Shown piece after piece: positions 1 through 64,000 of a stretch of 64,000 nucleotides of DNA (position 1 is the first letter of the stretch; every line of letters begins with the position of its first letter). The notes under the pieces were generated by a model. The model made no database searches. It had not been told where the DNA came from and saw nothing but the letters and a program-made list of their open reading frames with translations. The DNA comes from Trachythela sp. YZ-2020 (taxonomy: Eukaryota > Cnidaria > Anthozoa > Malacalcyonacea > Clavulariidae). The stretch is from positions 1,805,501 to 1,869,500 of the forward strand of contig JADLSH010000155.1 of NCBI GenBank assembly GCA_016169945.1. The letters are read 5' to 3'. The position numbers and the translations under genes are program-made.

Positions 1-190
1 CCAAATATTCTGAGTCAAAATCTGGTGATGGCAGAGCTATTGATTTTCCGTCGACATAATATGCTTGCAGTGAATGTTCACGAATACATTCGTACAATTT
101 ATTATATATTATGAAGTATAGTGCTTTATAGAGATTTCAAAAACTCATTAATAATTCATGAAGAAAACACAAAAGAAATTAATGTTTAAT
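1..190. other. Unassigned AT-rich DNA
   Basis: No coding, RNA or repeat structure was recognised here. Confidence 0.3.
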
Positions 191-500
191 CAGTGTCTTT
201 ATATGTGATAAAGACCCGCTCGTTTTTCTCGTCGAAATTTCTCGGCTTTCAAGACAACAATTTTCAAAATTCGTTTTTATATGAGCTAATAAGATGGGTC
301 GTTTTTGAAGCCATTCAAAACACTCGCAGTTCGTGCTTTATTAGATACAAAACACTCGGCTTCGCCTCGCGTTTTATATTGTGATAAAGCACTCCTGCAT
401 GCTCGTGTCTTAAATAGTACATCGAGCACTGATAAAACTGATAATCTCACATGTGAGATTATTTATGATAATCTCACATGTGAAAATTATCGCTTTTGAA
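190..500. repeat. Interspersed repeat with nested small palindromes
   Basis: The segment holds related short phrases (gtgataaagacccgctcg near 206, gtgataaagcactcctgc near 381). It then has a perfect 22-bp palindrome at 441-462 (outer bases ataatctcac) and a second, imperfect copy at 467-491. The short open frames at 193-384 and 305-499 match no family I know and look like by-products of the repeat. Confidence 0.45.
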
Positions 501-578
501 GTTTATGAAAATGGATATTTTATTTTATTTTATTTTGTTTGAAAAGGCTGTCCTTTATAATTATAATAAACAGAAAAA

Positions 579-708
579 TACATGGATGCTTGGAAATACC
601 AGATTTATTCTAGTGTTGAACATGATATCTCACAGGTGAGCGCAGCGAACTCGTGAGATATCATGTTCAACACTCGAAATAAATCTGGTATTTCCGCGCA
701 CCCATGTA
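579..708. repeat. 130-nt imperfect palindrome (foldback repeat)
   Basis: Left arm 592-609 pairs with 678-695 and left arm 612-633 pairs with 653-674, both without mismatch, around a 19-nt loop (634-652). The arms extend outward with two interruptions to tacatgg at 579-585 and ccatgta at 702-708. The inner arm carries gatatctcac, related to the palindromes at 441-491. This is the form of a small foldback or MITE-type element. No target duplication was found. Confidence 0.75.
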
Positions 709-2039
709 CTATTCTCTATAGAAATCATTAATCATTATATTTATGAACTTTAATATCATTGGTTAACGTATTTGAAATTGTATTTAACTTCAATATTTAA
801 AAACGCATTAAACTGAGAAGCTTCATTACCTTTGCATTTAGGTACAATGCATACAGGAAATAATATGAATGTGTTCGACAGTAATTGTACTTCTTTCGTA
901 TATCAGTTACTGTCACAACCGTAATGCAGGCAGATTGTCATAATAATTTTCAGCCTAATAGATACGTACCTCTTACCGCCGTAAGGCCAATTTACGAATC
1001 AGGGAATCATTTATGACAAAAGATGCTTTTACGAATATAATCTCCGTTTTACCGACCCATTTTTGCAAAAGTCGTATATAGCACCTCCTCGATGCGCGAC
1101 TGATAATAGCGAGAATAATCATCTCCCATAATTTGACCTTTACCATTCTTCCACTGTAGCTTTGTGTTGGAACTACAGTTTAGATTCATTAAAACACTAG
1201 CTTCAATATTTCGAGCGAAGGCCCCTTGTCAGACTGTTAGTACTGGATGCTAATATTATATTCTTCTGACTTAGCGCGTTTTATCCGCATAATTTTGCGA
1301 AAAATCAGAGTGTGTCGCCATAACTCGCTTAAATTGCATCTAAAATTGGCAAAGTTTCTCTTAAATCGCATGAACTTGATTTAAATCGCCTAAACTCGCC
1401 AACCAAATTAAAATGGTGAAAGTTGCATATCCTGTATTAACGTGCACCCTTTCCCAGAGAAGGGGGTGGGGACTTTACCTTGCCTATTTCAGACAAGTTT
1501 CGGAGGGAGGGGCTTATTCGAGGGGGGGAAGGCTTGTTACAGAGAGGCGCTTGTTGCTGGGAAGAGCTTAGCTGAAACACAGTAAGTTACATACTTATTG
1601 ATTATAGCCGAAACAAAGTAAGTTACATACTATCAAGCATACGTCTATAATATGATATAGGAACCCTTATATTCAAACTGGTAAAAGTCAGGATGGAAAG
1701 ATTGTTAAAAAATGCCTTAATTTCTCTGCAACTTAGAATCAGATATAATTTTCTTGCTTATTTTTCATATAATTTATACTATGGCCTTTGCACAGTTCCT
1801 TTCCTATATTTTACAAGTGCACAACGTCTAGTATTTTATATCAACAGTATTGAAAGTTGAAACTTACATAAACTGATAAACCACAGCACGATCCTATATA
1901 GTCAACCTTTACAGTCTGCCTTGTCAGTTTCACATTTTTTAGGCAGGCAAATTATCAATTATGTTCTCCATTGAACATGCTGGATTTATTTATCTCATAT
2001 AAATGTCATGTCTTTCGTTCTATTTTATACCAAAACCCC
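709..2039. other. Unassigned intergenic DNA
   Basis: AT-rich sequence with no long open frame. Short reiterated phrases (acttgatttaaatcgcct, cgcctaaactcgcc) occur near 1,320-1,400, and tatagccgaaacaaagtaagttacatac-like phrases repeat near 1,570-1,630. Nothing was identified. Confidence 0.3.
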
Positions 2040-2745
2040 GACATTTTTATGAATTCAGTTAAATAATTCATGTTAGCCAATGCGGAGGAGGCAGGCAGAG
2101 CCTTTTCTCAAGCTATCCAGTGGAAATTTATTCTTCAACTTTAAGAAACTTGATATAATAAATTTCAATATAGTAAATTTTAGTAAATCTATAAAATACT
2201 GTAGGCTACTTATATCGAAGGGAATTGAAATAAATACCAATCAGTGTTGAGTTTTAGTTAAATAAACAAATGGAAATGAAATACTATATTAGTAACGTAA
2301 ATTAAAGCTTAATTCGTAAGTTTAATAAATATGTAAATTTGTTTGAATAACTGTAATGTATGGCCACATTTAATCACATTTTTATATATTCAGTACACTT
2401 GGAAATTTCAAGATATTGATAAAGCAATCATGCATTTGGAAATTACTCAAATTGTAAGATAGCAACACCATGGGGCGCGCTAAAACTTGTCGTTGCTACA
2501 TTCCAGCCAGAACCCTTATTTTTCAGATTTCTGATTGAGTGTGGCTCCAGGCCTGAACTTTATAGTGTGTATTAGCCTAGTATGTACTACAATTTGAAAA
2601 TACATGTTATTATATACTGGTTTATGTTCTTCATTGTATTAATTCCAGCAATTTGGTGGCATATAAACCTTACGATTAATAATATTAAGGCAAAATAACA
2701 CGTTTCAACGACAGATTTTGACGTCAATTGACGCCATTGCCATGA
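2040..2745 (+). repeat. Diverged direct repeat, copy A
   Basis: Collinear with 6,851-7,515 in the same orientation. Shared stretches include tggaaatgaaatactatat, cattccagcc and tatactggtttatgttcttc, at roughly four-fifths identity by eye. The pair encloses about 4.1 kb containing the Penelope-like fragment. It could be an old interspersed family, or LTR-like ends of an unrecognised element. No TG...CA ends were found. Confidence 0.65.
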
Positions 2746-3454
2746 CGACTGGTCCGAAATGCCCATGGTAATATCCACTCACTAGGCTCAATTTTGAGAC
2801 CACTACAATATTCACACATTCCTGGTTTTTTCAAAAATATTTTAGCTTTTTGTAGTGAATTCACTTTGTTTTGGAGTTTTCGACCTATTTTTTCGACTTT
2901 CAACCATTTCTTTAAATATGTGCAGGTCGTACGCGTTATTCTCGTCCGTGAAAGACAAAAAACAAATATTAAATCACCAAGAAATTCGGGCAAAGATGTT
3001 ATTTGAAGTCAGAGCTAACGGTAATTGAGGTAAACATTTCACAGTTAACAAATATACTATATTTCTTTAGAAAAGAGGCTCCTCGAGTCCTTGTACAACA
3101 AATATTTATATTCTGGTTGTAGAAAATACATAAATTTTGTATATTTAGCTCAGTTTCTTCCCTCAAAGCAATGGAGCTCGAGTACTTGACTGTACAGATA
3201 TTTTGTATATTAAAAGAACATTGAAATTCCTCCTTTTAGTGTCATACTATTTTATTATGTTATGAATAAGTTGTATGCCATGTTTTTAAAAATATCATAT
3301 CTTGATTATATGAAGAATCAGAAGAACTGGTTTAGGCATGAAGCTAATAATTATAATGTGCCATTATCTGACGTCTGTAATGGAAATTAAATGAGAAATA
3401 AAGTTATTATTTTTGTTTTTGTACAATGGTGTGAGAAATAATTATTTACTAGGG
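2746..3454. other. Unassigned intergenic DNA
   Basis: Short overlapping frames on both strands (2,724-3,006) match no family I recognise. No repeat boundary is visible. Confidence 0.3.
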
Positions 3455-3745
3455 GTGACCTATACGCGTAAAAATCGACAAGTTGATGCAACATGGTGAT
3501 CAACTTGTTCAACATTTTTCTCATCAAATTGATCAATATTGTGCTGCACCCCCTTGTTAAAAGTTGTTGGAACATGTTGTTCACGCTTGTCGGAACAATA
3601 TAGTTACGGTGGATGAATTAACATGGCTTGAATAACGTTGTTGGAACAGCACAAATCAACATGATATCATTCATGTTTTCTATTGTCAACAACTTGCAAA
3701 AATGTTGTTTTAACAATGGGAAACAATTTGTTCTGGGCCTTTTGC
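3455..3745 (+). repeat. CAACATG-rich interspersed repeat, copy A
   Basis: Begins near tacgcgtaaaaatc and continues with reiterated caacttgttcaacatt and aacaacttg words. The same sequence is present inverted at 6,425-6,850, ending gatttttacgcgt, so the two copies face each other across about 3 kb. They may be the ends of one composite element or two separate insertions. No clear target duplication was seen. Confidence 0.65.
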
Positions 3746-4194
3746 AGGGGGGTAGAGTACAATTTAGCACACAAACTTTGCTTCTTGATGTGAAATTCAG
3801 TTTATTTTGAAAGAGGAAAATACAGATTAGTAAACAAATACAAACTACAGAGATAAAGTACAAAGGTAGACTCTCATAAACTAATTTGAATGCAATTAAA
3901 GTGTATATATATTCTAAGTTAAATTATAATCTTATTAAATATTCAGTGCAGTGGTGTGTTTTGACACACTGATGGTCCAATTTGTCCTTGACTTGTTTTA
4001 AACAGGCATTCAAATGTTAAATAATGTACAATCGATTACGTGCTTGCAACTCCATTACAAAGCTCTCTTGGGTGCCTTAGAGTTGTACTTTTGCCTCCAT
4101 AACGTTATACAATGCTATATACTGTCAGTATCGCTAGTTTCTTTGTTCGATAATGATAATTCTGTAAATCTGCCAATGTTTCACTCCAGATAGG
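3746..4194. other. Unassigned sequence between repeat and Penelope fragment
   Basis: AT-rich, no coding similarity recognised. It may be non-homologous flank of the 5'-truncated Penelope-like element. Confidence 0.3.
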
Positions 4195-4845
4195 ATGTTT
4201 AGCAACTCGCAGCTCCTATTAATTAGGATTATATACAGTAGTCATTCATTCACAAAATGGTATTTTGCAATGTTTATGGTGGGTCCGAGCCCCAATGACA
4301 ATAGGAACACTCTGAAGTTGAGCTGTAGTTGCATGCCTAACATGAAAAGCATCATCTCTTCGCACAACAAATTCGTAATTAAGAATGAAACTGAATCCAA
4401 CCCAAACCCAACTACCACATGTAATTGTCGCCAGAAGGATACTTGCCCGCTCGACCAAAAATGGCAAACGAAAGGAATAGTCCATCAAGCCACAGTCACC
4501 AGACAAGATAACATGAAATCCGAAACCTACGTAGGACTGACTGAAAGCACTTTTAAAACCCGATATCTAAACCACTCTAGCTCATTTAGAAAACTAAAAT
4601 ATAAATCTGCCACAGAGCTTAGCAAATATGTCTGGACATTGAAACAATCAGATGTCCACTACACCATCAATTGGAAAATATTAAAATAATGCAAGCCACA
4701 CTCGAATATAACGAAGAGATGTAATCTATGCCTGCATGAAAAATACATCATTATTTGTCACCCGAACCTAAGCTCACTTAACAGCAGAAACGAACTTGTA
4801 TCCACTTGCAGACACAGGAAGAAACATTTACTAAGCCATCACTAG
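4195..4845 (+). pseudogene. Penelope-like element, 3' coding remnant with GIY-YIG endonuclease domain
   Basis: The frame is open to 4,689 (164 residues). After one in-frame TAA it reads on in the same frame to TAG at 4,843-4,845. From about residue 30 it has a Cys-rich lead-in (CSCMPNMKSII, then CNCRQKDTCPL). It is followed by GIVHQATV and TYVGLTESTFKTRYLNH, which correspond to the GIY and YIG strands and the R/H region of the domain. After the stop it continues with a CNLC motif and CRHRKKH. In Penelope-like retroelements this domain sits C-terminal to the reverse transcriptase and nicks target DNA. The reverse transcriptase is absent, so this is a 5'-truncated copy. The hammerhead at 4,968 follows directly, as expected for a Penelope 3' end. 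The first 30 or so residues are probably flank. Confidence 0.85.
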
Positions 4846-4967
4846 CTAACAAACAATTAACAGACACTTATCACAGTTAACTAAATGTACATATTTGTAA
4901 TATGAGTCATCCGTTTTATAGATTAATCCTAATTCAAATTTCTTAGCGTTAGAAAATCAGTTACAAT

Positions 4968-5025
4968 ATTCACCTGATGAGTGTGGTAGGCTCGGCTTGC
5001 CATACGAAACAGATTTGTAGTGAAT
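4968..5025 (+). ncRNA. Type I hammerhead ribozyme of the Penelope-like element
   Basis: All conserved hammerhead parts are visible. Stem I is 4,968-4,973 with 5,020-5,025 (six pairs). The core CTGATGA is at 4,974-4,980. Stem II is 4,981-4,990 with 4,996-5,005 (ten pairs including three G-U) around a CTCGG loop. The core GAAA is at 5,006-5,009. Stem III is three pairs (5,009-5,011 with 5,016-5,018). A GUA cleavage triplet ends at 5,019. Penelope-like elements are known to carry hammerheads of this minimal stem-III form. It lies 122 bp after the coding remnant. Self-cleavage is predicted, not shown. Confidence 0.88.
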
Positions 5026-5070
5026 TAAAGTTTTAATGAAGTAGTTCGAGTTTGTACTTTATTTAGTTTT

Positions 5071-5087
5071 ATATATATATATATATA
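5071..5087. repeat. (AT)n microsatellite
   Basis: Pure AT alternation 46 bp after the hammerhead. A similar AT run (near 23,256-23,270) lies about 100 bp beyond the second hammerhead, consistent with a shared Penelope 3' end layout. Confidence 0.8.
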
Positions 5088-5176
5088 CGTGTAGGTTTAG
5101 GTCTACGAAACGCAAAGAGTGCTCGACAACATATGGTTAGAGCAAATTATAGATTTTCGCTTACCTCAAAACTTGT

Positions 5177-5217
5177 CTGCAACAGGCTGTTTCATCTGTA
5201 AAAGAATCATCAGGCAG
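5177..5217 (-). ncRNA. Candidate degenerate hammerhead ribozyme
   Basis: Read on the minus strand: stem I CTGC (5,217-5,214) with GCAG (5,180-5,177); core CTGATGA at 5,213-5,207; a weak three-pair stem II with a U-U closing mismatch; GAAA at 5,193-5,190; a three-pair stem III with a GCC loop; GUU cleavage triplet ending at 5,181. The layout is right but stem II is poor and the orientation opposes the nearby hammerhead. It may be a decayed copy from another retroelement. Confidence 0.5.
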
Positions 5218-5225
5218 TGACAAGT

Positions 5226-5813
5226 ATCGAAATAAATGACCGCTTATATGCTTATTGCCGGGGCGGTGGGGTGTATGTGGGAGACAATGTGTGCATGCAT
5301 GGCTTTGTTTGCGTTGTTTATGCGAAATTTGTTACGATGACGACATCGTGAAATTATTTCAGCTCTTTTGTTGAGTAAACAATTCTTGTTTTTTTCTTTC
5401 AAATTTCAATACAAAATTTTTCTTCTAAACATAAGTTGCATCGTTTTGATCCTCCCGTGTACGAAATAGAATGTTTTAAAACTTGCCAATTAATACTGAA
5501 ATCCTTATTGTTTTCTTTCAGAGTCCAAATATATTTCGAAAGTTCCGTGTCATTTGCATGCTTTTTATATGCTGAAAAGATTTAGTGTGGTTGGCCAATA
5601 GCTCTTTGAATGTGGTTGCTTATATTAATCATTATCGAACAAAGAAACTAGTGATTGGTTTAAATTGCACCATGCAGTCGTTGTACGCCCTGCCTACTCC
5701 AAGCCGTACACAGGCAGGGACTTGGGGGCAAGAAATGGAATTTACATTGACTGGGGCATGTTAATGTGGAATATATTTCCTCCTTCAAGAAGCTCTTAAT
5801 TGTGCAATGAATG
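5226..5813. other. Unassigned intergenic DNA
   Basis: No family recognised. Short frames only. Confidence 0.3.
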
Positions 5814-5816
5814 TTA

Positions 5817-6004
5817 GGAACCGTCGACAAATAGATTTCGTCCACTGATCCCGGACTTGTTCCGCGATGGAGGGGAGGGGGTCAGCCTTGAATCCGCGAT
5901 TACAAAATAAACATGACGAAAACTGGTCCGCGATGGGGGAGGGGGTCAAAACAATCGCGGAACAAGTCCGCGATCGCGGACGAAATCCATTTGTCGACGG
6001 CCCC
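5817..6004. mobile_element. 188-bp MITE with about 47-bp TIRs and TTA target duplication
   Basis: The left end has ccgtcgacaaatagatttcg at 5,821 and the right end its inverse with one change. Pairing extends inward through cggacttgttccgcgat. TTA lies at 5,814-5,816 and 6,005-6,007. A 3-bp TTA duplication with GG-starting ends suggests PIF/Harbinger (inference). The interior is G-rich with an inverted CGCGAT theme. Confidence 0.75.
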
Positions 6005-6007
6005 TTA

Positions 6008-6424
6008 ATTCTTTTTTATAAAACATATAATATAGAATGCACCCTTGGAGTTAATAGATAAATATGTGTTTACAGCCATTTAATAAATAAACAATAGAGT
6101 ACTTAGTTTTTGTTAATATATATAAAATCATCGATCATGTTGTACGTGTGGCTGATACAGTTATCAGATTTAACATGTCAAACATTAATTATTTATATTG
6201 CAAAAATGAAATGATTGTGAACTGTGATTTTACCTTTATTTGATTTAATTGGATTATTTTCAGGGTAACGCTCGCAGCATAGTTTATATTTAATAGTTAA
6301 ACTATGTTGCCATGTTGGCAACTTTGCAGCCGTATTTTTCTGGCTTTTCAGCACGTTGGAAAGCTACAATCACCCCCCCCCCTGATGGCCCTGAAATCGG
6401 ACCCGAACTGAGTTGTTCTAACAA
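6008..6424. other. Unassigned sequence
   Basis: No structure recognised apart from a short C run near 6,372. Confidence 0.3.
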
Positions 6425-6850
6425 GCTGAATATACTTGTCATCATGGCTGTTTTGACATTGTTAAAACAATGCTTTTCACAGTTGTTGACAATAAAAACC
6501 ATGAATGATATCATGTTGGTTTGTGTTGTTCCAACAACATTGTTTATCTTGCTGTGCATATGGATACTGTTAAAACAGCATTGAACAAACATGTCAACAA
6601 GGCTGTTTTCGCATTGTTAAAACAATAAGAAACATCGATGATATCATGTTGATTTGTGCTGTACCAACAACATTGTTCAAACCTTGTAACAACCGTAAAC
6701 AATATTGTTTCGACAGGCATGAGCAACATTGTTGACAACTTGTCCGGGGGGCGCAGCACAACATTGTTCAACCTTGACGGGAACAATGTTGAACAAGTTG
6801 ATGACAATGTTGCATCAACTTGTTGATTTTTACGCGTGCACCATGACCTG
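6425..6850 (-). repeat. CAACATG-rich interspersed repeat, copy B (inverted)
   Basis: Reverse-complement relative of 3,455-3,745. Within it about 100 bp is itself tandemly duplicated (6,442-6,550 and 6,592-6,680 share gctgttttgacattgttaaa-like and gatatcatgttg phrases). Copy B is abutted directly by direct-repeat copy B. The open frames here on both strands are by-products of the repeat. Confidence 0.65.
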
Positions 6851-7515
6851 GCATTTTCATGAATTTCATTTAAATACTTCATGTTAGCCACTGCAAAGGA
6901 GGGAGCATTCTTTCAGGCTCTCCAGCGGAAATTTATTATTCAACTCTGGGAAACTTTATTTACACTAAATTTTAATATGAGTGAAATTATATGAATACTG
7001 TACTTTATATATAGAGGGGAGTTGAAATAAATACTAATCAATGTTGAGTTTTAGTTATTAAGCAAACACATGGAAATGAAATACTATATTTGCAACGTAA
7101 ATTCAAGCTTATTTCGTAAGTTTAACACATATGTAAATAGTAGTAAATTCGTTTGAATAACTATAATGTATTGCCACATTGGAACATGCATTATCACAGT
7201 TTAATATATTCTGTACCCTTGGAATTTCCAAGATATTGACAAGTCATTCATGCATTTGGAAATTCTCAAAATGTACGATGGAAACCCCATGGGGTGCACT
7301 AAAACTTCTCGTTCCTACATTCCAGCCACAACTCTGATTTTTCAGATTTCCAATTGATTGTGGTTCCAGGCCTGAACTTACTGTAGTAATATGCTGCACT
7401 AATATGCAATTCAATTTAAAAATGCATATTATTATATACTGGTTTATGTTCTTCATTGTATTAATTCCAGCAATTTGGTGATATAACCTTAAAATTAGAA
7501 TACGGCAAAATAACA
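6851..7515 (+). repeat. Diverged direct repeat, copy B
   Basis: Second copy of 2,040-2,745, same orientation, with small indels. It starts at gacctggcattttcatgaa and ends with aaaattagaatacggcaaaat. Confidence 0.65.
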
Positions 7516-9516
7516 AGTAAAATTAATAATAATTTTCAACTCGGTCTTTTCAACCGTTTCAATGACAGTCTAACCAGACCCCCTGGGGGGTTTGGTGGGG
7601 GGAGTGATGCTCTTTCAAAATACATGTACTATTTTACATGTAATTTTGTATTATTACTGTATTTTGCTTAAAGGTCCTATACTTGCATGTATAATTACCA
7701 TGTGTTTATTTCTTAAATCGCCTAACTCGCCTTAAAAAACTCGCATTATCTCTCGGAGAGTTAAGATCCCACAGCAGGCCTGATTAACTTGTCTTGAAAC
7801 CCCTTAAAGGAGAATTTCCATTCTGCAGGGGTCATAAGATAGCTGACGCTTTTCAACGGGGCATAAAACTTCACTTATGGATTCGACAATGGCATTGGTT
7901 GACTCAGTAACATTGTTGATGGATTTATTTTGTTTCTGCATGACCCCACGTCTGTTGTAACGTGTTTTATTGTATCTTATGAATGACAAATTCGCCAGTT
8001 TGGACAGAACATGACTCAGATTCAGCTGTTGTACTAGTCGCTGTATTATTCAGCCAGTAACCAAGTCTATTTTTTAACACAAGTTGCCTTTAGAACACTC
8101 TCACGGCACGCTTTTTGAGAAAACCGCATACTTTCACTTAAAGAGCAACGAATTCAGTTTCCAGTGTACCAGGTCACTATTAGATCAAAATCTAAGCAGA
8201 TAAACAGCCTGGCATTATCATGCACCGTGTTTCTTCCATTTTCCTGTTAGGCAGACAATATTTTCAACAAAATTCTAAAACGAATCGAAGTCCTGCGACC
8301 ATTGAATGCGAATGCCATCATAAATGACCACGATCTTTTAATGACTTTATGGTGCCCATATCTAAAACGTCAACCTCAAAATTCTAACTTTTATGTGCTT
8401 AATTAACAAATCATGACCCGTCATATTGCTAAATGTAAAGTACATGTATAAGGGTCTTAATGTCCTCAATCAAGATGTGAATCGCTGATGAACCTACGAA
8501 AAATATCGACGCATGATTCAGTTAGATGATTTTACATGCACCATAAATTATATTATACCTATATAGGCATTTTAATATTACTGTAAAATCATTATGATCA
8601 ATCATTATATTATCAATATAATTCACACGCCTGGCGTATTTTTGTGAATATTTTACAATTCCATCATCTGATGGTGCTTTAAAGCAAATACATGAAAATT
8701 ATTGTCCTTGTATTTTTTCTCTCTGCATGGGAAAGTGTCAAAAGTTTTTCGATTTTTTCAATCTTGTGCTAAAGTAGCCTGGGCACCGCATTTCAGTACT
8801 GTGTCTGGTTCTTTATGCAATATGTTTCGAAAATGTAGAGAACTAGAAAGTATCAATATATCAAAATATGGTAATGACGGATTTAGATCACATTGCTAAA
8901 GAAAAAGAAACCGGCCGATACGGAGACAGGCAGGTCCTGTCATTTAAGACCATTCAGAATAGGGCTGTGGCCAGGTTTTTACTAAATATCCGTCCCATTT
9001 CCAAGCCACTTATGACTTAATCGTATATCGCGCGCGTTGCTGAAAATAATTATTTACAACACAGCTCAAATAGATTTTGTTGCTATTTTCCAATTAGCTG
9101 CTCTTTTCTCAATGCCAGATTTCCTCAATGCCAGATTTCCTCAATGCCACACGCAGCTTTAAATAGTATTTATCACTCAGTCGTTTCACATGAAGATTAC
9201 ACTCTATTTAGGCGAATACAGTTACATAATTAGCAATATTTTCAAAAACTAGAACCAAATGGCAAGGTGAAAAATGTATTTTCCAGTTATTGAAGCACAA
9301 ATTACTTATAACTGTACCAGCTTGTCATGGAGATTTTCTTGCAAATTGCGGGAAATTATCGCGAAAATACTATACGTAAGGAAACAAAGAAAGGGTTGGG
9401 TATTTGCTAGCCACCCGAGCAGTCGTTATCGCGTTGCAGGCTATATGCTTATTTCTTTAAAATGACGTGATAATTATACGCTTTTGCACATCTACGACAA
9501 CAAATTCACGGCTTTG
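7516..9516. other. Unassigned intergenic DNA
   Basis: No gene recognised. Small features: C/G runs near 7,580-7,605, and a short tandem of caatgccagatttcct at 9,111-9,148. Confidence 0.3.
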
Positions 9517-9530
9517 TAGTGAGGTCTATA
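9517..9530 (+). repeat. 14-bp inverted repeat flanking the minisatellite, left
   Basis: TAGTGAGGTCTATA here is exactly inverted at 21,697-21,710, directly at the right edge of the 12-kb array. The match stops at the 14th base on both sides. No flanking target duplication was found. Confidence 0.7.
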
Positions 9531-9568
9531 TTTAACAATTTTTGAATGAGATTGAATATGATGTGTAG

Positions 9569-9639
9569 AATTATCAAGGATGAAGTTTGTGTTATCAGCG
9601 AAACGAAGGCTGATAACACAAACAGACGTCTTGATAATT
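9569..9639. repeat. 71-nt hairpin at the left edge of the array
   Basis: Arms 9,569-9,599 and 9,609-9,639 pair perfectly over ten outer bases (aattatcaag) and 14 inner bases (tttgtgttatcagc), separated by a 7-nt mismatch, around a 9-nt loop gaaacgaag. It lies between the 14-bp inverted repeat and the first minisatellite unit. Confidence 0.75.
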
Positions 9640-9679
9640 GTTTAGCCTGTACCATGCGAAAACCTAATTCAATAGTTGC

Positions 9680-12600
9680 CTCTACTTCTTCCTCCATTCT
9701 TCTTCCACCTTTCTTCTTTTTCTTCCTCCATTGATTCTTCCACCTTTTCTTCTTCTTCTTCCTCCATTTATTCCACCTTTTTCTTCTTCTTCCAACTTTT
9801 CTTCTTCTTCCACCTTTTCTTCTTCTTCTTCCTCCATTTCTTCCACCTTTTTCTTCTTTTTCTTTCTCCATTCTTCTTCCACCTGTTCTTCTTCTTCTTC
9901 CTCCATTTCTTCTTCCACCTTTTCTTCTTCTTCTTCCATCTTTTCTTCCTCTTCTTCCTCCATTTCTTCTTCCACTTTTTCTTCTTCTTCTTCCTCCATT
10001 TCGTCTTCCACTTTTTCTTCTTTTTCTTCCTCCATTTCTTCTTCCAACTTTTCTTCTTCTTCCACCTTTTCTTCTTCTTCATCCTCCATTTCTTTCACCT
10101 TTTTCTTCTTTTTCTTTCTCCATTCTTCTTCCACCTCTTCTTCTTCTTCTTCCTCCATTTCTTCTTCCACCTTTTCTTCCTCTTCTTCCTCCATTTCTTC
10201 TTCCCCCTTTTCTACTTCATCTTCCTCCATTTCTTCTTCCACTTTTCTTCTTCTTCCACCTTTTCCTCTTCTTGGACCTTTTCTTCTTCTTCCACCTTTT
10301 CTTCTTCTTCTTCCTCCATTTTCTCTTCCACCTTTTTCTTCTTTTTCTTCCTCCATTTCCTCTTCCAACTTTTCTTCTTCTTCCACCTTTTCTTCTTTTT
10401 CTTCCTCCATTTCTTCTTCCACCTTTTCTTCTTCTTCTTCCTCCATTTATTCCACCTTTTTCTTCTTCTTCCAACTTTTCTTCTTCTTCCACCTTTTCTT
10501 CTTCTTCTTCCTCCATTTCGTCTTCCACCTTTTTCTTCTTTTTTTTCCTCCATTCTTATTCCACCTTTCTTCTTCTTCTTCCTCCATTTCTTCTTTCACC
10601 TTTTCTTCTTCTTCCACCTTTCTTCTTCTTGGACCTTTTCTTCTTTTTCCTCCATTTCTTCTTCCACTTTTTCTTCTTCTTCTTCCTCCATTTTCTCTTC
10701 CACCTTTTTCTTCTTTTTCTTCCTCCATTTCTTCTTCCAACTTTTCTTCTTCTTCCACCTTTCTTCTTCCTCTTCCTCCATTTCTTCTTCCACCTTTTCT
10801 TCTTCTTCTTCCTCCATTTCTTCTTCCACCTTTTCTTCTTTTTCTTCCTGCATATCTTCGTCCACCTTTCTTCTTTTTCTTCCTGCATTCTTCTTCTACC
10901 TTTTCTTCTTTTTCTTCCTCCATTTCTTCTTCCACCTGTTCTTCCTCTTCTTCCTCCATTTCTTCTTTCACCTTTTCTTCTTCTTCTTCCATCTTTGCTT
11001 CCTCTTCTTCCTCCATTTCTTCTTCCACTTTTTCTTCTTCTTCTTCCTCCATTTTCTCTTCCACTTTTTTCTTCTTTTTCTTCCTCCATTACTTCTTCCA
11101 ACTTTTCCTCTTCTTCCACCTTTCTTCTTCTTCTTCCTCCATTTCTTCTTCCACCTTTTCTTCTTCTTCTTCCTCCATTTCTTCTTCCACCTTTTCTTCT
11201 TTTTCTTCCTGCATATCTTCGTCCACCTTTCTTCTTTTTCTTCCTGCATTCTTCTTCTACCCTTTCTTCTTTTTCTTCCTCCATTTCTTCTTCCAACTTT
11301 TCTTCTTCTTCCACCATTTCTTCTTCTTCATCCTCCATTTCTTCCACCTTTTCTTCTTTTTCTTTCTCCATTTCTTCTTCCACTTTTTCTTCTTCTTCTT
11401 TCTCCATTTTGTCTTTCACCTATTCTTCTTCCTCCATTTCTTCTCCACCTTTTCTTCTTCTTCTTCCTCCATTTCTTCTTCCACCTTTTCTTCTTCTTCT
11501 TCTTCCTCCATTTCTTCTTCCACCTTTTCTTCTTCTTCATCCTCCATTTCTTTCACCTTTTTCTTCTTTTTCTTTCTCCATTCTTCTTCCACCTTTTCTT
11601 CTTTTTCTTCCTCCATTTCTTCTTCCACCTTTTCTTCCTCTTCTTCCTCCATTTCTTCTTCCCCCTTTTCTACTTCATCTTCCTCCATTTCTTCTTCCAC
11701 TTTTCTTCTTCTTCCACCTTTTCCTCTTCTTGGACCTTTTCTTCTTCTTCCACCTTTTCTTCTTCTTCTTCCTCCATTTTCTCTTCCACCTTTTTCTTCT
11801 TTTTCTTCCTCCATTTCCTCTTCCAACTTTTCTTCTTCTTCCACCTTTTCTTCTTTTTCTTCCTCCATTTCTTCTTCCACCTTTTCTTCCTCTTCTTCCT
11901 CCATTTCTTCTTCCACCTTTTCTTATTCTTCTTCCTCCACCAATTCTTCCACCTTTTCTGCTTCTTCTTCCTCCATTTATTCCACCTTTACTTCTTCTTC
12001 CAACTTTTTTTCTTCTTCCACCTTTTCTTCTTCTTCATCCTCCATTTCTTTCACCTTTTTCTTCTTTTTCTTTCTCCATTCTTCTTCCACCTGTTCTTCT
12101 TCTTCTTCCTCCATTTCTTCTTTCACCTTTTCTTCTTCTTCTTCCATCTTTTCTTCCTCTTCTTCCTCCATTTCTTCTTCCACTTTTCTTCTTCTTCCAC
12201 CTTTCTTCTTCTTGGACCTTTTCTTCTTTTTCCTCCATTTCTTCTTCCACTTTTTCTTCTTCTTCTTCCTCCATTTTCTCTTCCACTTTTTTCTTCTTTT
12301 TCTTCCTCCTTTTCTTCTTCCAACTTTTCTTCTTCTTCCACCTTTTCTTCTTCTTCATCCTCCATTTCTTTCACCTTTTTCTTCTTTTTCTTTCTCCATT
12401 CTTCTTCCACCTGTTCTTCTTCTTCTTCCTCCATTTCTTCTTTCACCTTTTCTTCTTCTTCTTCCATCTTTGCTTCCTCTTCTTCCTCCATTTCTTCTTC
12501 CACTTTTCTTCTTCTTCCACCTTTCTTCTTGTTGGACCGTTTCTTCTTCTTCCTCCATTTTCTCTTCCATCTTTTCTTCTTTTTCTTCCCCCAATTCTTC

Positions 12601-15600
12601 TTCCGACTTCTCTTCTTCTTCCACATTTCTTCTTCTTCTTCCTCCATTTCTTCTTCCACCTTTTCTTCTTCTTCTTCCTCCATTTCTTCTTCCACCTTTT
12701 CTTCTTTTTCTTCCTGCATATCTTCGTCCACCTTTCTTCTTTTTCTTCCTGCATTCTTCTTCTACCTTTTCTTCTTTTTCTTCCTCCATTTCTTCTTCCA
12801 CCTGTTCTTCTTCTTCTTCCTCCATTTCTTCTTTCACCTTTTCTTCTTCTTCTTCCATCTTTGCTTCCTCTTCTTCCTCCATTTCTTCTTCCACTTTTTC
12901 TTCTTCTTCTTCCTCCATTTTCTCTTCCACTTTTTTCTTCTTTTTCTTCCTCCATTACTTCTTCCAACTTTTCTTCTTCTTCCACCTTTCTTCTTCTTCT
13001 TCCTCCATTTCTTCTTCCACCTTTTCTTCTTCTTCTTCCTCCATTTCTTCTTCCACCTTTTCTTCTTTTTCTTCCTCCATTTCTTCTTCCACCTTTCTTC
13101 TTTTTCTTCCTGCATTCTTCTTCCACCTTTTCTTCTTTTTCTTCCTCCATTTCTTCTTCCAACTTTTCTTCTTCCACCATTTCTTCTTCTTCATCCTCCA
13201 TTTCTTCCACCTTTTCTTCTTTTTCTTTCTCCATTTCTTCTTCCACTTTTTCCTCTTCTTCTTTCTCCATTTTGTCTTTCACCTATTCTTCTTCCTCCAT
13301 TTCTTCTTCCACCTTTTCTTCTTCTTCTTCTTCCTCCATTTCTTCTTCCACCTTTTCTTCTTCTTCTTCTTCCTCCATTTCTTCTTCCACCTTTTCTTCT
13401 TCTTCTTCCTCCATTTCTTCTTCCACCTTTTCTTCTTCTTCTTCTTCTTCCTCCATTTCTTCTTCCACTTTTTCTTCTTCTTCTTCCTCCATTTTGCCTT
13501 CCACTTTTTTCTTCTTTTTCTTCCTCCATTTCTTCTTCCAACTTTTCTTCTCTTCTTCCACCTTTTCTTCTTCTTCTTCTTCCTGCATTCTTCTTCCACC
13601 CTTTCTTCTTTTTCTTCCTCCTTTTCTTCTTCCAACGTTTCTTCTTTTTCCACCTGTTCTTCTTCTTCATCCTCCATTTCTTCTTCCACCTGTTCTTCTT
13701 CTTCATCCTCCATTTCTTTTCTTCATTTTCTTTCTCCATTTCTTCTTCCACTTTTTCTTCTTCTTCTTTCTCCATTTTGTCTTCCACCTTTTCTTCTTCT
13801 TCTTCCTCCATTTCTTCTTCCACCTTTTCTTCTTCTTCATCCTCCATTTCTTTCACCTTTTTCTTCTTTTTCTTTCTCCATTCTTCTTCCACCTTTTCTT
13901 CTTCTTCATCCTCCATTTCTTTCACCTTTTTCTTCTTTTTCTTTCTCCATTCTTCTTCCACCTTTTCTTCTTTTTCTTCCTCCATTTCTTCTTCCACCTT
14001 TTCTTCCTCTTCTTCCTCCATTTCTTCTTCCCCCTTTTCTACTTCATCTTCCTCCATTTCTTCTTCCACTTTTCTTCTTCTTCCACCTTTTCTTCTTCTT
14101 CTTCTTCCTCCATTTCTTCTTCCACCTTTTCTGCTTCTTCTTCCTCCATTTCTTCTTCCTCCATTTCTTCTTCCAACTTTTCTACTTCTTCCACCTTTTC
14201 TTCTTCTTCATCCTCCATTTCTTCCACCTTTTTCTTCTTTTTCTTTCTCCATTCTTCTTCCACCTGTTCTTCTTCTTCCTCCATTTCTTCTTTCACCTTT
14301 TCTTCTTCTTCCACCTTTCTTCTTCTTGGACCTTTTCTTCTTTTTCCTCCATTTCTTCTTCCACTTTTTCTTCTTCTTCTTCCTCCTTTTCTTCTTCTTC
14401 TTCTTCCTCCATTTCTTCTTCCAACTTTTCTTCTTCTTCCACCTTTCTTCTTCTTCTTCCTCCATTTCTTCTTCCACCTTTTCTTCTTCTTCTTCCTCCA
14501 TTTCTTCTTCCACCTTTTCTTCTTTTTCTTCCTGCATATCTTCGTCCACCTTTCTTCTTTTTCTTCCTGCATTCTTCTTCTACCTTTTCTTCTTTTTCTT
14601 CCTCCATTTCTTCTTCCACCTGTTCTTCCTCTTCTTCCTCCATTTCTTCTTTCACCTTTTCTTCTTCTTCTTCCATCTTTGCTTCCTCTTCTTCCTCCAT
14701 TTCTTCTTCCACTTTTTCTTCTTCTTCTTCCTCCATTTTCTCTTCCATTTTTTCTTCTTTTTCTTCCTCCATTCTTCTTCCACCTTTTCTTCTTCTTCTT
14801 CTTCCTCCATTTCTTCTTCCACCTTTTCTTCTTCTTCTTCCTCCATTTCTTCTTCCTCCTTTTCTTCTTCTTCTTCCTCCATTTCTTCTTCCACCTTTCC
14901 TTCTTCCTCCATTCTTCTTCCGCCTTTTCTTTTTCTTCTTTTTCTTCCTCCATTCTTCTTCCGCCTTTTCTTTTTCTTCTTTTTCTTTCTCCATTCTTCT
15001 TCCACCTGTTCTTCTTCTTCTTCTTCCTCCATTTCTTCTTCCTCCTTTTCTTCTTCTTCTTCCTCCATTTCTTCTTCCACCTTTCCTTCTTCCTCCATTC
15101 TTCTTCCGCCTTTTCTTTTTCTTCTTCTTCTTCCTCCATTTCTTCTTCCACCTTTTCTACTTCATCTTCCTCCATTTCTTCTTCCTCCATTTCTTCTTCC
15201 TCCATTTCTTCTTCCTCCATTTCTTCTTCCACTTTTCCTCTTCTTCCACCTTTTCTTCTTCTTCTTCCTCCATTTCTTCTTCCTCCTTTTCTTCTTCTTC
15301 TTCCTCCATTTCTTCTTCCACCTTTCCTTCTTCCTCCATTCTTCTTCGCCTTTTCTTTTTCTTCTTCTTCTTCCTCCATTTCTTCTTCCACCTTTTCTTC
15401 CTCTTCTTCCTCCATTTCTTCTTCCCCCTTTTCTACTTCATCTCCCTCCATTTCTTCTTCCTCCATTTCTTCTTCCTCCATTTCTCCTTCCACTTTTCCT
15501 CTTCTTCCACCTTTTCTTCTTCTTCTTCCTCCATTTCTTCTTCCTCCTTTTCTTCTTCTTCTTCCTCCATTTCTTCTTCCAACTTTTCTTCTTCTTCATC

Positions 15601-18600
15601 CTCCATTTCTTCCACGTTTTCTTTTCTTCCTCCTCCATTTCTTCTTCCACCTTTCTCTTCTTCTTCCTCCATTTCTTCTTTCACCTTTTCTTCTTTTTCT
15701 TCCTCCATTTCTTCTTTCACCTTTTCTTCTTTTTCTTCCTTCATTTCTTCTTCCACCTTTTTCTTCTACTTCTTCCTCCATTCTTCTTCCACCTTTCTTC
15801 TTTTTCTTCCTCCATTTCTTCTTCCTCCTTTTCTTCTTCTTCTTCCTCCATTTCTTCTTCCAACTTTTCTTCTTCTTCATCCTCAATTTCTTCCACGTTT
15901 TCTTTTCTTCCTCCTCCATTTCTTCTTCCACCTTTCTTCTTCTTCTTCCTCCATTTCTTCTTCCACCTTTTCTTCTTCTTCTTCCTCCATTTCTTCTTTC
16001 ACCTTTTCTTCTTTTTCTTCCTTCATTTCTTCTTCCACCTTTTTCTTCTACTTCTTCCTCCATTCTTCTTCCACCTTGCTTCTTTTTCTTCCTCCATTTC
16101 TTCTTCCTCCTTTTCTTCTTCTTCTTCCTCCATTTCTTCTTCCAACTTTTCTTCTTCTTCATCCTCCATTTCTTCCACGTTTTCTTTTCTTCCTCCTCCA
16201 TTTCTTCTTCCACCTTTCTCTTCTTCTTCCTCCATTTCTTCTTTCACCTTTTCTTCTTTTTCTTCCTCCATTTCTTCTTTCACCTTTTCTTCTTTTTCTT
16301 CCTTCATTTCTTCTTCCACCTTTTTCTTCTACTTCTTCCTCCATTCTTCTTCCACCTTGCTTCTTTTTCTTCCTCCATTTCTTCTTCCACCTTTTCTTCT
16401 TCTTCTTCCAACTTTTCTTCTTCTTCATCCTCCATTTCTTCCACGTTTTCTTTTCTTCCTCCTCCATTCTTCTTCCACCTTTCTCATCTTCTTCCTCCAT
16501 TTCTTCTTTCACCTTTTCTTCTTCTTCTTCTTCCTCCATTTCTTCTTCCACTTTTTCTTCTTCTTCTTCCTCCATTTTGCCTTCCACTTTTTTCTTCTTT
16601 TTCTTCCTCCATTTCTTCTTCCAACTTTTCTTCTCTTCTTCCACCTTTTCTTCTTCTTCTTCTTCCTGCATTCTTCTTCCACCCTTTCTTCTTTTTCTTC
16701 CTCCTTTTCTTCTTCCAACGTTTCTTCTTTTTCCACCTGTTCTTCTTCTTCATCCTCCATTTCTTTTCTTCATTTTCTTTCTCCATTTCTTCTTCCACTT
16801 TTTCTTCTTCTTCTTTCTCCATTTTGTCTTCCACCTTTTCTTCTTCTTCTTCCTCCATTTCTTCTTCCACCTTTTCTTCCTCTTCTTCCTCCATTTCGTC
16901 TTCCACCTTTTCTTCTTTTTTTTCCTCCATTCTTCTTCCACCTTTTCTTCTTCTTCTTCCTCCATTTCTTCCACCTTTTCTTCTTTTTCTTCCTCCATTC
17001 TTCTTCCACCTTTTCTTCTTTTTCTTCCTCCATTTCTTCTTCCACCTTTTCTTCCTCTTCTTCCTCCATTTCGTCTTCCACCTTTTCTTCTTTTTTTTCC
17101 TCCATTCTTCTTCCACCTTTCTTCTTCTTGGACCTTTTCTTCTTCTTCCACCTTTTCTTCTTCTTCTTCCTCCATTTCTTCTTCCACCTTTTCTTCTTTT
17201 TCTTCCTCCATTTCCTCTTCCAACTTTTCTTCTTCTTCCACCTTTTCTTCTTTTTCTTCCTCCATTTCTTCTTCCACCTTTTCTTCTTCTTCATCCTCCA
17301 TTTCTTTCACCTTTTTCTTCTTTTTCTTTCTCCATTTTGTCTTCCACCTTTTCTTCTTCTTCTTCCTCCATTTCTTCTTCCACCTTTTCTTCTTCTTCAT
17401 CCTCCATTTCTTTCACCTTTTTCTTCTTTTTCTTTCTCCATTCTTCTTCCACCTTTTCTTCTTTTTCTTTCTCCATCTTCTTCCACCTTTTCTTCTTTTT
17501 CTTCCTCCATTTCTTCTTCCACCTTTTCTTCCTCTTCTTCCTCCATTTCTTCTTCCCCCTTTTCTACTTCATCTTCCACCTTTTCTTCTTCTTCTTCCTC
17601 CATTTCTTCTTCCACCTTTTCTTCTTTTTCTTCCTCCATTTCTTCTTCCAACTTTTCTTCTTCTTCCACCTTTTCTTCTTTTTCTTCCTCCATTTCTTCT
17701 TCCACCTTTTCTTCCTCTTCTTCCTCCATTTCTTCTTCCACCTTTTCTTCTTCTTCTTCCTCCATTGATTCTTCCACCTTTTCTTCTTCTTCTTCCTCCA
17801 TTTATTCCACCTTTTTTTTCTTCTTCCACCTTTTCTTCTTCTTCATCCTCCATTTCTCCCACCTCTTCTTCTTTTTCTTTCTCCATTTCTTCTTCCACCT
17901 GTTCTCCTTCTTCTTCCTCCATTTCTTCTTCCACCTTTCCTTCTTTTTCTTTTTCTTCCTCCATTTCTTCTTCCAACTTTTCTTCTTCTTCCACTTTTCT
18001 TCTTCTTCCACCTTTCTTCTTGTTGGACCTTTTCTTCTTTTTCCTCCATTTCTTCTTCCACTTTTTCTTCTTCTTCTTCCTCCATTTTCTCTTCCACTTT
18101 TTTCTTCTTTTTCTTCCTCCATTACTTCTTCCAACTTTTCTTCTTCTTCCATCTTTCTTCTTCTTCTTCCTCCATTTCTTCTTCCACCTTTTCTTCTTCT
18201 TCTTCCTCCATTTCTTCTTCCAACTTTTCTTCTTCTTCCACCTGTTCTTCTTCTTTTTCTTCCTCCATTTCTTCTTCCACCTTTTCTTCCTCTTCTTCCT
18301 CCATTTCTTCTTCCCCCTTTTCTACTTCATCTCCCTCCATTTCTTCTTCCTCCATTTCTTCTTCCTCCATTTCTCCTTCCACTTTTCCTCTTCTTCCACC
18401 TTTTCTTCTTCTTCTTCCTCATTTCTTCTTCCTCCTTTTCTTCTTCTTCTTCCTCCATTTCTTCTTCCACCTTTCCTTCTTCCTCCATTCTTCTTCCGCC
18501 TTTTCTTTTTCTTCTTTTTCTTCCTCCATTCTTCTTCCGCCTTTTCTTTTTCTTCTTTTTCTTTCTCCATTCTTCTTCCACCTGTTCTTCTTCTTCTTCT

Positions 18601-21600
18601 TCCTCCATTTCTCCTTCCACCTTTTCTTCCTCTTCTTCCTCCATTTCTTCTTCCACCTTTTCTTCCTCTTCTTCCTCCATTTCTTCTTCCCCCTTTTCTA
18701 CTTCATCTTCCTCCATTTCTTCTTCCTCCATTTCTTCTTCCTCCATTTCTTCTTCCACTTTTCCTCTTCTTCCACCTTTTCTTCTTCTTCTTCCTCCATT
18801 TCTTCTTCCTCCTCTTCCTCCATTTCTTCTTCCAACTTTTCTTCTTCTTCATCCTCAATTTCTTCCACGTTTTCTTTTCTTCCTCCTCCATTTCTTCTTC
18901 CACCTTTCTTCTTCTTCCTCCATTTCTTCTTTCACCTTTTCTTCTTTTTCTTCCTCCATTCTTCTTCCACCTTTTCTTCTTCTTCTTCCTCCATTTCTTC
19001 TTCCACCTTTTTCTTCTTCTTCTTCCATCTTTGCTTCTTCTTCTTCCTCCATTTCTTCTTCCACTTTTCTTCTTCTTCCAACTTTTCTTCTTCTTCCACC
19101 TTTTCTTCTTCTTCTTCCTCCATTTCGTCTTCCACCTTTTTCTTCTTTTTTTTCCTCCATTCTTATTCCACCTTTCTTCTTCTTCTTCCTCCTTTTCTTC
19201 TTCCAAGTTTTCTTCTCTTCCACCTTTTCTTTTTATTTTTCCTCCATTTCTTCTTCCACCTTTTTCTTCTTTTTCTTTCTCCATTCTTCTTCCACCTGTT
19301 CTTCTTCTTCTTCCTCCATTTCTTCTTTCACCTTTTCTTCTTCTTCTTCCATCTTTTCTTCCTCTTCTTCCTCCATTTCTTCTTCCACTTTTCTTCTTCT
19401 TCCACCTTTCTTCTTCTTCTTCCTCCATTCTTCTTCCACCTCTTCTTCTTTTTCTTCCTCCATTTCTTCTTACGACTTCTCTTCTTCTTCCACCTTTTTT
19501 CTTCTTCTTCCTCCATTTCTTCTTCACCTTTTCTTCTTCTTCTTCCTCCATTCTTCTTCCACTTTTTCTTCTTCTTCTTCCTCCATTTCTTCTTCCACCT
19601 TTCTTCTTCTTCTTCCTCCATTCTTCTTCCACCTTTTCTTCTTTTTCTTCCTCCATTTCTTCTTCCACCTTTTCTTCTTCTTCTTCCTCCATTTCTTCTT
19701 TCACCTTTTCTTCTTCTTCTTCCATCTTTTCTTCCTCTTCTTCCTCCATTTCTTCTTCCACTTTTCTTCTTCTTCCACCTTTCTTCTTCTTGGACCTTTT
19801 CTTCTTTTTCCTCCATTTCTTCTTCCACTTTTTCTTCTTCTTCTTCCTCCATTTTCTCTTCCACTTTTTTCTTCTTTTTCTTCCTCCTTTTCTTCTTCCA
19901 ACTTTTCTTCTTCTTCCACCTTTCTTCTTCTTCTTCTTCCTCCATTTCTTCCACCTTTTTCTTCTTTTTCTTTCTCCATTCTTCTTCCACCTGTTCTTCT
20001 TCTTCTTCCTCCATTTCTTTTCTTTTCTTCTTCTTCTTCTCCCATCTTTTCTTCCTCTTCTTCCTCCATTTCTTCTTCCACTTTTCTTCTTCTTCCACCT
20101 TCTTTCTCTTGGACCTTTTCTTCTTCTTCCTCCATTTCGTCTTCCACCTTTTTCTTCTTTTTCTTCCTCCATTCTTCTTCAACTTTTCTTCTTCTTCCAC
20201 CTTTCTTCTTCTTCTTCCTCCATTTCTTCTTCCACCTTTTCTTCTTCTTCTTCCTCCATTTCTTCTTCCACCTTTTCTTCTTCTTCTTCCTCCATTTCTT
20301 CTTCCACCTTTTCTTCTTCTTCTTCCTCCATTCTTCTTCCACCTTTTCTTCTTTTTCTTCCTCCATTTCTTCTTCCACCTTTTCTTCTTCTTCTTCCTCC
20401 ATTTCTTCTTCCACCTTTTCTTCTTCTTCTTCCACCTTTTCTTCTTCTTCTTCCTCCATTTCTTCTTCCACCTTTTCTTCTTCTTCTTCCTCCATTTCGT
20501 CTTCCACCTTTTCTTCTTTTTCTTCCTCCATTTCTTCTTCCAACTTTTCTTCTTCTTCCACCTTTTCTTCTTCTTTCTTCCTCCATTTCTTCTTCCACCT
20601 TTTCTTCTTCTTCTTCCTCCATTTCTTCTTCCACCTTTCCTTCTTTTTCTTCCTCCATTTCTTCTTCCACTTTTCTTCTTCCTCTTCCTCCATTCTTCTT
20701 CCACCTTTTCTTCCTTTTCTTCCTCCTTTTCTTCTTCCAACTTTCTTCTCTTCCACCTTTTCTTTTTCTTTTTCCTCCATTTCTTCCACCTTTTCTTCCT
20801 CTTCTTCCTCCATTTCGTCTTCCACTTTTTCTTCTTCTTCTTTCTCCATTTTGTCTATCACCTATTCTTCTTCCTCCATTTCTTCTTCCACCTTTTCTTC
20901 TTCTTCTTCCTCCATTTCTTCTTCCACCTTTTCTTCTTCTTCTTCTTCTTCCTCCATTTCTTCTTCCACCTTTTCTTCTTCTTCTTCCTCCATTTCTTCT
21001 TCCACCTTTTCTTCTTCTTCTTCCTCCATTTCTTCTTCCACTTTCTTCTTCTTCTTCCTCCATTTCTTCTTCCACCTTTTTCTTATTTTTCTTCCTCCAT
21101 TCTTATTACAACTATCTTCTTCTTCCACCTTTTCTTCTTCTTCTTCCTCCTTTTCTTCTTCTTCCTTTTCTTTTTCTTCTTCCTTTTCTTCTTCTTCCTT
21201 TTCTTCTTCTTCTTCCACCTTTTCTTCTTCTTCATCCTCCATTTCTTCTTCCACCTTTTCTTCTTCTTCATCCTTTTCTTCTTCCACCTTTTTCTTCTTT
21301 TTCTTTCTCCATTTCTTCTTCCACCTTTTCTTCCTCTTCTTCCTCCATTTCTTCTTCCACCTTTTCTTCTTCTTCTTCCTCCATTTCTTCTTCCACCTTT
21401 CTTCTTCTTCATCCTCCATTTCTCCCACCTCTTCTTTTTCTTTCTCCATTCTTCTTCCACCTGTTCTTCTTCTTCTTCCTCCATTTCTTCTTTCACCTTT
21501 TTCTTCTTTTTCTTCCTCCATTCTTCTTCCACCTTTTCTTTTTCTTTTTCCTCCATTTCTTCTTCCACCTTTTCTTCCTCTTCTTCCTCCATTTCGTCTT

Positions 21601-21696
21601 CCACCTTTCCTTCTTTTTTTCCCTCCATTCTTCTTCCACCTTTTCTTCTTTTTCTTCCTCCTTTTCTTCTTCCAAGTTTTCTTCTTCTTCTTCCTT
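9680..21696 (-). repeat. 12-kb polypyrimidine/polypurine minisatellite, about 36-bp unit
   Basis: The plus strand is almost only C and T, with A confined to ccatttc and ccacc. The core unit is about 36 bp. On the minus strand it reads as 12 codons of the type EKVEEEMEEEEE, and other frames give R/K/W-rich or S/F/L/P-rich repeats. About 330 units are implied. Marker variants recur in blocks: catatcttcgtcc at about 10,852, 11,213, 12,718 and 14,536; cttcttggacc at about ten places; ccccttttctacttcatc at about seven places. Higher-order duplication has therefore shaped the array. Open frames of up to about 4,050 codons on the plus strand follow from the lack of TA and TG dinucleotides and are not evidence of a gene. 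Such tracts can form triplex or slipped DNA and stall replication (known for the sequence class, inference here). Confidence 0.95.
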
Positions 21697-21710
21697 TATA
21701 GACCTCACTA
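21697..21710 (-). repeat. 14-bp inverted repeat flanking the minisatellite, right
   Basis: Exact inverse of 9,517-9,530. It lies within one base of the last polypyrimidine unit. Confidence 0.7.
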
Positions 21711-23255
21711 GCGGATTTAGTACCCTCCACCATGCGCTTTGCGCGTGTCTCGTTTGGCACACTGGAGTTAAAATCGACCCTTTGCTCAATTCTACTTTCT
21801 GTTTCGCCGAAACGACTCGTAGTAAACAATGTGCCGTTTGGTTAATAGCGACAGTGCTTTTTTCGGGTCGAAGTTAGTCGCCGACCAATCACACTGCTAT
21901 TCGAATCGTTTGTGAACAATATTGCAGCTCATGCTAGCTTATTCTCATTTTGTATAGTTACAGTAATTTATTAACATAGAATAGTTATTAAACTATAACC
22001 TATATATCCCTTGCTATGAATTATCAAACGTGAAATCGTTTGCATTATTCCATGTTTCTGAATGTATTATATAGTTTAATGATTTATCGTGGCAATGCCC
22101 TTCGATAAGTTGGTTTGATAACTCAATTCCATGAAAGAACATTCTGAATACCCGAATGTAGCAAAAGAAACATGAGTTATGCTTATCGAAATAGTTTTTC
22201 TCTGAATAACATTTAAAGTTCAGACAAAAAAATACAACATAGGAAAATATTCACCACCGTCGCTAACAACTTGAAGTGAAATAGTGAAATATTTGGCAGT
22301 TTGGAATGCCACTTAGGGGTCCCAATTCCATTTTTTATGTCTTTTGCAGAAAATTATTTATAATCCTACAGCTACACTAGTGTAATATCTATCTGAACGT
22401 GGTCACAGGTGTTTGAAAATAACCTGGTTTTTTAAAACACTTATGTTACGCAGTAAAGAGACAGTGTTAAAACAACATCCATTTGTTGAAGAGCCTGGGA
22501 ACGAGGTTGAAACAACATGTTGATTTGTGCTGGCACTGGCTGTGTGAGAATGCATAGAATTCCAATATCCCGTGCAACTAAATTCCCCGACCTACAACCA
22601 GTCAAAAGCCAAAGAGATTTCGTGACACAATTCGTATGCCGGCATACACTCTCTTTGAAATGACGGACTGTTTTGGATCAATCAGTGCCTTTACGTTTTG
22701 CTTATGGTTGGATTTTTGGCCTGGTAAATATCCCTATTAATACATTAAGGAATACGATCTCAGACCCTGTTAATTAAATCGAAGCTGACTAGTTAGAATT
22801 AATATATGAGTCTGTGACTGTAGCCCATAAACAAAGTTATATACATGTGTCGTGTTACCATCAAACTATATCATAGTATATGTGGATATAGGAAATTCTA
22901 TACCCATTGAATGAACCGGAAAATGTCGTTGAAGCTCGTTTGAAAAGGATCGTGTAATCATCTGGCATAACGGTAACGCCTCATGCGTTATAAGGCTATC
23001 GAGTTTAGTTTCTACACAATTCTGTCTGACAATTTGGATGAATCCTGATTAAAATTGCATTTTCAATAAATATTTACATTACGATTGACATCTTAAATAC
23101 TAAATCGACTAAGGCGACGCTTAACCAGAATTGAAACTTCAATTTCAAAACGCATTGCTTTCCTAAGGTTGGTTGATACGATCGATCCGATTGGTCGGAT
23201 CCAATTCTCTTCTTGACGCAAGTGATTAATTGGACTTGATTTCTTAAATATAACA
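21711..23255. other. Unassigned intergenic DNA
   Basis: The minus frame entering the array from 21,829 or 21,789 has a non-repetitive lead of about 30-50 residues that I do not recognise. A short caacatgttgatttgtgctg phrase near 22,512 is a scrap of the CAACATG-rich family. Nothing else was identified. Confidence 0.3.
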
Positions 23256-23420
23256 TTTATATATATATAGAAGTGGGTGGATCGAAAACATATGAGTGCT
23301 CAATACCGAAGTAGAGCGGAATAGTAAGAGAATAAGACAAGCTTTGGTTATTTCATTTAATCAATCTCTACAAAGTTGTTTCCCTTGGCAATCGGAGCTT
23401 GCCACACTCATCAGGTGATT
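23256..23420 (-). mobile_element. Penelope-like element 3' end, minus strand
   Basis: Contains a hammerhead (23,363-23,420, listed separately), then on the minus strand about 100 bp ending in an AT microsatellite (23,256-23,270). This is the layout seen at 4,968-5,087. No GIY-YIG or RT coding remnant lies upstream on the minus strand, so only the terminal part remains. Confidence 0.65.
23363..23420 (-). ncRNA. Hammerhead ribozyme, partly degenerate
   Basis: Minus strand: stem I 23,420-23,415 with 23,368-23,363 (five of six paired); core CTGATGA 23,414-23,408; stem II with six good inner pairs but a mismatched base near the core; GAAA 23,382-23,379; three-pair stem III; GUA triplet ending at 23,369. 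The sequence is clearly homologous to the hammerhead at 4,968 (shared ctgatgagtgtgg). The mismatches at the core end of stem II probably weaken activity. Confidence 0.75.
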
Positions 23421-24126
23421 TTCGTGTGACTTCTATTGGGATTTTTGAGGGAAGTGTACGACGACTTTTGAAGTAATACACCCCTCGCATAAAATGCTTT
23501 CTGTTAGGTTTAAACTTTTTAAAATACAATTTTTCCATTCCAATGAATGAAATTGATTTAAAGGCAATGCCTACTTATAATTTGTTTTATATTGTACGTT
23601 TAAATTATTGAAATGAGTGAGTTCACAGCAGGGGCTTTTTATCTTGTGGCTGAATAGCCTATGTCATAGACCATACTCGATTTCGAGTATGGTCTGTGAC
23701 GTAGCCTAGGGATTGAATCGCGTGCTCGATTTCGAGCCCGATATGGTGCTGAATTTGTGAATATGGTGCATAGATATCCAAATGGTCTTCGAAGGCGATG
23801 TACAATACTCGATGTATTCTAAAAAACAGGACAAATATGTGTAGAGCTGTAAAGTACCACATTGAGCCTTATCGACCAAAATGACCATTGATTAATTCAC
23901 TTCATTTTAGTGAATTGTGGCATTGTACTGATTTTGTTGGGTGCAAGACAATGTCATCGCATAAACAGGACATGTTTAAAAATACAGATTACTTGAGAGC
24001 AAGAAATTTGCAGACATTCCTACTCTCCCGATTTGATCTGCTATGCACGTTGCCTTTTGTCAGCATTAAAGCACTAAGAGAAAAGAAGCTGAAGGAATCA
24101 CCCTTTTAAAACAAAAATTAACGATA
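23421..24126. other. Unassigned intergenic DNA
   Basis: Short frames on both strands (23,659-24,109) without recognisable domains. A small palindrome is present near 23,667-23,697 (catactcgatttcgagtatg). Confidence 0.3.
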
Positions 24127-24129
24127 CTA

Positions 24130-24381
24130 CAATCCTTTTCAAATGTGTTGGGACAGATGTCCCAAATACCTATTATATTGATAAACGTCGATCCCCCCGC
24201 CCCCTATTCAATGTTGTGTCCAAAATATTATCATATTTGACGGGGCATGGTCTTACAATTGGGAAACCAACATTGATTGGGGAGGGGGGGGAGGGGAGGG
24301 AGACCAATGTGTATTACAAGTGTACAGATTGACCTATGCTCTAAAACTGCAGGTGTCCCAACAACTTTTGAAAGTGATTGT
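24130..24381. repeat. 252-bp terminal module, copy 1
   Basis: Its own ends are imperfect inverted repeats of about 27 bp: acaatccttttcaaatgtg then ttgggaca on the left, and the inverse of acaatcactttcaaaag then ttgttgggaca on the right. Next to the left end is ttgggacagatgtcccaa, a palindrome. The module also has a G/A-rich block (ggggagggggggg) and reads like a MITE. Confidence 0.7.
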
Positions 24382-26519
24382 CTGAAAGGCGTCTATAGCG
24401 TCCTTTAGTCAAAGAGTATTTTTCAAAGTTATTTTCATGAAATTCAAATAGCATTTAGCGTAACATATTTAGCGAATTGCATTGGCATATAATATCTCGT
24501 TTCCTATGCGTTCTTTGGTCAATATATTTTAAATATAACGCGATAGAATAGTATATTATACAATATGGAGTTATAAAATGCGATGTATTGGGAGGGGAGT
24601 GATTCAAGAGATATATTATTGAAACTGGCCTATGCAAGCGTGATATGCAAATTTATCTGAAAAATTAGCGACGTCGATTATTGTTGAGTAAAATGCACGG
24701 GAAAATTGATGGACATTGCGTATGAGCCGTGCATATTTGACGACTGATTGTACAATGTGTCTGTGTTATAACTTTATAGCGTCTGTCGTTGTTTTGCTAC
24801 ACTGTATACTAACATGGTCTTTGACGAAAGATATATCTGACGAAACGCAGGCACATGTTACCTTCTTAAGTATGGGAACAAGTATTATATTCGCAAACTT
24901 GCTAAAATGCCTAGGAATCCCATCGGGAATTTTCCCACAGACTAAAATAGCAACTATGAATAGTCCATCAAGCAATTGCTAATAAGAAATATATCAAGCT
25001 AAGAAACGTGGCTGGAGTGTAAAGGACAATCGCGTAAATCTATACTCCAAATACCAGTAGAAGATATTTTTATTTATTATGATCATTTACTATGTATGCC
25101 GAGGCGCACTGAGGCTGTGATTAAATACAGATCTATTATTTAGGACGTGAAACATGTATGTAATATAAGACGCTTGAAACACGTGTTCGGTTGACACACG
25201 GTTGACACTGTAAATCGTAGCACATTTTCCTCAATTTAGCTTTGAGTTGATACGGCATATTCAATTTTTCCACAGTAACTACTTAAAGAAAGTGTTTAGG
25301 GAGCCTGTGTTGATATATTACTGGTTGTTCTTTCCCAAAAAGTACGTAAAATTGTGTGAAGTGTATCGATTGACGCTCAACTCTAAAAATCACTACAGTA
25401 TATCAGATATATTTATATAAAAAGTGTCAACCGCTCCAAATTTTGGCTTAATCACATTTAAACTCTTTAATGACTAGCAAACACATTGTTAGATATTCTC
25501 AACATATTATTCTCAGCCTTGTTCTGTTTTAAAAGCATTTCAGTGGCTCGTTATTTCATTTTATATAGTGTCAACCGACGTGTCAACCGATGCTGCTTTG
25601 ATGGCAATCGTCTATTCCGGAAAAGCTTATTAGGATAACTTGCGCATACAATTAACATTGGTTTGACCCAAGAGCGGAGGTAGAATTGTTGATAATAAGT
25701 TTAGAAAAACATGAATTACATGCTCTTACTTCTTTCTGTTGATTTTCTAGGATTCGAATAAATTGTACATAAAATATATCCGAAAGGCCCCCAGCTGACT
25801 TGCATCACCATGGTGATGACCATATCAGTTGAACCACCCGTGGCGCGTTGTTTGGTGCCCAAAGGAATGTATAATGGTTGCCTACAATCCTATTTACTAT
25901 CCACGAACTTTCTGATAACTTGCAACAAAAACGTAGTGCTTGAAGTTATAGCTATGTCCAAGTGACCACCTCTTTTAGTAGGTACCTCCAAATTTACTAC
26001 CATCTGAGTGATCCTTCATGGGCTTTACGAGAGCCATGGGGAGACAATTCTATCTGAGAATTCTGCTCTAGATAGATGTACACTATCACATTAACTACTC
26101 GTGTTCAACTAAGCGCTTGCTTGGTTTGAGTACCCAATTTAGCAATTGGCCGATCCATTGCTCGTATACGAATAATAACCGGAAGTCTATTGCTATGCGA
26201 TAAACTATCCCTAAATGTAAGATAATGAAACCAAAATAGTCTGGTTTAACTACCACACCACATTAAATAATTCAATAGTTTTGGGCGTAATTGATAAAAG
26301 CTAAAAACACAATAAACCTTAGGGAACTAAAGATGCTATACCCAAACGCCCATATATTCTGTTAATTATTAACTTTTCCAATTTCACACGAACTAGAGTG
26401 GCTAGAAATGTTGTATTACATCTGCTATGCACAATATAGAAATAAATACATCGCCCTTAAAGCATTCTTTGCCAGTTATTTTGAAATATACAATAAAAAT
26501 TTGGGGTATAGTGTTCAGA
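24382..26519. repeat. Internal region of tandem unit, copy 1
   Basis: Non-coding as far as can be seen; the longest frames (60-104 codons) match nothing. It has five copies of GTGTCAACCG or its inverse within 400 bp (25,188, 25,199, 25,424, 25,568, 25,580). It also has a 16-bp palindrome catcaccatggtgatg near 25,804. Confidence 0.65.
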
Positions 26520-26771
26520 CAATCCTTTTCAAATGTGTTGGGACAAATGTCCCAAATACCTATTATATTGACAAACGTCGATCCCCCCGCCCCCTATTCA
26601 ATGTTGTGTCCAAAATATTATCATATTTGACGGGGCATGGTCTTACAATTGGGAAACCAACATTGATTGGGGAGGGGGGGGAGGGGAGGGAGACCAATGT
26701 GTATTACAAGTGTACAGATTGACCTATGCTCTAAAACTGCAGGTGTCCCAACAACTTTTGAAAGTGATTGT
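26520..26771. repeat. 252-bp terminal module, copy 2 (shared by both units)
   Basis: Flanked by ttcagacaatc on the left and its exact inverse gattgtctgaa on the right, so the inverted repeat here extends five bases beyond the module into different sequence from that at the outer ends of the block. Confidence 0.7.
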
Positions 26772-28905
26772 CTGAAAGGCGTCTATAGCGTCCTTTAGTC
26801 AAAGAGTATTTTTCAAAGTTATTTTCATGAAATTCAAATAGCATTTAGCGTAACATATTTAGCGAATTGCATTGGCATATAATATCTCGTTTCCTATGCG
26901 TTCTTTGGTCAATATATTTTAAATATAACGCGATAGAATAGTATATTATACAATATGGAGTTATAAAATGCGATGTATTGGGAGGGGAGTGATTCAAGAG
27001 ATATATTATTGAAACTGGCCTATGCAAGCGTGATATGCAAATTTATCTGAAAAATTAGCGACGTCGATTATTGTTGAGTAAAATGCACGGGAAAATTGAT
27101 GGACATTGCGTATGAGCCGTGCATATTTGACGACTGATTGTACAATGTGTCTGTGTTATAACTTTATAGCGTCTGTCGTTGTTTTGCTACACTGTATACT
27201 AACATGGTCTTTGACGAAAGATATATCTGACGAAACGCAGGCACATGTTACCTTCTTAAGTATGGGAACAAGTATTATATTCGCAAACTTGCTAAAATGC
27301 CTAGGAATCCCATCGGGAATTTTCCCACAGACTAAAATAGCAACTATGAATAGTCCATCAAGCAATTGCTAATAAGAAATATATCAAGAAACGTGGCTGG
27401 AGTGTAAAGGACAATCGCGTAAATCTATACTCCAAATACCAGTAGAAGATATTTTTATTTATTATGATCATTTACTATGTATGCCGAGGCGCACTGAGGC
27501 TGTGATTAAATACAGATCTATTATTTAGGACGTGAAACATGTATGTAATATAAGACGCTTGAAACACGTGTTCGGTTGACACACGGTTGACACTGTAAAT
27601 CGTAGCACATTTTCCTCAATTTAGCTTTGAGTTGATACGGCATATTCAATTTTTCCACAGTAACTACTTAAAGAAAGTGTTTAGGGAGCCTGTGTTGATA
27701 TATTACTGGTTGTTCTTTCCCAAAAAGTACGTAAAATTGTGTGAAGTGTATCGATTGACGCTCAACTCTAAAAATCACTACAGTATATCAGATATATTTA
27801 TATAAAAAGTGTCAACCGCTCCAAATTTTGGCTTAATCACATTTAAACTCTTTAATGACTAGCAAACACATTGTTAGATATTCTCAACATATTATTCTCA
27901 GCCTTGTTCTGTTTTAAAAGCATTTCAGTGGCTCGTTATTTCATTTTTATATAGTGTCAACCGACGTGTCAACCGATGCTACTTTGATGGCAATCGTCTA
28001 TTCCGGAAAAGCTTATTAGGATAACTTGCGCATACAATTAACATTGGTTTGACCCAAGAGCGGAGGTAGAATTGTTGATAATAAGTTTAGAAAAACATGA
28101 ATTACATGCTCTTACTTCTTTCTGTTGATTTTCTAGGATTCGAATAAATTGTACATAAAATATATCCGAAAGGCCCCCAGCTGACTTGCATCACCATGGT
28201 GATGACCATATCAGTTGAACCACCCGTGGCGCGTTGTTTGGTGCCCAAAGGAATGTATAATGGTTGCCTACAATCCTATTTACTATCCACGAACTTTCTG
28301 ATAACTTGCAACAAAAACGTAGTGCTTGAAGTTATAGCTATGTCCAAGTGACCACCTCTTTTAGTAGGTACCTCCAAATTTACTACCATCTGAGTGATCC
28401 TTCATGGGCTTTACGAGAGCCATGGGGAGACAATTCTATCTGAGAATTCTGCTCTAGATAGATGTACACTATCACATTAACTACTCGTGTTCAACTAAGC
28501 GCTTGCTTGGTTTGAGTACCCAATTTAGCAATTGGCCGATCCATTGCTCGTATACGAATAATAACCGGAAGTCTATTGCTATGCGATAAACTATCCCTAA
28601 ATGTAAGATAATGAAACCAAAATAGTCTGGTTTAACTACCACACCACATTAAATAATTCAATAGTTTTGGGCGTAATTGATAAAAGCTAAAAACACAATA
28701 AACCTTAGGGAACTAAAGATGCTATACCCAAACGCCCATATATTCTGTTAATTATTAACTTTTCCAATTTCACACGAACTAGAGTGGCTAGAAATGTTGT
28801 ATTACATCTGCTATGCACAATATAGAAATAAATACATCGCCCTTAAAGCATTCTTTGCCAGTTATTTTGAAATATACAATAAAAATTTGGGGTATAGTGT
28901 TCAGA
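26772..28905. repeat. Internal region of tandem unit, copy 2
   Basis: Near-identical to 24,382-26,519, including the GTGTCAACCG motifs. The few differences suggest a recent duplication. Confidence 0.75.
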
Positions 28906-29157
28906 CAATCCTTTTCAAATGTGTTGGGACAAATGTCCCAAATACCTATTATATTGACAAACGTCGATCCCCCCGCCCCCTATTCAATGTTGTGTCCAAA
29001 ATATTATCATATTTGACGGGGCATGGTCTTACAATTGGGAAACCAACATTGATTGGGGAGGGGGGGGAGGGGAGGGAGACCAATGTGTATTACAAGTGTA
29101 CAGATTGACCTATGCTCTAAAACTGCAGGTGTCCCAACAACTTTTGAAAGTGATTGT
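28906..29157. repeat. 252-bp terminal module, copy 3
   Basis: Similarity to the unit stops exactly after gattgt. The next bases agtttaaaag are new flank. There is therefore no third internal region. Confidence 0.75.
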
Positions 29158-29160
29158 AGT

Positions 29161-30434
29161 TTAAAAGTTGTAATAACATTTCAACAGCAGTTAAAGTCAA
29201 ATCCAAGGGCAGCACATTCTAGAGGCAAAATACAAAGGTTCGGAAAAATTAACAGTGACATTGCCAACCTCCCGATTTCCTGCTATCTGAGGTTGGAATT
29301 TCTGAAACTGCTAGTTCATTTGGGTCATTCTTTTCAATATCTACACCCCCTGTCATCAAAGCTTTTTCAGGGGATTCGAAAATTCCGGTCGGGGTGCCAA
29401 GTTTTTAATTTCTGAAGGGGTATTGAAAATACTGCGGCTAAGTTGGTCAATCTACCTGAAAAATACAATAAGAACTGCACTAAATACTGCATGAAAGGTG
29501 GGAGGGGCACCATAACAGCGTACACGAGGGACTGAGAGGCATTGGGTCATAAAAATGTGGGAACAATTTGAAAGCTAACATGAAAGAATGTCTTCTTTTC
29601 AAAACAAATTTGCAGGGGGGGCAAGAAAACATACAACAAAATATTTCAGAGGGGGTTAGAAAAATCCCCAAAATTTCTAAGCTGGTTTCTTGCAATGGTA
29701 CTTCGTATGAAAACGGGTATTTCCAGTGGGGTTCAGAACAACATAGTATCCCAAAGGGTTCTTCTGAAATTCAGAGATCTCATCCACACGAGGGTGTGGT
29801 ATTTGAATAGAATGGTCCATATTTGTCCGACATTGGACATAGTTATGAATGGAATAAGGTTTATCTTTTAATATGTACATCTGTAAAATTTTCAACCTTC
29901 TAGCAATCTTTAATGGTAAAATATAGCGTAAAATATGTTCACTCTCCGAAAACTGGGCAACATACTGTGTACTTAACGCAATAAATTTAAACAAATATTT
30001 CGAGATTGATTCACTTAATAGTAACTCCACAGTTTTGACAAAAACGGTAGTTGTCCGGACAATACGCTGGACAGTTTTGGCAAAGGATCATGCGACATTT
30101 CTATTTCTATGCAGGGCCAACGATGAACGATTTAAAAAATTGACAATAAGGTGCTCCTCCCAACTGGAGTTCGTAATTCGCTGTTGGCCGGGGAGTGTGA
30201 ACTGCCATAACTTATACTGGACTGAATTTTATTATGTATAGCCTGATGAAAACCCCTTCAGGCTATGTTCCTGATAATACTCGCAACTTCAGTTACAGTA
30301 ATGATTTCCTATAAAATCAGTGATTGTGGACCAGGTCATGTCTTTTTGCAATATGATTCAGACAAAAAAAAACATAGCAATTGTAATGATTTCTAATTTT
30401 TATACAGATTCTAATTTTTTGTTCTTTTTCACGC
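29161..30434. other. Unassigned intergenic DNA
   Basis: Several short frames (29,053-29,415, 29,677-30,030) lack recognisable domains. A seven-pair hairpin agcctga...tcaggct lies near 30,240-30,264. No last exon of the integrase gene could be recognised here. Confidence 0.3.
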
Positions 30435-30793
30435 GTGCCGTTTAATTCCATCTGCACAAATGATATAAGTGAACACTGGTCTTGTTGGAAAGATTTCTTT
30501 CTAGCGGCAGAAATGAGCATATTCCCACAAAAATCAAAGACACTAACTCTCCGCTTTGGGTAGACGGCGAAGTTCGTCATTTAATTCGCAAGAAGTACTC
30601 TATTTTGAAAAAATACTGCCAAAATAGAAGTGTCGCAAGAAAACGAAAGCTAAGGGTAGTAAGTCAAACCATCAAGTGCTTAGTTAAGAAAAAACATCGT
30701 GAATACTTAGCTAAGATTGAATATCTTTCACCTCCAACCCTAAAGCCTATTGGAGTTTTCACAAGACCATCATACAGTAGACCACTGATCTAA
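30435..30793 (+). pseudogene. LINE ORF2 fragment (linker between endonuclease and RT)
   Basis: The frame at 30,482-30,793 contains WVDGEVRHLIRKKY and LVKKKHREYLAKIEY. This is the basic Trp-rich stretch found between the endonuclease and reverse transcriptase of CR1/RTE-like LINEs. The preceding NDISEHWSCWKDFFLAA lies in another frame from about 30,440, so there is a frameshift near 30,505. Neither the endonuclease nor the RT core is present. It lies just beyond the last recognised integrase exon, on the opposite strand, and may have displaced the 3' end of that gene. Confidence 0.65.
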
Positions 30794-30935
30794 TCAATCA
30801 ATATTTGAAGTAACTTGCGAACAGAACAGTTTAGACTGAGTTTAAAGTGCTTAGTTAGGATAGCTGATGACATACGGTACTGAGTGATGCACTATGCTAA
30901 CCAATAATACGTAACAACATGGCCTTGCAACATAC

Positions 30936-31151
30936 CTTGGCTTCCACTGCGACAAGCTCTTCCTGTTTGGTGCTGACATAGTCAGCCACGGCAGGGTCCT
31001 CCTCTTCAGGCAGCTCAGATGGGAACCGTGGCTTCCTTATGTGCATAACCTCATACGGAGTATGTTTTGTCGATTCATTATATGAGGAACGCACACTCCA
31101 GCACGCTTGTTCTGTGAACAGGTGCCAGTCATCCTGTTGTTCATTGACCAT
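30936..31151 (-). CDS. Integrase gene exon 8 (post-catalytic region)
   Basis: 72 codons in phase 0. Acceptor tttgttatag precedes ATGGTC and donor gtatgttgc follows GCCAAG. Residues WSVRSSYNESTKHTPYEVMH are the conserved end of the integrase fold (N.....T..TPYE). It is followed by an acidic stretch PEEEDPAVADYV. No further exon was found downstream. Confidence 0.75.
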
Positions 31152-31326
31152 CTATAACAAATACAGAATGGTATCAAATCATTACAACATATTAAGTTTT
31201 TACAATAACGTAACTAATTAAACTGAAACTATATGTTATTTGCTCAGCTGTGATCAGCCAGTATTAGGTGGCTGTATTTATTTCCCACATTTTATCTACC
31301 AGTACATTCATTAATCTATATTTTAC

Positions 31327-31449
31327 CTTTGAGAGATGACGTTCCAGAGTGCCATTGGCGCGCTCATCTTGACCATTTGTCTGGGGGTGGTAAGCAGCCG
31401 TGACAAGATGGCGGATACTGAACTTCTGAAATATTAAATCATTCAGCAT
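31327..31449 (-). CDS. Integrase gene exon 7 (catalytic Glu)
   Basis: 41 codons, phase 0, acceptor ttttctttcag and donor gtaaaatat. It carries the AYHPQTNGQDERANGTLERH motif with the catalytic glutamate. Confidence 0.8.
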
Positions 31450-31667
31450 CTGAAAGAAAAAAATTATTAATGGACATGTTTCACCAGGTCAGCCAAAAAA
31501 AGTGGTGGGAGACTTGTCCCAGGCTCCCAACATGGTGCAGGCCCCTAACTTGGGAGGAGCTCAAAATTGATGTGCGCCCCCAAAAATTTAGTCTGAGTTC
31601 TGGTGAACCTATAGGAGTATTTCACTTCAATAAAGATTAGATTGATATAAAATAAAATATTACATAC

Positions 31668-31762
31668 ATTGTTGTTGAACTCTTTCCCTTGGTCACTCAG
31701 AATCTTAAGTGGGGCACCCCAGCGATGTATCCACTTGACCAGTACTTGATATACACATTCTG
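31668..31762 (-). CDS. Integrase gene exon 6, part after the insertion
   Basis: Contains KWIHRWGAPLKILSDQGKEF with the second catalytic Asp, ending at donor gtatgt. The first nine bases (31,762-31,754) are the target duplication of the inserted element. Confidence 0.75.
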
Positions 31763-34224
31763 TAGCCTCCTCCGCAGGCATCTCTTGGATCCCCGGGGTA
31801 GGTTGCGTCAGGTAGAAAGTCGGGGAGATGCCTGCCAAAACCCGACATGGTTGAGGTTTCCATGGTCTTCAGGGTAGGTACGTGGGGAGGATTTTGGAAT
31901 TCAAAATGGCGGATTGCATGGAGTGGATAATTTATTTTATCTTTAAGTTCAGCTTTTTTGGACAATTTAAACATGTATAATAGACTTGGTTGAGGTTTTA
32001 AAGGTTTTAGAATGTTTGTCGGTAATTTTTCGAGTACTGTATATGCATGCTATATATATTTGATGCTGTAAATCTTTTAAAACATAAAATTTTATATTAT
32101 AATTTTTTTTATGAATCACATAATTATATAGTTTGTGCCATATATATTAAAAACTCAACTCTGTCAGTCTGTCTACTCTGATTGCTTCATATACATAGAA
32201 ACCAATTCAAACCACAAGGGGAATTTTCTATTTTTCTTTCTTTCTATTTGCATGGCAGGCACAATTTCTTATAATATCATTTGCTATGTACAGTTTTTGG
32301 TTTCTAAGAAGATGGAAAGTGGGTTAATTCATTATTAAAATGAAAGTATCATAGTACAACTGTACAACTCAATATAATGTATACCTGATTTAGCACTAGA
32401 GGACACTAGGACAGTTTCCAAATGTAAGAAATGAGGACAAAATTGTGCTATCTAGCATGTCAATTTTAATAAGAAATCGATTCAAATAAAAATATGTTTT
32501 TGACAACAAATAAGGCAAGAGCCGTAATACCAGCAGAGAAAAACCTTGTCTGGTATTTGTTGCCAAATAGCTAAATCTGGCAAGTAGTGAAGCAAGATCC
32601 CAGCCAACATGGCCATAATGAAATAATCATGTATCCTTTATAGTTTATGGAATATTTTAGCAGTCATTATGTGTATGGCAAACTTGTTGCAATTTTCTGT
32701 TCAGCATATAGCCTGCACCATATTTTAACACATGGGCATGCAACCATTGAAATTGAAAACATTGATCTAGCTATTATAAACAGCCAACTGGGTATAAAAG
32801 TTGCATGACCTACCTTACAACAGGCACATCCAGTCCAAACATGCATTTGATTATACATGCCATAGAATAATTTTGATTGTAATATTCTAATATATTACAA
32901 TGGCTCTATTTATAATCATTGAACACTTCCCAATATTAGGCAAATTTTGTATCACAACACCACATGGTGGCAGAAGTTAGGAAGCCATGGAGTTGTCAAC
33001 CTCCATACTCCATAGCCTATAAGGTGAACTCCAAATTGAAAATGTGCACTTCAAAACTTAGGTGAATTATTAATTAAGAATTCTGGAGTTACGAGCCAAT
33101 TTGCAAAAAAAATTAGATTCACTTGCTAACAACTAGAATTTAAGCCAGGTTGAAGAGGAATCTGCCCTCTGAGCCGCACCCATTCTCGTCCTCAGCCCCA
33201 CAGCTGTGCCGGCATAAGCCTAGCTTCATTTGGAGATTGGCTACATATCTGCCGGCATGCAGCACTGAGCACTCAAGCAGTAGACAGTCATGCATAAGTA
33301 CTCAAGTACAGCATAAAAGCATAGCATAGTAAATTTTAAGTGTGCTCATGGCTGAAATATCTAAAAAAAATTGTAAACAAACCAAACCAGTTACAAATTA
33401 TCTTTTGTCTCATCAAGTAAAATGAGTATTATATTCACCAGCATCAATTATATCTTGCACTTGAAACTTGTACCCTCTAGAGTACATTGTTTCCCAAAAC
33501 AATTTATACTGTTCCAGTTCAACGCTATTTGTGTGTTAGCTATACTCATATATTAAGTCATATTTTCCATTCGAGCTCGGCGCTCACAACTCTTCATACT
33601 TTATACAGTTTCTAAGTGGTTTGAACATGTTTACTCCGTCGAACTAAGACCATTAGGGAATCCATTTAATACGCATTCTCCGTTTATTAAACAAGCAGCT
33701 TTAGCAGCATCAAACGACGTAGTGTAGAAGCCAAGTCAGAAGTTTGTTTGTCTGTCGAAACTCGATTAAGGCCATTCGACTTCTATTTTCATGACTTCGA
33801 TCCACATGCTTTATATCTTTTAGGCACACGCGAAGCAACCCTCAATTTGTTCTATATGTCCGTGGCCGACGCTTAATTAAAGTCTGCTTTATCTTTAAAT
33901 ATGTCCGCAACTATTCTGTAGCTTTTAAAGCGCAAGATACTAAATACTTTTTAAATATTTGTAACATAAAATGTTATATTATTCTGGCGAACGTTTATCA
34001 GTATAATTTTGCAGTTGTTTTTATGAACAAATAATTATGCCGTGAGAGTGAGGGTAACACAGCTTTTGACATTTCTCTTTGGGGTGGGGGTAACATGACC
34101 GGTCCATAAGGGTAACATGACCGGTCCAAAGTCTTCGGGTTTTGGCAGGCATCGACACTAATTTTTTTTTCCAGCAAATAATTTCTGCCCGCCAATTTTA
34201 AGGCGATGCCTGCGGAGGAGGCTA
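31763..34224. mobile_element. 2,462-bp TIR element inserted in integrase exon 6
   Basis: Ends are exact 20-bp inverted repeats TAGCCTCCTCCGCAGGCATC (31,763-31,782 and inverted at 34,205-34,224). They are flanked by the 9-bp duplication CACATTCTG at 31,754-31,762 and 34,225-34,233. A second shared inverted motif, gatgcctgccaaaacccga, lies about 50-70 bp inside each end. No transposase is seen, so the element is non-autonomous. A 9-bp duplication fits Mutator-like elements (inference). Removing the element joins the integrase frame exactly. The interior (31,900-34,080) is AT-rich with no gene recognised; the short frame at 32,135-32,338 is unremarkable. Confidence 0.88.
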
Positions 34225-34372
34225 CACATTCTGCAGATTTAGCTTTCATAGGCTCAGTCTCGACCCACTTCGAGAATAGACAGGTCCCTGACATGATATA
34301 TTTAAAACCTGTCGATGTTTCCTTGAATGGGCCAATGAAGTCTATACCAACAAGCTCCCAGGGCTGCTTGGC
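34225..34372 (-). CDS. Integrase gene exon 6, part before the insertion (first catalytic Asp)
   Basis: Acceptor gcttacag precedes GCCAAGCAG. The exon encodes QPWELVGIDFIGPFKETST and SKWVETEPMKAKSAEC, the first strand of the DDE fold, then breaks at the TIR element. Confidence 0.8.
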
Positions 34373-34511
34373 CTGTAAGCAAAAGAAAATAGTCCAATTA
34401 GTCTTTTCCAATTGTCTTGTCATATTGAGAACATTTGTTTTTAGTCATACGACTAATTAAATACAGTAGATTTGATTTTGACTACACGAATATAATTCTT
34501 ATGACATTTAC

Positions 34512-34583
34512 ATATATAGACTTCAATTCAGGCACCATCGTCTTGATTTTTTGAACTTTTTGGCATTGAGGACAAGTTGCAAT
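34512..34583 (-). CDS. Integrase gene exon 5 (second half of zinc finger)
   Basis: 24 codons in phase 0 between ttttttag and gtaaatgtc. Residues IATCPQCQKVQKIKTMVPEL supply the two cysteines of the H2C2 finger. Confidence 0.75.
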
Positions 34584-34667
34584 CTAAAAAACAATGCAGC
34601 AGAGGTGTGTGAGATTCTATGTTATTTTATGTGTGATTTTACCCCAATGATAATTTTACACACTTAC

Positions 34668-34794
34668 AAACTCCTTTACATCTTCAGTGATTGTTCTCGA
34701 ATAAAAGCGCTCTGAAATGTTTGCCTGAGTGCGCTTCTCGCCCATGTGCCCCCCTGCCGTCCCGTTGCCATGTATATCATTAAGTACACGGTAC
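34668..34794 (-). CDS. Integrase gene exon 4 (first half of zinc finger)
   Basis: Encodes VLNDIHGNGTAGGHMGEKRT and ISERFYSRTITEDVKEF, giving the two histidines. The donor gtaagtgtg is strong. The upstream acceptor could not be placed; no good AG precedes the expected start near 34,794. Confidence 0.7.
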
Positions 34795-35002
34795 GTCAAT
34801 CGGCAACAAAATGAATCATTATTTTTGTAACAAGTACTTGTTTTATGTTCACAGTTATTAAATGTTACACAGATTAAACCACAATGTGCTCTAACTTTAC
34901 TCTCCCTAATGCCAGATTATCTTACTCATCACGAGAAGAGAAGTCAATTGACATTGACTGCCTCCACTGACACATCTACTGTGTAATATATACTCTACCA
35001 AC

Positions 35003-35100
35003 CTCATCCCTGGTGAATAGCACCTTTATCTTTTTGCCAACTGACTGGTTTTCAGCTTTCTTTCCTTGTTTTGGCATGTAGTACAGAGTGTCACTGAAAT
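35003..35100 (-). CDS. Probable integrase gene exon 3
   Basis: Acceptor ttattatag, then (phase 1) FSDTLYYMPKQGKKAENQ and KIKVLFTRDE. The donor is uncertain (gttggt at 35,002 or gtatat a little further). I recognise no domain. Confidence 0.5.
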
Positions 35101-35349
35101 CTATAATAAAAAATGGAATGATCACCTTACTGAAGGGGTAAAGAGATAGTGTGCTTACAGGCTGTGTGGTGATGCTATCGTGCTAGTTTACACAGCGACG
35201 ACAGCGTAAGTAAACAAAGAGATAGCCATGTGTCCCTAACTCAATATAAGTAGTGTCTTAATGTATTACAGTCTCTTAGTGTGTTGTGTGTGTATAACTT
35301 ACAGCTCCTAGTTACATCTTTCAATAAGTTGGAATTGTTTGCTAAATAT

Positions 35350-35463
35350 GATACCAAGCAAAGATACACGGTAAGGATAAAATAATTCACAGATTAGCCA
35401 TTGCCAATGATACCAAGCAAGCAAAGGCACCCAGTAAGGATAAGATAATTCACAGATTATCCA
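35350..35463. repeat. Two-copy tandem repeat, about 59 bp, in intron 2
   Basis: gataccaagcaaag at 35,350 recurs at 35,409, both copies running through taattcacagatta. The second copy is slightly diverged. Confidence 0.75.
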
Positions 35464-35590
35464 TCCACTCAAGTAAGTAATAACAACTATATTGATGAGA
35501 AAACAAGTTAAAATGTGTTTCAATAATCGTATTATAAAACAAAAAATCACGTAGGAAACTGCCATGGCCCATAGGAAGTTAATATCATAC

Positions 35591-35650
35591 CTTCATACGC
35601 AAAGTTTCTAGAGAATTCAGAGAGCGTGTGGGAACATCTTGCACATAAGT
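35591..35650 (-). CDS. Probable integrase gene exon 2
   Basis: 60 nt between ttaatatag and gtatga. In the frame that joins exon 3 through a split GAT codon it reads LCARCSHTLSEFSRNFAYE. This needs exon 1 to end with one spare base. Confidence 0.5.
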
Positions 35651-35842
35651 CTATATTAATGACAAACCAATAACATTTAAATAAACCAATAATGTTTATG
35701 GTTTATAAAGTGAATGATTTTTCTCCTGCATAAGTTACAAATAGAAGGAAAAATAATAATATACTAGTATCGTCTTGCGACTCTGCATCCACACAACATA
35801 GACAAGCAACAGTCCGATCGAACTAAATCGAGTTCTACACAC

Positions 35843-35926
35843 CTTATTTTTGCAGATTTTCGATTGAGGCTTTGTCGAAGAAACACCAGGACTGCCAGTG
35901 ACAGTGTCAGTTGCATATTTCGCCAT
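35843..35926 (-). CDS. Probable integrase gene exon 1 with start codon
   Basis: ATG at 35,926-35,924 begins MAKYATDTVTGSPGVSS and the exon ends at AAG before gtgtgt, or four bases later before gtagaa. The second donor gives the phase that exon 2 needs. The sequence upstream (35,930-36,110) is a possible 5' region; no TATA box was identified. Confidence 0.45.
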
Positions 35927-35929
35927 TTT

Positions 35930-36651
35930 AAAATTAAAAATATTTGAAAAATGCTGTGAAAATGCTTTAGAGAATACACGTGTTGCTGCAAGCATGAGGA
36001 GTTGCGAAATTTCTGACCGGAAGTCAATCATGCGCATCTCTGCGCATGAGCAGAACCACAAATGTCAGAAATTTCGAAAGCCAGAAATTTCGTGTCTCGC
36101 CTGTTTTCGCACGTAACTTTACAACCTTAAACCTTGAAAACATTACAGTCAAACAAGTCACACCTAGTTTGCTTACTCTACGTATAAAGGAAGTTGTAGA
36201 AAAGCAATTAAACTTTTGATAATTTGAGTCAAGTTAAGCTTTAAGGGGGGATTTTCCATCGCTCAGCTTGGGTATTGTAAGTACACAGGCGAGTTGACTA
36301 TATATGTCTGGATATATTTAGTATGTCTCGTTTTGTTAATGCGCATGCAGCTGGTAATATATTTGATTGACGTATTTGAGTCCAATTGAGTTCGATCATT
36401 GTTTTGAGGCCGAAAAGCTCGGCAGCTTCATCACACACTATATACACCCTATACTCTTATGACTAGAAGTTACTATCGCAAGGGAAATGCTGCCTATATA
36501 TAGCTATTTTCAGTACACAATATGTCATGCCATGCATTATGCATTTGTTATATGACTATATACTATTGAAGTCAAAGACATGGCTACACATTGTTTACCA
36601 GCATTTTGTCGAAATTTCGTATCGCCCTGGTTAAAGTCAGCAGAGACTGTT
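35930..36651. other. Unassigned, possible promoter side of the integrase gene
   Basis: Contains cagaaatttc/gaaatttc words near 36,010-36,095 in both orientations (ttgcgaaatttctgacc, atgtcagaaatttcg) that could form a hairpin. Otherwise nothing was recognised. Confidence 0.3.
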
Positions 36652-36885
36652 TCACTTCACAACCACATCATATACTGTTGGTCCAGGATTTTCCTCAACA
36701 TCATTTGCCATTCTGAACAACAGTGGAACATACACAATGTAGCATGACATTTGAGTAAATGACACTAAAGCTTGACTATGCTCTGCCAATTTTTGTGTTG
36801 GCAAATAAAGTATACACAAGTGAAATACTTGCACCAATATTATTAATACAGTGATGTTTATAACCAGCTGAAATAACGTCAACAT
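36652..36885 (-). CDS. Short ORF ending in a 2A-like motif
   Basis: 77 codons. Two hydrophobic stretches (residues about 3-28 and 45-57) precede NDVEENPGP at residues 61-69, then TVYDVVVK and stop. D-V/I-E-x-N-P-G-P is the 2A ribosome-skipping signature, where the chain is released before the last proline. Animal non-LTR retroelements and some other transposons carry such motifs near the N-terminus of an ORF, and a hydrophobic N-terminal part with 2A can act as a signal-like leader. Here the downstream protein is lost, so this is probably the leader of a degraded element. The DNA signature is at about 36,705-36,679. Confidence 0.55.
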   Translation of the reverse strand: MLTLFQLVINITVLIILVQVFHLCILYLPTQKLAEHSQALVSFTQMSCYIVYVPLLFRMANDVEENPGPTVYDVVVK

Positions 36886-36889
36886 TATA

Positions 36890-36990
36890 TAACTAAGTGG
36901 CCGATTACATGGACGGCTAAGCGAGACAACTTTGCAATTACGATTACATGGACCGGGCTAGCCCAGTAAACCGGGGTGAAATAAACTCAT
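36890..36990. repeat. Small repeat with duplicated GATTACATGGAC
   Basis: gattacatggac occurs at about 36,903 and 36,940 with ggctaagcgagac and gggctagcccag between and after. The layout suggests a MITE fragment. It lies just beyond the BEL element's 3' coding end. Confidence 0.45.
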
Positions 36991-37004
36991 TAATCCTCAT
37001 ATTT

Positions 37005-38068
37005 TCAACTGTTGAATAATCGTTGCTTTATATTAATTGAATGTGATTCCTTGGTACGCACCTTTGCAACTCTTACTTCTCCATCTTTCCAAGTAACTAA
37101 CTCTTCAATAACACCCAACGACCACTTTCCTCGCTTCTTCTCATCATCCGCAATGATTATAACATCTCCAATTCTCGGTGTAGGTGCACTTTTGCTCTTC
37201 TTTGTACGATGTCTCTCGCGCAGACTCCTAAAATATTCTCTGGACCATCTTTTGCATACTGCTTCTTTGCACTTCAAAAGATGTTTGGCACGTCTTCGCA
37301 AATCGCCTTCCTCGATATGACGATGTTCTAGCTCAGGTAGAATGTTGCTATTTGCGAACAGTAGGGAGTTGGAAGTCAACACTGGAAATTGCAAGTCATC
37401 CTCAACATAGCTCAAAGGGCGGTTGTTTAGTGTTACCTCGACATCTAGGAGAACTTCCTCCAACTCTTTCCATTTCAACATACCCTTTCCAATGCATTTT
37501 CTAAGAGCAGATTTCACCAACCCTACCATGCGTTCAAATTGTCCACCCCACCAAGGGGCACGACTGAGAATAAATTGCCATAGAATCTGTTTCTTGCCTA
37601 AATAGTCCTGAAACCTTTCGTCATTTCCCACCAATCGGATCCACTTTGCTGCAGTGACGAACGTCCCACCGTTGTCAGAATATATTCTCTCGGGCCTTCC
37701 CCTCCGTACTATAAACCGTTTCAGGCTCAACAAGAATTCAGTTGTCGTCGGGTTGGGTAGAAGATCAATCATTATCCCTCTTGTTAAAATACAGGCATAA
37801 AGGAGAATATGCGCCTTTCCTTCTCGGTTCTTAGCTGTTCGATATTGTAAGGGTCCAGCAAAATCCACGCCGATTATTTGATAAGCATTCTTTCCTTGTG
37901 TGCGCGTAGTGGGTAATATGCAGTAGCTGTCAATCTCTTGCATCCGTAACAACGTTTCCTAACTTTCTTAACGAGCCGCCTCAGTCGGGGAATCCAATAA
38001 CGTGTTCGAACGTGTGCCATTGTTAAGCCGACTCCACCATGTAATGTAAGTTGATGTGCTTCTTCCAC
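37005..38068 (-). pseudogene. BEL/Pao integrase and C-terminal domain
   Basis: The core is one open frame of 315 codons (37,952-37,005). It has VDFAGP with the first Asp, IYSDNGGTF with the second, and WWGGQFERMVGLVKSALRK with the Glu. A C-terminal module then ends in GDVIIIADDEKKRGKWSLG, typical of the DUF5641 tail of Pao integrases. The N-terminal zinc-binding part (HLTLHGG-like HQLTLHGGVGLT, CYGCKR) is in a different frame at 38,068-37,874, so one frameshift separates them near 37,930. Confidence 0.85.
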
Positions 38069-38282
38069 GATTCTTTGTGCAATTAGATGGTCATCATGGA
38101 TGCAGATTGGATACTCACCTTGCGTGCGGCCACGGCATTCTAACAGCCTATCTTTGTCCGGCTGTTAGTTCAAAGTTACGCGATCAATCTCAAGGTCGCA
38201 AGTTTTCTGAGCTCTCTGAACGTAGAACTGACGCTATCGGTCAATTTCTCTGGTGGTCAACGGTCCAACCATGCAAGATCCT

Positions 38283-39260
38283 CTAACGTCCTCGAACGGC
38301 ATTATTCGCAAATCTACGCATCCAGGCACACACGCGAAGAGCTTTCTGCAATGGAAACTTCTCCAACACATCATCAGCTTCATTACCATCGTTGACTGCA
38401 ACAGCGAAAACACTTTTCACCAGTTTGGCTTCAGCATTACGTTCGATAGAGGGTTGAGGCACGATGTCTTCTGGCCAACATTTCGGGTTTCTAAGACATT
38501 TCGGTCCACGCCACCACAACTCTGCATCACTCAAGCCACCTGCTCTACTCGCACGATCCACCGGGGTTTTGTTAGTTGGTACATGTCTCCAAATGATATC
38601 TTGGTGGTCATTGATCTTCTTAACACGATTCGCTACAAATTGTCTGTAATCGCCATTTCCCTTGATCCAGTGCAGGACCACGGAGCTGCAGACCAACAGT
38701 GACTAGTTTCGACAGGCAATCCATTCAACGCTTCTCTCACATTCACAACAAGGTTGCTGGCCAGATATGCTGCTACCAACTCCAACCGAGGCATAGTTCG
38801 TTCTCGCTTAGGTAGTCTAGCTCTTGCTGCCGCCAAGCCTTGGTTTGTGCCTGATGCTTGCTCGACAACTGCGTACACACAAGCTGCTACCCCATTTTTA
38901 CTGGCGTCTCCAAACGAGTGTAGCTTGATGCTTTCAATCGGCTCTCTATGGGCTGCTAACGATCTTGGAACTTCGACATGAGCCGGAAGAACATTCTCCC
39001 ACCGATTCCACTCTTCGCTCAGATTATCAGGCATTGGTTCATCCGAAGCTCGTTTTGTATCACATGTGGTCCGGTATATCAGCTTCCCACGCAACGATAA
39101 TGGCGAAACAAACCCCAATGGATCATGTGCTTTAGCAAGTTTAGCTAAAACACGTCGTTTGGTTTTCACCGTCTCTTCCGTTGGGAGAGTTACATATATC
39201 GTATCGGATTATTTTGACCATTCAAGACCGAGTAGTTTGCAGCCTCTCCTGTCGGAAGCC
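38283..39260 (-). pseudogene. BEL/Pao connection and RNase H region
   Basis: Two frames overlap. 39,169-38,633 has AHDPLGFVSPLSLRGK, LHSFGDASKNGVAACVYA and MPRLELVAAYLA. 38,696-38,283 has VLHWIKGNGDYRQFVANRV, IIWRHVPTNKTPVDRASRAG and ELWWRGP. They correspond to the Pao RNase H domain, broken by a frameshift near 38,660. Further upstream the sequence to about 39,260 is in yet another frame. Confidence 0.8.
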
Positions 39261-39286
39261 CCCAACTGATGTTTTGCATAGGTTGA

Positions 39287-40190
39287 TTATTCTTCAGCCA
39301 GGTAATCAGAGTCCAATTCAATCTCATTTGAGTGCCATTTATGAAGGTTAAAGCAACCTTCTTTGAACATTTCTGTTACTTTCTCTTTGAACTCACGAAC
39401 TTCTGCTACTGTTGTAGATCCGGAGATCAAGTCGTCAACGTACAGTTCCTCTCGAAGTTTAGCTACAATGTCCGGTTCTTGATCCTCCCAGGTGCTCAGC
39501 TGCATGTCAAGAACTCCCCCTAGCAAGAATGGGGAGGGAGCTAGACCAAAGGGCACTCTAGAAAATCTCAATATTTCAATCTCAGACTGTCCATTTTTTT
39601 TCCAATGGAAGCGGAGCGAGAGCATCACAATCTAGTTCTCGATACCGTACTCGAATTTGCAAAAATGCTTTCTGCAAATCACCGTTTAGTGCTACCGAAT
39701 GAAAACGTCCTCTCACCAATACGTTCCAAAGCTTATTTGTCAGACTGGAGACAATTCTAAGTTTGGTTGATTCTGAGTCAGTTCGCACAACTGGCTTATG
39801 GGGGATGTAGAACTCTCTACCCTCACTGGTATTAGTTGCACTTTCGATGATCCCTTCTGCCCGTTGCTCCTGAAGAATCTGGTCATACGTAGGTCTCAGT
39901 CCCTCACGATCAAGTCTACTGGTTAAAGTTTCTAGTCGACGTAAGCTGCCAGCTCGGTTGTTCGGCAATGGGGAGTGGTTTCCACGCCATGGTAGCCCAG
40001 TCCCATATCATCCGGTTTGGTCTCGGGTGAGTTGCTCCTTGAACTCGTCGTAAACAACATTCTGACCGTTGTTTGATCGATCTTCCAAACCCAAGACATC
40101 AAGCCTACATAGTTTTTCATATTCAGCTGGAGACGTCTGAGCTACAAGCATGCTTGACACATCCACCGATTCCTTGCCTGGGGACATCAT
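39287..40190 (-). pseudogene. BEL/Pao reverse transcriptase
   Basis: Frames 39,968-39,582 and 39,628-39,287 together hold NNRAGSLRRLETLTSRL, GREFYIPHKPVVR, ALNGDLQKAFLQI (first catalytic Asp), RVPFGLAPSPFLLGG and ELYVDDLISG (catalytic YVDD). Between KLRIV and the LWNVLV motif the usual YDAS segment is missing, a deletion of perhaps 25-30 residues. The linker from the protease (SVDVSSM, VLGLEDRS, YDEFKEQLTR) is in another frame at 40,190-40,008. Confidence 0.82.
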
Positions 40191-40850
40191 AGTCCAACCA
40201 AACCGAGTTAAACTCAGCCACAGGTGAACCTGGAAGTCCGACTTTAGGTGGTTTCTCTGTCTTCAGCTTCACGAACTCGCTTTCCCCCAGGATGATATTA
40301 ACTGGAAGTTTATCTTTAGCATCGTGGTCTTTCACGGTGACTCCTTCCATATGCGCATTGTTCTTAATGATCTCTTCATATCTTGGGTTATCTAAAGTCA
40401 ATAGTTCGTTCTTGTTAACTTTAGTTACTTCCACCGATAAGGAAAATTCACGTGCAAGTCCCCTGATCTGAATAGTTGATAGTTCCACCTCTCTCGTTGT
40501 CGTCCCGAGCATCATGTCAATCTTCCTTATTTCTTTCTTGCACATTATTTTAGGAATCTAATCAGACAGACTGATCTAATAGTGCAGCCAATGCATACGA
40601 GCTGCCTACACCCGTGTCTAATAGAGCCCGACACTTAAGTCCATCAACTTATACAATTACCACTGGATGAATGACATTGGTACTACTACTAACACCAAGG
40701 AACTGTTCTGTCTGATCACAAATTGAAGTGCGATGTCTCCTGTGATATTTTTGACATCCTAGCTTACTTTTGCAATCGCTAGCACGGTGCTAAGCCCCAG
40801 TAGAATTGAAGCACTGTCCCTTTCTTGCAAGAATTTTCTTTCGTTTATCC
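40123..40850 (-). pseudogene. BEL/Pao zinc knuckle and aspartyl protease
   Basis: In 40,850-40,560 the broken frame shows HRASDCKSKLGCQKYHRR (knuckle) and CRALLDTGVGSSYA, with the LDTG protease site. The frame at 40,545-40,123 continues with VELSTIQIRGLAREFSLSVE and LPVNIILGESEFVKLKTEKP, the DUF1758-like protease remainder. Stops and shifts separate the parts. Confidence 0.75.
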
Positions 40851-41228
40851 CTTTATGTGAACTTTCTTCACATTAAACACATTCTGGTCGCCGCGATTTC
40901 TGTTCACCATCTTCAGTGTTGTAGAACCTAGAGTGACTCTTTCCCTTCCAACCACGGGGTTGTTTCTCAAGTTTCTCTTCAACCGGATTGATTCACGCCA
41001 TGTTTTTAAGGCTTTTAGGAGGTCTTCCAACCCCCAGTTTCGCCAGTTCTCCTTTCCATAAACAAGATCAGCTTTTATACTTTTCAATTTATCCAGTGTT
41101 TCCCGAACATTTCCTTTCACATCAGCCAATTTATCAAGGCTATCAAGACTCTGAACATTGTACCTAAGCTGTTTGTAAAAATCATTAATTTTTACTATGT
41201 CCTTGCCATTAATAACTGGTAAGCTCAT
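40845..41228 (-). pseudogene. BEL/Pao Gag, DUF1759-type
   Basis: Starting from ATG at 41,228 (MSLPVINGKDIVKINDFYKQ), the protein has the helical DFYKQLRYNVQSLDSLDKL and WGLEDLLKALKTWRE segments. These are characteristic of the retropepsin-linked Gag domain of Pao elements. The open frame extends upstream to 41,432, but the family match begins at this Met. It ends before the zinc knuckle. Confidence 0.75.
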
Positions 41229-41420
41229 AATCACACTCACTTTAATGTAAACCCGTTTATTTAACCTCTTAAATTTTAATAAAACCCTTGTAAACTCAAC
41301 AGTCACGTTTTTTTCCCATCGCCATCTTGGAATCACAATAATGTTCTTACATAAAGTAAATGTACATATCAGCCCGTAAACAGGCGATAATGCGTCCAGG
41401 TTTAACCCCAATCCCCAACA

Positions 41421-41562
41421 AGGACTGTCCACATAGGGGTTTATTCACTATTGCCCCTTGGTCAGGTTAAGGACTGCCCATATGGGTCTAGCGCCCTGGG
41501 TCAGGTTATTAAGGAATGTCCATAGGGGTTTCATTCCCCTTGGTCAGGTTAAGGACTGTCCA
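41421..41562. repeat. Three-to-four-copy minisatellite, 41-49-bp unit
   Basis: Units start aggactgtcc (41,421), aggactgccc (41,470), aggaatgtcc (41,511) and aggactgtcc (41,551), each ending in ttggtcaggtta or close to it. It lies at the Gag side of the BEL element and may be in its untranslated leader. Confidence 0.75.
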
Positions 41563-42473
41563 AGTTTTTCTTGGTTACGGGTCGTCAGGGAATAGCTACC
41601 GCTGGCAAGGCTCTGCTTTTTGGTCAGAGCATTCAGTTCAGTCATCAGTTCAGCTTAAGGTGTGACGTGAGTAGGGATGATGTTTGTCATAATATGAGTC
41701 TTCACACTCCAGAACCCCTTCTCCCACAAAATATGTTTTGTTTGAATTGTGTTTTGATAAATATGGTTTTATATCAACAGCTTGGGTCATTAACAGTGCA
41801 AACTTTGTGTTCTTCTACAGTTCAGCTGTTATCTTCGCGCTAATATATATAGTGAACAAGATATATTCTCAGTAGGCGTTGAAACCACACTGTACAAACA
41901 GTTTTAATAGTCTGACGAAACAATATACGATGGTTTTTGATATTTTATCAGTCAAGCTTAATATCAAGCTCAGTACAATCAACATCTGTGACAAACGTAC
42001 ATGCAAGCTCAAGTTTCACCAAACAGACTAACAAAAATTCCTTTGGTGCATGTCACGTGCTGATATAGAACTGTATTATATTTATTATTTGCTTATTTTG
42101 CTGGACCATTTATGGATAAAGATATTGACCGTGCATGCTAATAACGTACACAGAGATCTTAATTCTTTACCATGCGTAAACCGAGTTCAATACAGTAATT
42201 GTGCAGTTTCATGCAGTCATATATATTATTTCAAATGTTTATACAGTAACGTTAGTTACTGCTAAACGTCCAATGTATATGCAATGCACTGAAGTCTACC
42301 TATGGACATTTTTAGCGATGACAGATGGCCGGTCCAATGTCCTTAAGCTGGCCCACAAGAAACGTCATATGAATGTTGGGAAGAGGAGGGGGTAATGGGG
42401 TTGGCGGCTGTGGCGTCTCTCTGTGAAATATCGTGGAAATTCTTTACATTTCGGAATCATCAAACTCGATATT
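41563..42473. other. Unassigned DNA upstream of the BEL element
   Basis: The 5' LTR would be expected here, but no matching copy was seen on the other side. Short frames are without domains. Confidence 0.3.
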
Positions 42474-42474
42474 T

Positions 42475-43001
42475 GAGGCTCTGTCCACACTAATCCGTTT
42501 TCGAATCCCTCCATTTTTGATATTTCGAAAACGCATACAAATATCTACGTTCACACTAACGTTTTCGGATTGACTTCTTCGTAAAATATGAATATGGTCG
42601 CGAGACAACAAGACCTGGAAAATGTCCACAGAGAAAGAGGCAAATCCTTACGTATTAATTGTTCGTCGAGGCTTGGTAAGCTATTGCTTCCAGATTAATA
42701 ATTCAGCAAAATCAGAGGAAACAACTACGAACACAACACGTTTGCTTTGCCACGCATGATGGGATCACGACGTCAGGATTTTTGAAAACCTTCGTTTTCG
42801 CCGGTCCACACTATTCCCAAACGTCTCCGTTTCAGGAAGTCTCCACTTTCAAAGCCGTTTCCGGAAAGCTTCGTTTTCATGGATGAAGGTATTCGTTTCC
42901 ATCGTATAACTGCGGAAGATCGATGAATAACGCGTACAAAACAATGCGTTTTCGTCGAAAACGGGTTTCCAATGTAAAAGAATCAGTGTGCACGGGGCCT
43001 G
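42475..43001. mobile_element. About 527-bp MITE, hAT-like
   Basis: Ends are imperfect inverted repeats: gaggctctgtccacactaat on the left, and on the right the inverse of caggccccgtgcacactgat. Subterminal cgttttcg/cgaaaacg words occur many times in both orientations. Repeated tetra- to octamers inside the ends are usual for hAT transposase sites. No clear 8-bp duplication is visible. Confidence 0.65.
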
Positions 43002-43269
43002 AAAACGTTAGGGTGTTACAGTAGTTTCGCAGTGTTTACGTGTACAATAACATCTCCCAAACTATGTGTGACATTCTAACTGGGGAGGGTAAATCATTTG
43101 CAAAAAGGATAAATAACAGGGGTCCAAGTACATGCATCCCTGGTGAACCGACTCCAGTTGTAACTGACAATTTCAGACGACTTTCCTTTAAACATTGTGC
43201 ATTGCGATCTGTCACAAGTTAAAACTCAAATTTGCTAATGTACTTGCATGGATGAGCACTTGTTGATCT
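43002..43269. other. Unassigned sequence
   Basis: Nothing recognised. Confidence 0.3.
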
Positions 43270-43605
43270 TTACAGTAATTTAGTCATTACGTTACTCAGA
43301 CCATGAGTGAAACATGCTGGCCAATGCAGTTTCGCATGAGAAAAATTTCGGAAGCCAGATTGACAATTAAGTAAAAGATGATGATGCTTTAATAATTTGG
43401 ACAAATGATTATGAATCTCCCTTTCAAGGATTTTCGCCAAAGTTGATACTAATCGAGATTGGTCGAAAATCAGCCCAAGTTCCTGAGTACTTCCCTTCTT
43501 GTGTATAAGAATAACTTCAGCTGTTTTCCACTCTTCAGGAAATATTTCTGTAAGAAGTAAGAAGAGGTAGATGAACAAACTTGTTTTATAGGATAAAGCG
43601 ACCAA
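43270..43605 (-). pseudogene. LINE reverse transcriptase fragment
   Basis: The frame contains FPEEWKTAEVILIHKKGS, then LVSTLAKILEREIHNHL and LLLNCQSGFRN, i.e. the W(K)...P.(H)KKG, (S)V..K..E and Q.GFR blocks of non-LTR RTs. The expected YRP segment between them is scrambled, so a frameshift pair is likely. The YADD motif is absent. Confidence 0.75.
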
Positions 43606-43745
43606 TCAAACTACAGCTAGCGTTGTAACAATAGAAACAAAATCTCAAAACCATATTAAGAAGTCTATTATATATAGATAGCGAGTAATTGAAACCGACC
43701 ATGCATAAACTTGACAACTCCAAAGTTAATTTTACCATCTTTAAT

Positions 43746-46193
43746 CAGCCTGGTACCCAGGCGCTTTTAAGGAAAAGAATAAAAATCGCATTCAGCTAAT
43801 TTATAGGGATCAGTGGCTAAGCTGAGCGAGCGCGCGGGAGTGCTTGGGGAGTTCGCGACGAAGCAATGTAGCGCCTGGCAGAAAATGACCGATTTCTGGA
43901 CAATTTCGACCAATTTCTGGACAATCGTATATAATTAACTTCTGAATTCGTTCATGTTTGACCTATTTTGCTTCTTGTAACTTGTACTTGATGCTACCTT
44001 GCATAATCGGCAGGAATCTCTCCAAGAATTGTCTTTTGAAGGTAAAATTTTATAAATTTCGGTACACACCGGCGTGAGTGTATATAGTATATAAAAGCAA
44101 TGTGTTCTTGGTTTTATTTTTGTCCTTTGTTTTGACTTTGGAATCCCTAATTTGGCTTACTTTAAGATAAACATTGTAATACAAAATTGTTTTGATAGTA
44201 TCCTCAACAGACCTCGCGTTCTAGTGCTGAACTAGATCTTTCGGACAATTGAATGTTCAAATGAATGTTTGTGGTTCATATTAATATATTTCTGACTATA
44301 AAGATGTCACTATGTCAGTTTTGAACTTTTGATTAATTAGCATCAATGGCAATGCAATGTATTTGTCTCCTGTTTAAATTTGTTTTCCAGATCCTAGATC
44401 CCTTCAACCAGGAAAACATTTTTAACACCAGTAGACATGAAAATATATATTGTTTAAATACATGTTTAAATACATGGATATTGACTGAAGTAGGGTTACA
44501 AAGAGCATCCGAAAATAACCAGTATATTCATGAGGTAAGGTCACATAAACTGCCAACAGGCTATATTCCTACCAACTTGCAGAAGTGGCATGGATATTGT
44601 TTAAAATAGTTGTCGGCTTGAGATGTATGTATATTAATCATATGACGCCTTTGTTGTTTTGACACACAGTCACATTCGTAGTGAATATCAAGGTAGGATG
44701 TCTTTACATGGCTTACGTAGAGAAAAACAATGACCTTTTGCAAAGGTAACCCTACCTCTAGCATCCTAACACACAATAAACTATAGGGTTACTCGTTACC
44801 AGGGTAACCTTGTGGCTAGGATCACCCTATTGTCATGTAAACAGCCCATGGGTCAAACAGTGTGCTTTGTGATCTTTTTAGCTTACAATCTGTCCAGTTT
44901 CCAGTGTGATGAGAGAAGGAATAAGTTGTCAACTGAGCTGGAACATGTTGCTGAGTATTGATGAAGACTCAAATATTTATGTGAAACAGTCTTTGTGATG
45001 GATTTGCTTGATTTGAAATCCAACAAGAAGAACATTCTCACTCGAACAGTTTATAAAGCATGTTTTCCAGGTCCAACAACACAGAAATAAATTATTGAAT
45101 GTGAACAATTTGTAAAATTATTCTGTCTACATGCCATAGCAAAAAAATGAAAAGTCTATTTCTAGCTAGTATAAATTGAATGTTTGTAGCATAATGCATT
45201 ATAATTTTTGTAGAAATCATTATTATGGCTCTGGTCTGCATAATAAGTAGACAGTAAATTAGGGTGTTAATATATAGTATGAGATTTTGAGGTGATTAAT
45301 ACAATAACAAACCTGAGAAAACTGAAAAATGGATATACAGTAATAGCCCAGCTATTTCAATGTCTTGTTTGAATGTTATTTGCGGAACTTTTTTAGAGCC
45401 TGATAAAATTATCTTTCAGGGACCCTGGGGAAAGAATAGCATGGCCCCATTGGTCATTGAAATCGGAATGTGAAAGACAAACCACAGAGTCCTGCCCTCC
45501 ATATAGGAGTAGCCCTAGAATGTTTTAAACATAGCATGAATTCATTACAATTTGAGTATGAGAAATGATCGATGGTCTATAGGTACCACTGCTGTCAAAT
45601 CACAGTGTGTGTGTGCAATTTTAATAGGTACTAATCTTTCTGTGAAAACAAATGGCAGAAAGCACATGCATGGAATAATTCAGTGAGCATAAAACAGAAA
45701 TTCTGTTGTTAGAAAACCAAATTAATGATATTCAGATGGGATTTGAGATTACATTAGCCAGGACACTGGCAGGAAAGTACAATTTTAACCTATAACAATA
45801 TTAAAATAAATTGCAAATTATCAGTATTGCATTGGTTTTAATGTTTTATTATTTAATACGTAAAAAATATATGAAACTGAAAGTACACTAAAATGCTTTT
45901 TGTTTTCCAGAAAAAACTATTTTCGCAGTGCATTCATCATTTGGACACAAAATATTTCCTGAACATACAACACTGTGTATAAATCTTTCAGTTTGCGACG
46001 ACCAATTGCAAGATTTTCTCATTTGCATTCATTGATATTAAAAATCACTGCCACCATCTTTAATACATTTTCTGCCAGGCGCTTCCTTCGTCGAGGCCTC
46101 CCCAACTACCCCCGCGCGCTCGCACAGCTTAGCCACTGATCTCAATAAATAGGCCGAATGCGATTTTTTTTCTTTTCCTTGGGTACAAGGCTG
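43746..46193. mobile_element. 2,448-bp element with about 130-150-bp TIRs and 9-bp target duplication
   Basis: ATCTTTAAT lies at 43,737-43,745 and exactly again at 46,194-46,202. Between them the ends cagcctggtaccc (43,746) and gggtacaaggctg (46,181-46,193) begin a long diverged inverted repeat. Left, to about 43,897, it shares gcattcagctaattta, tcagtggctaagct, agcgcgcgggag and gcctggcagaaaatg with the inverse at about 46,065-46,193. No transposase frame is inside. TIR length and a 9-bp duplication fit a non-autonomous Mutator-like element (inference). The interior is AT-rich; the frame at 44,346-44,609 has no recognisable domain. Confidence 0.85.
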
Positions 46194-46202
46194 ATCTTTA
46201 AT

Positions 46203-47644
46203 CGGTCGCAATAATAGGTCGGTAATGCTATAAGCTAATTGGATATATTTTGTGATTACGGAAAAGAGACTGGAATTATATGTGATGATTTTGCCAATGC
46301 ATATACATGGCAATCCAACAGCTAATCCTGTAATCATACTGTGAAATAGCATGCACCCACTGATCTGTGTATAACACCATGCAGGTAATATTCTTAATCG
46401 GTTGTTCTTTATTAGTAATCAAAATCATCGTCATCATGTATTATATTTCTTCCAATTAAATGTATTATGATTTTTTTCATATAAAGCAGCTGAATTTTAT
46501 TTGTTCAACTTATAATTTTAAGGTGTTTTTTCTGGAAAAAAACTATGTTTTCGGTGGTTCTAGCACTGTCAGCATTGAAATGAAAGATGAATTCAAAAGA
46601 TAATTGTATACATGCAGGATTGCAGGAAACGTTAACGTTATCAGCCCATGGGAAACTTTAGAGTCTTCCGTTATATATTATTCAAACTGTGAATTAAAGA
46701 CATTAACTGAGGCTTTAAACACACAGGAGGAGGACATCTCTTTATCGATTAATCTGTTCCCCCCCAAGACATACCTTTTTAGATCGAACCTCCTGCCAGA
46801 ATACGTGCGAGAAAAATTAAAGAATTTGAGTAACTGAATCAAATTCACCCTTTGCGTGAAACGCGGGATTCATTCACATTTGCTGCACTCTAAGAAGAAC
46901 CTATTTCATTTCGTCAATTATGTCCAGAAGGAGATTAAATTCCAATCGGCTGTTTCCTGTTGGTTCTGTACCTAGCATAGTTTATTTATTCATTTCTGAT
47001 TAAAACAACCGATTGATATTCCTGGTTGGAGCTGTTTAAATAAAAAGAGAATAATCTAGCAAGAAATAAATATTATTTACCCATTCCAAAGATTGTTATA
47101 GAATAGACACATAACTGAATCATTAGCAACGTTTACTTGCAAAAAATAATACATTAGCAAAGCTTACAATATATTAAAGTAATATTAAAATTACGCTACT
47201 CTAAAAATGTACTTTTATTCATGGAGAGATCTCATTCATGAAGATGACAGTATAACCTTCTTTAAATTTTTCTATCTCTTTTCTATCTCTTATAATAGTC
47301 TCGGGTTATTGGTGTTTGTTTGTTTGAAAAGCAAATGACACAACTTATCGGTGTAAAATTTCAAACATCTCTTCTATATTGGGCATCTCTTCTATATTGG
47401 TTTGAAGATTTTGCCATATGCTATGTTTTAAGTGACAAAAATCTCTCCAAGTGTCAATGATAATTCAGAAACTCATTATGTGACGTACAAATTGTATTGT
47501 TTACATATCAAACCAACATCAATATCTCGAAAATCGAAAGCGATATGGATCAGGTATGATTTTAAAAGTTCTTGCCTATAAAATATATTAATTACAATGA
47601 CGTAAAATTCGTATTATACGCCTTTAAAACCAATATCAAAGGTC
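46203..47644. other. Unassigned DNA with one small ORF
   Basis: The plus frame 46,604-46,837 (77 codons) matches no family I know. Nothing else was recognised. Confidence 0.3.
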
Positions 47645-47987
47645 TTCGTTGCATGGCGCAGTCGTCAGAGCAAGCGCCTTAATTTCACCTCTGAGTTGTG
47701 GAGACTCTACTCAATCATGTGAAAAGAGTACTAGCGCTCTGTCAAAAGTCGTGGGTTTTCTCCGGGCACTCTCCGGTTTCCTCTGACAGGGAAAGTTGAC
47801 TCAACTTGACCGGGTGGGTTAGGATATATAGACTAGGAAAGTAATATCACAATTGTTGTACAAGGTATATAGTGTATATAGCAAAGTACGTAATATTATA
47901 GATAAGCGAAATATGTGATGTAATCGGTCACTGAAAAGCCCCGACGGGAAATACATGGACTGAATAAAGTATGTATGTATGTATGTA
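47645..47987 (+). mobile_element. tRNA-derived SINE with TATG tail
   Basis: TGGCGCAGTCG at 47,654-47,664 fits the polymerase III A-box consensus. Downstream gggttttctccgggcactct and ccggtttcctctgaca are typical of SINE bodies. The 3' end tacatggactgaataaagta followed by about four TATG repeats (47,969-47,987) is the kind shared with partner LINEs. It has no tRNA cloverleaf and no anticodon arm that I could fold. Flanking duplications were not found. Confidence 0.75.
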
Positions 47988-49433
47988 ATTCAAAACCTGA
48001 AAATCACATTATATAATACATCTATATATACGATCTGGTTTCGATTTGCTCTTAGTGGCTGTTGTGATCATGTCAATGTTACGTATATAATTACAGTTTC
48101 GATATATCTCTGCAATCAGTCAGTTACTGACTTGGTAAGCGGCAGTGAACATAGCGGCAGTGAACTCCATAAATTTTTAATATCTGGAACGATAACATTC
48201 AATCATTCAGGGGGAAAAAAGTGAAGCCTAAATCCCAGTCCTTTACGCGGTCCGTACGTCAGTTTCAGTCCCTCAAAAGTCAATTTCACGCGGTCCGTAC
48301 GTCAATTTTAGGCCCCCACGGCGAACCGTTACACGGCCAGTATAAATTTGAATGCAATCACGAAAAACATCGCAAACTCAATGCATTACATTTTAGGAAC
48401 AAACTATTTTTCTCCTAAAATTTAGTGCATTGAGTTCGCTGTGACAAAAAAAACTCGAGCAAAACTTCTCCGACCGGAGAAAACAATGGCTTAATTCTAT
48501 AATAATTGCTTTCAAATATACCTATATATTGCGTCGTTCCTGGGTGCACAAGCAAGCAATACGGAATGAAAAATTGTCGCGAAAAAACATCTTTTCACAA
48601 GTACGTAAATTACATGTAACTGTCTTTACCGTTGCCATTTTTCGCAAATTTTTGAAATGTTTTATAGTTTGTAGAAATTAAATTGAAGCTGAAAAGTAAA
48701 AACGTGTGTCAATTTTAATTGACGTGTTAATTCAATTAAATGTTTGTTTTGAATTTAAACAATGAAATTAAAATGAACCCGCCCCAACGCGCGCATTTAT
48801 TAAAACACAAACATGGCGCAGATACTATGAAGTGGCAGAAACTGAAGGGCCGAGTGACTTCCAGGAGCTGTGCTCTATATTCGAACGGGATATATATTTT
48901 TTAAAAGGGCTTTTTTCCAGGGTTGAATTAAATTTTGCAAATGTTTGTGTGGCAAGATTCCCAGAGCGAAAGCGTTTGTATGCGAAGTTCAACTCGACGA
49001 CGAGGAGGAAGTAGGATCTTGACTGATTCAGCTGACAAAGCGCTATGTCTAAATTACAGTAGATGACTTGCATTGTTACGATTTCATGGCAGGCAAAAAT
49101 ATTACAAAAGTTCCACAGATATTTTTTGTTATATACATATTGTGGGATCCAAATGAAGAACCTATTTTCTAAAAAATCTATTGTGTGATCGGAATTTGCC
49201 CGCCAGCAAAATAAAGAAAATGTAAACATATGTAAGTCATAACATTTACTCGAACAGCAGGTTTATTATATGAGAAAACGTAACATTGTATAATATAATA
49301 TACTGATATTTTAAACATTAATGTTACAGTGTTTATATTGAATAAAAGAATTGGTTACCGAAGTTGATGGAATATCCAAGTGGAAATATATATACAATTT
49401 TAGACCTAGCCATAAATTAAGGCAGAAATTGAC
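47988..49433. other. Unassigned intergenic DNA
   Basis: cgcggtccgtacgtca occurs twice at about 48,247 and 48,289. Small frames only (47,979-48,224; 48,832-49,229). No domain recognised. Confidence 0.3.
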
Positions 49434-49599
49434 CATAGGTGTAGGAAGTAACTTCAAGTTGGGGGGGGGGGCACATTGTCTTAAGGGCACCTCTTCTATT
49501 AGAAAAGGGCACTTTTTCCATTGTTTTAGCTGGAGAAAAGGGCACTTTGAAAAAAACTTGGGGGGCATGTGCCCCTCCCCCCCCATTCCTATGCCACTG
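49434..49599. mobile_element. 166-bp hAT-type MITE
   Basis: The right end reads gtaggaa-like cctatgccactg, i.e. inverted cagtggcataggaa; the left end is its decayed partner cataggtgtaggaa. AATTGACC lies on both sides (49,427-49,434 and 49,601-49,608), an about 8-bp duplication. Inside are ggggggggggg, gggcacttt repeats and gggggcatgtgcccc. Confidence 0.75.
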
Positions 49600-49608
49600 G
49601 AATTGACC

Positions 49609-50761
49609 CTGCGATAGATCAGTAATCAGTTTCAACCAAGTGAAGTGCAGAAAACATCATTCAAGTTCACCATATTGAACAAAAGCTTTATAGTGTTTTC
49701 ATACTGTACATAAATTATATATTGAAAATTTTAATTTGCATAGCGGGACTAAATCGGCGGGCTGGCTACGCCACTGTGCATCAGGGCGCATTGCTGGTTA
49801 ATTTGGAATGAGTGTTGACTGCAAACACTGCTGCAAAGAAAATTTTGCTTCCAATTTAATCCACAAGGTTGCAAGCTATCCATCATACAGTGTAGGTCTC
49901 ACTCAAATTTAAAAGAGAAACAGTCCAAGGGGCGTGGTGTGAACAGGCTCTCGCCCCTCGCATGTACAGCCTAATTATATCTTACTTGCATGTACAGTCT
50001 AATTATATCTTATTGTATGAATTTGAGGAAGACCTTGAATAACCTTTTGCTAGGCCAGGGAAGAAAATATGTCATGCACTAACATTGGATCTGTCACTAA
50101 CAGCTGCCACAACCCAGTCATAAAGAGAGTTCAGATATAGTTATCTGCAGTGGTACTCACATTATGAAGGATGATTTTTTATTCTGATTCAAAGGGGCTG
50201 AAAGAAAATATGTTGATATTAATTAACACACAAGACTCTTATCTTGACAAGTAAGCTTGTCTACATGCAGGTGTATGCCACAGTGAAAGAATAAAGTAGT
50301 AAGGGTACATTAGGGCACACAGGCCCTCCAGGAGGGGGGAGGGCACTGCTCTGGGCCCCTAGCTCAAAAGGGGCTCCCAAAGTAACAAAGGCCCTTTGAT
50401 TGCTTAACCGAGAATATAAATCCTAGCTGCATCAGCTTGAATGCAATTTCCAGGGCTCTGAGAGGCTTTAGATTTCAAGCCCTGTTTCTCTTCATCTTCT
50501 GGAACAAATTACACAAGCAAATATTATACAGAAGTGTAGTAATGGGGGTGGACTGTGTCAAGTGTTGAAGGCAGAAGAAACTTCTGGGGGAGAGGAATTA
50601 AATTTTAATGGTTCTAAAATGCGATTTCACATACTTTAGTTTAAGGGTACGTAAAACAAGTACTAGGTAGTACCTTTGATTGAAACTCTACCAGATCTGT
50701 TACAGTAAATATGACTGTCATGTTTATCATATTTTATTGTAAAGTATTTGATTAGATGATA
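49609..50761. other. Unassigned intergenic DNA
   Basis: Nothing recognised beyond tgcatgtacagtctaattat repeated at about 49,960-50,010. Confidence 0.3.
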
Positions 50762-50867
50762 TACCATAAACCTCCGAGTATAAGCCCCCCCCCCCCCTAG
50801 CCGTGTATAAGCCCATCATGTTCACTAACGCTCAGGACATTCCAATTATATTTGGAGGTTTATGGTA
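50762..50867. mobile_element. 106-bp MITE with 14-bp TIRs
   Basis: taccataaacctcc at 50,762-50,775 is exactly inverted at 50,854-50,867. A C run and repeated gtataagcc words lie inside. No target duplication could be assigned. Confidence 0.65.
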
Positions 50868-51225
50868 ATACTGTAATAGTTCACTGGTGATGTTAATATT
50901 GAGATCAGTGTAAGAATTGAGGCAGTTTTGTCACTGAACTAATACTATTATATCTTCTAATCTATAATAATTTTATTACTTTACAATAAAACATAATAAA
51001 ATAGAAACAACTGGGGGCAAGCAAGCGAATTGGGTCTGTTCCCCAATTTTATTATTGGGAACTATATGCCCCCATCATTTCTAATTGTTAACCATTACCA
51101 TGATGACTGTTTTTGAAACAACTATATAAAAATGTTAACAGGAATTTTGCATCATTTTTTGTTTTCAATTTGGATAAATATCATCTTTTTATACTATCTT
51201 AACAGTATTTATAAACATTTACAGG

Positions 51226-52458
51226 TTTCCATTAAAGAATTCTGAGGTGCTAGCAAAATGGGAAAATTATTTTAAAAAATATGATCGTCAAGGAAAGAAA
51301 TGGAGAGCCAGTCAGTTTAGCCACATTTGCAGCAAACATTTTTTAGAGACTGATTTCACAACTGTATATCAGCAACAACACAACACAAGTAAACGGCTAA
51401 AATTTAACGCCATTCCCTCAGTTTTCCACGAATCTCAATCTGCAGTTGAATATCGTGTAAATCAACAGCAAACTTTCCAAGGGACAACAATATCCAACAG
51501 CATTATAATAACACCATTCCCAGCAGATGCAACCACAACACATCCCAAGCAAGATCTCACTTTGCTAGCAAATACTCTTCTTGATGGTTCCTCGGATTTA
51601 CTCCATTCTCAACATCTCACTGATCCAATCCATGATGCAACCAACGATGTTATCATATCTGAGATTGTTGAATCCACACCATTCCCAGCAGATGCAACCA
51701 CAACACATCCCAAGCAAGATCTCACTTTCCTAGTAAATACTCTTCTTGATGGTTCCTCAGATTTACTCCATTCTCAACATCTCATTGATCCAATCCATGA
51801 TGCAACCAACGATGTTACCATATCTGAGACTGTTGAATCCACACCATTCCCAGCTTCACAATTTCCAATCACAGCTATGGCAAGATCATCTGAGGACGAA
51901 GGTTTAGCAGTTATATCTACCGGTAGTGTCAATTTTCCTGTTGTACCCAGTAAAAAGGCAAAATTCAGTTGTGAAGATCTTATAACAGATGTTCTGGTTG
52001 AGAAAGATGAAGAAATTGCAAAGAGAGATAAGAAAATTAAATTGTTGCATCAGAAGTTGCGTAGAAAAGAAACTTCAGTTAGCAAGATGAAACATATTAT
52101 TTGCACGAAGAAGAAGTCACCCGTTAATCAGTCTGAAGAGGAACAACTACACCAAAGATTTGATGGTTTGAAGAGATCAATATTGAAGAACATGGTCCAA
52201 AACTCAAAAGGGGCATCAAGAAGCAGACGATACAACAATGCCATGAAAGAATTTGCACTGACATTGAGCTATTACTCCCCAAAATCGTACGCATATGTCC
52301 GATCAATCATGCTACTCCCACACCCATCTTTGATCCGAAAATGGGCAAGCAATGTGAATTGTGAACCAGGTTTTATTGAGGAGTCATTTCGAATTTTGGA
52401 GGGAGAAGCGAAGTTGAATGCAGAAAAGAAGATTGTTGCTTGGTATTGGATGCAATGA
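51226..52458 (+). pseudogene. THAP9/P-element-like transposase, N-terminal part
   Basis: A splice-acceptor-like tttacag precedes FPLKNSEVLAKWENYFKKY, the second half of a THAP zinc finger. HICSKHF follows (its C..H ligands), then the closing AIPSVF. The first Cys pair must lie in an upstream exon that I could not find. Residues about 90-205 contain a 55-residue tandem repeat starting TPFPADATTTHPKQ. A coiled-coil stretch follows (VEKDEEIAKRDKKIKLLHQK), then the first transposase region ending YSPKSYAYVRSI. The frame breaks near 52,438, where one base is missing; the next frame continues. Confidence 0.8.
51511..51855 (+). repeat. 165-bp in-frame tandem repeat inside the THAP transposase
   Basis: acaccattcccagc starts at 51,511, 51,676 and 51,841, giving two full copies and a stub. 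The period is 55 codons, so the duplication kept the frame. The copies differ at a handful of codons. Confidence 0.85.
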
Positions 52459-53189
52459 CCATACGTAAGCAAGTCCAATGGGAGACAGCAAACAATAAAT
52501 ATAGTGGTTTTGTCGATTATGGCCCATTAGAAGCACCCGAAATCATTGCATCCGAAGCTCTTGTGTTCTTATTAGTAGGATTAAGAAGCCATTGGAAGCA
52601 ACCGATCGGGTACTTCTTAACGGATAAAGCCTCTGCAACTGTCCAGGCAGCATTAATCAGCATGGCATTGGCAAAGGCAAGTGCTGCTGGTCTGAAAGTG
52701 TGGTATGTCACATCAGATGCGACTACAACCAACATCAGTACGTTTAAGAAACTTGGATGTAGTTTTGGTGGCACCTACGATTCCATCGTGACAAAGTTCC
52801 AACATCCTGTTACCGGTGAAGATGTGTTCGTCATCTTAGATGCCTGCCATATGCTGAAATTGGCGAGAAATGCCCTGGCATTTCTTGGCACAATCTGCTC
52901 AAGTGATGGTGATCAAATACAATGGAAATTTCTCGACACTCTTCATTTGGTCCAAGAGCAAGAAGGTCTGAAGCTTGGTAATAAGTTGTCTGACAACCAT
53001 GTGCAGTTCGAAAAGCACAAAATGAATGTGAGTTTGGCAGCCCAAACACTCAGTGGCTCAGTGGCAGATGCAATTGATTTCATGAACATTGTTCAGAAAC
53101 AGCCCGAGTTCCAAAGCAGTGAAGCCACAGTTACATTCATCAGAATCATCGACAGATTTTTTGATTTGCTGAATTCAAGAAATCCCCAT
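52440..53189 (+). pseudogene. P-element-like transposase, catalytic core
   Basis: Continues the previous frame after a 1-bp deletion. RNase H-like core: the first Asp is in LVLDAMTIRK (bases from about 52,436), followed by WYVTSDATTTNISTFKKLG and FVILDACHMLKLARN, matching the D...D...D of THAP9 and P-element transposases. The protein runs to FDLLNSRNPH, where the LINE begins. The catalytic Glu region is found again at 55,444 on the far side of the LINE. Confidence 0.82.
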
Positions 53190-53386
53190 ATTATTATTAT
53201 TATTATTATTTCTGAATATTTATACAGGATTAAAAAACTTCAGTCATTTACACAATATTTACAGCAAAATACAATGCAAGAACTGCTATCCACGTTTGTC
53301 CTGTAAAACCTCCGTCTCTAATAATAAACAACTATTAAAAACTATGAAATATTAGTAATAATGTAAGATAATGAATTTTAAAAATG

Positions 53387-54031
53387 TTAAAAAAGATCCT
53401 TCAAGCCCTTCCTAAATTTATCGAGAGTTTGGACTGATCTTAAAGCTAATGGCAGAGTATTATACAATTTCGCTCCGCCAAAATAGAAACTTTGCTTTGC
53501 AACCTCCAGCTTCACGCGAGGTAATCTTAACATACAATTGTTATTTCTAGTTCCTTTTTCATGACTAATCATTGTAAAATACTCATCAAAAATTGGATTA
53601 TGTATTTCCTGTTCCACACACTTCTTCACAAGCAGGCAGGATTCACATTTGATGACATCAATGATGTTTGGTACGTGTTCGCTGCGTATGATGCTCTTTG
53701 CACGTTTTTGAAGCGAAGTTAACTTTTTCTTTTGTGTCTCTGTGGTGGTCATTTTAACGGTACTGCTATATGTTAATATAGGAAGTATTATCATCCTAAA
53801 GATCTTCAACGCTGCGTCGACTGTCAAATACTTCCTGACGCTTTGTAACAATCTGAGACGACCACTTGCCTTCTTGTACGCACAATCAAAATTGGTGTTC
53901 ATTAGCAGGTGACTGTCCACAGTGTTACCCAGGTAAACGTATTCCTTGACAAAAGATATTTCAGTATTTTGATATTGGATTTTAAGATCTCTGCCATACT
54001 TACTAATCCTCTTAGATGTTCCAAGGAGCAT
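53387..54031 (-). pseudogene. LINE ORF2 C-terminal region
   Basis: 215 codons including VKEYVYLGNTVDSHL, MIILPILTYSSTVK and YNTLPLALRSVQTLDKFR, i.e. thumb and C-terminal blocks of a non-LTR RT protein. It ends in a natural-looking stop about 200 bp before the AAT tail. Confidence 0.78.
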
Positions 54032-54059
54032 TGCTTCTGTTTTGCCCTTTTAAGGTTTA

Positions 54060-55245
54060 GTAAAGTTCATTCTCTCTGCAGTATTCACCAATGTTTTCCA
54101 TTTCCAGATTTAGTATATCCTCAATCGTGTTCACATCCTTGTTTGAATAATAAACAACAGTATCATCAGCATATGTGATCACATTTGAATACTGTATCCT
54201 ATCTGCAATATCGTTAAAAAATACTATGAACAGCAGGGCCCAAGAATTGAGCCCTGGGGAACACCACAGAATATAGGCTCCATATCGGATTGCACATTAT
54301 TGATCTCAACAATTTGATTTCTGTTGAACAGATAATCAGTGAACCAGGTTAATTCGTTGCCCATAACGCCGTAAGACTCCAACTTGTTCAGCAATATGCC
54401 ATGACCAATGGTGTCAAAGGCTTTACTGAGATCGATGTAAACAGCTCCCACAAATCTTCCACTATCTAACTCACGACGTATATTATCACACAGCAGCGTA
54501 GCAGCTAACTTGGTTGAACGATGTTTTCGGAAACCATATTGACAATTATTCAGTAAGTTATTTCCTTCAAGATAGTCCAGGAGTTGCTTGTGCACAGCTT
54601 TTTCAATGAGCTTTGACAGTACTGGCAACACTGATATAGGTCGATGCTTTTCTAACAAGTTTGCGTTTCCAGATTTATAGATAGGTACAATTTTCGCAAT
54701 CTTCCAAAGACTAGGTACCGTGCAGCTTTTGATTGATAAATTGATGACGTAGCATAAAGGACCGGAAATATACTTCGCGCAGTCTTTCAGCATTCCAGGT
54801 GGTAATTCATCAATACCAGTAGCTTTCGTGCGCTGCAGTGATCGAAGGTCTCGCTCAATCTGTACCTTCGATACGCACTTGAAGAAAAATCTCTTATCTG
54901 TCCTAACAGGGGGTGGCTTAATGGATCTCAACACAAAATCAACAAATGGAATTGCTTTCGTCTTCAGCGAACAGATAACGTTTTTAAAATAGTGACTAAA
55001 GCTTTTTGCACGAACTTTAGCATCATCCCGTGACAAAGATGACAGCATTGACTTGGATGATTTATTTGGAAATATATTCTTAATACAGTCCCAGAACTTT
55101 TTAGGGTCACCACTCTTCTCATTTAACAGATTACGATGATATTTCACCTTGGCATGTCGGACTTCGCTTGTGCACTTGTTGCGTGCTGTTTTGTAAGCTC
55201 TCCAGTCAACTGGATCCTTTGTGTGACGGGCTTTTCGCAAAACCC
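54060..55245 (-). pseudogene. LINE reverse transcriptase
   Basis: Blocks in order: W...IVPIYKSGNANL, HRPISVLPVLSKLIEK, QYGFRKHRSTKLA, AVYIDLSKAFDTIGH (first Asp), FCGVPQGSILGP. A 1-bp deletion near 54,238 shifts the frame. ITYADDTVVYYSN (the YADD site) then lies at about 54,185-54,147, and a stop near 54,060 closes that frame. The N-terminal TRNKCTSEVRHAKVKYHR-like stretch is the basic linker. No endonuclease is present, owing to 5' truncation. Confidence 0.82.
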
Positions 55246-55265
55246 CTGAAATTATCAGACATGAG

Positions 55266-56286
55266 TGGATAGCAAGCAACCCTGCAATCAACAGCGAAGT
55301 ATTTGCTTAGTCTCAAGTCTTATGAAGGAATACCCATAATTAAGCATCCTCGTAGAACATTTGTCCTTGGATAAGTATCAAGTCTACTCTTGAAATGGTG
55401 AAGCAAATGCTAACCTTGTCAGAAGATCCTTTTAAATAATTATATGTTAACATACAAGTATTCCCAAGACCATATTGAGCTCCTGTTCTCATGTATGAGG
55501 GCGAAAGGTGGTTGGAACAATAATCCAAACAGTCTCCAGCTCAAGTATGCACTCCGAAGGATGCTTCTTGGAAATGCTGTCGCTGCATCGGCTAATGCTA
55601 ATTGTCAAGTTTTCAATGACACCGTGGTCATTCCTATCTTCCGAACAAGAAAGCATGCAGCTCCATTAGTCGAGGATTCCCCTGGTCCTAAAGATGATGA
55701 ACAACAACACACAGACAGAGTCAGTGGAATGATAAGCAACCTACTAAAGTCCAACCCACATTCAGAATTTGTCCAGAACATCTTGGAGTACATTCTGTGT
55801 TACCAACTTAACTGGATCATCACCAAAGCCACCAACTCGATTAGAACACAACTATTTTGTGAAACCAATAAATTAATCCAAACCATCATTCCTTCATTTC
55901 CTAAACAATGGAAACTTAAAAATACCATCAAAGTTTGTGGTGGACGTCGTCAAATATGCTGAGCACATATTTAAGCTGCATGTTACAAACCCAGCCTCTG
56001 GCAAAGTCAGTAACAAGAGGAATTTGAAAACAAAGATGATCCTGGCATTATGTAACCACTTTGGGCAAGTTGCAACCAATTTACTTCCCCCCAACATGAA
56101 GAATCCACAAATCAACCATTGATTGAAGAAGACCATCGACTATGGTTATTGAAGTGTGTCGCTGATTCATACTTGACCATGAGATTACCCACTTATGGAA
56201 AAAATTACACTGAAATGGTGGTGAATTTTGGAAAGCCTAGCCAAAGGCATCAATTAACGAATTTAATACTATTTAACAACCAGTAA
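55266..56286 (+). pseudogene. P-element-like transposase, C-terminal part
   Basis: Resumes after the LINE with KYLLSLKSYEGIPIIKHPRR. After a frameshift at about 55,368 it passes KSTLEMVKQMLTLSEDP. The frame from 55,444 then reads YKYSQDHIELLFSCMRAKGG and WNNNPN, which holds the last catalytic acidic residue of this family. Another frameshift near 55,930 leads to VVDVVKYAEHIFKLHV, and a third near 56,120 to the C-terminal TMRLPTYGKNYTEMVVNFGK, ending FNNQ and TAA at 56,284-56,286. The gene is clearly dead. Confidence 0.82.
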
Positions 56287-57258
56287 TACTATATGCATAT
56301 TTAACTGCATTATGTATACTCCACATACTGTCTTTTCAGTATGATTATTTCATATCCTCTCTCTATATTATATTGTTAATGTACGAGTCATATGCAACTA
56401 CAATCATCCTGCCCTACAGGTGCAAACTGAGGATTTGACACAAATTTAGTTCCATATAGGTAAATTGATGTGAATATTAATTAATTAAGTATTGGCCCTG
56501 CTGGGTATTACTTGATTACGGATAGCTATTTTAGAAGGCAAGTTTTCAATTTTAATATAACCACAGCCATGACTGTTCAAAGTTTGGAACAATGCCTACT
56601 GTATAATATGAAAATCTGAGAATTTACGAAGCCCAGAAAGTGGGGCATTTTGCATTATATATTTTTTACTGGCTCTGGCACCAGATTACCAGTTAGACTA
56701 TGGTTTTTATTTGTGCTATGATCAGGAATTTGATAAAATACTTCCTAAAAGTCAAATCCCCACAGGTTTCTCCTGGTAGATGGTCATAGTTGGGATTGAC
56801 TGGACTTACATAATTGTTGAGAACTGTTTTGCTGTCTTATGCATAAAAACGTTTTAGAAACTGTATTGACTGTTAATCAACATTCAACATTTACTGGTAG
56901 TAATATTATTCTATTAAAGATTTATACTGATTTGAGTACGCGAAAATATATCATTGTTAATGATAAATATTGGTAAGATATATTGTAGAAAGCTTACTGT
57001 TACATGTATTAAAATGAAAGATCATACAAACTTAATTATACAACTTATACATGTTAAAGGAATTTGACAAATAATTTTCCAAACGAACTACTGCAGACTG
57101 TACTAATCTATAATATCTATTTGTGTGGTGAGCATGTGAGATGCAGGTTAATGAGCCGGTAAACTATTGATAGAAGTATAAAAGGGCAAAACAAGATAAT
57201 TTTCAACACATGTGACAAAAAATATTATAAATAGACTGCTTATCGAGTGTCAAAACCG
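56287..57258. other. Unassigned intergenic DNA
   Basis: AT-rich, no long frames. It probably contains the outer end of the P-like element; no TIR was identified. Confidence 0.3.
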
Positions 57259-57594
57259 TTAAAGTGCATATGTCACAATTACCATTTTTTTCTCAAAAAT
57301 CGGCCGTGACGAGACAATTCGAATGATATACATCATTCTTTAAACAGATAAATACTTCCAGAGATATTTTGGCTCAAACATGCCAAAAAATGGGTTTTTC
57401 AAAACTTGGCCGGGAGAAAAGAGGCTGAGTACGAATAGCCGCGATGACGTCAAATCGGGAAGTCATGTTTTGTTTACATTAAAAAACAATATAAAATATA
57501 GTCATGTTGGAAGCGAAAAACTGCAGAAATATTCCATTTCTGGCATATTCGTTTGGAATTCGACTTCAGGATTTTACGCAATAGAAAGGTGAAC

Positions 57595-57718
57595 ATTGCC
57601 GTTCCCAGAATTTGGTAAAATATTTTCTATAATGGAGAGAACTCAAACGGTGCGAGTCTGCACCGTTTGAGTTCTCGTCATTATAGAAAATATTTTACCA
57701 AATTCTGGGAACGGCAAT
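57595..57718. repeat. 124-nt near-perfect palindrome
   Basis: Arms 57,595-57,634 and 57,679-57,718 pair over 40 bases and arms 57,637-57,653 and 57,660-57,676 over 17. Only a 2-nt mismatch separates them, and the loop is 6 nt. The outer arm sequence (attgccgttcccagaat) is the inner end of the 350-bp TIR, so the palindrome starts where the TIR stops. Confidence 0.85.
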
Positions 57719-58359
57719 ATGTCGGCTGCAAGCCTGCAAATGAAGTCATGGACCCGTGCTGGACTTCGGCAAATTTACTCAAGTAATTTACATGAAGAAA
57801 ATTAAAAGGTAAAGGGATATGCGCTTGGATGCCTTGTGAGAACGTAGTAATAGACGAAAAGTCTGGAATGTAGAAACAAGTTATATTAGTAAATTGAAAT
57901 TTGCAATTTTGTATTAAATTGTGCTACCTTGAATATATTTTGTGCAGGATGTGCCACAATTGCCCAGTATAAAAGGAATATATAGCATAAAATAAAAAAC
58001 AGTCATGGGAGATGATGTATGACTTCAGATTGACCACATGTCTTAACATGTTTATAAACAAACTTCTTGTGCTTGCATTCTCAGTGTCTATATTAAAAGT
58101 ATAGTAAATTATCAAACAATTTTTACATTTCATATTGTTCAATATATTGCTTATAAATGGTATTTATGATAATAGTGACATCATTTATATGCTTATGTAG
58201 GAAATAAACACGAAGATGAACAGAGAAATGAGGCTCCAATGAAGATAATTCAGACTCATAAGACATCGCATAACTTGTCAATTTACTTGTCTAATAATTA
58301 CCTGTATCTCTGTTATTTGTATGATCACTGTTTAGTGAAGGCATATTAGTGATATAATA

Positions 58360-58569
58360 GGGTCCTGAAGGGGGGTGGGGGGTACTAATCCCAGTTTTAC
58401 GGCCCAAATTTTGACCAAATTCCATAGTCCCATCCTTTGTTTTGCTCAAATCCCAATCCCATTTTCTATTGTTTATTTGTTGTTGGTGAATCCCAGTCCC
58501 AGTGCATAAAATGGTTTCCCAGCTCAAAAGCATGCAAATCCCAGCTCCCATTTTACCCCTTCAGGACCC
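58360..58569. mobile_element. 210-bp MITE with 14-bp TIRs
   Basis: gggtcctgaagggg at 58,360-58,373 is exactly inverted at 58,556-58,569. Repeated aatcccag and aatccca words lie inside. Similar atataa words flank it, but no exact duplication. Nested in the TTAA element. Confidence 0.7.
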
Positions 58570-59121
58570 TCATATAAGGATAATCAGTAATCTGCCCTAA
58601 TGCTCCCTATACTCGTTATATTGATTGTCATGTTATGTGCACAAATATATTTCTTTTTTGACCCCAATCACAACCCTACTCCTACCCTCTTGTGACTGTA
58701 ACATAATGATATCAACCAATTTCCTTATTACTGATCAAGGGATACCCATTAATGGTTCAACAGATTTTCATAATTCAGTTGTAAGAGTATGGCAAACATA
58801 TTAATAAAAAATTAATCACAAAAACAAATAAATATGTTTATGACCATCCATTCTATGTTTTTCATTTGACTAGTTGTATTTAGCATTTTAGAATACATTA
58901 GATTTTTCCTTAATCTCAAGGCAAATGCCCATCTAAACAATACAATTAGTCGTACTTGATTTTTATCCAGGTATACGTAGTTGATAAACATGACTAAAGA
59001 AGCCACATTTCAACCTACCACTGACAAGTAAAATTGTCTGGTGTTAGATAGAATAAGTAAAATACTAAGGTAGGGCACATCTGACCTGAATAGGAACTCT
59101 GGTGGTGTTAGTAATTTTCAT

Positions 59122-59300
59122 ACATAGGCGGATTTTCTGTGAACTAAATAAAACCAAAAATCTCAACTGTGGCCCCAGACCCCTCTGCAGCTTGCTTGGC
59201 GGCGCTACGCACCCTGTCGCTCACCTCCCCCCCTAAATTTTTGGCACCCCCCCTAAATTTTCGGCACCCCCCGGAGCAAAATCTGAAAATCCGCCTATGT
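59122..59300. mobile_element. 179-bp MITE with 16-bp TIRs and TTTCAT duplication
   Basis: acataggcggattttc at 59,122 is exactly inverted, ending at 59,300. TTTCAT is at 59,116-59,121 and 59,301-59,306. The body has repeated cccccctaaatttt. Nested in the TTAA element, so younger than it. Confidence 0.8.
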
Positions 59301-60559
59301 TTTCATATGTCAGAATGAGCCATAAGTACAACCCCTGGCTCAACAAAAGCTGTCACTGATGTTACACTACAAGCCGAGGCCTAGACTTGGTCAGTTTTTT
59401 GCTTCACCGATTTTCTGAGTAGTTTAATCAGCAATTCCATAAACCAAACTGGGCCACAGCGAGGCTTAGGTATGCATGCAGTGTATATTCATAAGATATA
59501 CATTACGCTGTATAAAAGGAAGGTGGCTGTGTGGAAAGTTACATGGAATTATAACTTCATTTATTAAAGAGTTGACCATGGGTGGCACGGTTTCATTGCA
59601 CTTTACATGATACTGAATAGTGGCAAAAGACCTGCCCATAGAAATAACAGATATCTACTATTTCTATGGACCTGCTACATTGCACTACACAGAAACCAAA
59701 TAAATATATATTAAATGTCTTGCCCCATAACACTCCTCATACTAGGATGTTCAATGGTGGATATAGAAAAATATATAGTAACAATTAAATGTATAGTAAT
59801 GAAATGTTGTCTCTGCCATCTGTGACATTCCTTGGGCTATCCAACACATTGTGGCCTCTCATCAGCTGATGATACCATACATTGTAAATGTAATGTTGCT
59901 CTGTGACCTTGTGTCTGTCCTTGTGTTCTGACTTGCTTAGCATTAGATACTATAAAATACAAGATGAAAAAAATATGTTTAATATATATCATTCTACCAA
60001 GTATATGTATGCTTAGTAGATTTTTGTAGACGATGGTGGTATGTAGTTTTCATCTATTTTTTGTTACAATACAATTAAACTTACCAGTTCCCATAAATAC
60101 TTCATTTTGTATGGCTTCCTCGACGGCTTCAAAGCGGAGTATACGCTTCCTATACTCATCTCTGTTCCTTCGACTCCGATCTCAAAATTGACAAAATATG
60201 AGAGATTTCGCCCACATTCTGGGAACGGCAATGTTCACCTTTCTTTTGCGTAAAATCCTGAAGGCGAATTCCAAACGTATATGCCAGAAAATTGATTATT
60301 TCTGCAGTTTTTCGCTTCCAACATGACTATATTTTATATTGTTTTATAATATAAACAAAACATGACTTCCCGATTTGACGTCATCGCGGCTACTCGTACT
60401 CAGCCTCTTTTCTCCCGGCCATGTTTTGAAAAACCTATGTTTGAGCCAAAATATCTCTGGAAGTATTTATCCGATTAAGGAATGATGTATATCATTCGAA
60501 TTGTCTCGTCACGGCCGATTTTTGAGAAAAAAATGGTAATTGTGACATATGCACTTTAA

Positions 60560-61740
60560 AAGCTTACATTGATTCTTGAATTTGTCCGACTTGGTCAGTG
60601 TTCATGACGACTTTAAGAATCATCACTTTAGTAACACTTTCCTTGATCAATTCGAGCGAAATTAAGCCAAAATAGCCTATAAACATCGGAGGATGGAGGT
60701 CTGCACTCGGAAGTGACAAAATGACAAATGAATAATGAACCGCGCGGGAGACTAAGCTTTAATTGATGACGAATATTATGGCGTGAGCATTTTTTTCGGC
60801 TTCACTTTTCGCTGGCTGTTATCGTTCCAGATTACCAGATTATTGAGTTCACTGCATAGCGGATGCAAAGTTGTCGCCATTATGCAATGGACGGTTTTCA
60901 ACGTTATGCGCATGCGCGAGTTCGGGCGGAGAGAAAACTGTTTTGTACTCGGGAGTGGGGACATCAACAGACAAACAAAGTCTCTAAAACGAGATAAATG
61001 AAAATTATTTAGAGGAACAGGGGGGAAAAACAGTCAAAAGACAGAAGAAAGACAAGATTTTCGAGTTTTAAAGCGTTTTAAACGCGTAAGTGTCTATTTT
61101 GTATACTTGCTTTTGCCGTATTGGCATGCAGTATATTATACAACATTGATTAATCTTAAAAGGTATTTTAGTATTAATTCAAATACGTCATTGAATGAGG
61201 AACAACCTATTAGATCTCAAAAACAAGTGCGAGAAGAAGTATAAAAATACTGTTAAAAAAAAGTTGAAGTTTTATAAAAATTTCGAAATGTTTTCTGAGA
61301 CTTCTAAGGTTGGACTTTACAGTAAATCAAAGCTAAAAGAGTACGTAATAACATACCTACTTTATATAGTTGGGCAATTGATAATTTTATAGTCAAAATT
61401 AACAAATCTTACCAATATTTTGCCATTTTGTACAAAATAAAAAATATACAATGTTGCGTGTTACCATGGTTACAGTGATCGACTCAGTACTTCATGTTAC
61501 AATAACGTTTGGGGGAGTAAATTGTGTGGTTCGAATGGGCAAGGGGATTCTGCATGCATGTATTTCTAGTTGTAATTCTTGATGTACCTCAACAGACATG
61601 ATTTACCAATATTTTGGATGGTATAACAAAAAAATGGTAAGGAAGGGACGTATTTTATAGGATGTATATTAGAGGATTTAACCATTTTCTATCTGGGAGG
61701 GAGGGCCGGTGGAATTAGGGGGTAAGCCATCTAGAAAAAG
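60560..61740. other. Unassigned intergenic DNA
   Basis: Short frames at 60,783-61,001 and 61,195-61,392 (Lys-rich) have no recognisable domain. Nothing else was identified. Confidence 0.3.
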
Positions 61741-61953
61741 ATGGCTCTAAACGCGAAAAATTATTGGCAAAGTGGGCGGAAGCAAAAAACGATACAATGT
61801 TTTGTTTTTCTGTTGCATGAACATCACCCAGAAAACGCAAGAAATGGCCATTCTGCGCTACTAAAATTCAAACATTTCCGGGGATGCATGTACCCGAACC
61901 CACCCATCCTACTTATGCAATTGGCCGCAGCCTTGCAACTGCTGCTTAAATAA
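61741..61953 (+). CDS. Unrecognised 70-codon ORF followed by a hairpin
   Basis: No family is recognised. Start and stop are defined, but there is no supporting evidence beyond the open frame. Its stop codon lies two bases before the hairpin at 61,955. Could be chance. Confidence 0.2.
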   Translation: MALNAKNYWQSGRKQKTIQCFVFLLHEHHPENARNGHSALLKFKHFRGCMYPNPPILLMQLAAALQLLLK

Positions 61954-61954
61954 T

Positions 61955-61992
61955 AAATCATGACACATCTTGAGCAAGATGTGCCATGATTT
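61955..61992. repeat. 38-nt hairpin
   Basis: aaatcatg...cacatcttg pairs with caagatgtg...catgattt around a 2-nt loop, with one mismatch in 18 pairs. Confidence 0.75.
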
Positions 61993-62064
61993 AGTACACA
62001 TGTACTATGTAAATAGTACACAAATAGTAATAGGTTTTTGATTGGCTTGCAAAAATGATATTTT

Positions 62065-62096
62065 CACACGTAAAAATATCGTATTTTTTACGTGTG
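62065..62096. repeat. 32-nt hairpin, MITE-like
   Basis: cacacgtaaaaata faces tattttttacgtgtg around tcg. The surrounding gatattttcacacg and cgtgtgtttatatacgat suggest a small interspersed repeat end. Confidence 0.55.
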
Positions 62097-64000
62097 TTTA
62101 TATACGATTTTTCTCAGTGGCATAAAACTCTATTATAACACTTATGTTTATATAATAAACAGTATTATAAGTCAGCCAATGATCGCAAACCTTTTTGTTC
62201 ACAAAAATGAGTTATTAAGGTTACATGTACTTTGGAAATTTAGGATAGATGCTGGGGGGTTCATCAGAAAAATAACATTATTTAAGGGTGGACTACTGGG
62301 TAAAGTTCAGTATAAAGTGGTAGGCCGTGCTTAAGATTTAAGAGGGCTCACTAAATTCCACCAGCCCACCCCCCGCTCTTCCAGATAAAAAATGACCGGT
62401 CCCTAAGGTCCCTAGTTCTTGATATACACGACGTTTGAAGTAAATTCCCGAATTTATCAGGAGATATAGCTAGTAAAACGTTATTAATGAAATACACCGT
62501 TTTATAGGAAAGCTAAAAAGGTAGTCACGTAAAAAATATACCAACCAAAATAACGTAGCCATAAGAAAATAGAAACAATAGGAATGAGCAGGTAGCTTGC
62601 GTACAGGCACCAAACCCCATTTTAAGTATGGATGCATGCCTGTATATAGGCTAAATCATATAAAATAGCCTAATCTATATAAAATTAAAACTATAAAACC
62701 GCAATTTAACGTTGGTGCATGGAAATGATGGAATACGGAAGTTGGAGATGTGATGATGATTATATGTATAGACAAATTAAAGACAGGAGGTCTTTAGATT
62801 AAGGAGAATCGCTCGTTGAGAACATGTGGGTGAGTAGTAGCAAGTTGGAATATAAGACGCATTTCCTGCTTCAATTTTTGCCAATATCATTTCCGCCCGT
62901 GATGGGATGATAATTACAGACTTCTGTATCTGAAAAGAAGTGTTTGGTACTAAGCGCTTGGCAATAGGTCCGCTGTGCATCTTATCGTTGGCATCGTGTG
63001 GATCAAAACAAATCTGTCGCCTGCACACCGCACGAACTACACTAACCGAAATGTAAAGGTTCGGAGGATCTCAGTATGCATAATTATAGACAGGAAGAGA
63101 AGGGAAGGGATCCACCACAGTTGGCAAGAGCTAGTTTTAGTGTATATAGGTTATTCTGCATGTCGATGAGTAAGTAAGTGGGGTGCACTAAACATCCTTA
63201 CTTGCAGCTGAAAGCTGAGCTGATTACGGAGGACACTGCTCGAACTTATTGAGTCGATGGCTTATAAATACTATTAAAGGTCGACGAGATAGATTCATTT
63301 CACAAGCTCGCCATGACGCCATTGTTAATGCCCATACAGATCTTCAATTCGTATCAACCGGTATTGACGCTCCGAGGGAGCTTGGCGTGCGAATTTCCAA
63401 GTTGCGACAATTCCGGACGAACCCAGTTTCATTTTGCGCGCTCATGAACGTGGCTGTTAAACAAGCTAGTTGGCACATCTGTTTGGAACCAATCATGCAG
63501 AAACTTTAAAATAGGTATGAGTAAATGTTTTTGGTGCAAGGGAGTTGTTCCTGCATAATATGCAAGGAAATGTTACTGGACGATAATTTAACAGCAGTGG
63601 AAATCTCTGTAACAAACTTATCTGATTGGTCGAAAGAAGACGGAAACTGAAATAAACCAAGCAGCTTACTACGGAAGTGACTCACTGAAGTCACTACGCT
63701 CCTCTCTCCTCCGCAGAGGCTTACATGAAGTTTCTAGCGAGGGAAAAGTGAGCGTGCAGGGAGTGACGGGAAGAGCGAAATAAAAGCTAGTTAATGTAAT
63801 AAATATGACGGTTCGATATCAACCTTCGAGGTTGTTAAGAGATGTTTTCCACTTTCCTTTTCAGGCGTACTTAACTCTCCTGGAGTGAATCCAACATTAA
63901 TATCTTCTTCTGTCAATTTGCACCGAAAAATAGTGAGAAATTGCAAATGAATATGGATATGTCGACTGAATACACTCATCTAATTATAAATATCCTCTAA
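62097..64000. other. Unassigned DNA with two small ORFs
   Basis: The minus frame 63,028-62,777 (83 codons, Cys-containing) and the plus frame 63,249-63,509 (86 codons, RRDRFISQARHDAIVNAH) are the best open frames. Neither matches a family I can name. No element ends were seen. Confidence 0.25.

Follow-up and report, generated by a model that had tools for sequence, protein, structure and literature searches.

Within the window, by which we mean the whole stretch of 64,000 nucleotides analysed from Trachythela sp. YZ-2020, positions 9681-21696 are occupied by a minisatellite array whose variant units recur in long block copies. We consider it probable that this is an old, non-coding minisatellite, perhaps derived from TTC/GAA, which has been remodelled by out-of-register recombination, perhaps more so at its left end. 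Directly visible in the sequence are the array itself, block copies that share one orientation, the lags between them and a difference between left and right; the block-copying model is read from this one assembled haplotype. No function beyond instability is indicated for the array.

TRF reports a single array at 9681-21695 with a period of 36, 337.4 copies, 76% matches and 9% indels, and wraparound alignment yields 342 units, of which 141 measure exactly 36 bp, with 196 different sequences among them. The original prediction of about 330 units of a roughly 36-bp repeat is therefore borne out. From TRF, wraparound alignment and composition, we describe 9681-21696 as a minisatellite array of ~340 units with a modal length of 36 bp and the consensus TCTTCTTCTTCCTCCATTTCTTCTTCCACCTTTTCT; with this period, its head-to-tail units fall within the range of roughly 9-100 bp by which minisatellites are defined. 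The boundaries of the array are sharp. Its 12,016 bases comprise 6725 T, 4434 C, 757 A and 100 G, making the + strand 92.9% pyrimidine (87-99% in 100-bp windows). The description of this strand as almost purely pyrimidine is thus close to the figure, although slightly strong in its wording, as A interrupts the tract mostly every 12 or 24 bp. The longest pure-pyrimidine run is 89 bp and the second longest 47 bp. GC content is ~38%, with a GC skew of -0.92 to -0.97 in the kilobases lying entirely within the array.

At the level of single units, pure TTC aligned in its best-fitting phase mismatches the consensus at 8 of 36 positions, and the longest TTC run in the array is ~21 bp. Substitutions against the consensus amount to 462 transitions and 374 transversions; with transversions this common, we saw no sign of selection for pyrimidine purity. 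Among 538 indel events against the consensus, 516 are not multiples of 3, a count that the aligner may inflate. Odd-length unit variants are found in identical form at several sites (for example, one 34-bp unit seven times and one 35-bp unit five times), which argues that many indels are inherited marks and not random read errors. We also considered the array as the interior of a terminal-inverted-repeat element and rejected this, the longest exact inverted match between its flanks (9517-9530 and 21697-21710) being 14 bp with E = 0.15, probably a product of chance. The exact 36-mer unit gave 0 matches in prokaryote contigs and a 35-mer of the unit 0 matches in viral contigs, collections not meant for animal genomes and hence saying little. 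Among the literature matches listed, no title was recognised as this array and none concerned cnidarian polypurine minisatellites.

Several lines of evidence point to the copying of multi-unit blocks. First, the marker CATATCTTCGTCC occurs four times, at 10851, 11212, 12717 and 14535, exactly at the spacings of 361, 1505 and 1818 that had been put forward as a sign of block duplication. Second, the longest exact repeat in the array is 293 bp, compared to at most 143 bp in 300 shuffles of the unit order, and exact repeats of at least 100 bp hold 7,766 bases, compared to at most 660 in 300 such shuffles. Third, self-alignment yields 87 block pairs of at least 150 bp at no less than 95% identity, where 30 shuffles give a mean of 13.3 and a maximum of 41. 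These pairs cover 9,595 of the 12,016 bases (at most 2,686 in 30 shuffles), and the longest reaches 635 bp (266 bp in 30 shuffles). The shuffle control depends on units cut by our own alignment; as the block pairs were selected for high identity, the low gap count between copies was dropped as an argument. No minus-strand self-matches within the array were printed in self-BLAST, and the block copies share one orientation. Their lags extend from 71 bp to ~10.5 kb, with a median of 3,049, where pairs of positions drawn at random would give 3,519. Lastly, adjacent units differ by a mean of 7.48 edits, against 7.6-8.6 at the other lags sampled; neighbours are thus scarcely more alike than distant units, which implies that slippage between neighbours has not been the main shaper of the array. 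Together, the excess of copies over unit-order shuffles and the weak resemblance of neighbours support the claim of repeated block duplication rather than slippage. The accompanying term 'higher-order structure' is apt for a mosaic of block copies, but not for a single repeating period: a classical higher-order repeat consists of one multi-monomer block in register, whereas the block lags here have no dominant value, and the array shows scattered copies and tandem blocks that are local, with periods of about 281, 320 and 361 bp.

Individual block copies found by self-BLAST, all on the + strand, illustrate this mosaic. The block at 10674-11308 is copied to 12541-13174 (635 bp aligned, 97.6% identity, lag 1867), and part of this second copy is found again at 14392-14798, a further copy (409 bp aligned) that matches 10708-11116 at 98.5% and 12574-12982 at 97.6%. 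A shorter block at 10054-10448 is copied to 11512-11906 (395 bp, 99.2%). Local higher-order tandems include 15500-16409, with ~3.2 copies of 281-282 bp at 98-99% (lags 282 and 563), which gives rise to the second-longest block pair (630 bp, 98.1%, lag 282), and a 320-bp tandem block at 11992-12560 (98.0%), within which 12057-12356 is copied also to 19634-19933 (98.7%, lag 7577). The right-most 0.75 kb on the same strand (20949-21696), judged from the block list and the coverage per kb, is devoid of block copies that reach both 150 bp and 95% identity. A 361-bp tandem is present within both copies of the 635-bp block, and this shared position suggests that the tandem duplication preceded the long-range copy. 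On closer inspection the order is not clean, as the pairwise identities (97.3% and 94.9% for the tandem pairs, 96.7% and 98.0% for the cross pairs) do not settle which of tandem and long-range copying came first.

We postulate that the array perhaps grew from a TTC/GAA-rich triplet repeat, a descent suggested by the closeness of its consensus to TTC, and that it would then have aged until any two units differed by ~8 edits. Out-of-register recombination between its copies would later have remodelled it; candidate routes are gene conversion through synthesis-dependent strand annealing and unequal exchange, whether between sister chromatids or between alleles. Blocks of up to ~635 bp would in this way have been spread over the array, and at the left such copying would have been more frequent or more recent. 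It is improbable that mis-joining of long reads during assembly instead produced the array or the blocks within it: a tandem copy of 99.7% identity lies nearby (24129-29157) and could be an uncollapsed haplotype, but the block copies differ by scattered substitutions and stand at many lags of up to ~10.5 kb, the flanking sequence differs between the two sides of the array, and the window is without N.

Exact repeats are unevenly distributed along the array. Taken per base, the longest exact repeat averages 167 for the left half and 114 for the right, a difference of 53 compared to 5.1 (sd 1.7, maximum 10.2) in 200 shuffles of units within 30-unit bins, which preserve local unit make-up. Excluding the 281-bp tandem together with the right-most 0.75 kb leaves the contrast in place (left 164, right 111). 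By halves, the 87 block pairs, which are not independent of each other, divide into 30 left-left, 39 left-right and 18 right-right. At the loosest cut-off the deepest kilobase lies on the right (19681-20680, mean depth 5.29), and the left-right trend is broad, extending over ~7 kb. Rearrangement may have been most active at the left end, although the deep kilobase on the right and the interdependence of the pairs tell against such a polarity; in one assembled haplotype, the difference could also stem from few recent events.

In the left flank, the segment 9569-9639, which ends 41 bp short of the array, is an inverted repeat with 31-nt arms, 81% complementary, and a 9-nt loop (repeat search and DNA fold). 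The DNA fold of 9540-9680, which spans it, has z = -6.83, and the element may be a cruciform or a small foldback element. At polar human minisatellites, initiation in the flank underlies polarity. By analogy, a cruciform at 9569-9639 might start breaks beside the left edge and so cause the putative polarity here, in keeping with its strong fold, its proximity and the longer exact repeats on its side of the array. We regard this as unlikely, since the link is a correlation at one locus, the trend is not steep beside the inverted repeat, and a second inverted repeat lies to the right of the array at 23655-23708. Slightly less likely still is the fuller picture, in which an early-branching animal carries a polar minisatellite, strand-asymmetric and low in GC, that rearranges itself by long block conversion (up to ~635 bp) over 12 kb, initiated at the left inverted repeat. 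If true, it would mean that minisatellite polarity exists outside vertebrates and that GC-rich units are not needed for it.

The array had also been proposed to keep very long frames open and, if read from the right, to yield Glu/Lys-rich repeat peptides. Long frames are indeed open on the + strand, where two frames across the array have no stop and the third has 2, but this is uninformative: order-1 Markov sequences of the same make-up have a mean of 3.6 stops per + frame and up to 4,005 open codons. Composition thus leads one to expect long open frames wherever an array is built of pyrimidines, and they give no evidence of coding. The specific alternative, that the array is or recently was an exon which, read from the right in EKVEEEMEEEEE units, encodes a repeat protein rich in Glu and Lys, draws on the 36-bp unit corresponding to 12 codons, on spacings of the minus-strand ATG anchor CTCCAT that are multiples of 3 in 154 of 273 cases, and on 32-40 minus-strand stops per frame against a Markov mean of 153, a deficit that a triplet-based repeat would also produce. 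One frame should then be kept across the units, whereas the 274 CTCCAT sites are spread over the three frames as 93/99/82, a spread that largely refutes the exon. The indels not divisible by 3 (516 of 538, with the same caveat on the aligner) also count against it, as does a longest minus-strand opening of 518 aa. A protein search with one minus-strand reading (~253 aa, low-complexity) scored 7,979 candidates, those with most shared words; none of them reached E<=0.001, which is weak evidence. The predicted peptides are thus unsupported, we reject coding on either strand on phase spread, frame-breaking indels and (weakly) the lack of a protein match, and we hold an exon to be extremely improbable.

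A further alternative is that the purine/pyrimidine asymmetry itself drives the instability, with H-DNA, an R-loop or a two-layer G-quadruplex stalling forks and starting the breaks that lead to block copying. High GC skew would favour R-loops should transcription enter the array from the right, and the skew inside the array is strong. The minus strand has 175 two-layer G4-like motifs, counted without overlap, compared to a Markov mean of 117. In addition, a statistical association between polypurine/polypyrimidine tracts and recombination hot spots is reported for yeast and human (PMC1543642). Other features tell against this alternative. Pure-pyrimidine mirror repeats (arms of at least 10, loop of at most 8) number 19, at ~10 places, where 20 Markov runs give a mean of 39, so that the excess characteristic of H-DNA is absent; TTC runs are short, as given above. 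A mouse S1-seq study reports signal enriched at mirror repeats, whereas pyrimidine repeats lacking mirror symmetry gave little or none (PMC9171763). Three-layer G4 motifs on the minus strand of the array number 0 (Markov mean 2.9), G runs of 3 or more only 17, and the balance of 462 transitions to 374 transversions gives no sign of pyrimidine purity being maintained. The expectation that a tract this long should form triplexes was accordingly overstated, the array being neither one pure tract nor rich in mirror repeats. We find it doubtful, though the least so of the alternatives, that asymmetry drives the copying; the length and strand bias of the array are notable, and nothing here shows them causing it.

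The remainder of the window contains mobile-element remains. In Pfam, 8 of the 20 reading frames scanned have a match at E<=0.001, and the DUF7660 match of one scanned frame is below the Pfam cut-off. Remains of a BEL/Pao-type retrotransposon lie on the minus strand at 37005-39631, with Pao peptidase and DUF5641 above the Pfam cut-offs and the integrase core and reverse transcriptase below them. A P-element-like transposase gene at 51178-55962, with THAP, HTH, RNase H and GTP-binding insertion domains (Pfam), is interrupted by a nested insertion, a reverse transcriptase frame on the opposite strand; its THAP-containing frame includes an in-frame tandem duplication at 51511-51854 (165 bp or 55 codons, 96%, 2.1 copies by TRF). 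Relatives of the P-element-like frame include one from Paramuricea clavata at 56% (P0010) and others at up to 81% among the best 120 of 313, and those of a LINE-type frame include one from Hydractinia symbiolongicarpus at 46% (P0161) and others at 85-91% among the best 120 of 2,912; the relatives that bear a species name point to Cnidaria. The stretch at 24129-29157 consists of ~2.1 tandem copies of a ~2.39-kb unit, 99.7% identical over 2,644 aligned bases; either the duplication is very recent or a haplotype was left uncollapsed. Self-reverse-complement stretches of more than 120 bp occur at 572-715 (83.6%) and 57595-57718 (94.4%). The window contained no tRNA by ARAGORN with the bacterial code and no Rfam family at gathering cut-offs.

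Compared to known systems, the array shares with GAA/TTC repeats and the PKD1 pyrimidine tract a long one-strand pyrimidine bias on a triplet basis, but differs from them in its regular A interruptions, its TTC runs of no more than ~21 bp and its 36-bp unit. Like satellite DNA with higher-order repeats, it has diverged monomers within near-identical multi-unit blocks; unlike such DNA, it lacks a dominant higher-order period and is a single 12-kb array in the window. The closest likeness is to the human minisatellites MS32, MS205, CEB1 and MSY1, which also have tandem units of 9-100 bp, variants in blocks and rearrangement beyond slippage, and for whose complex events synthesis-dependent strand annealing has been proposed (PMC2599865). 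The same report calls the autosomal ones GC-rich, whereas the array here has ~38% GC and a strong strand bias; the MSY1 allele studied there has 77 repeats, compared to ~340 units here, and its conversions are small and of single units, compared to the long blocks seen in our one haplotype (PMC2599865). A directional duplication bias is reported at MSY1 and MS205 in another paper (PMC2897807), although polarity was not significant among the MSY1 sperm mutants of the former (PMC2599865). The array is therefore of an ordinary repeat kind, though long and rich in traces of block copying. It changes no view of minisatellites, for which rearrangement beyond slippage and directional bias have already been described at human loci, but, as its own variants record its history of block copying, it is a natural case well suited to tests of tandem-repeat remodelling.
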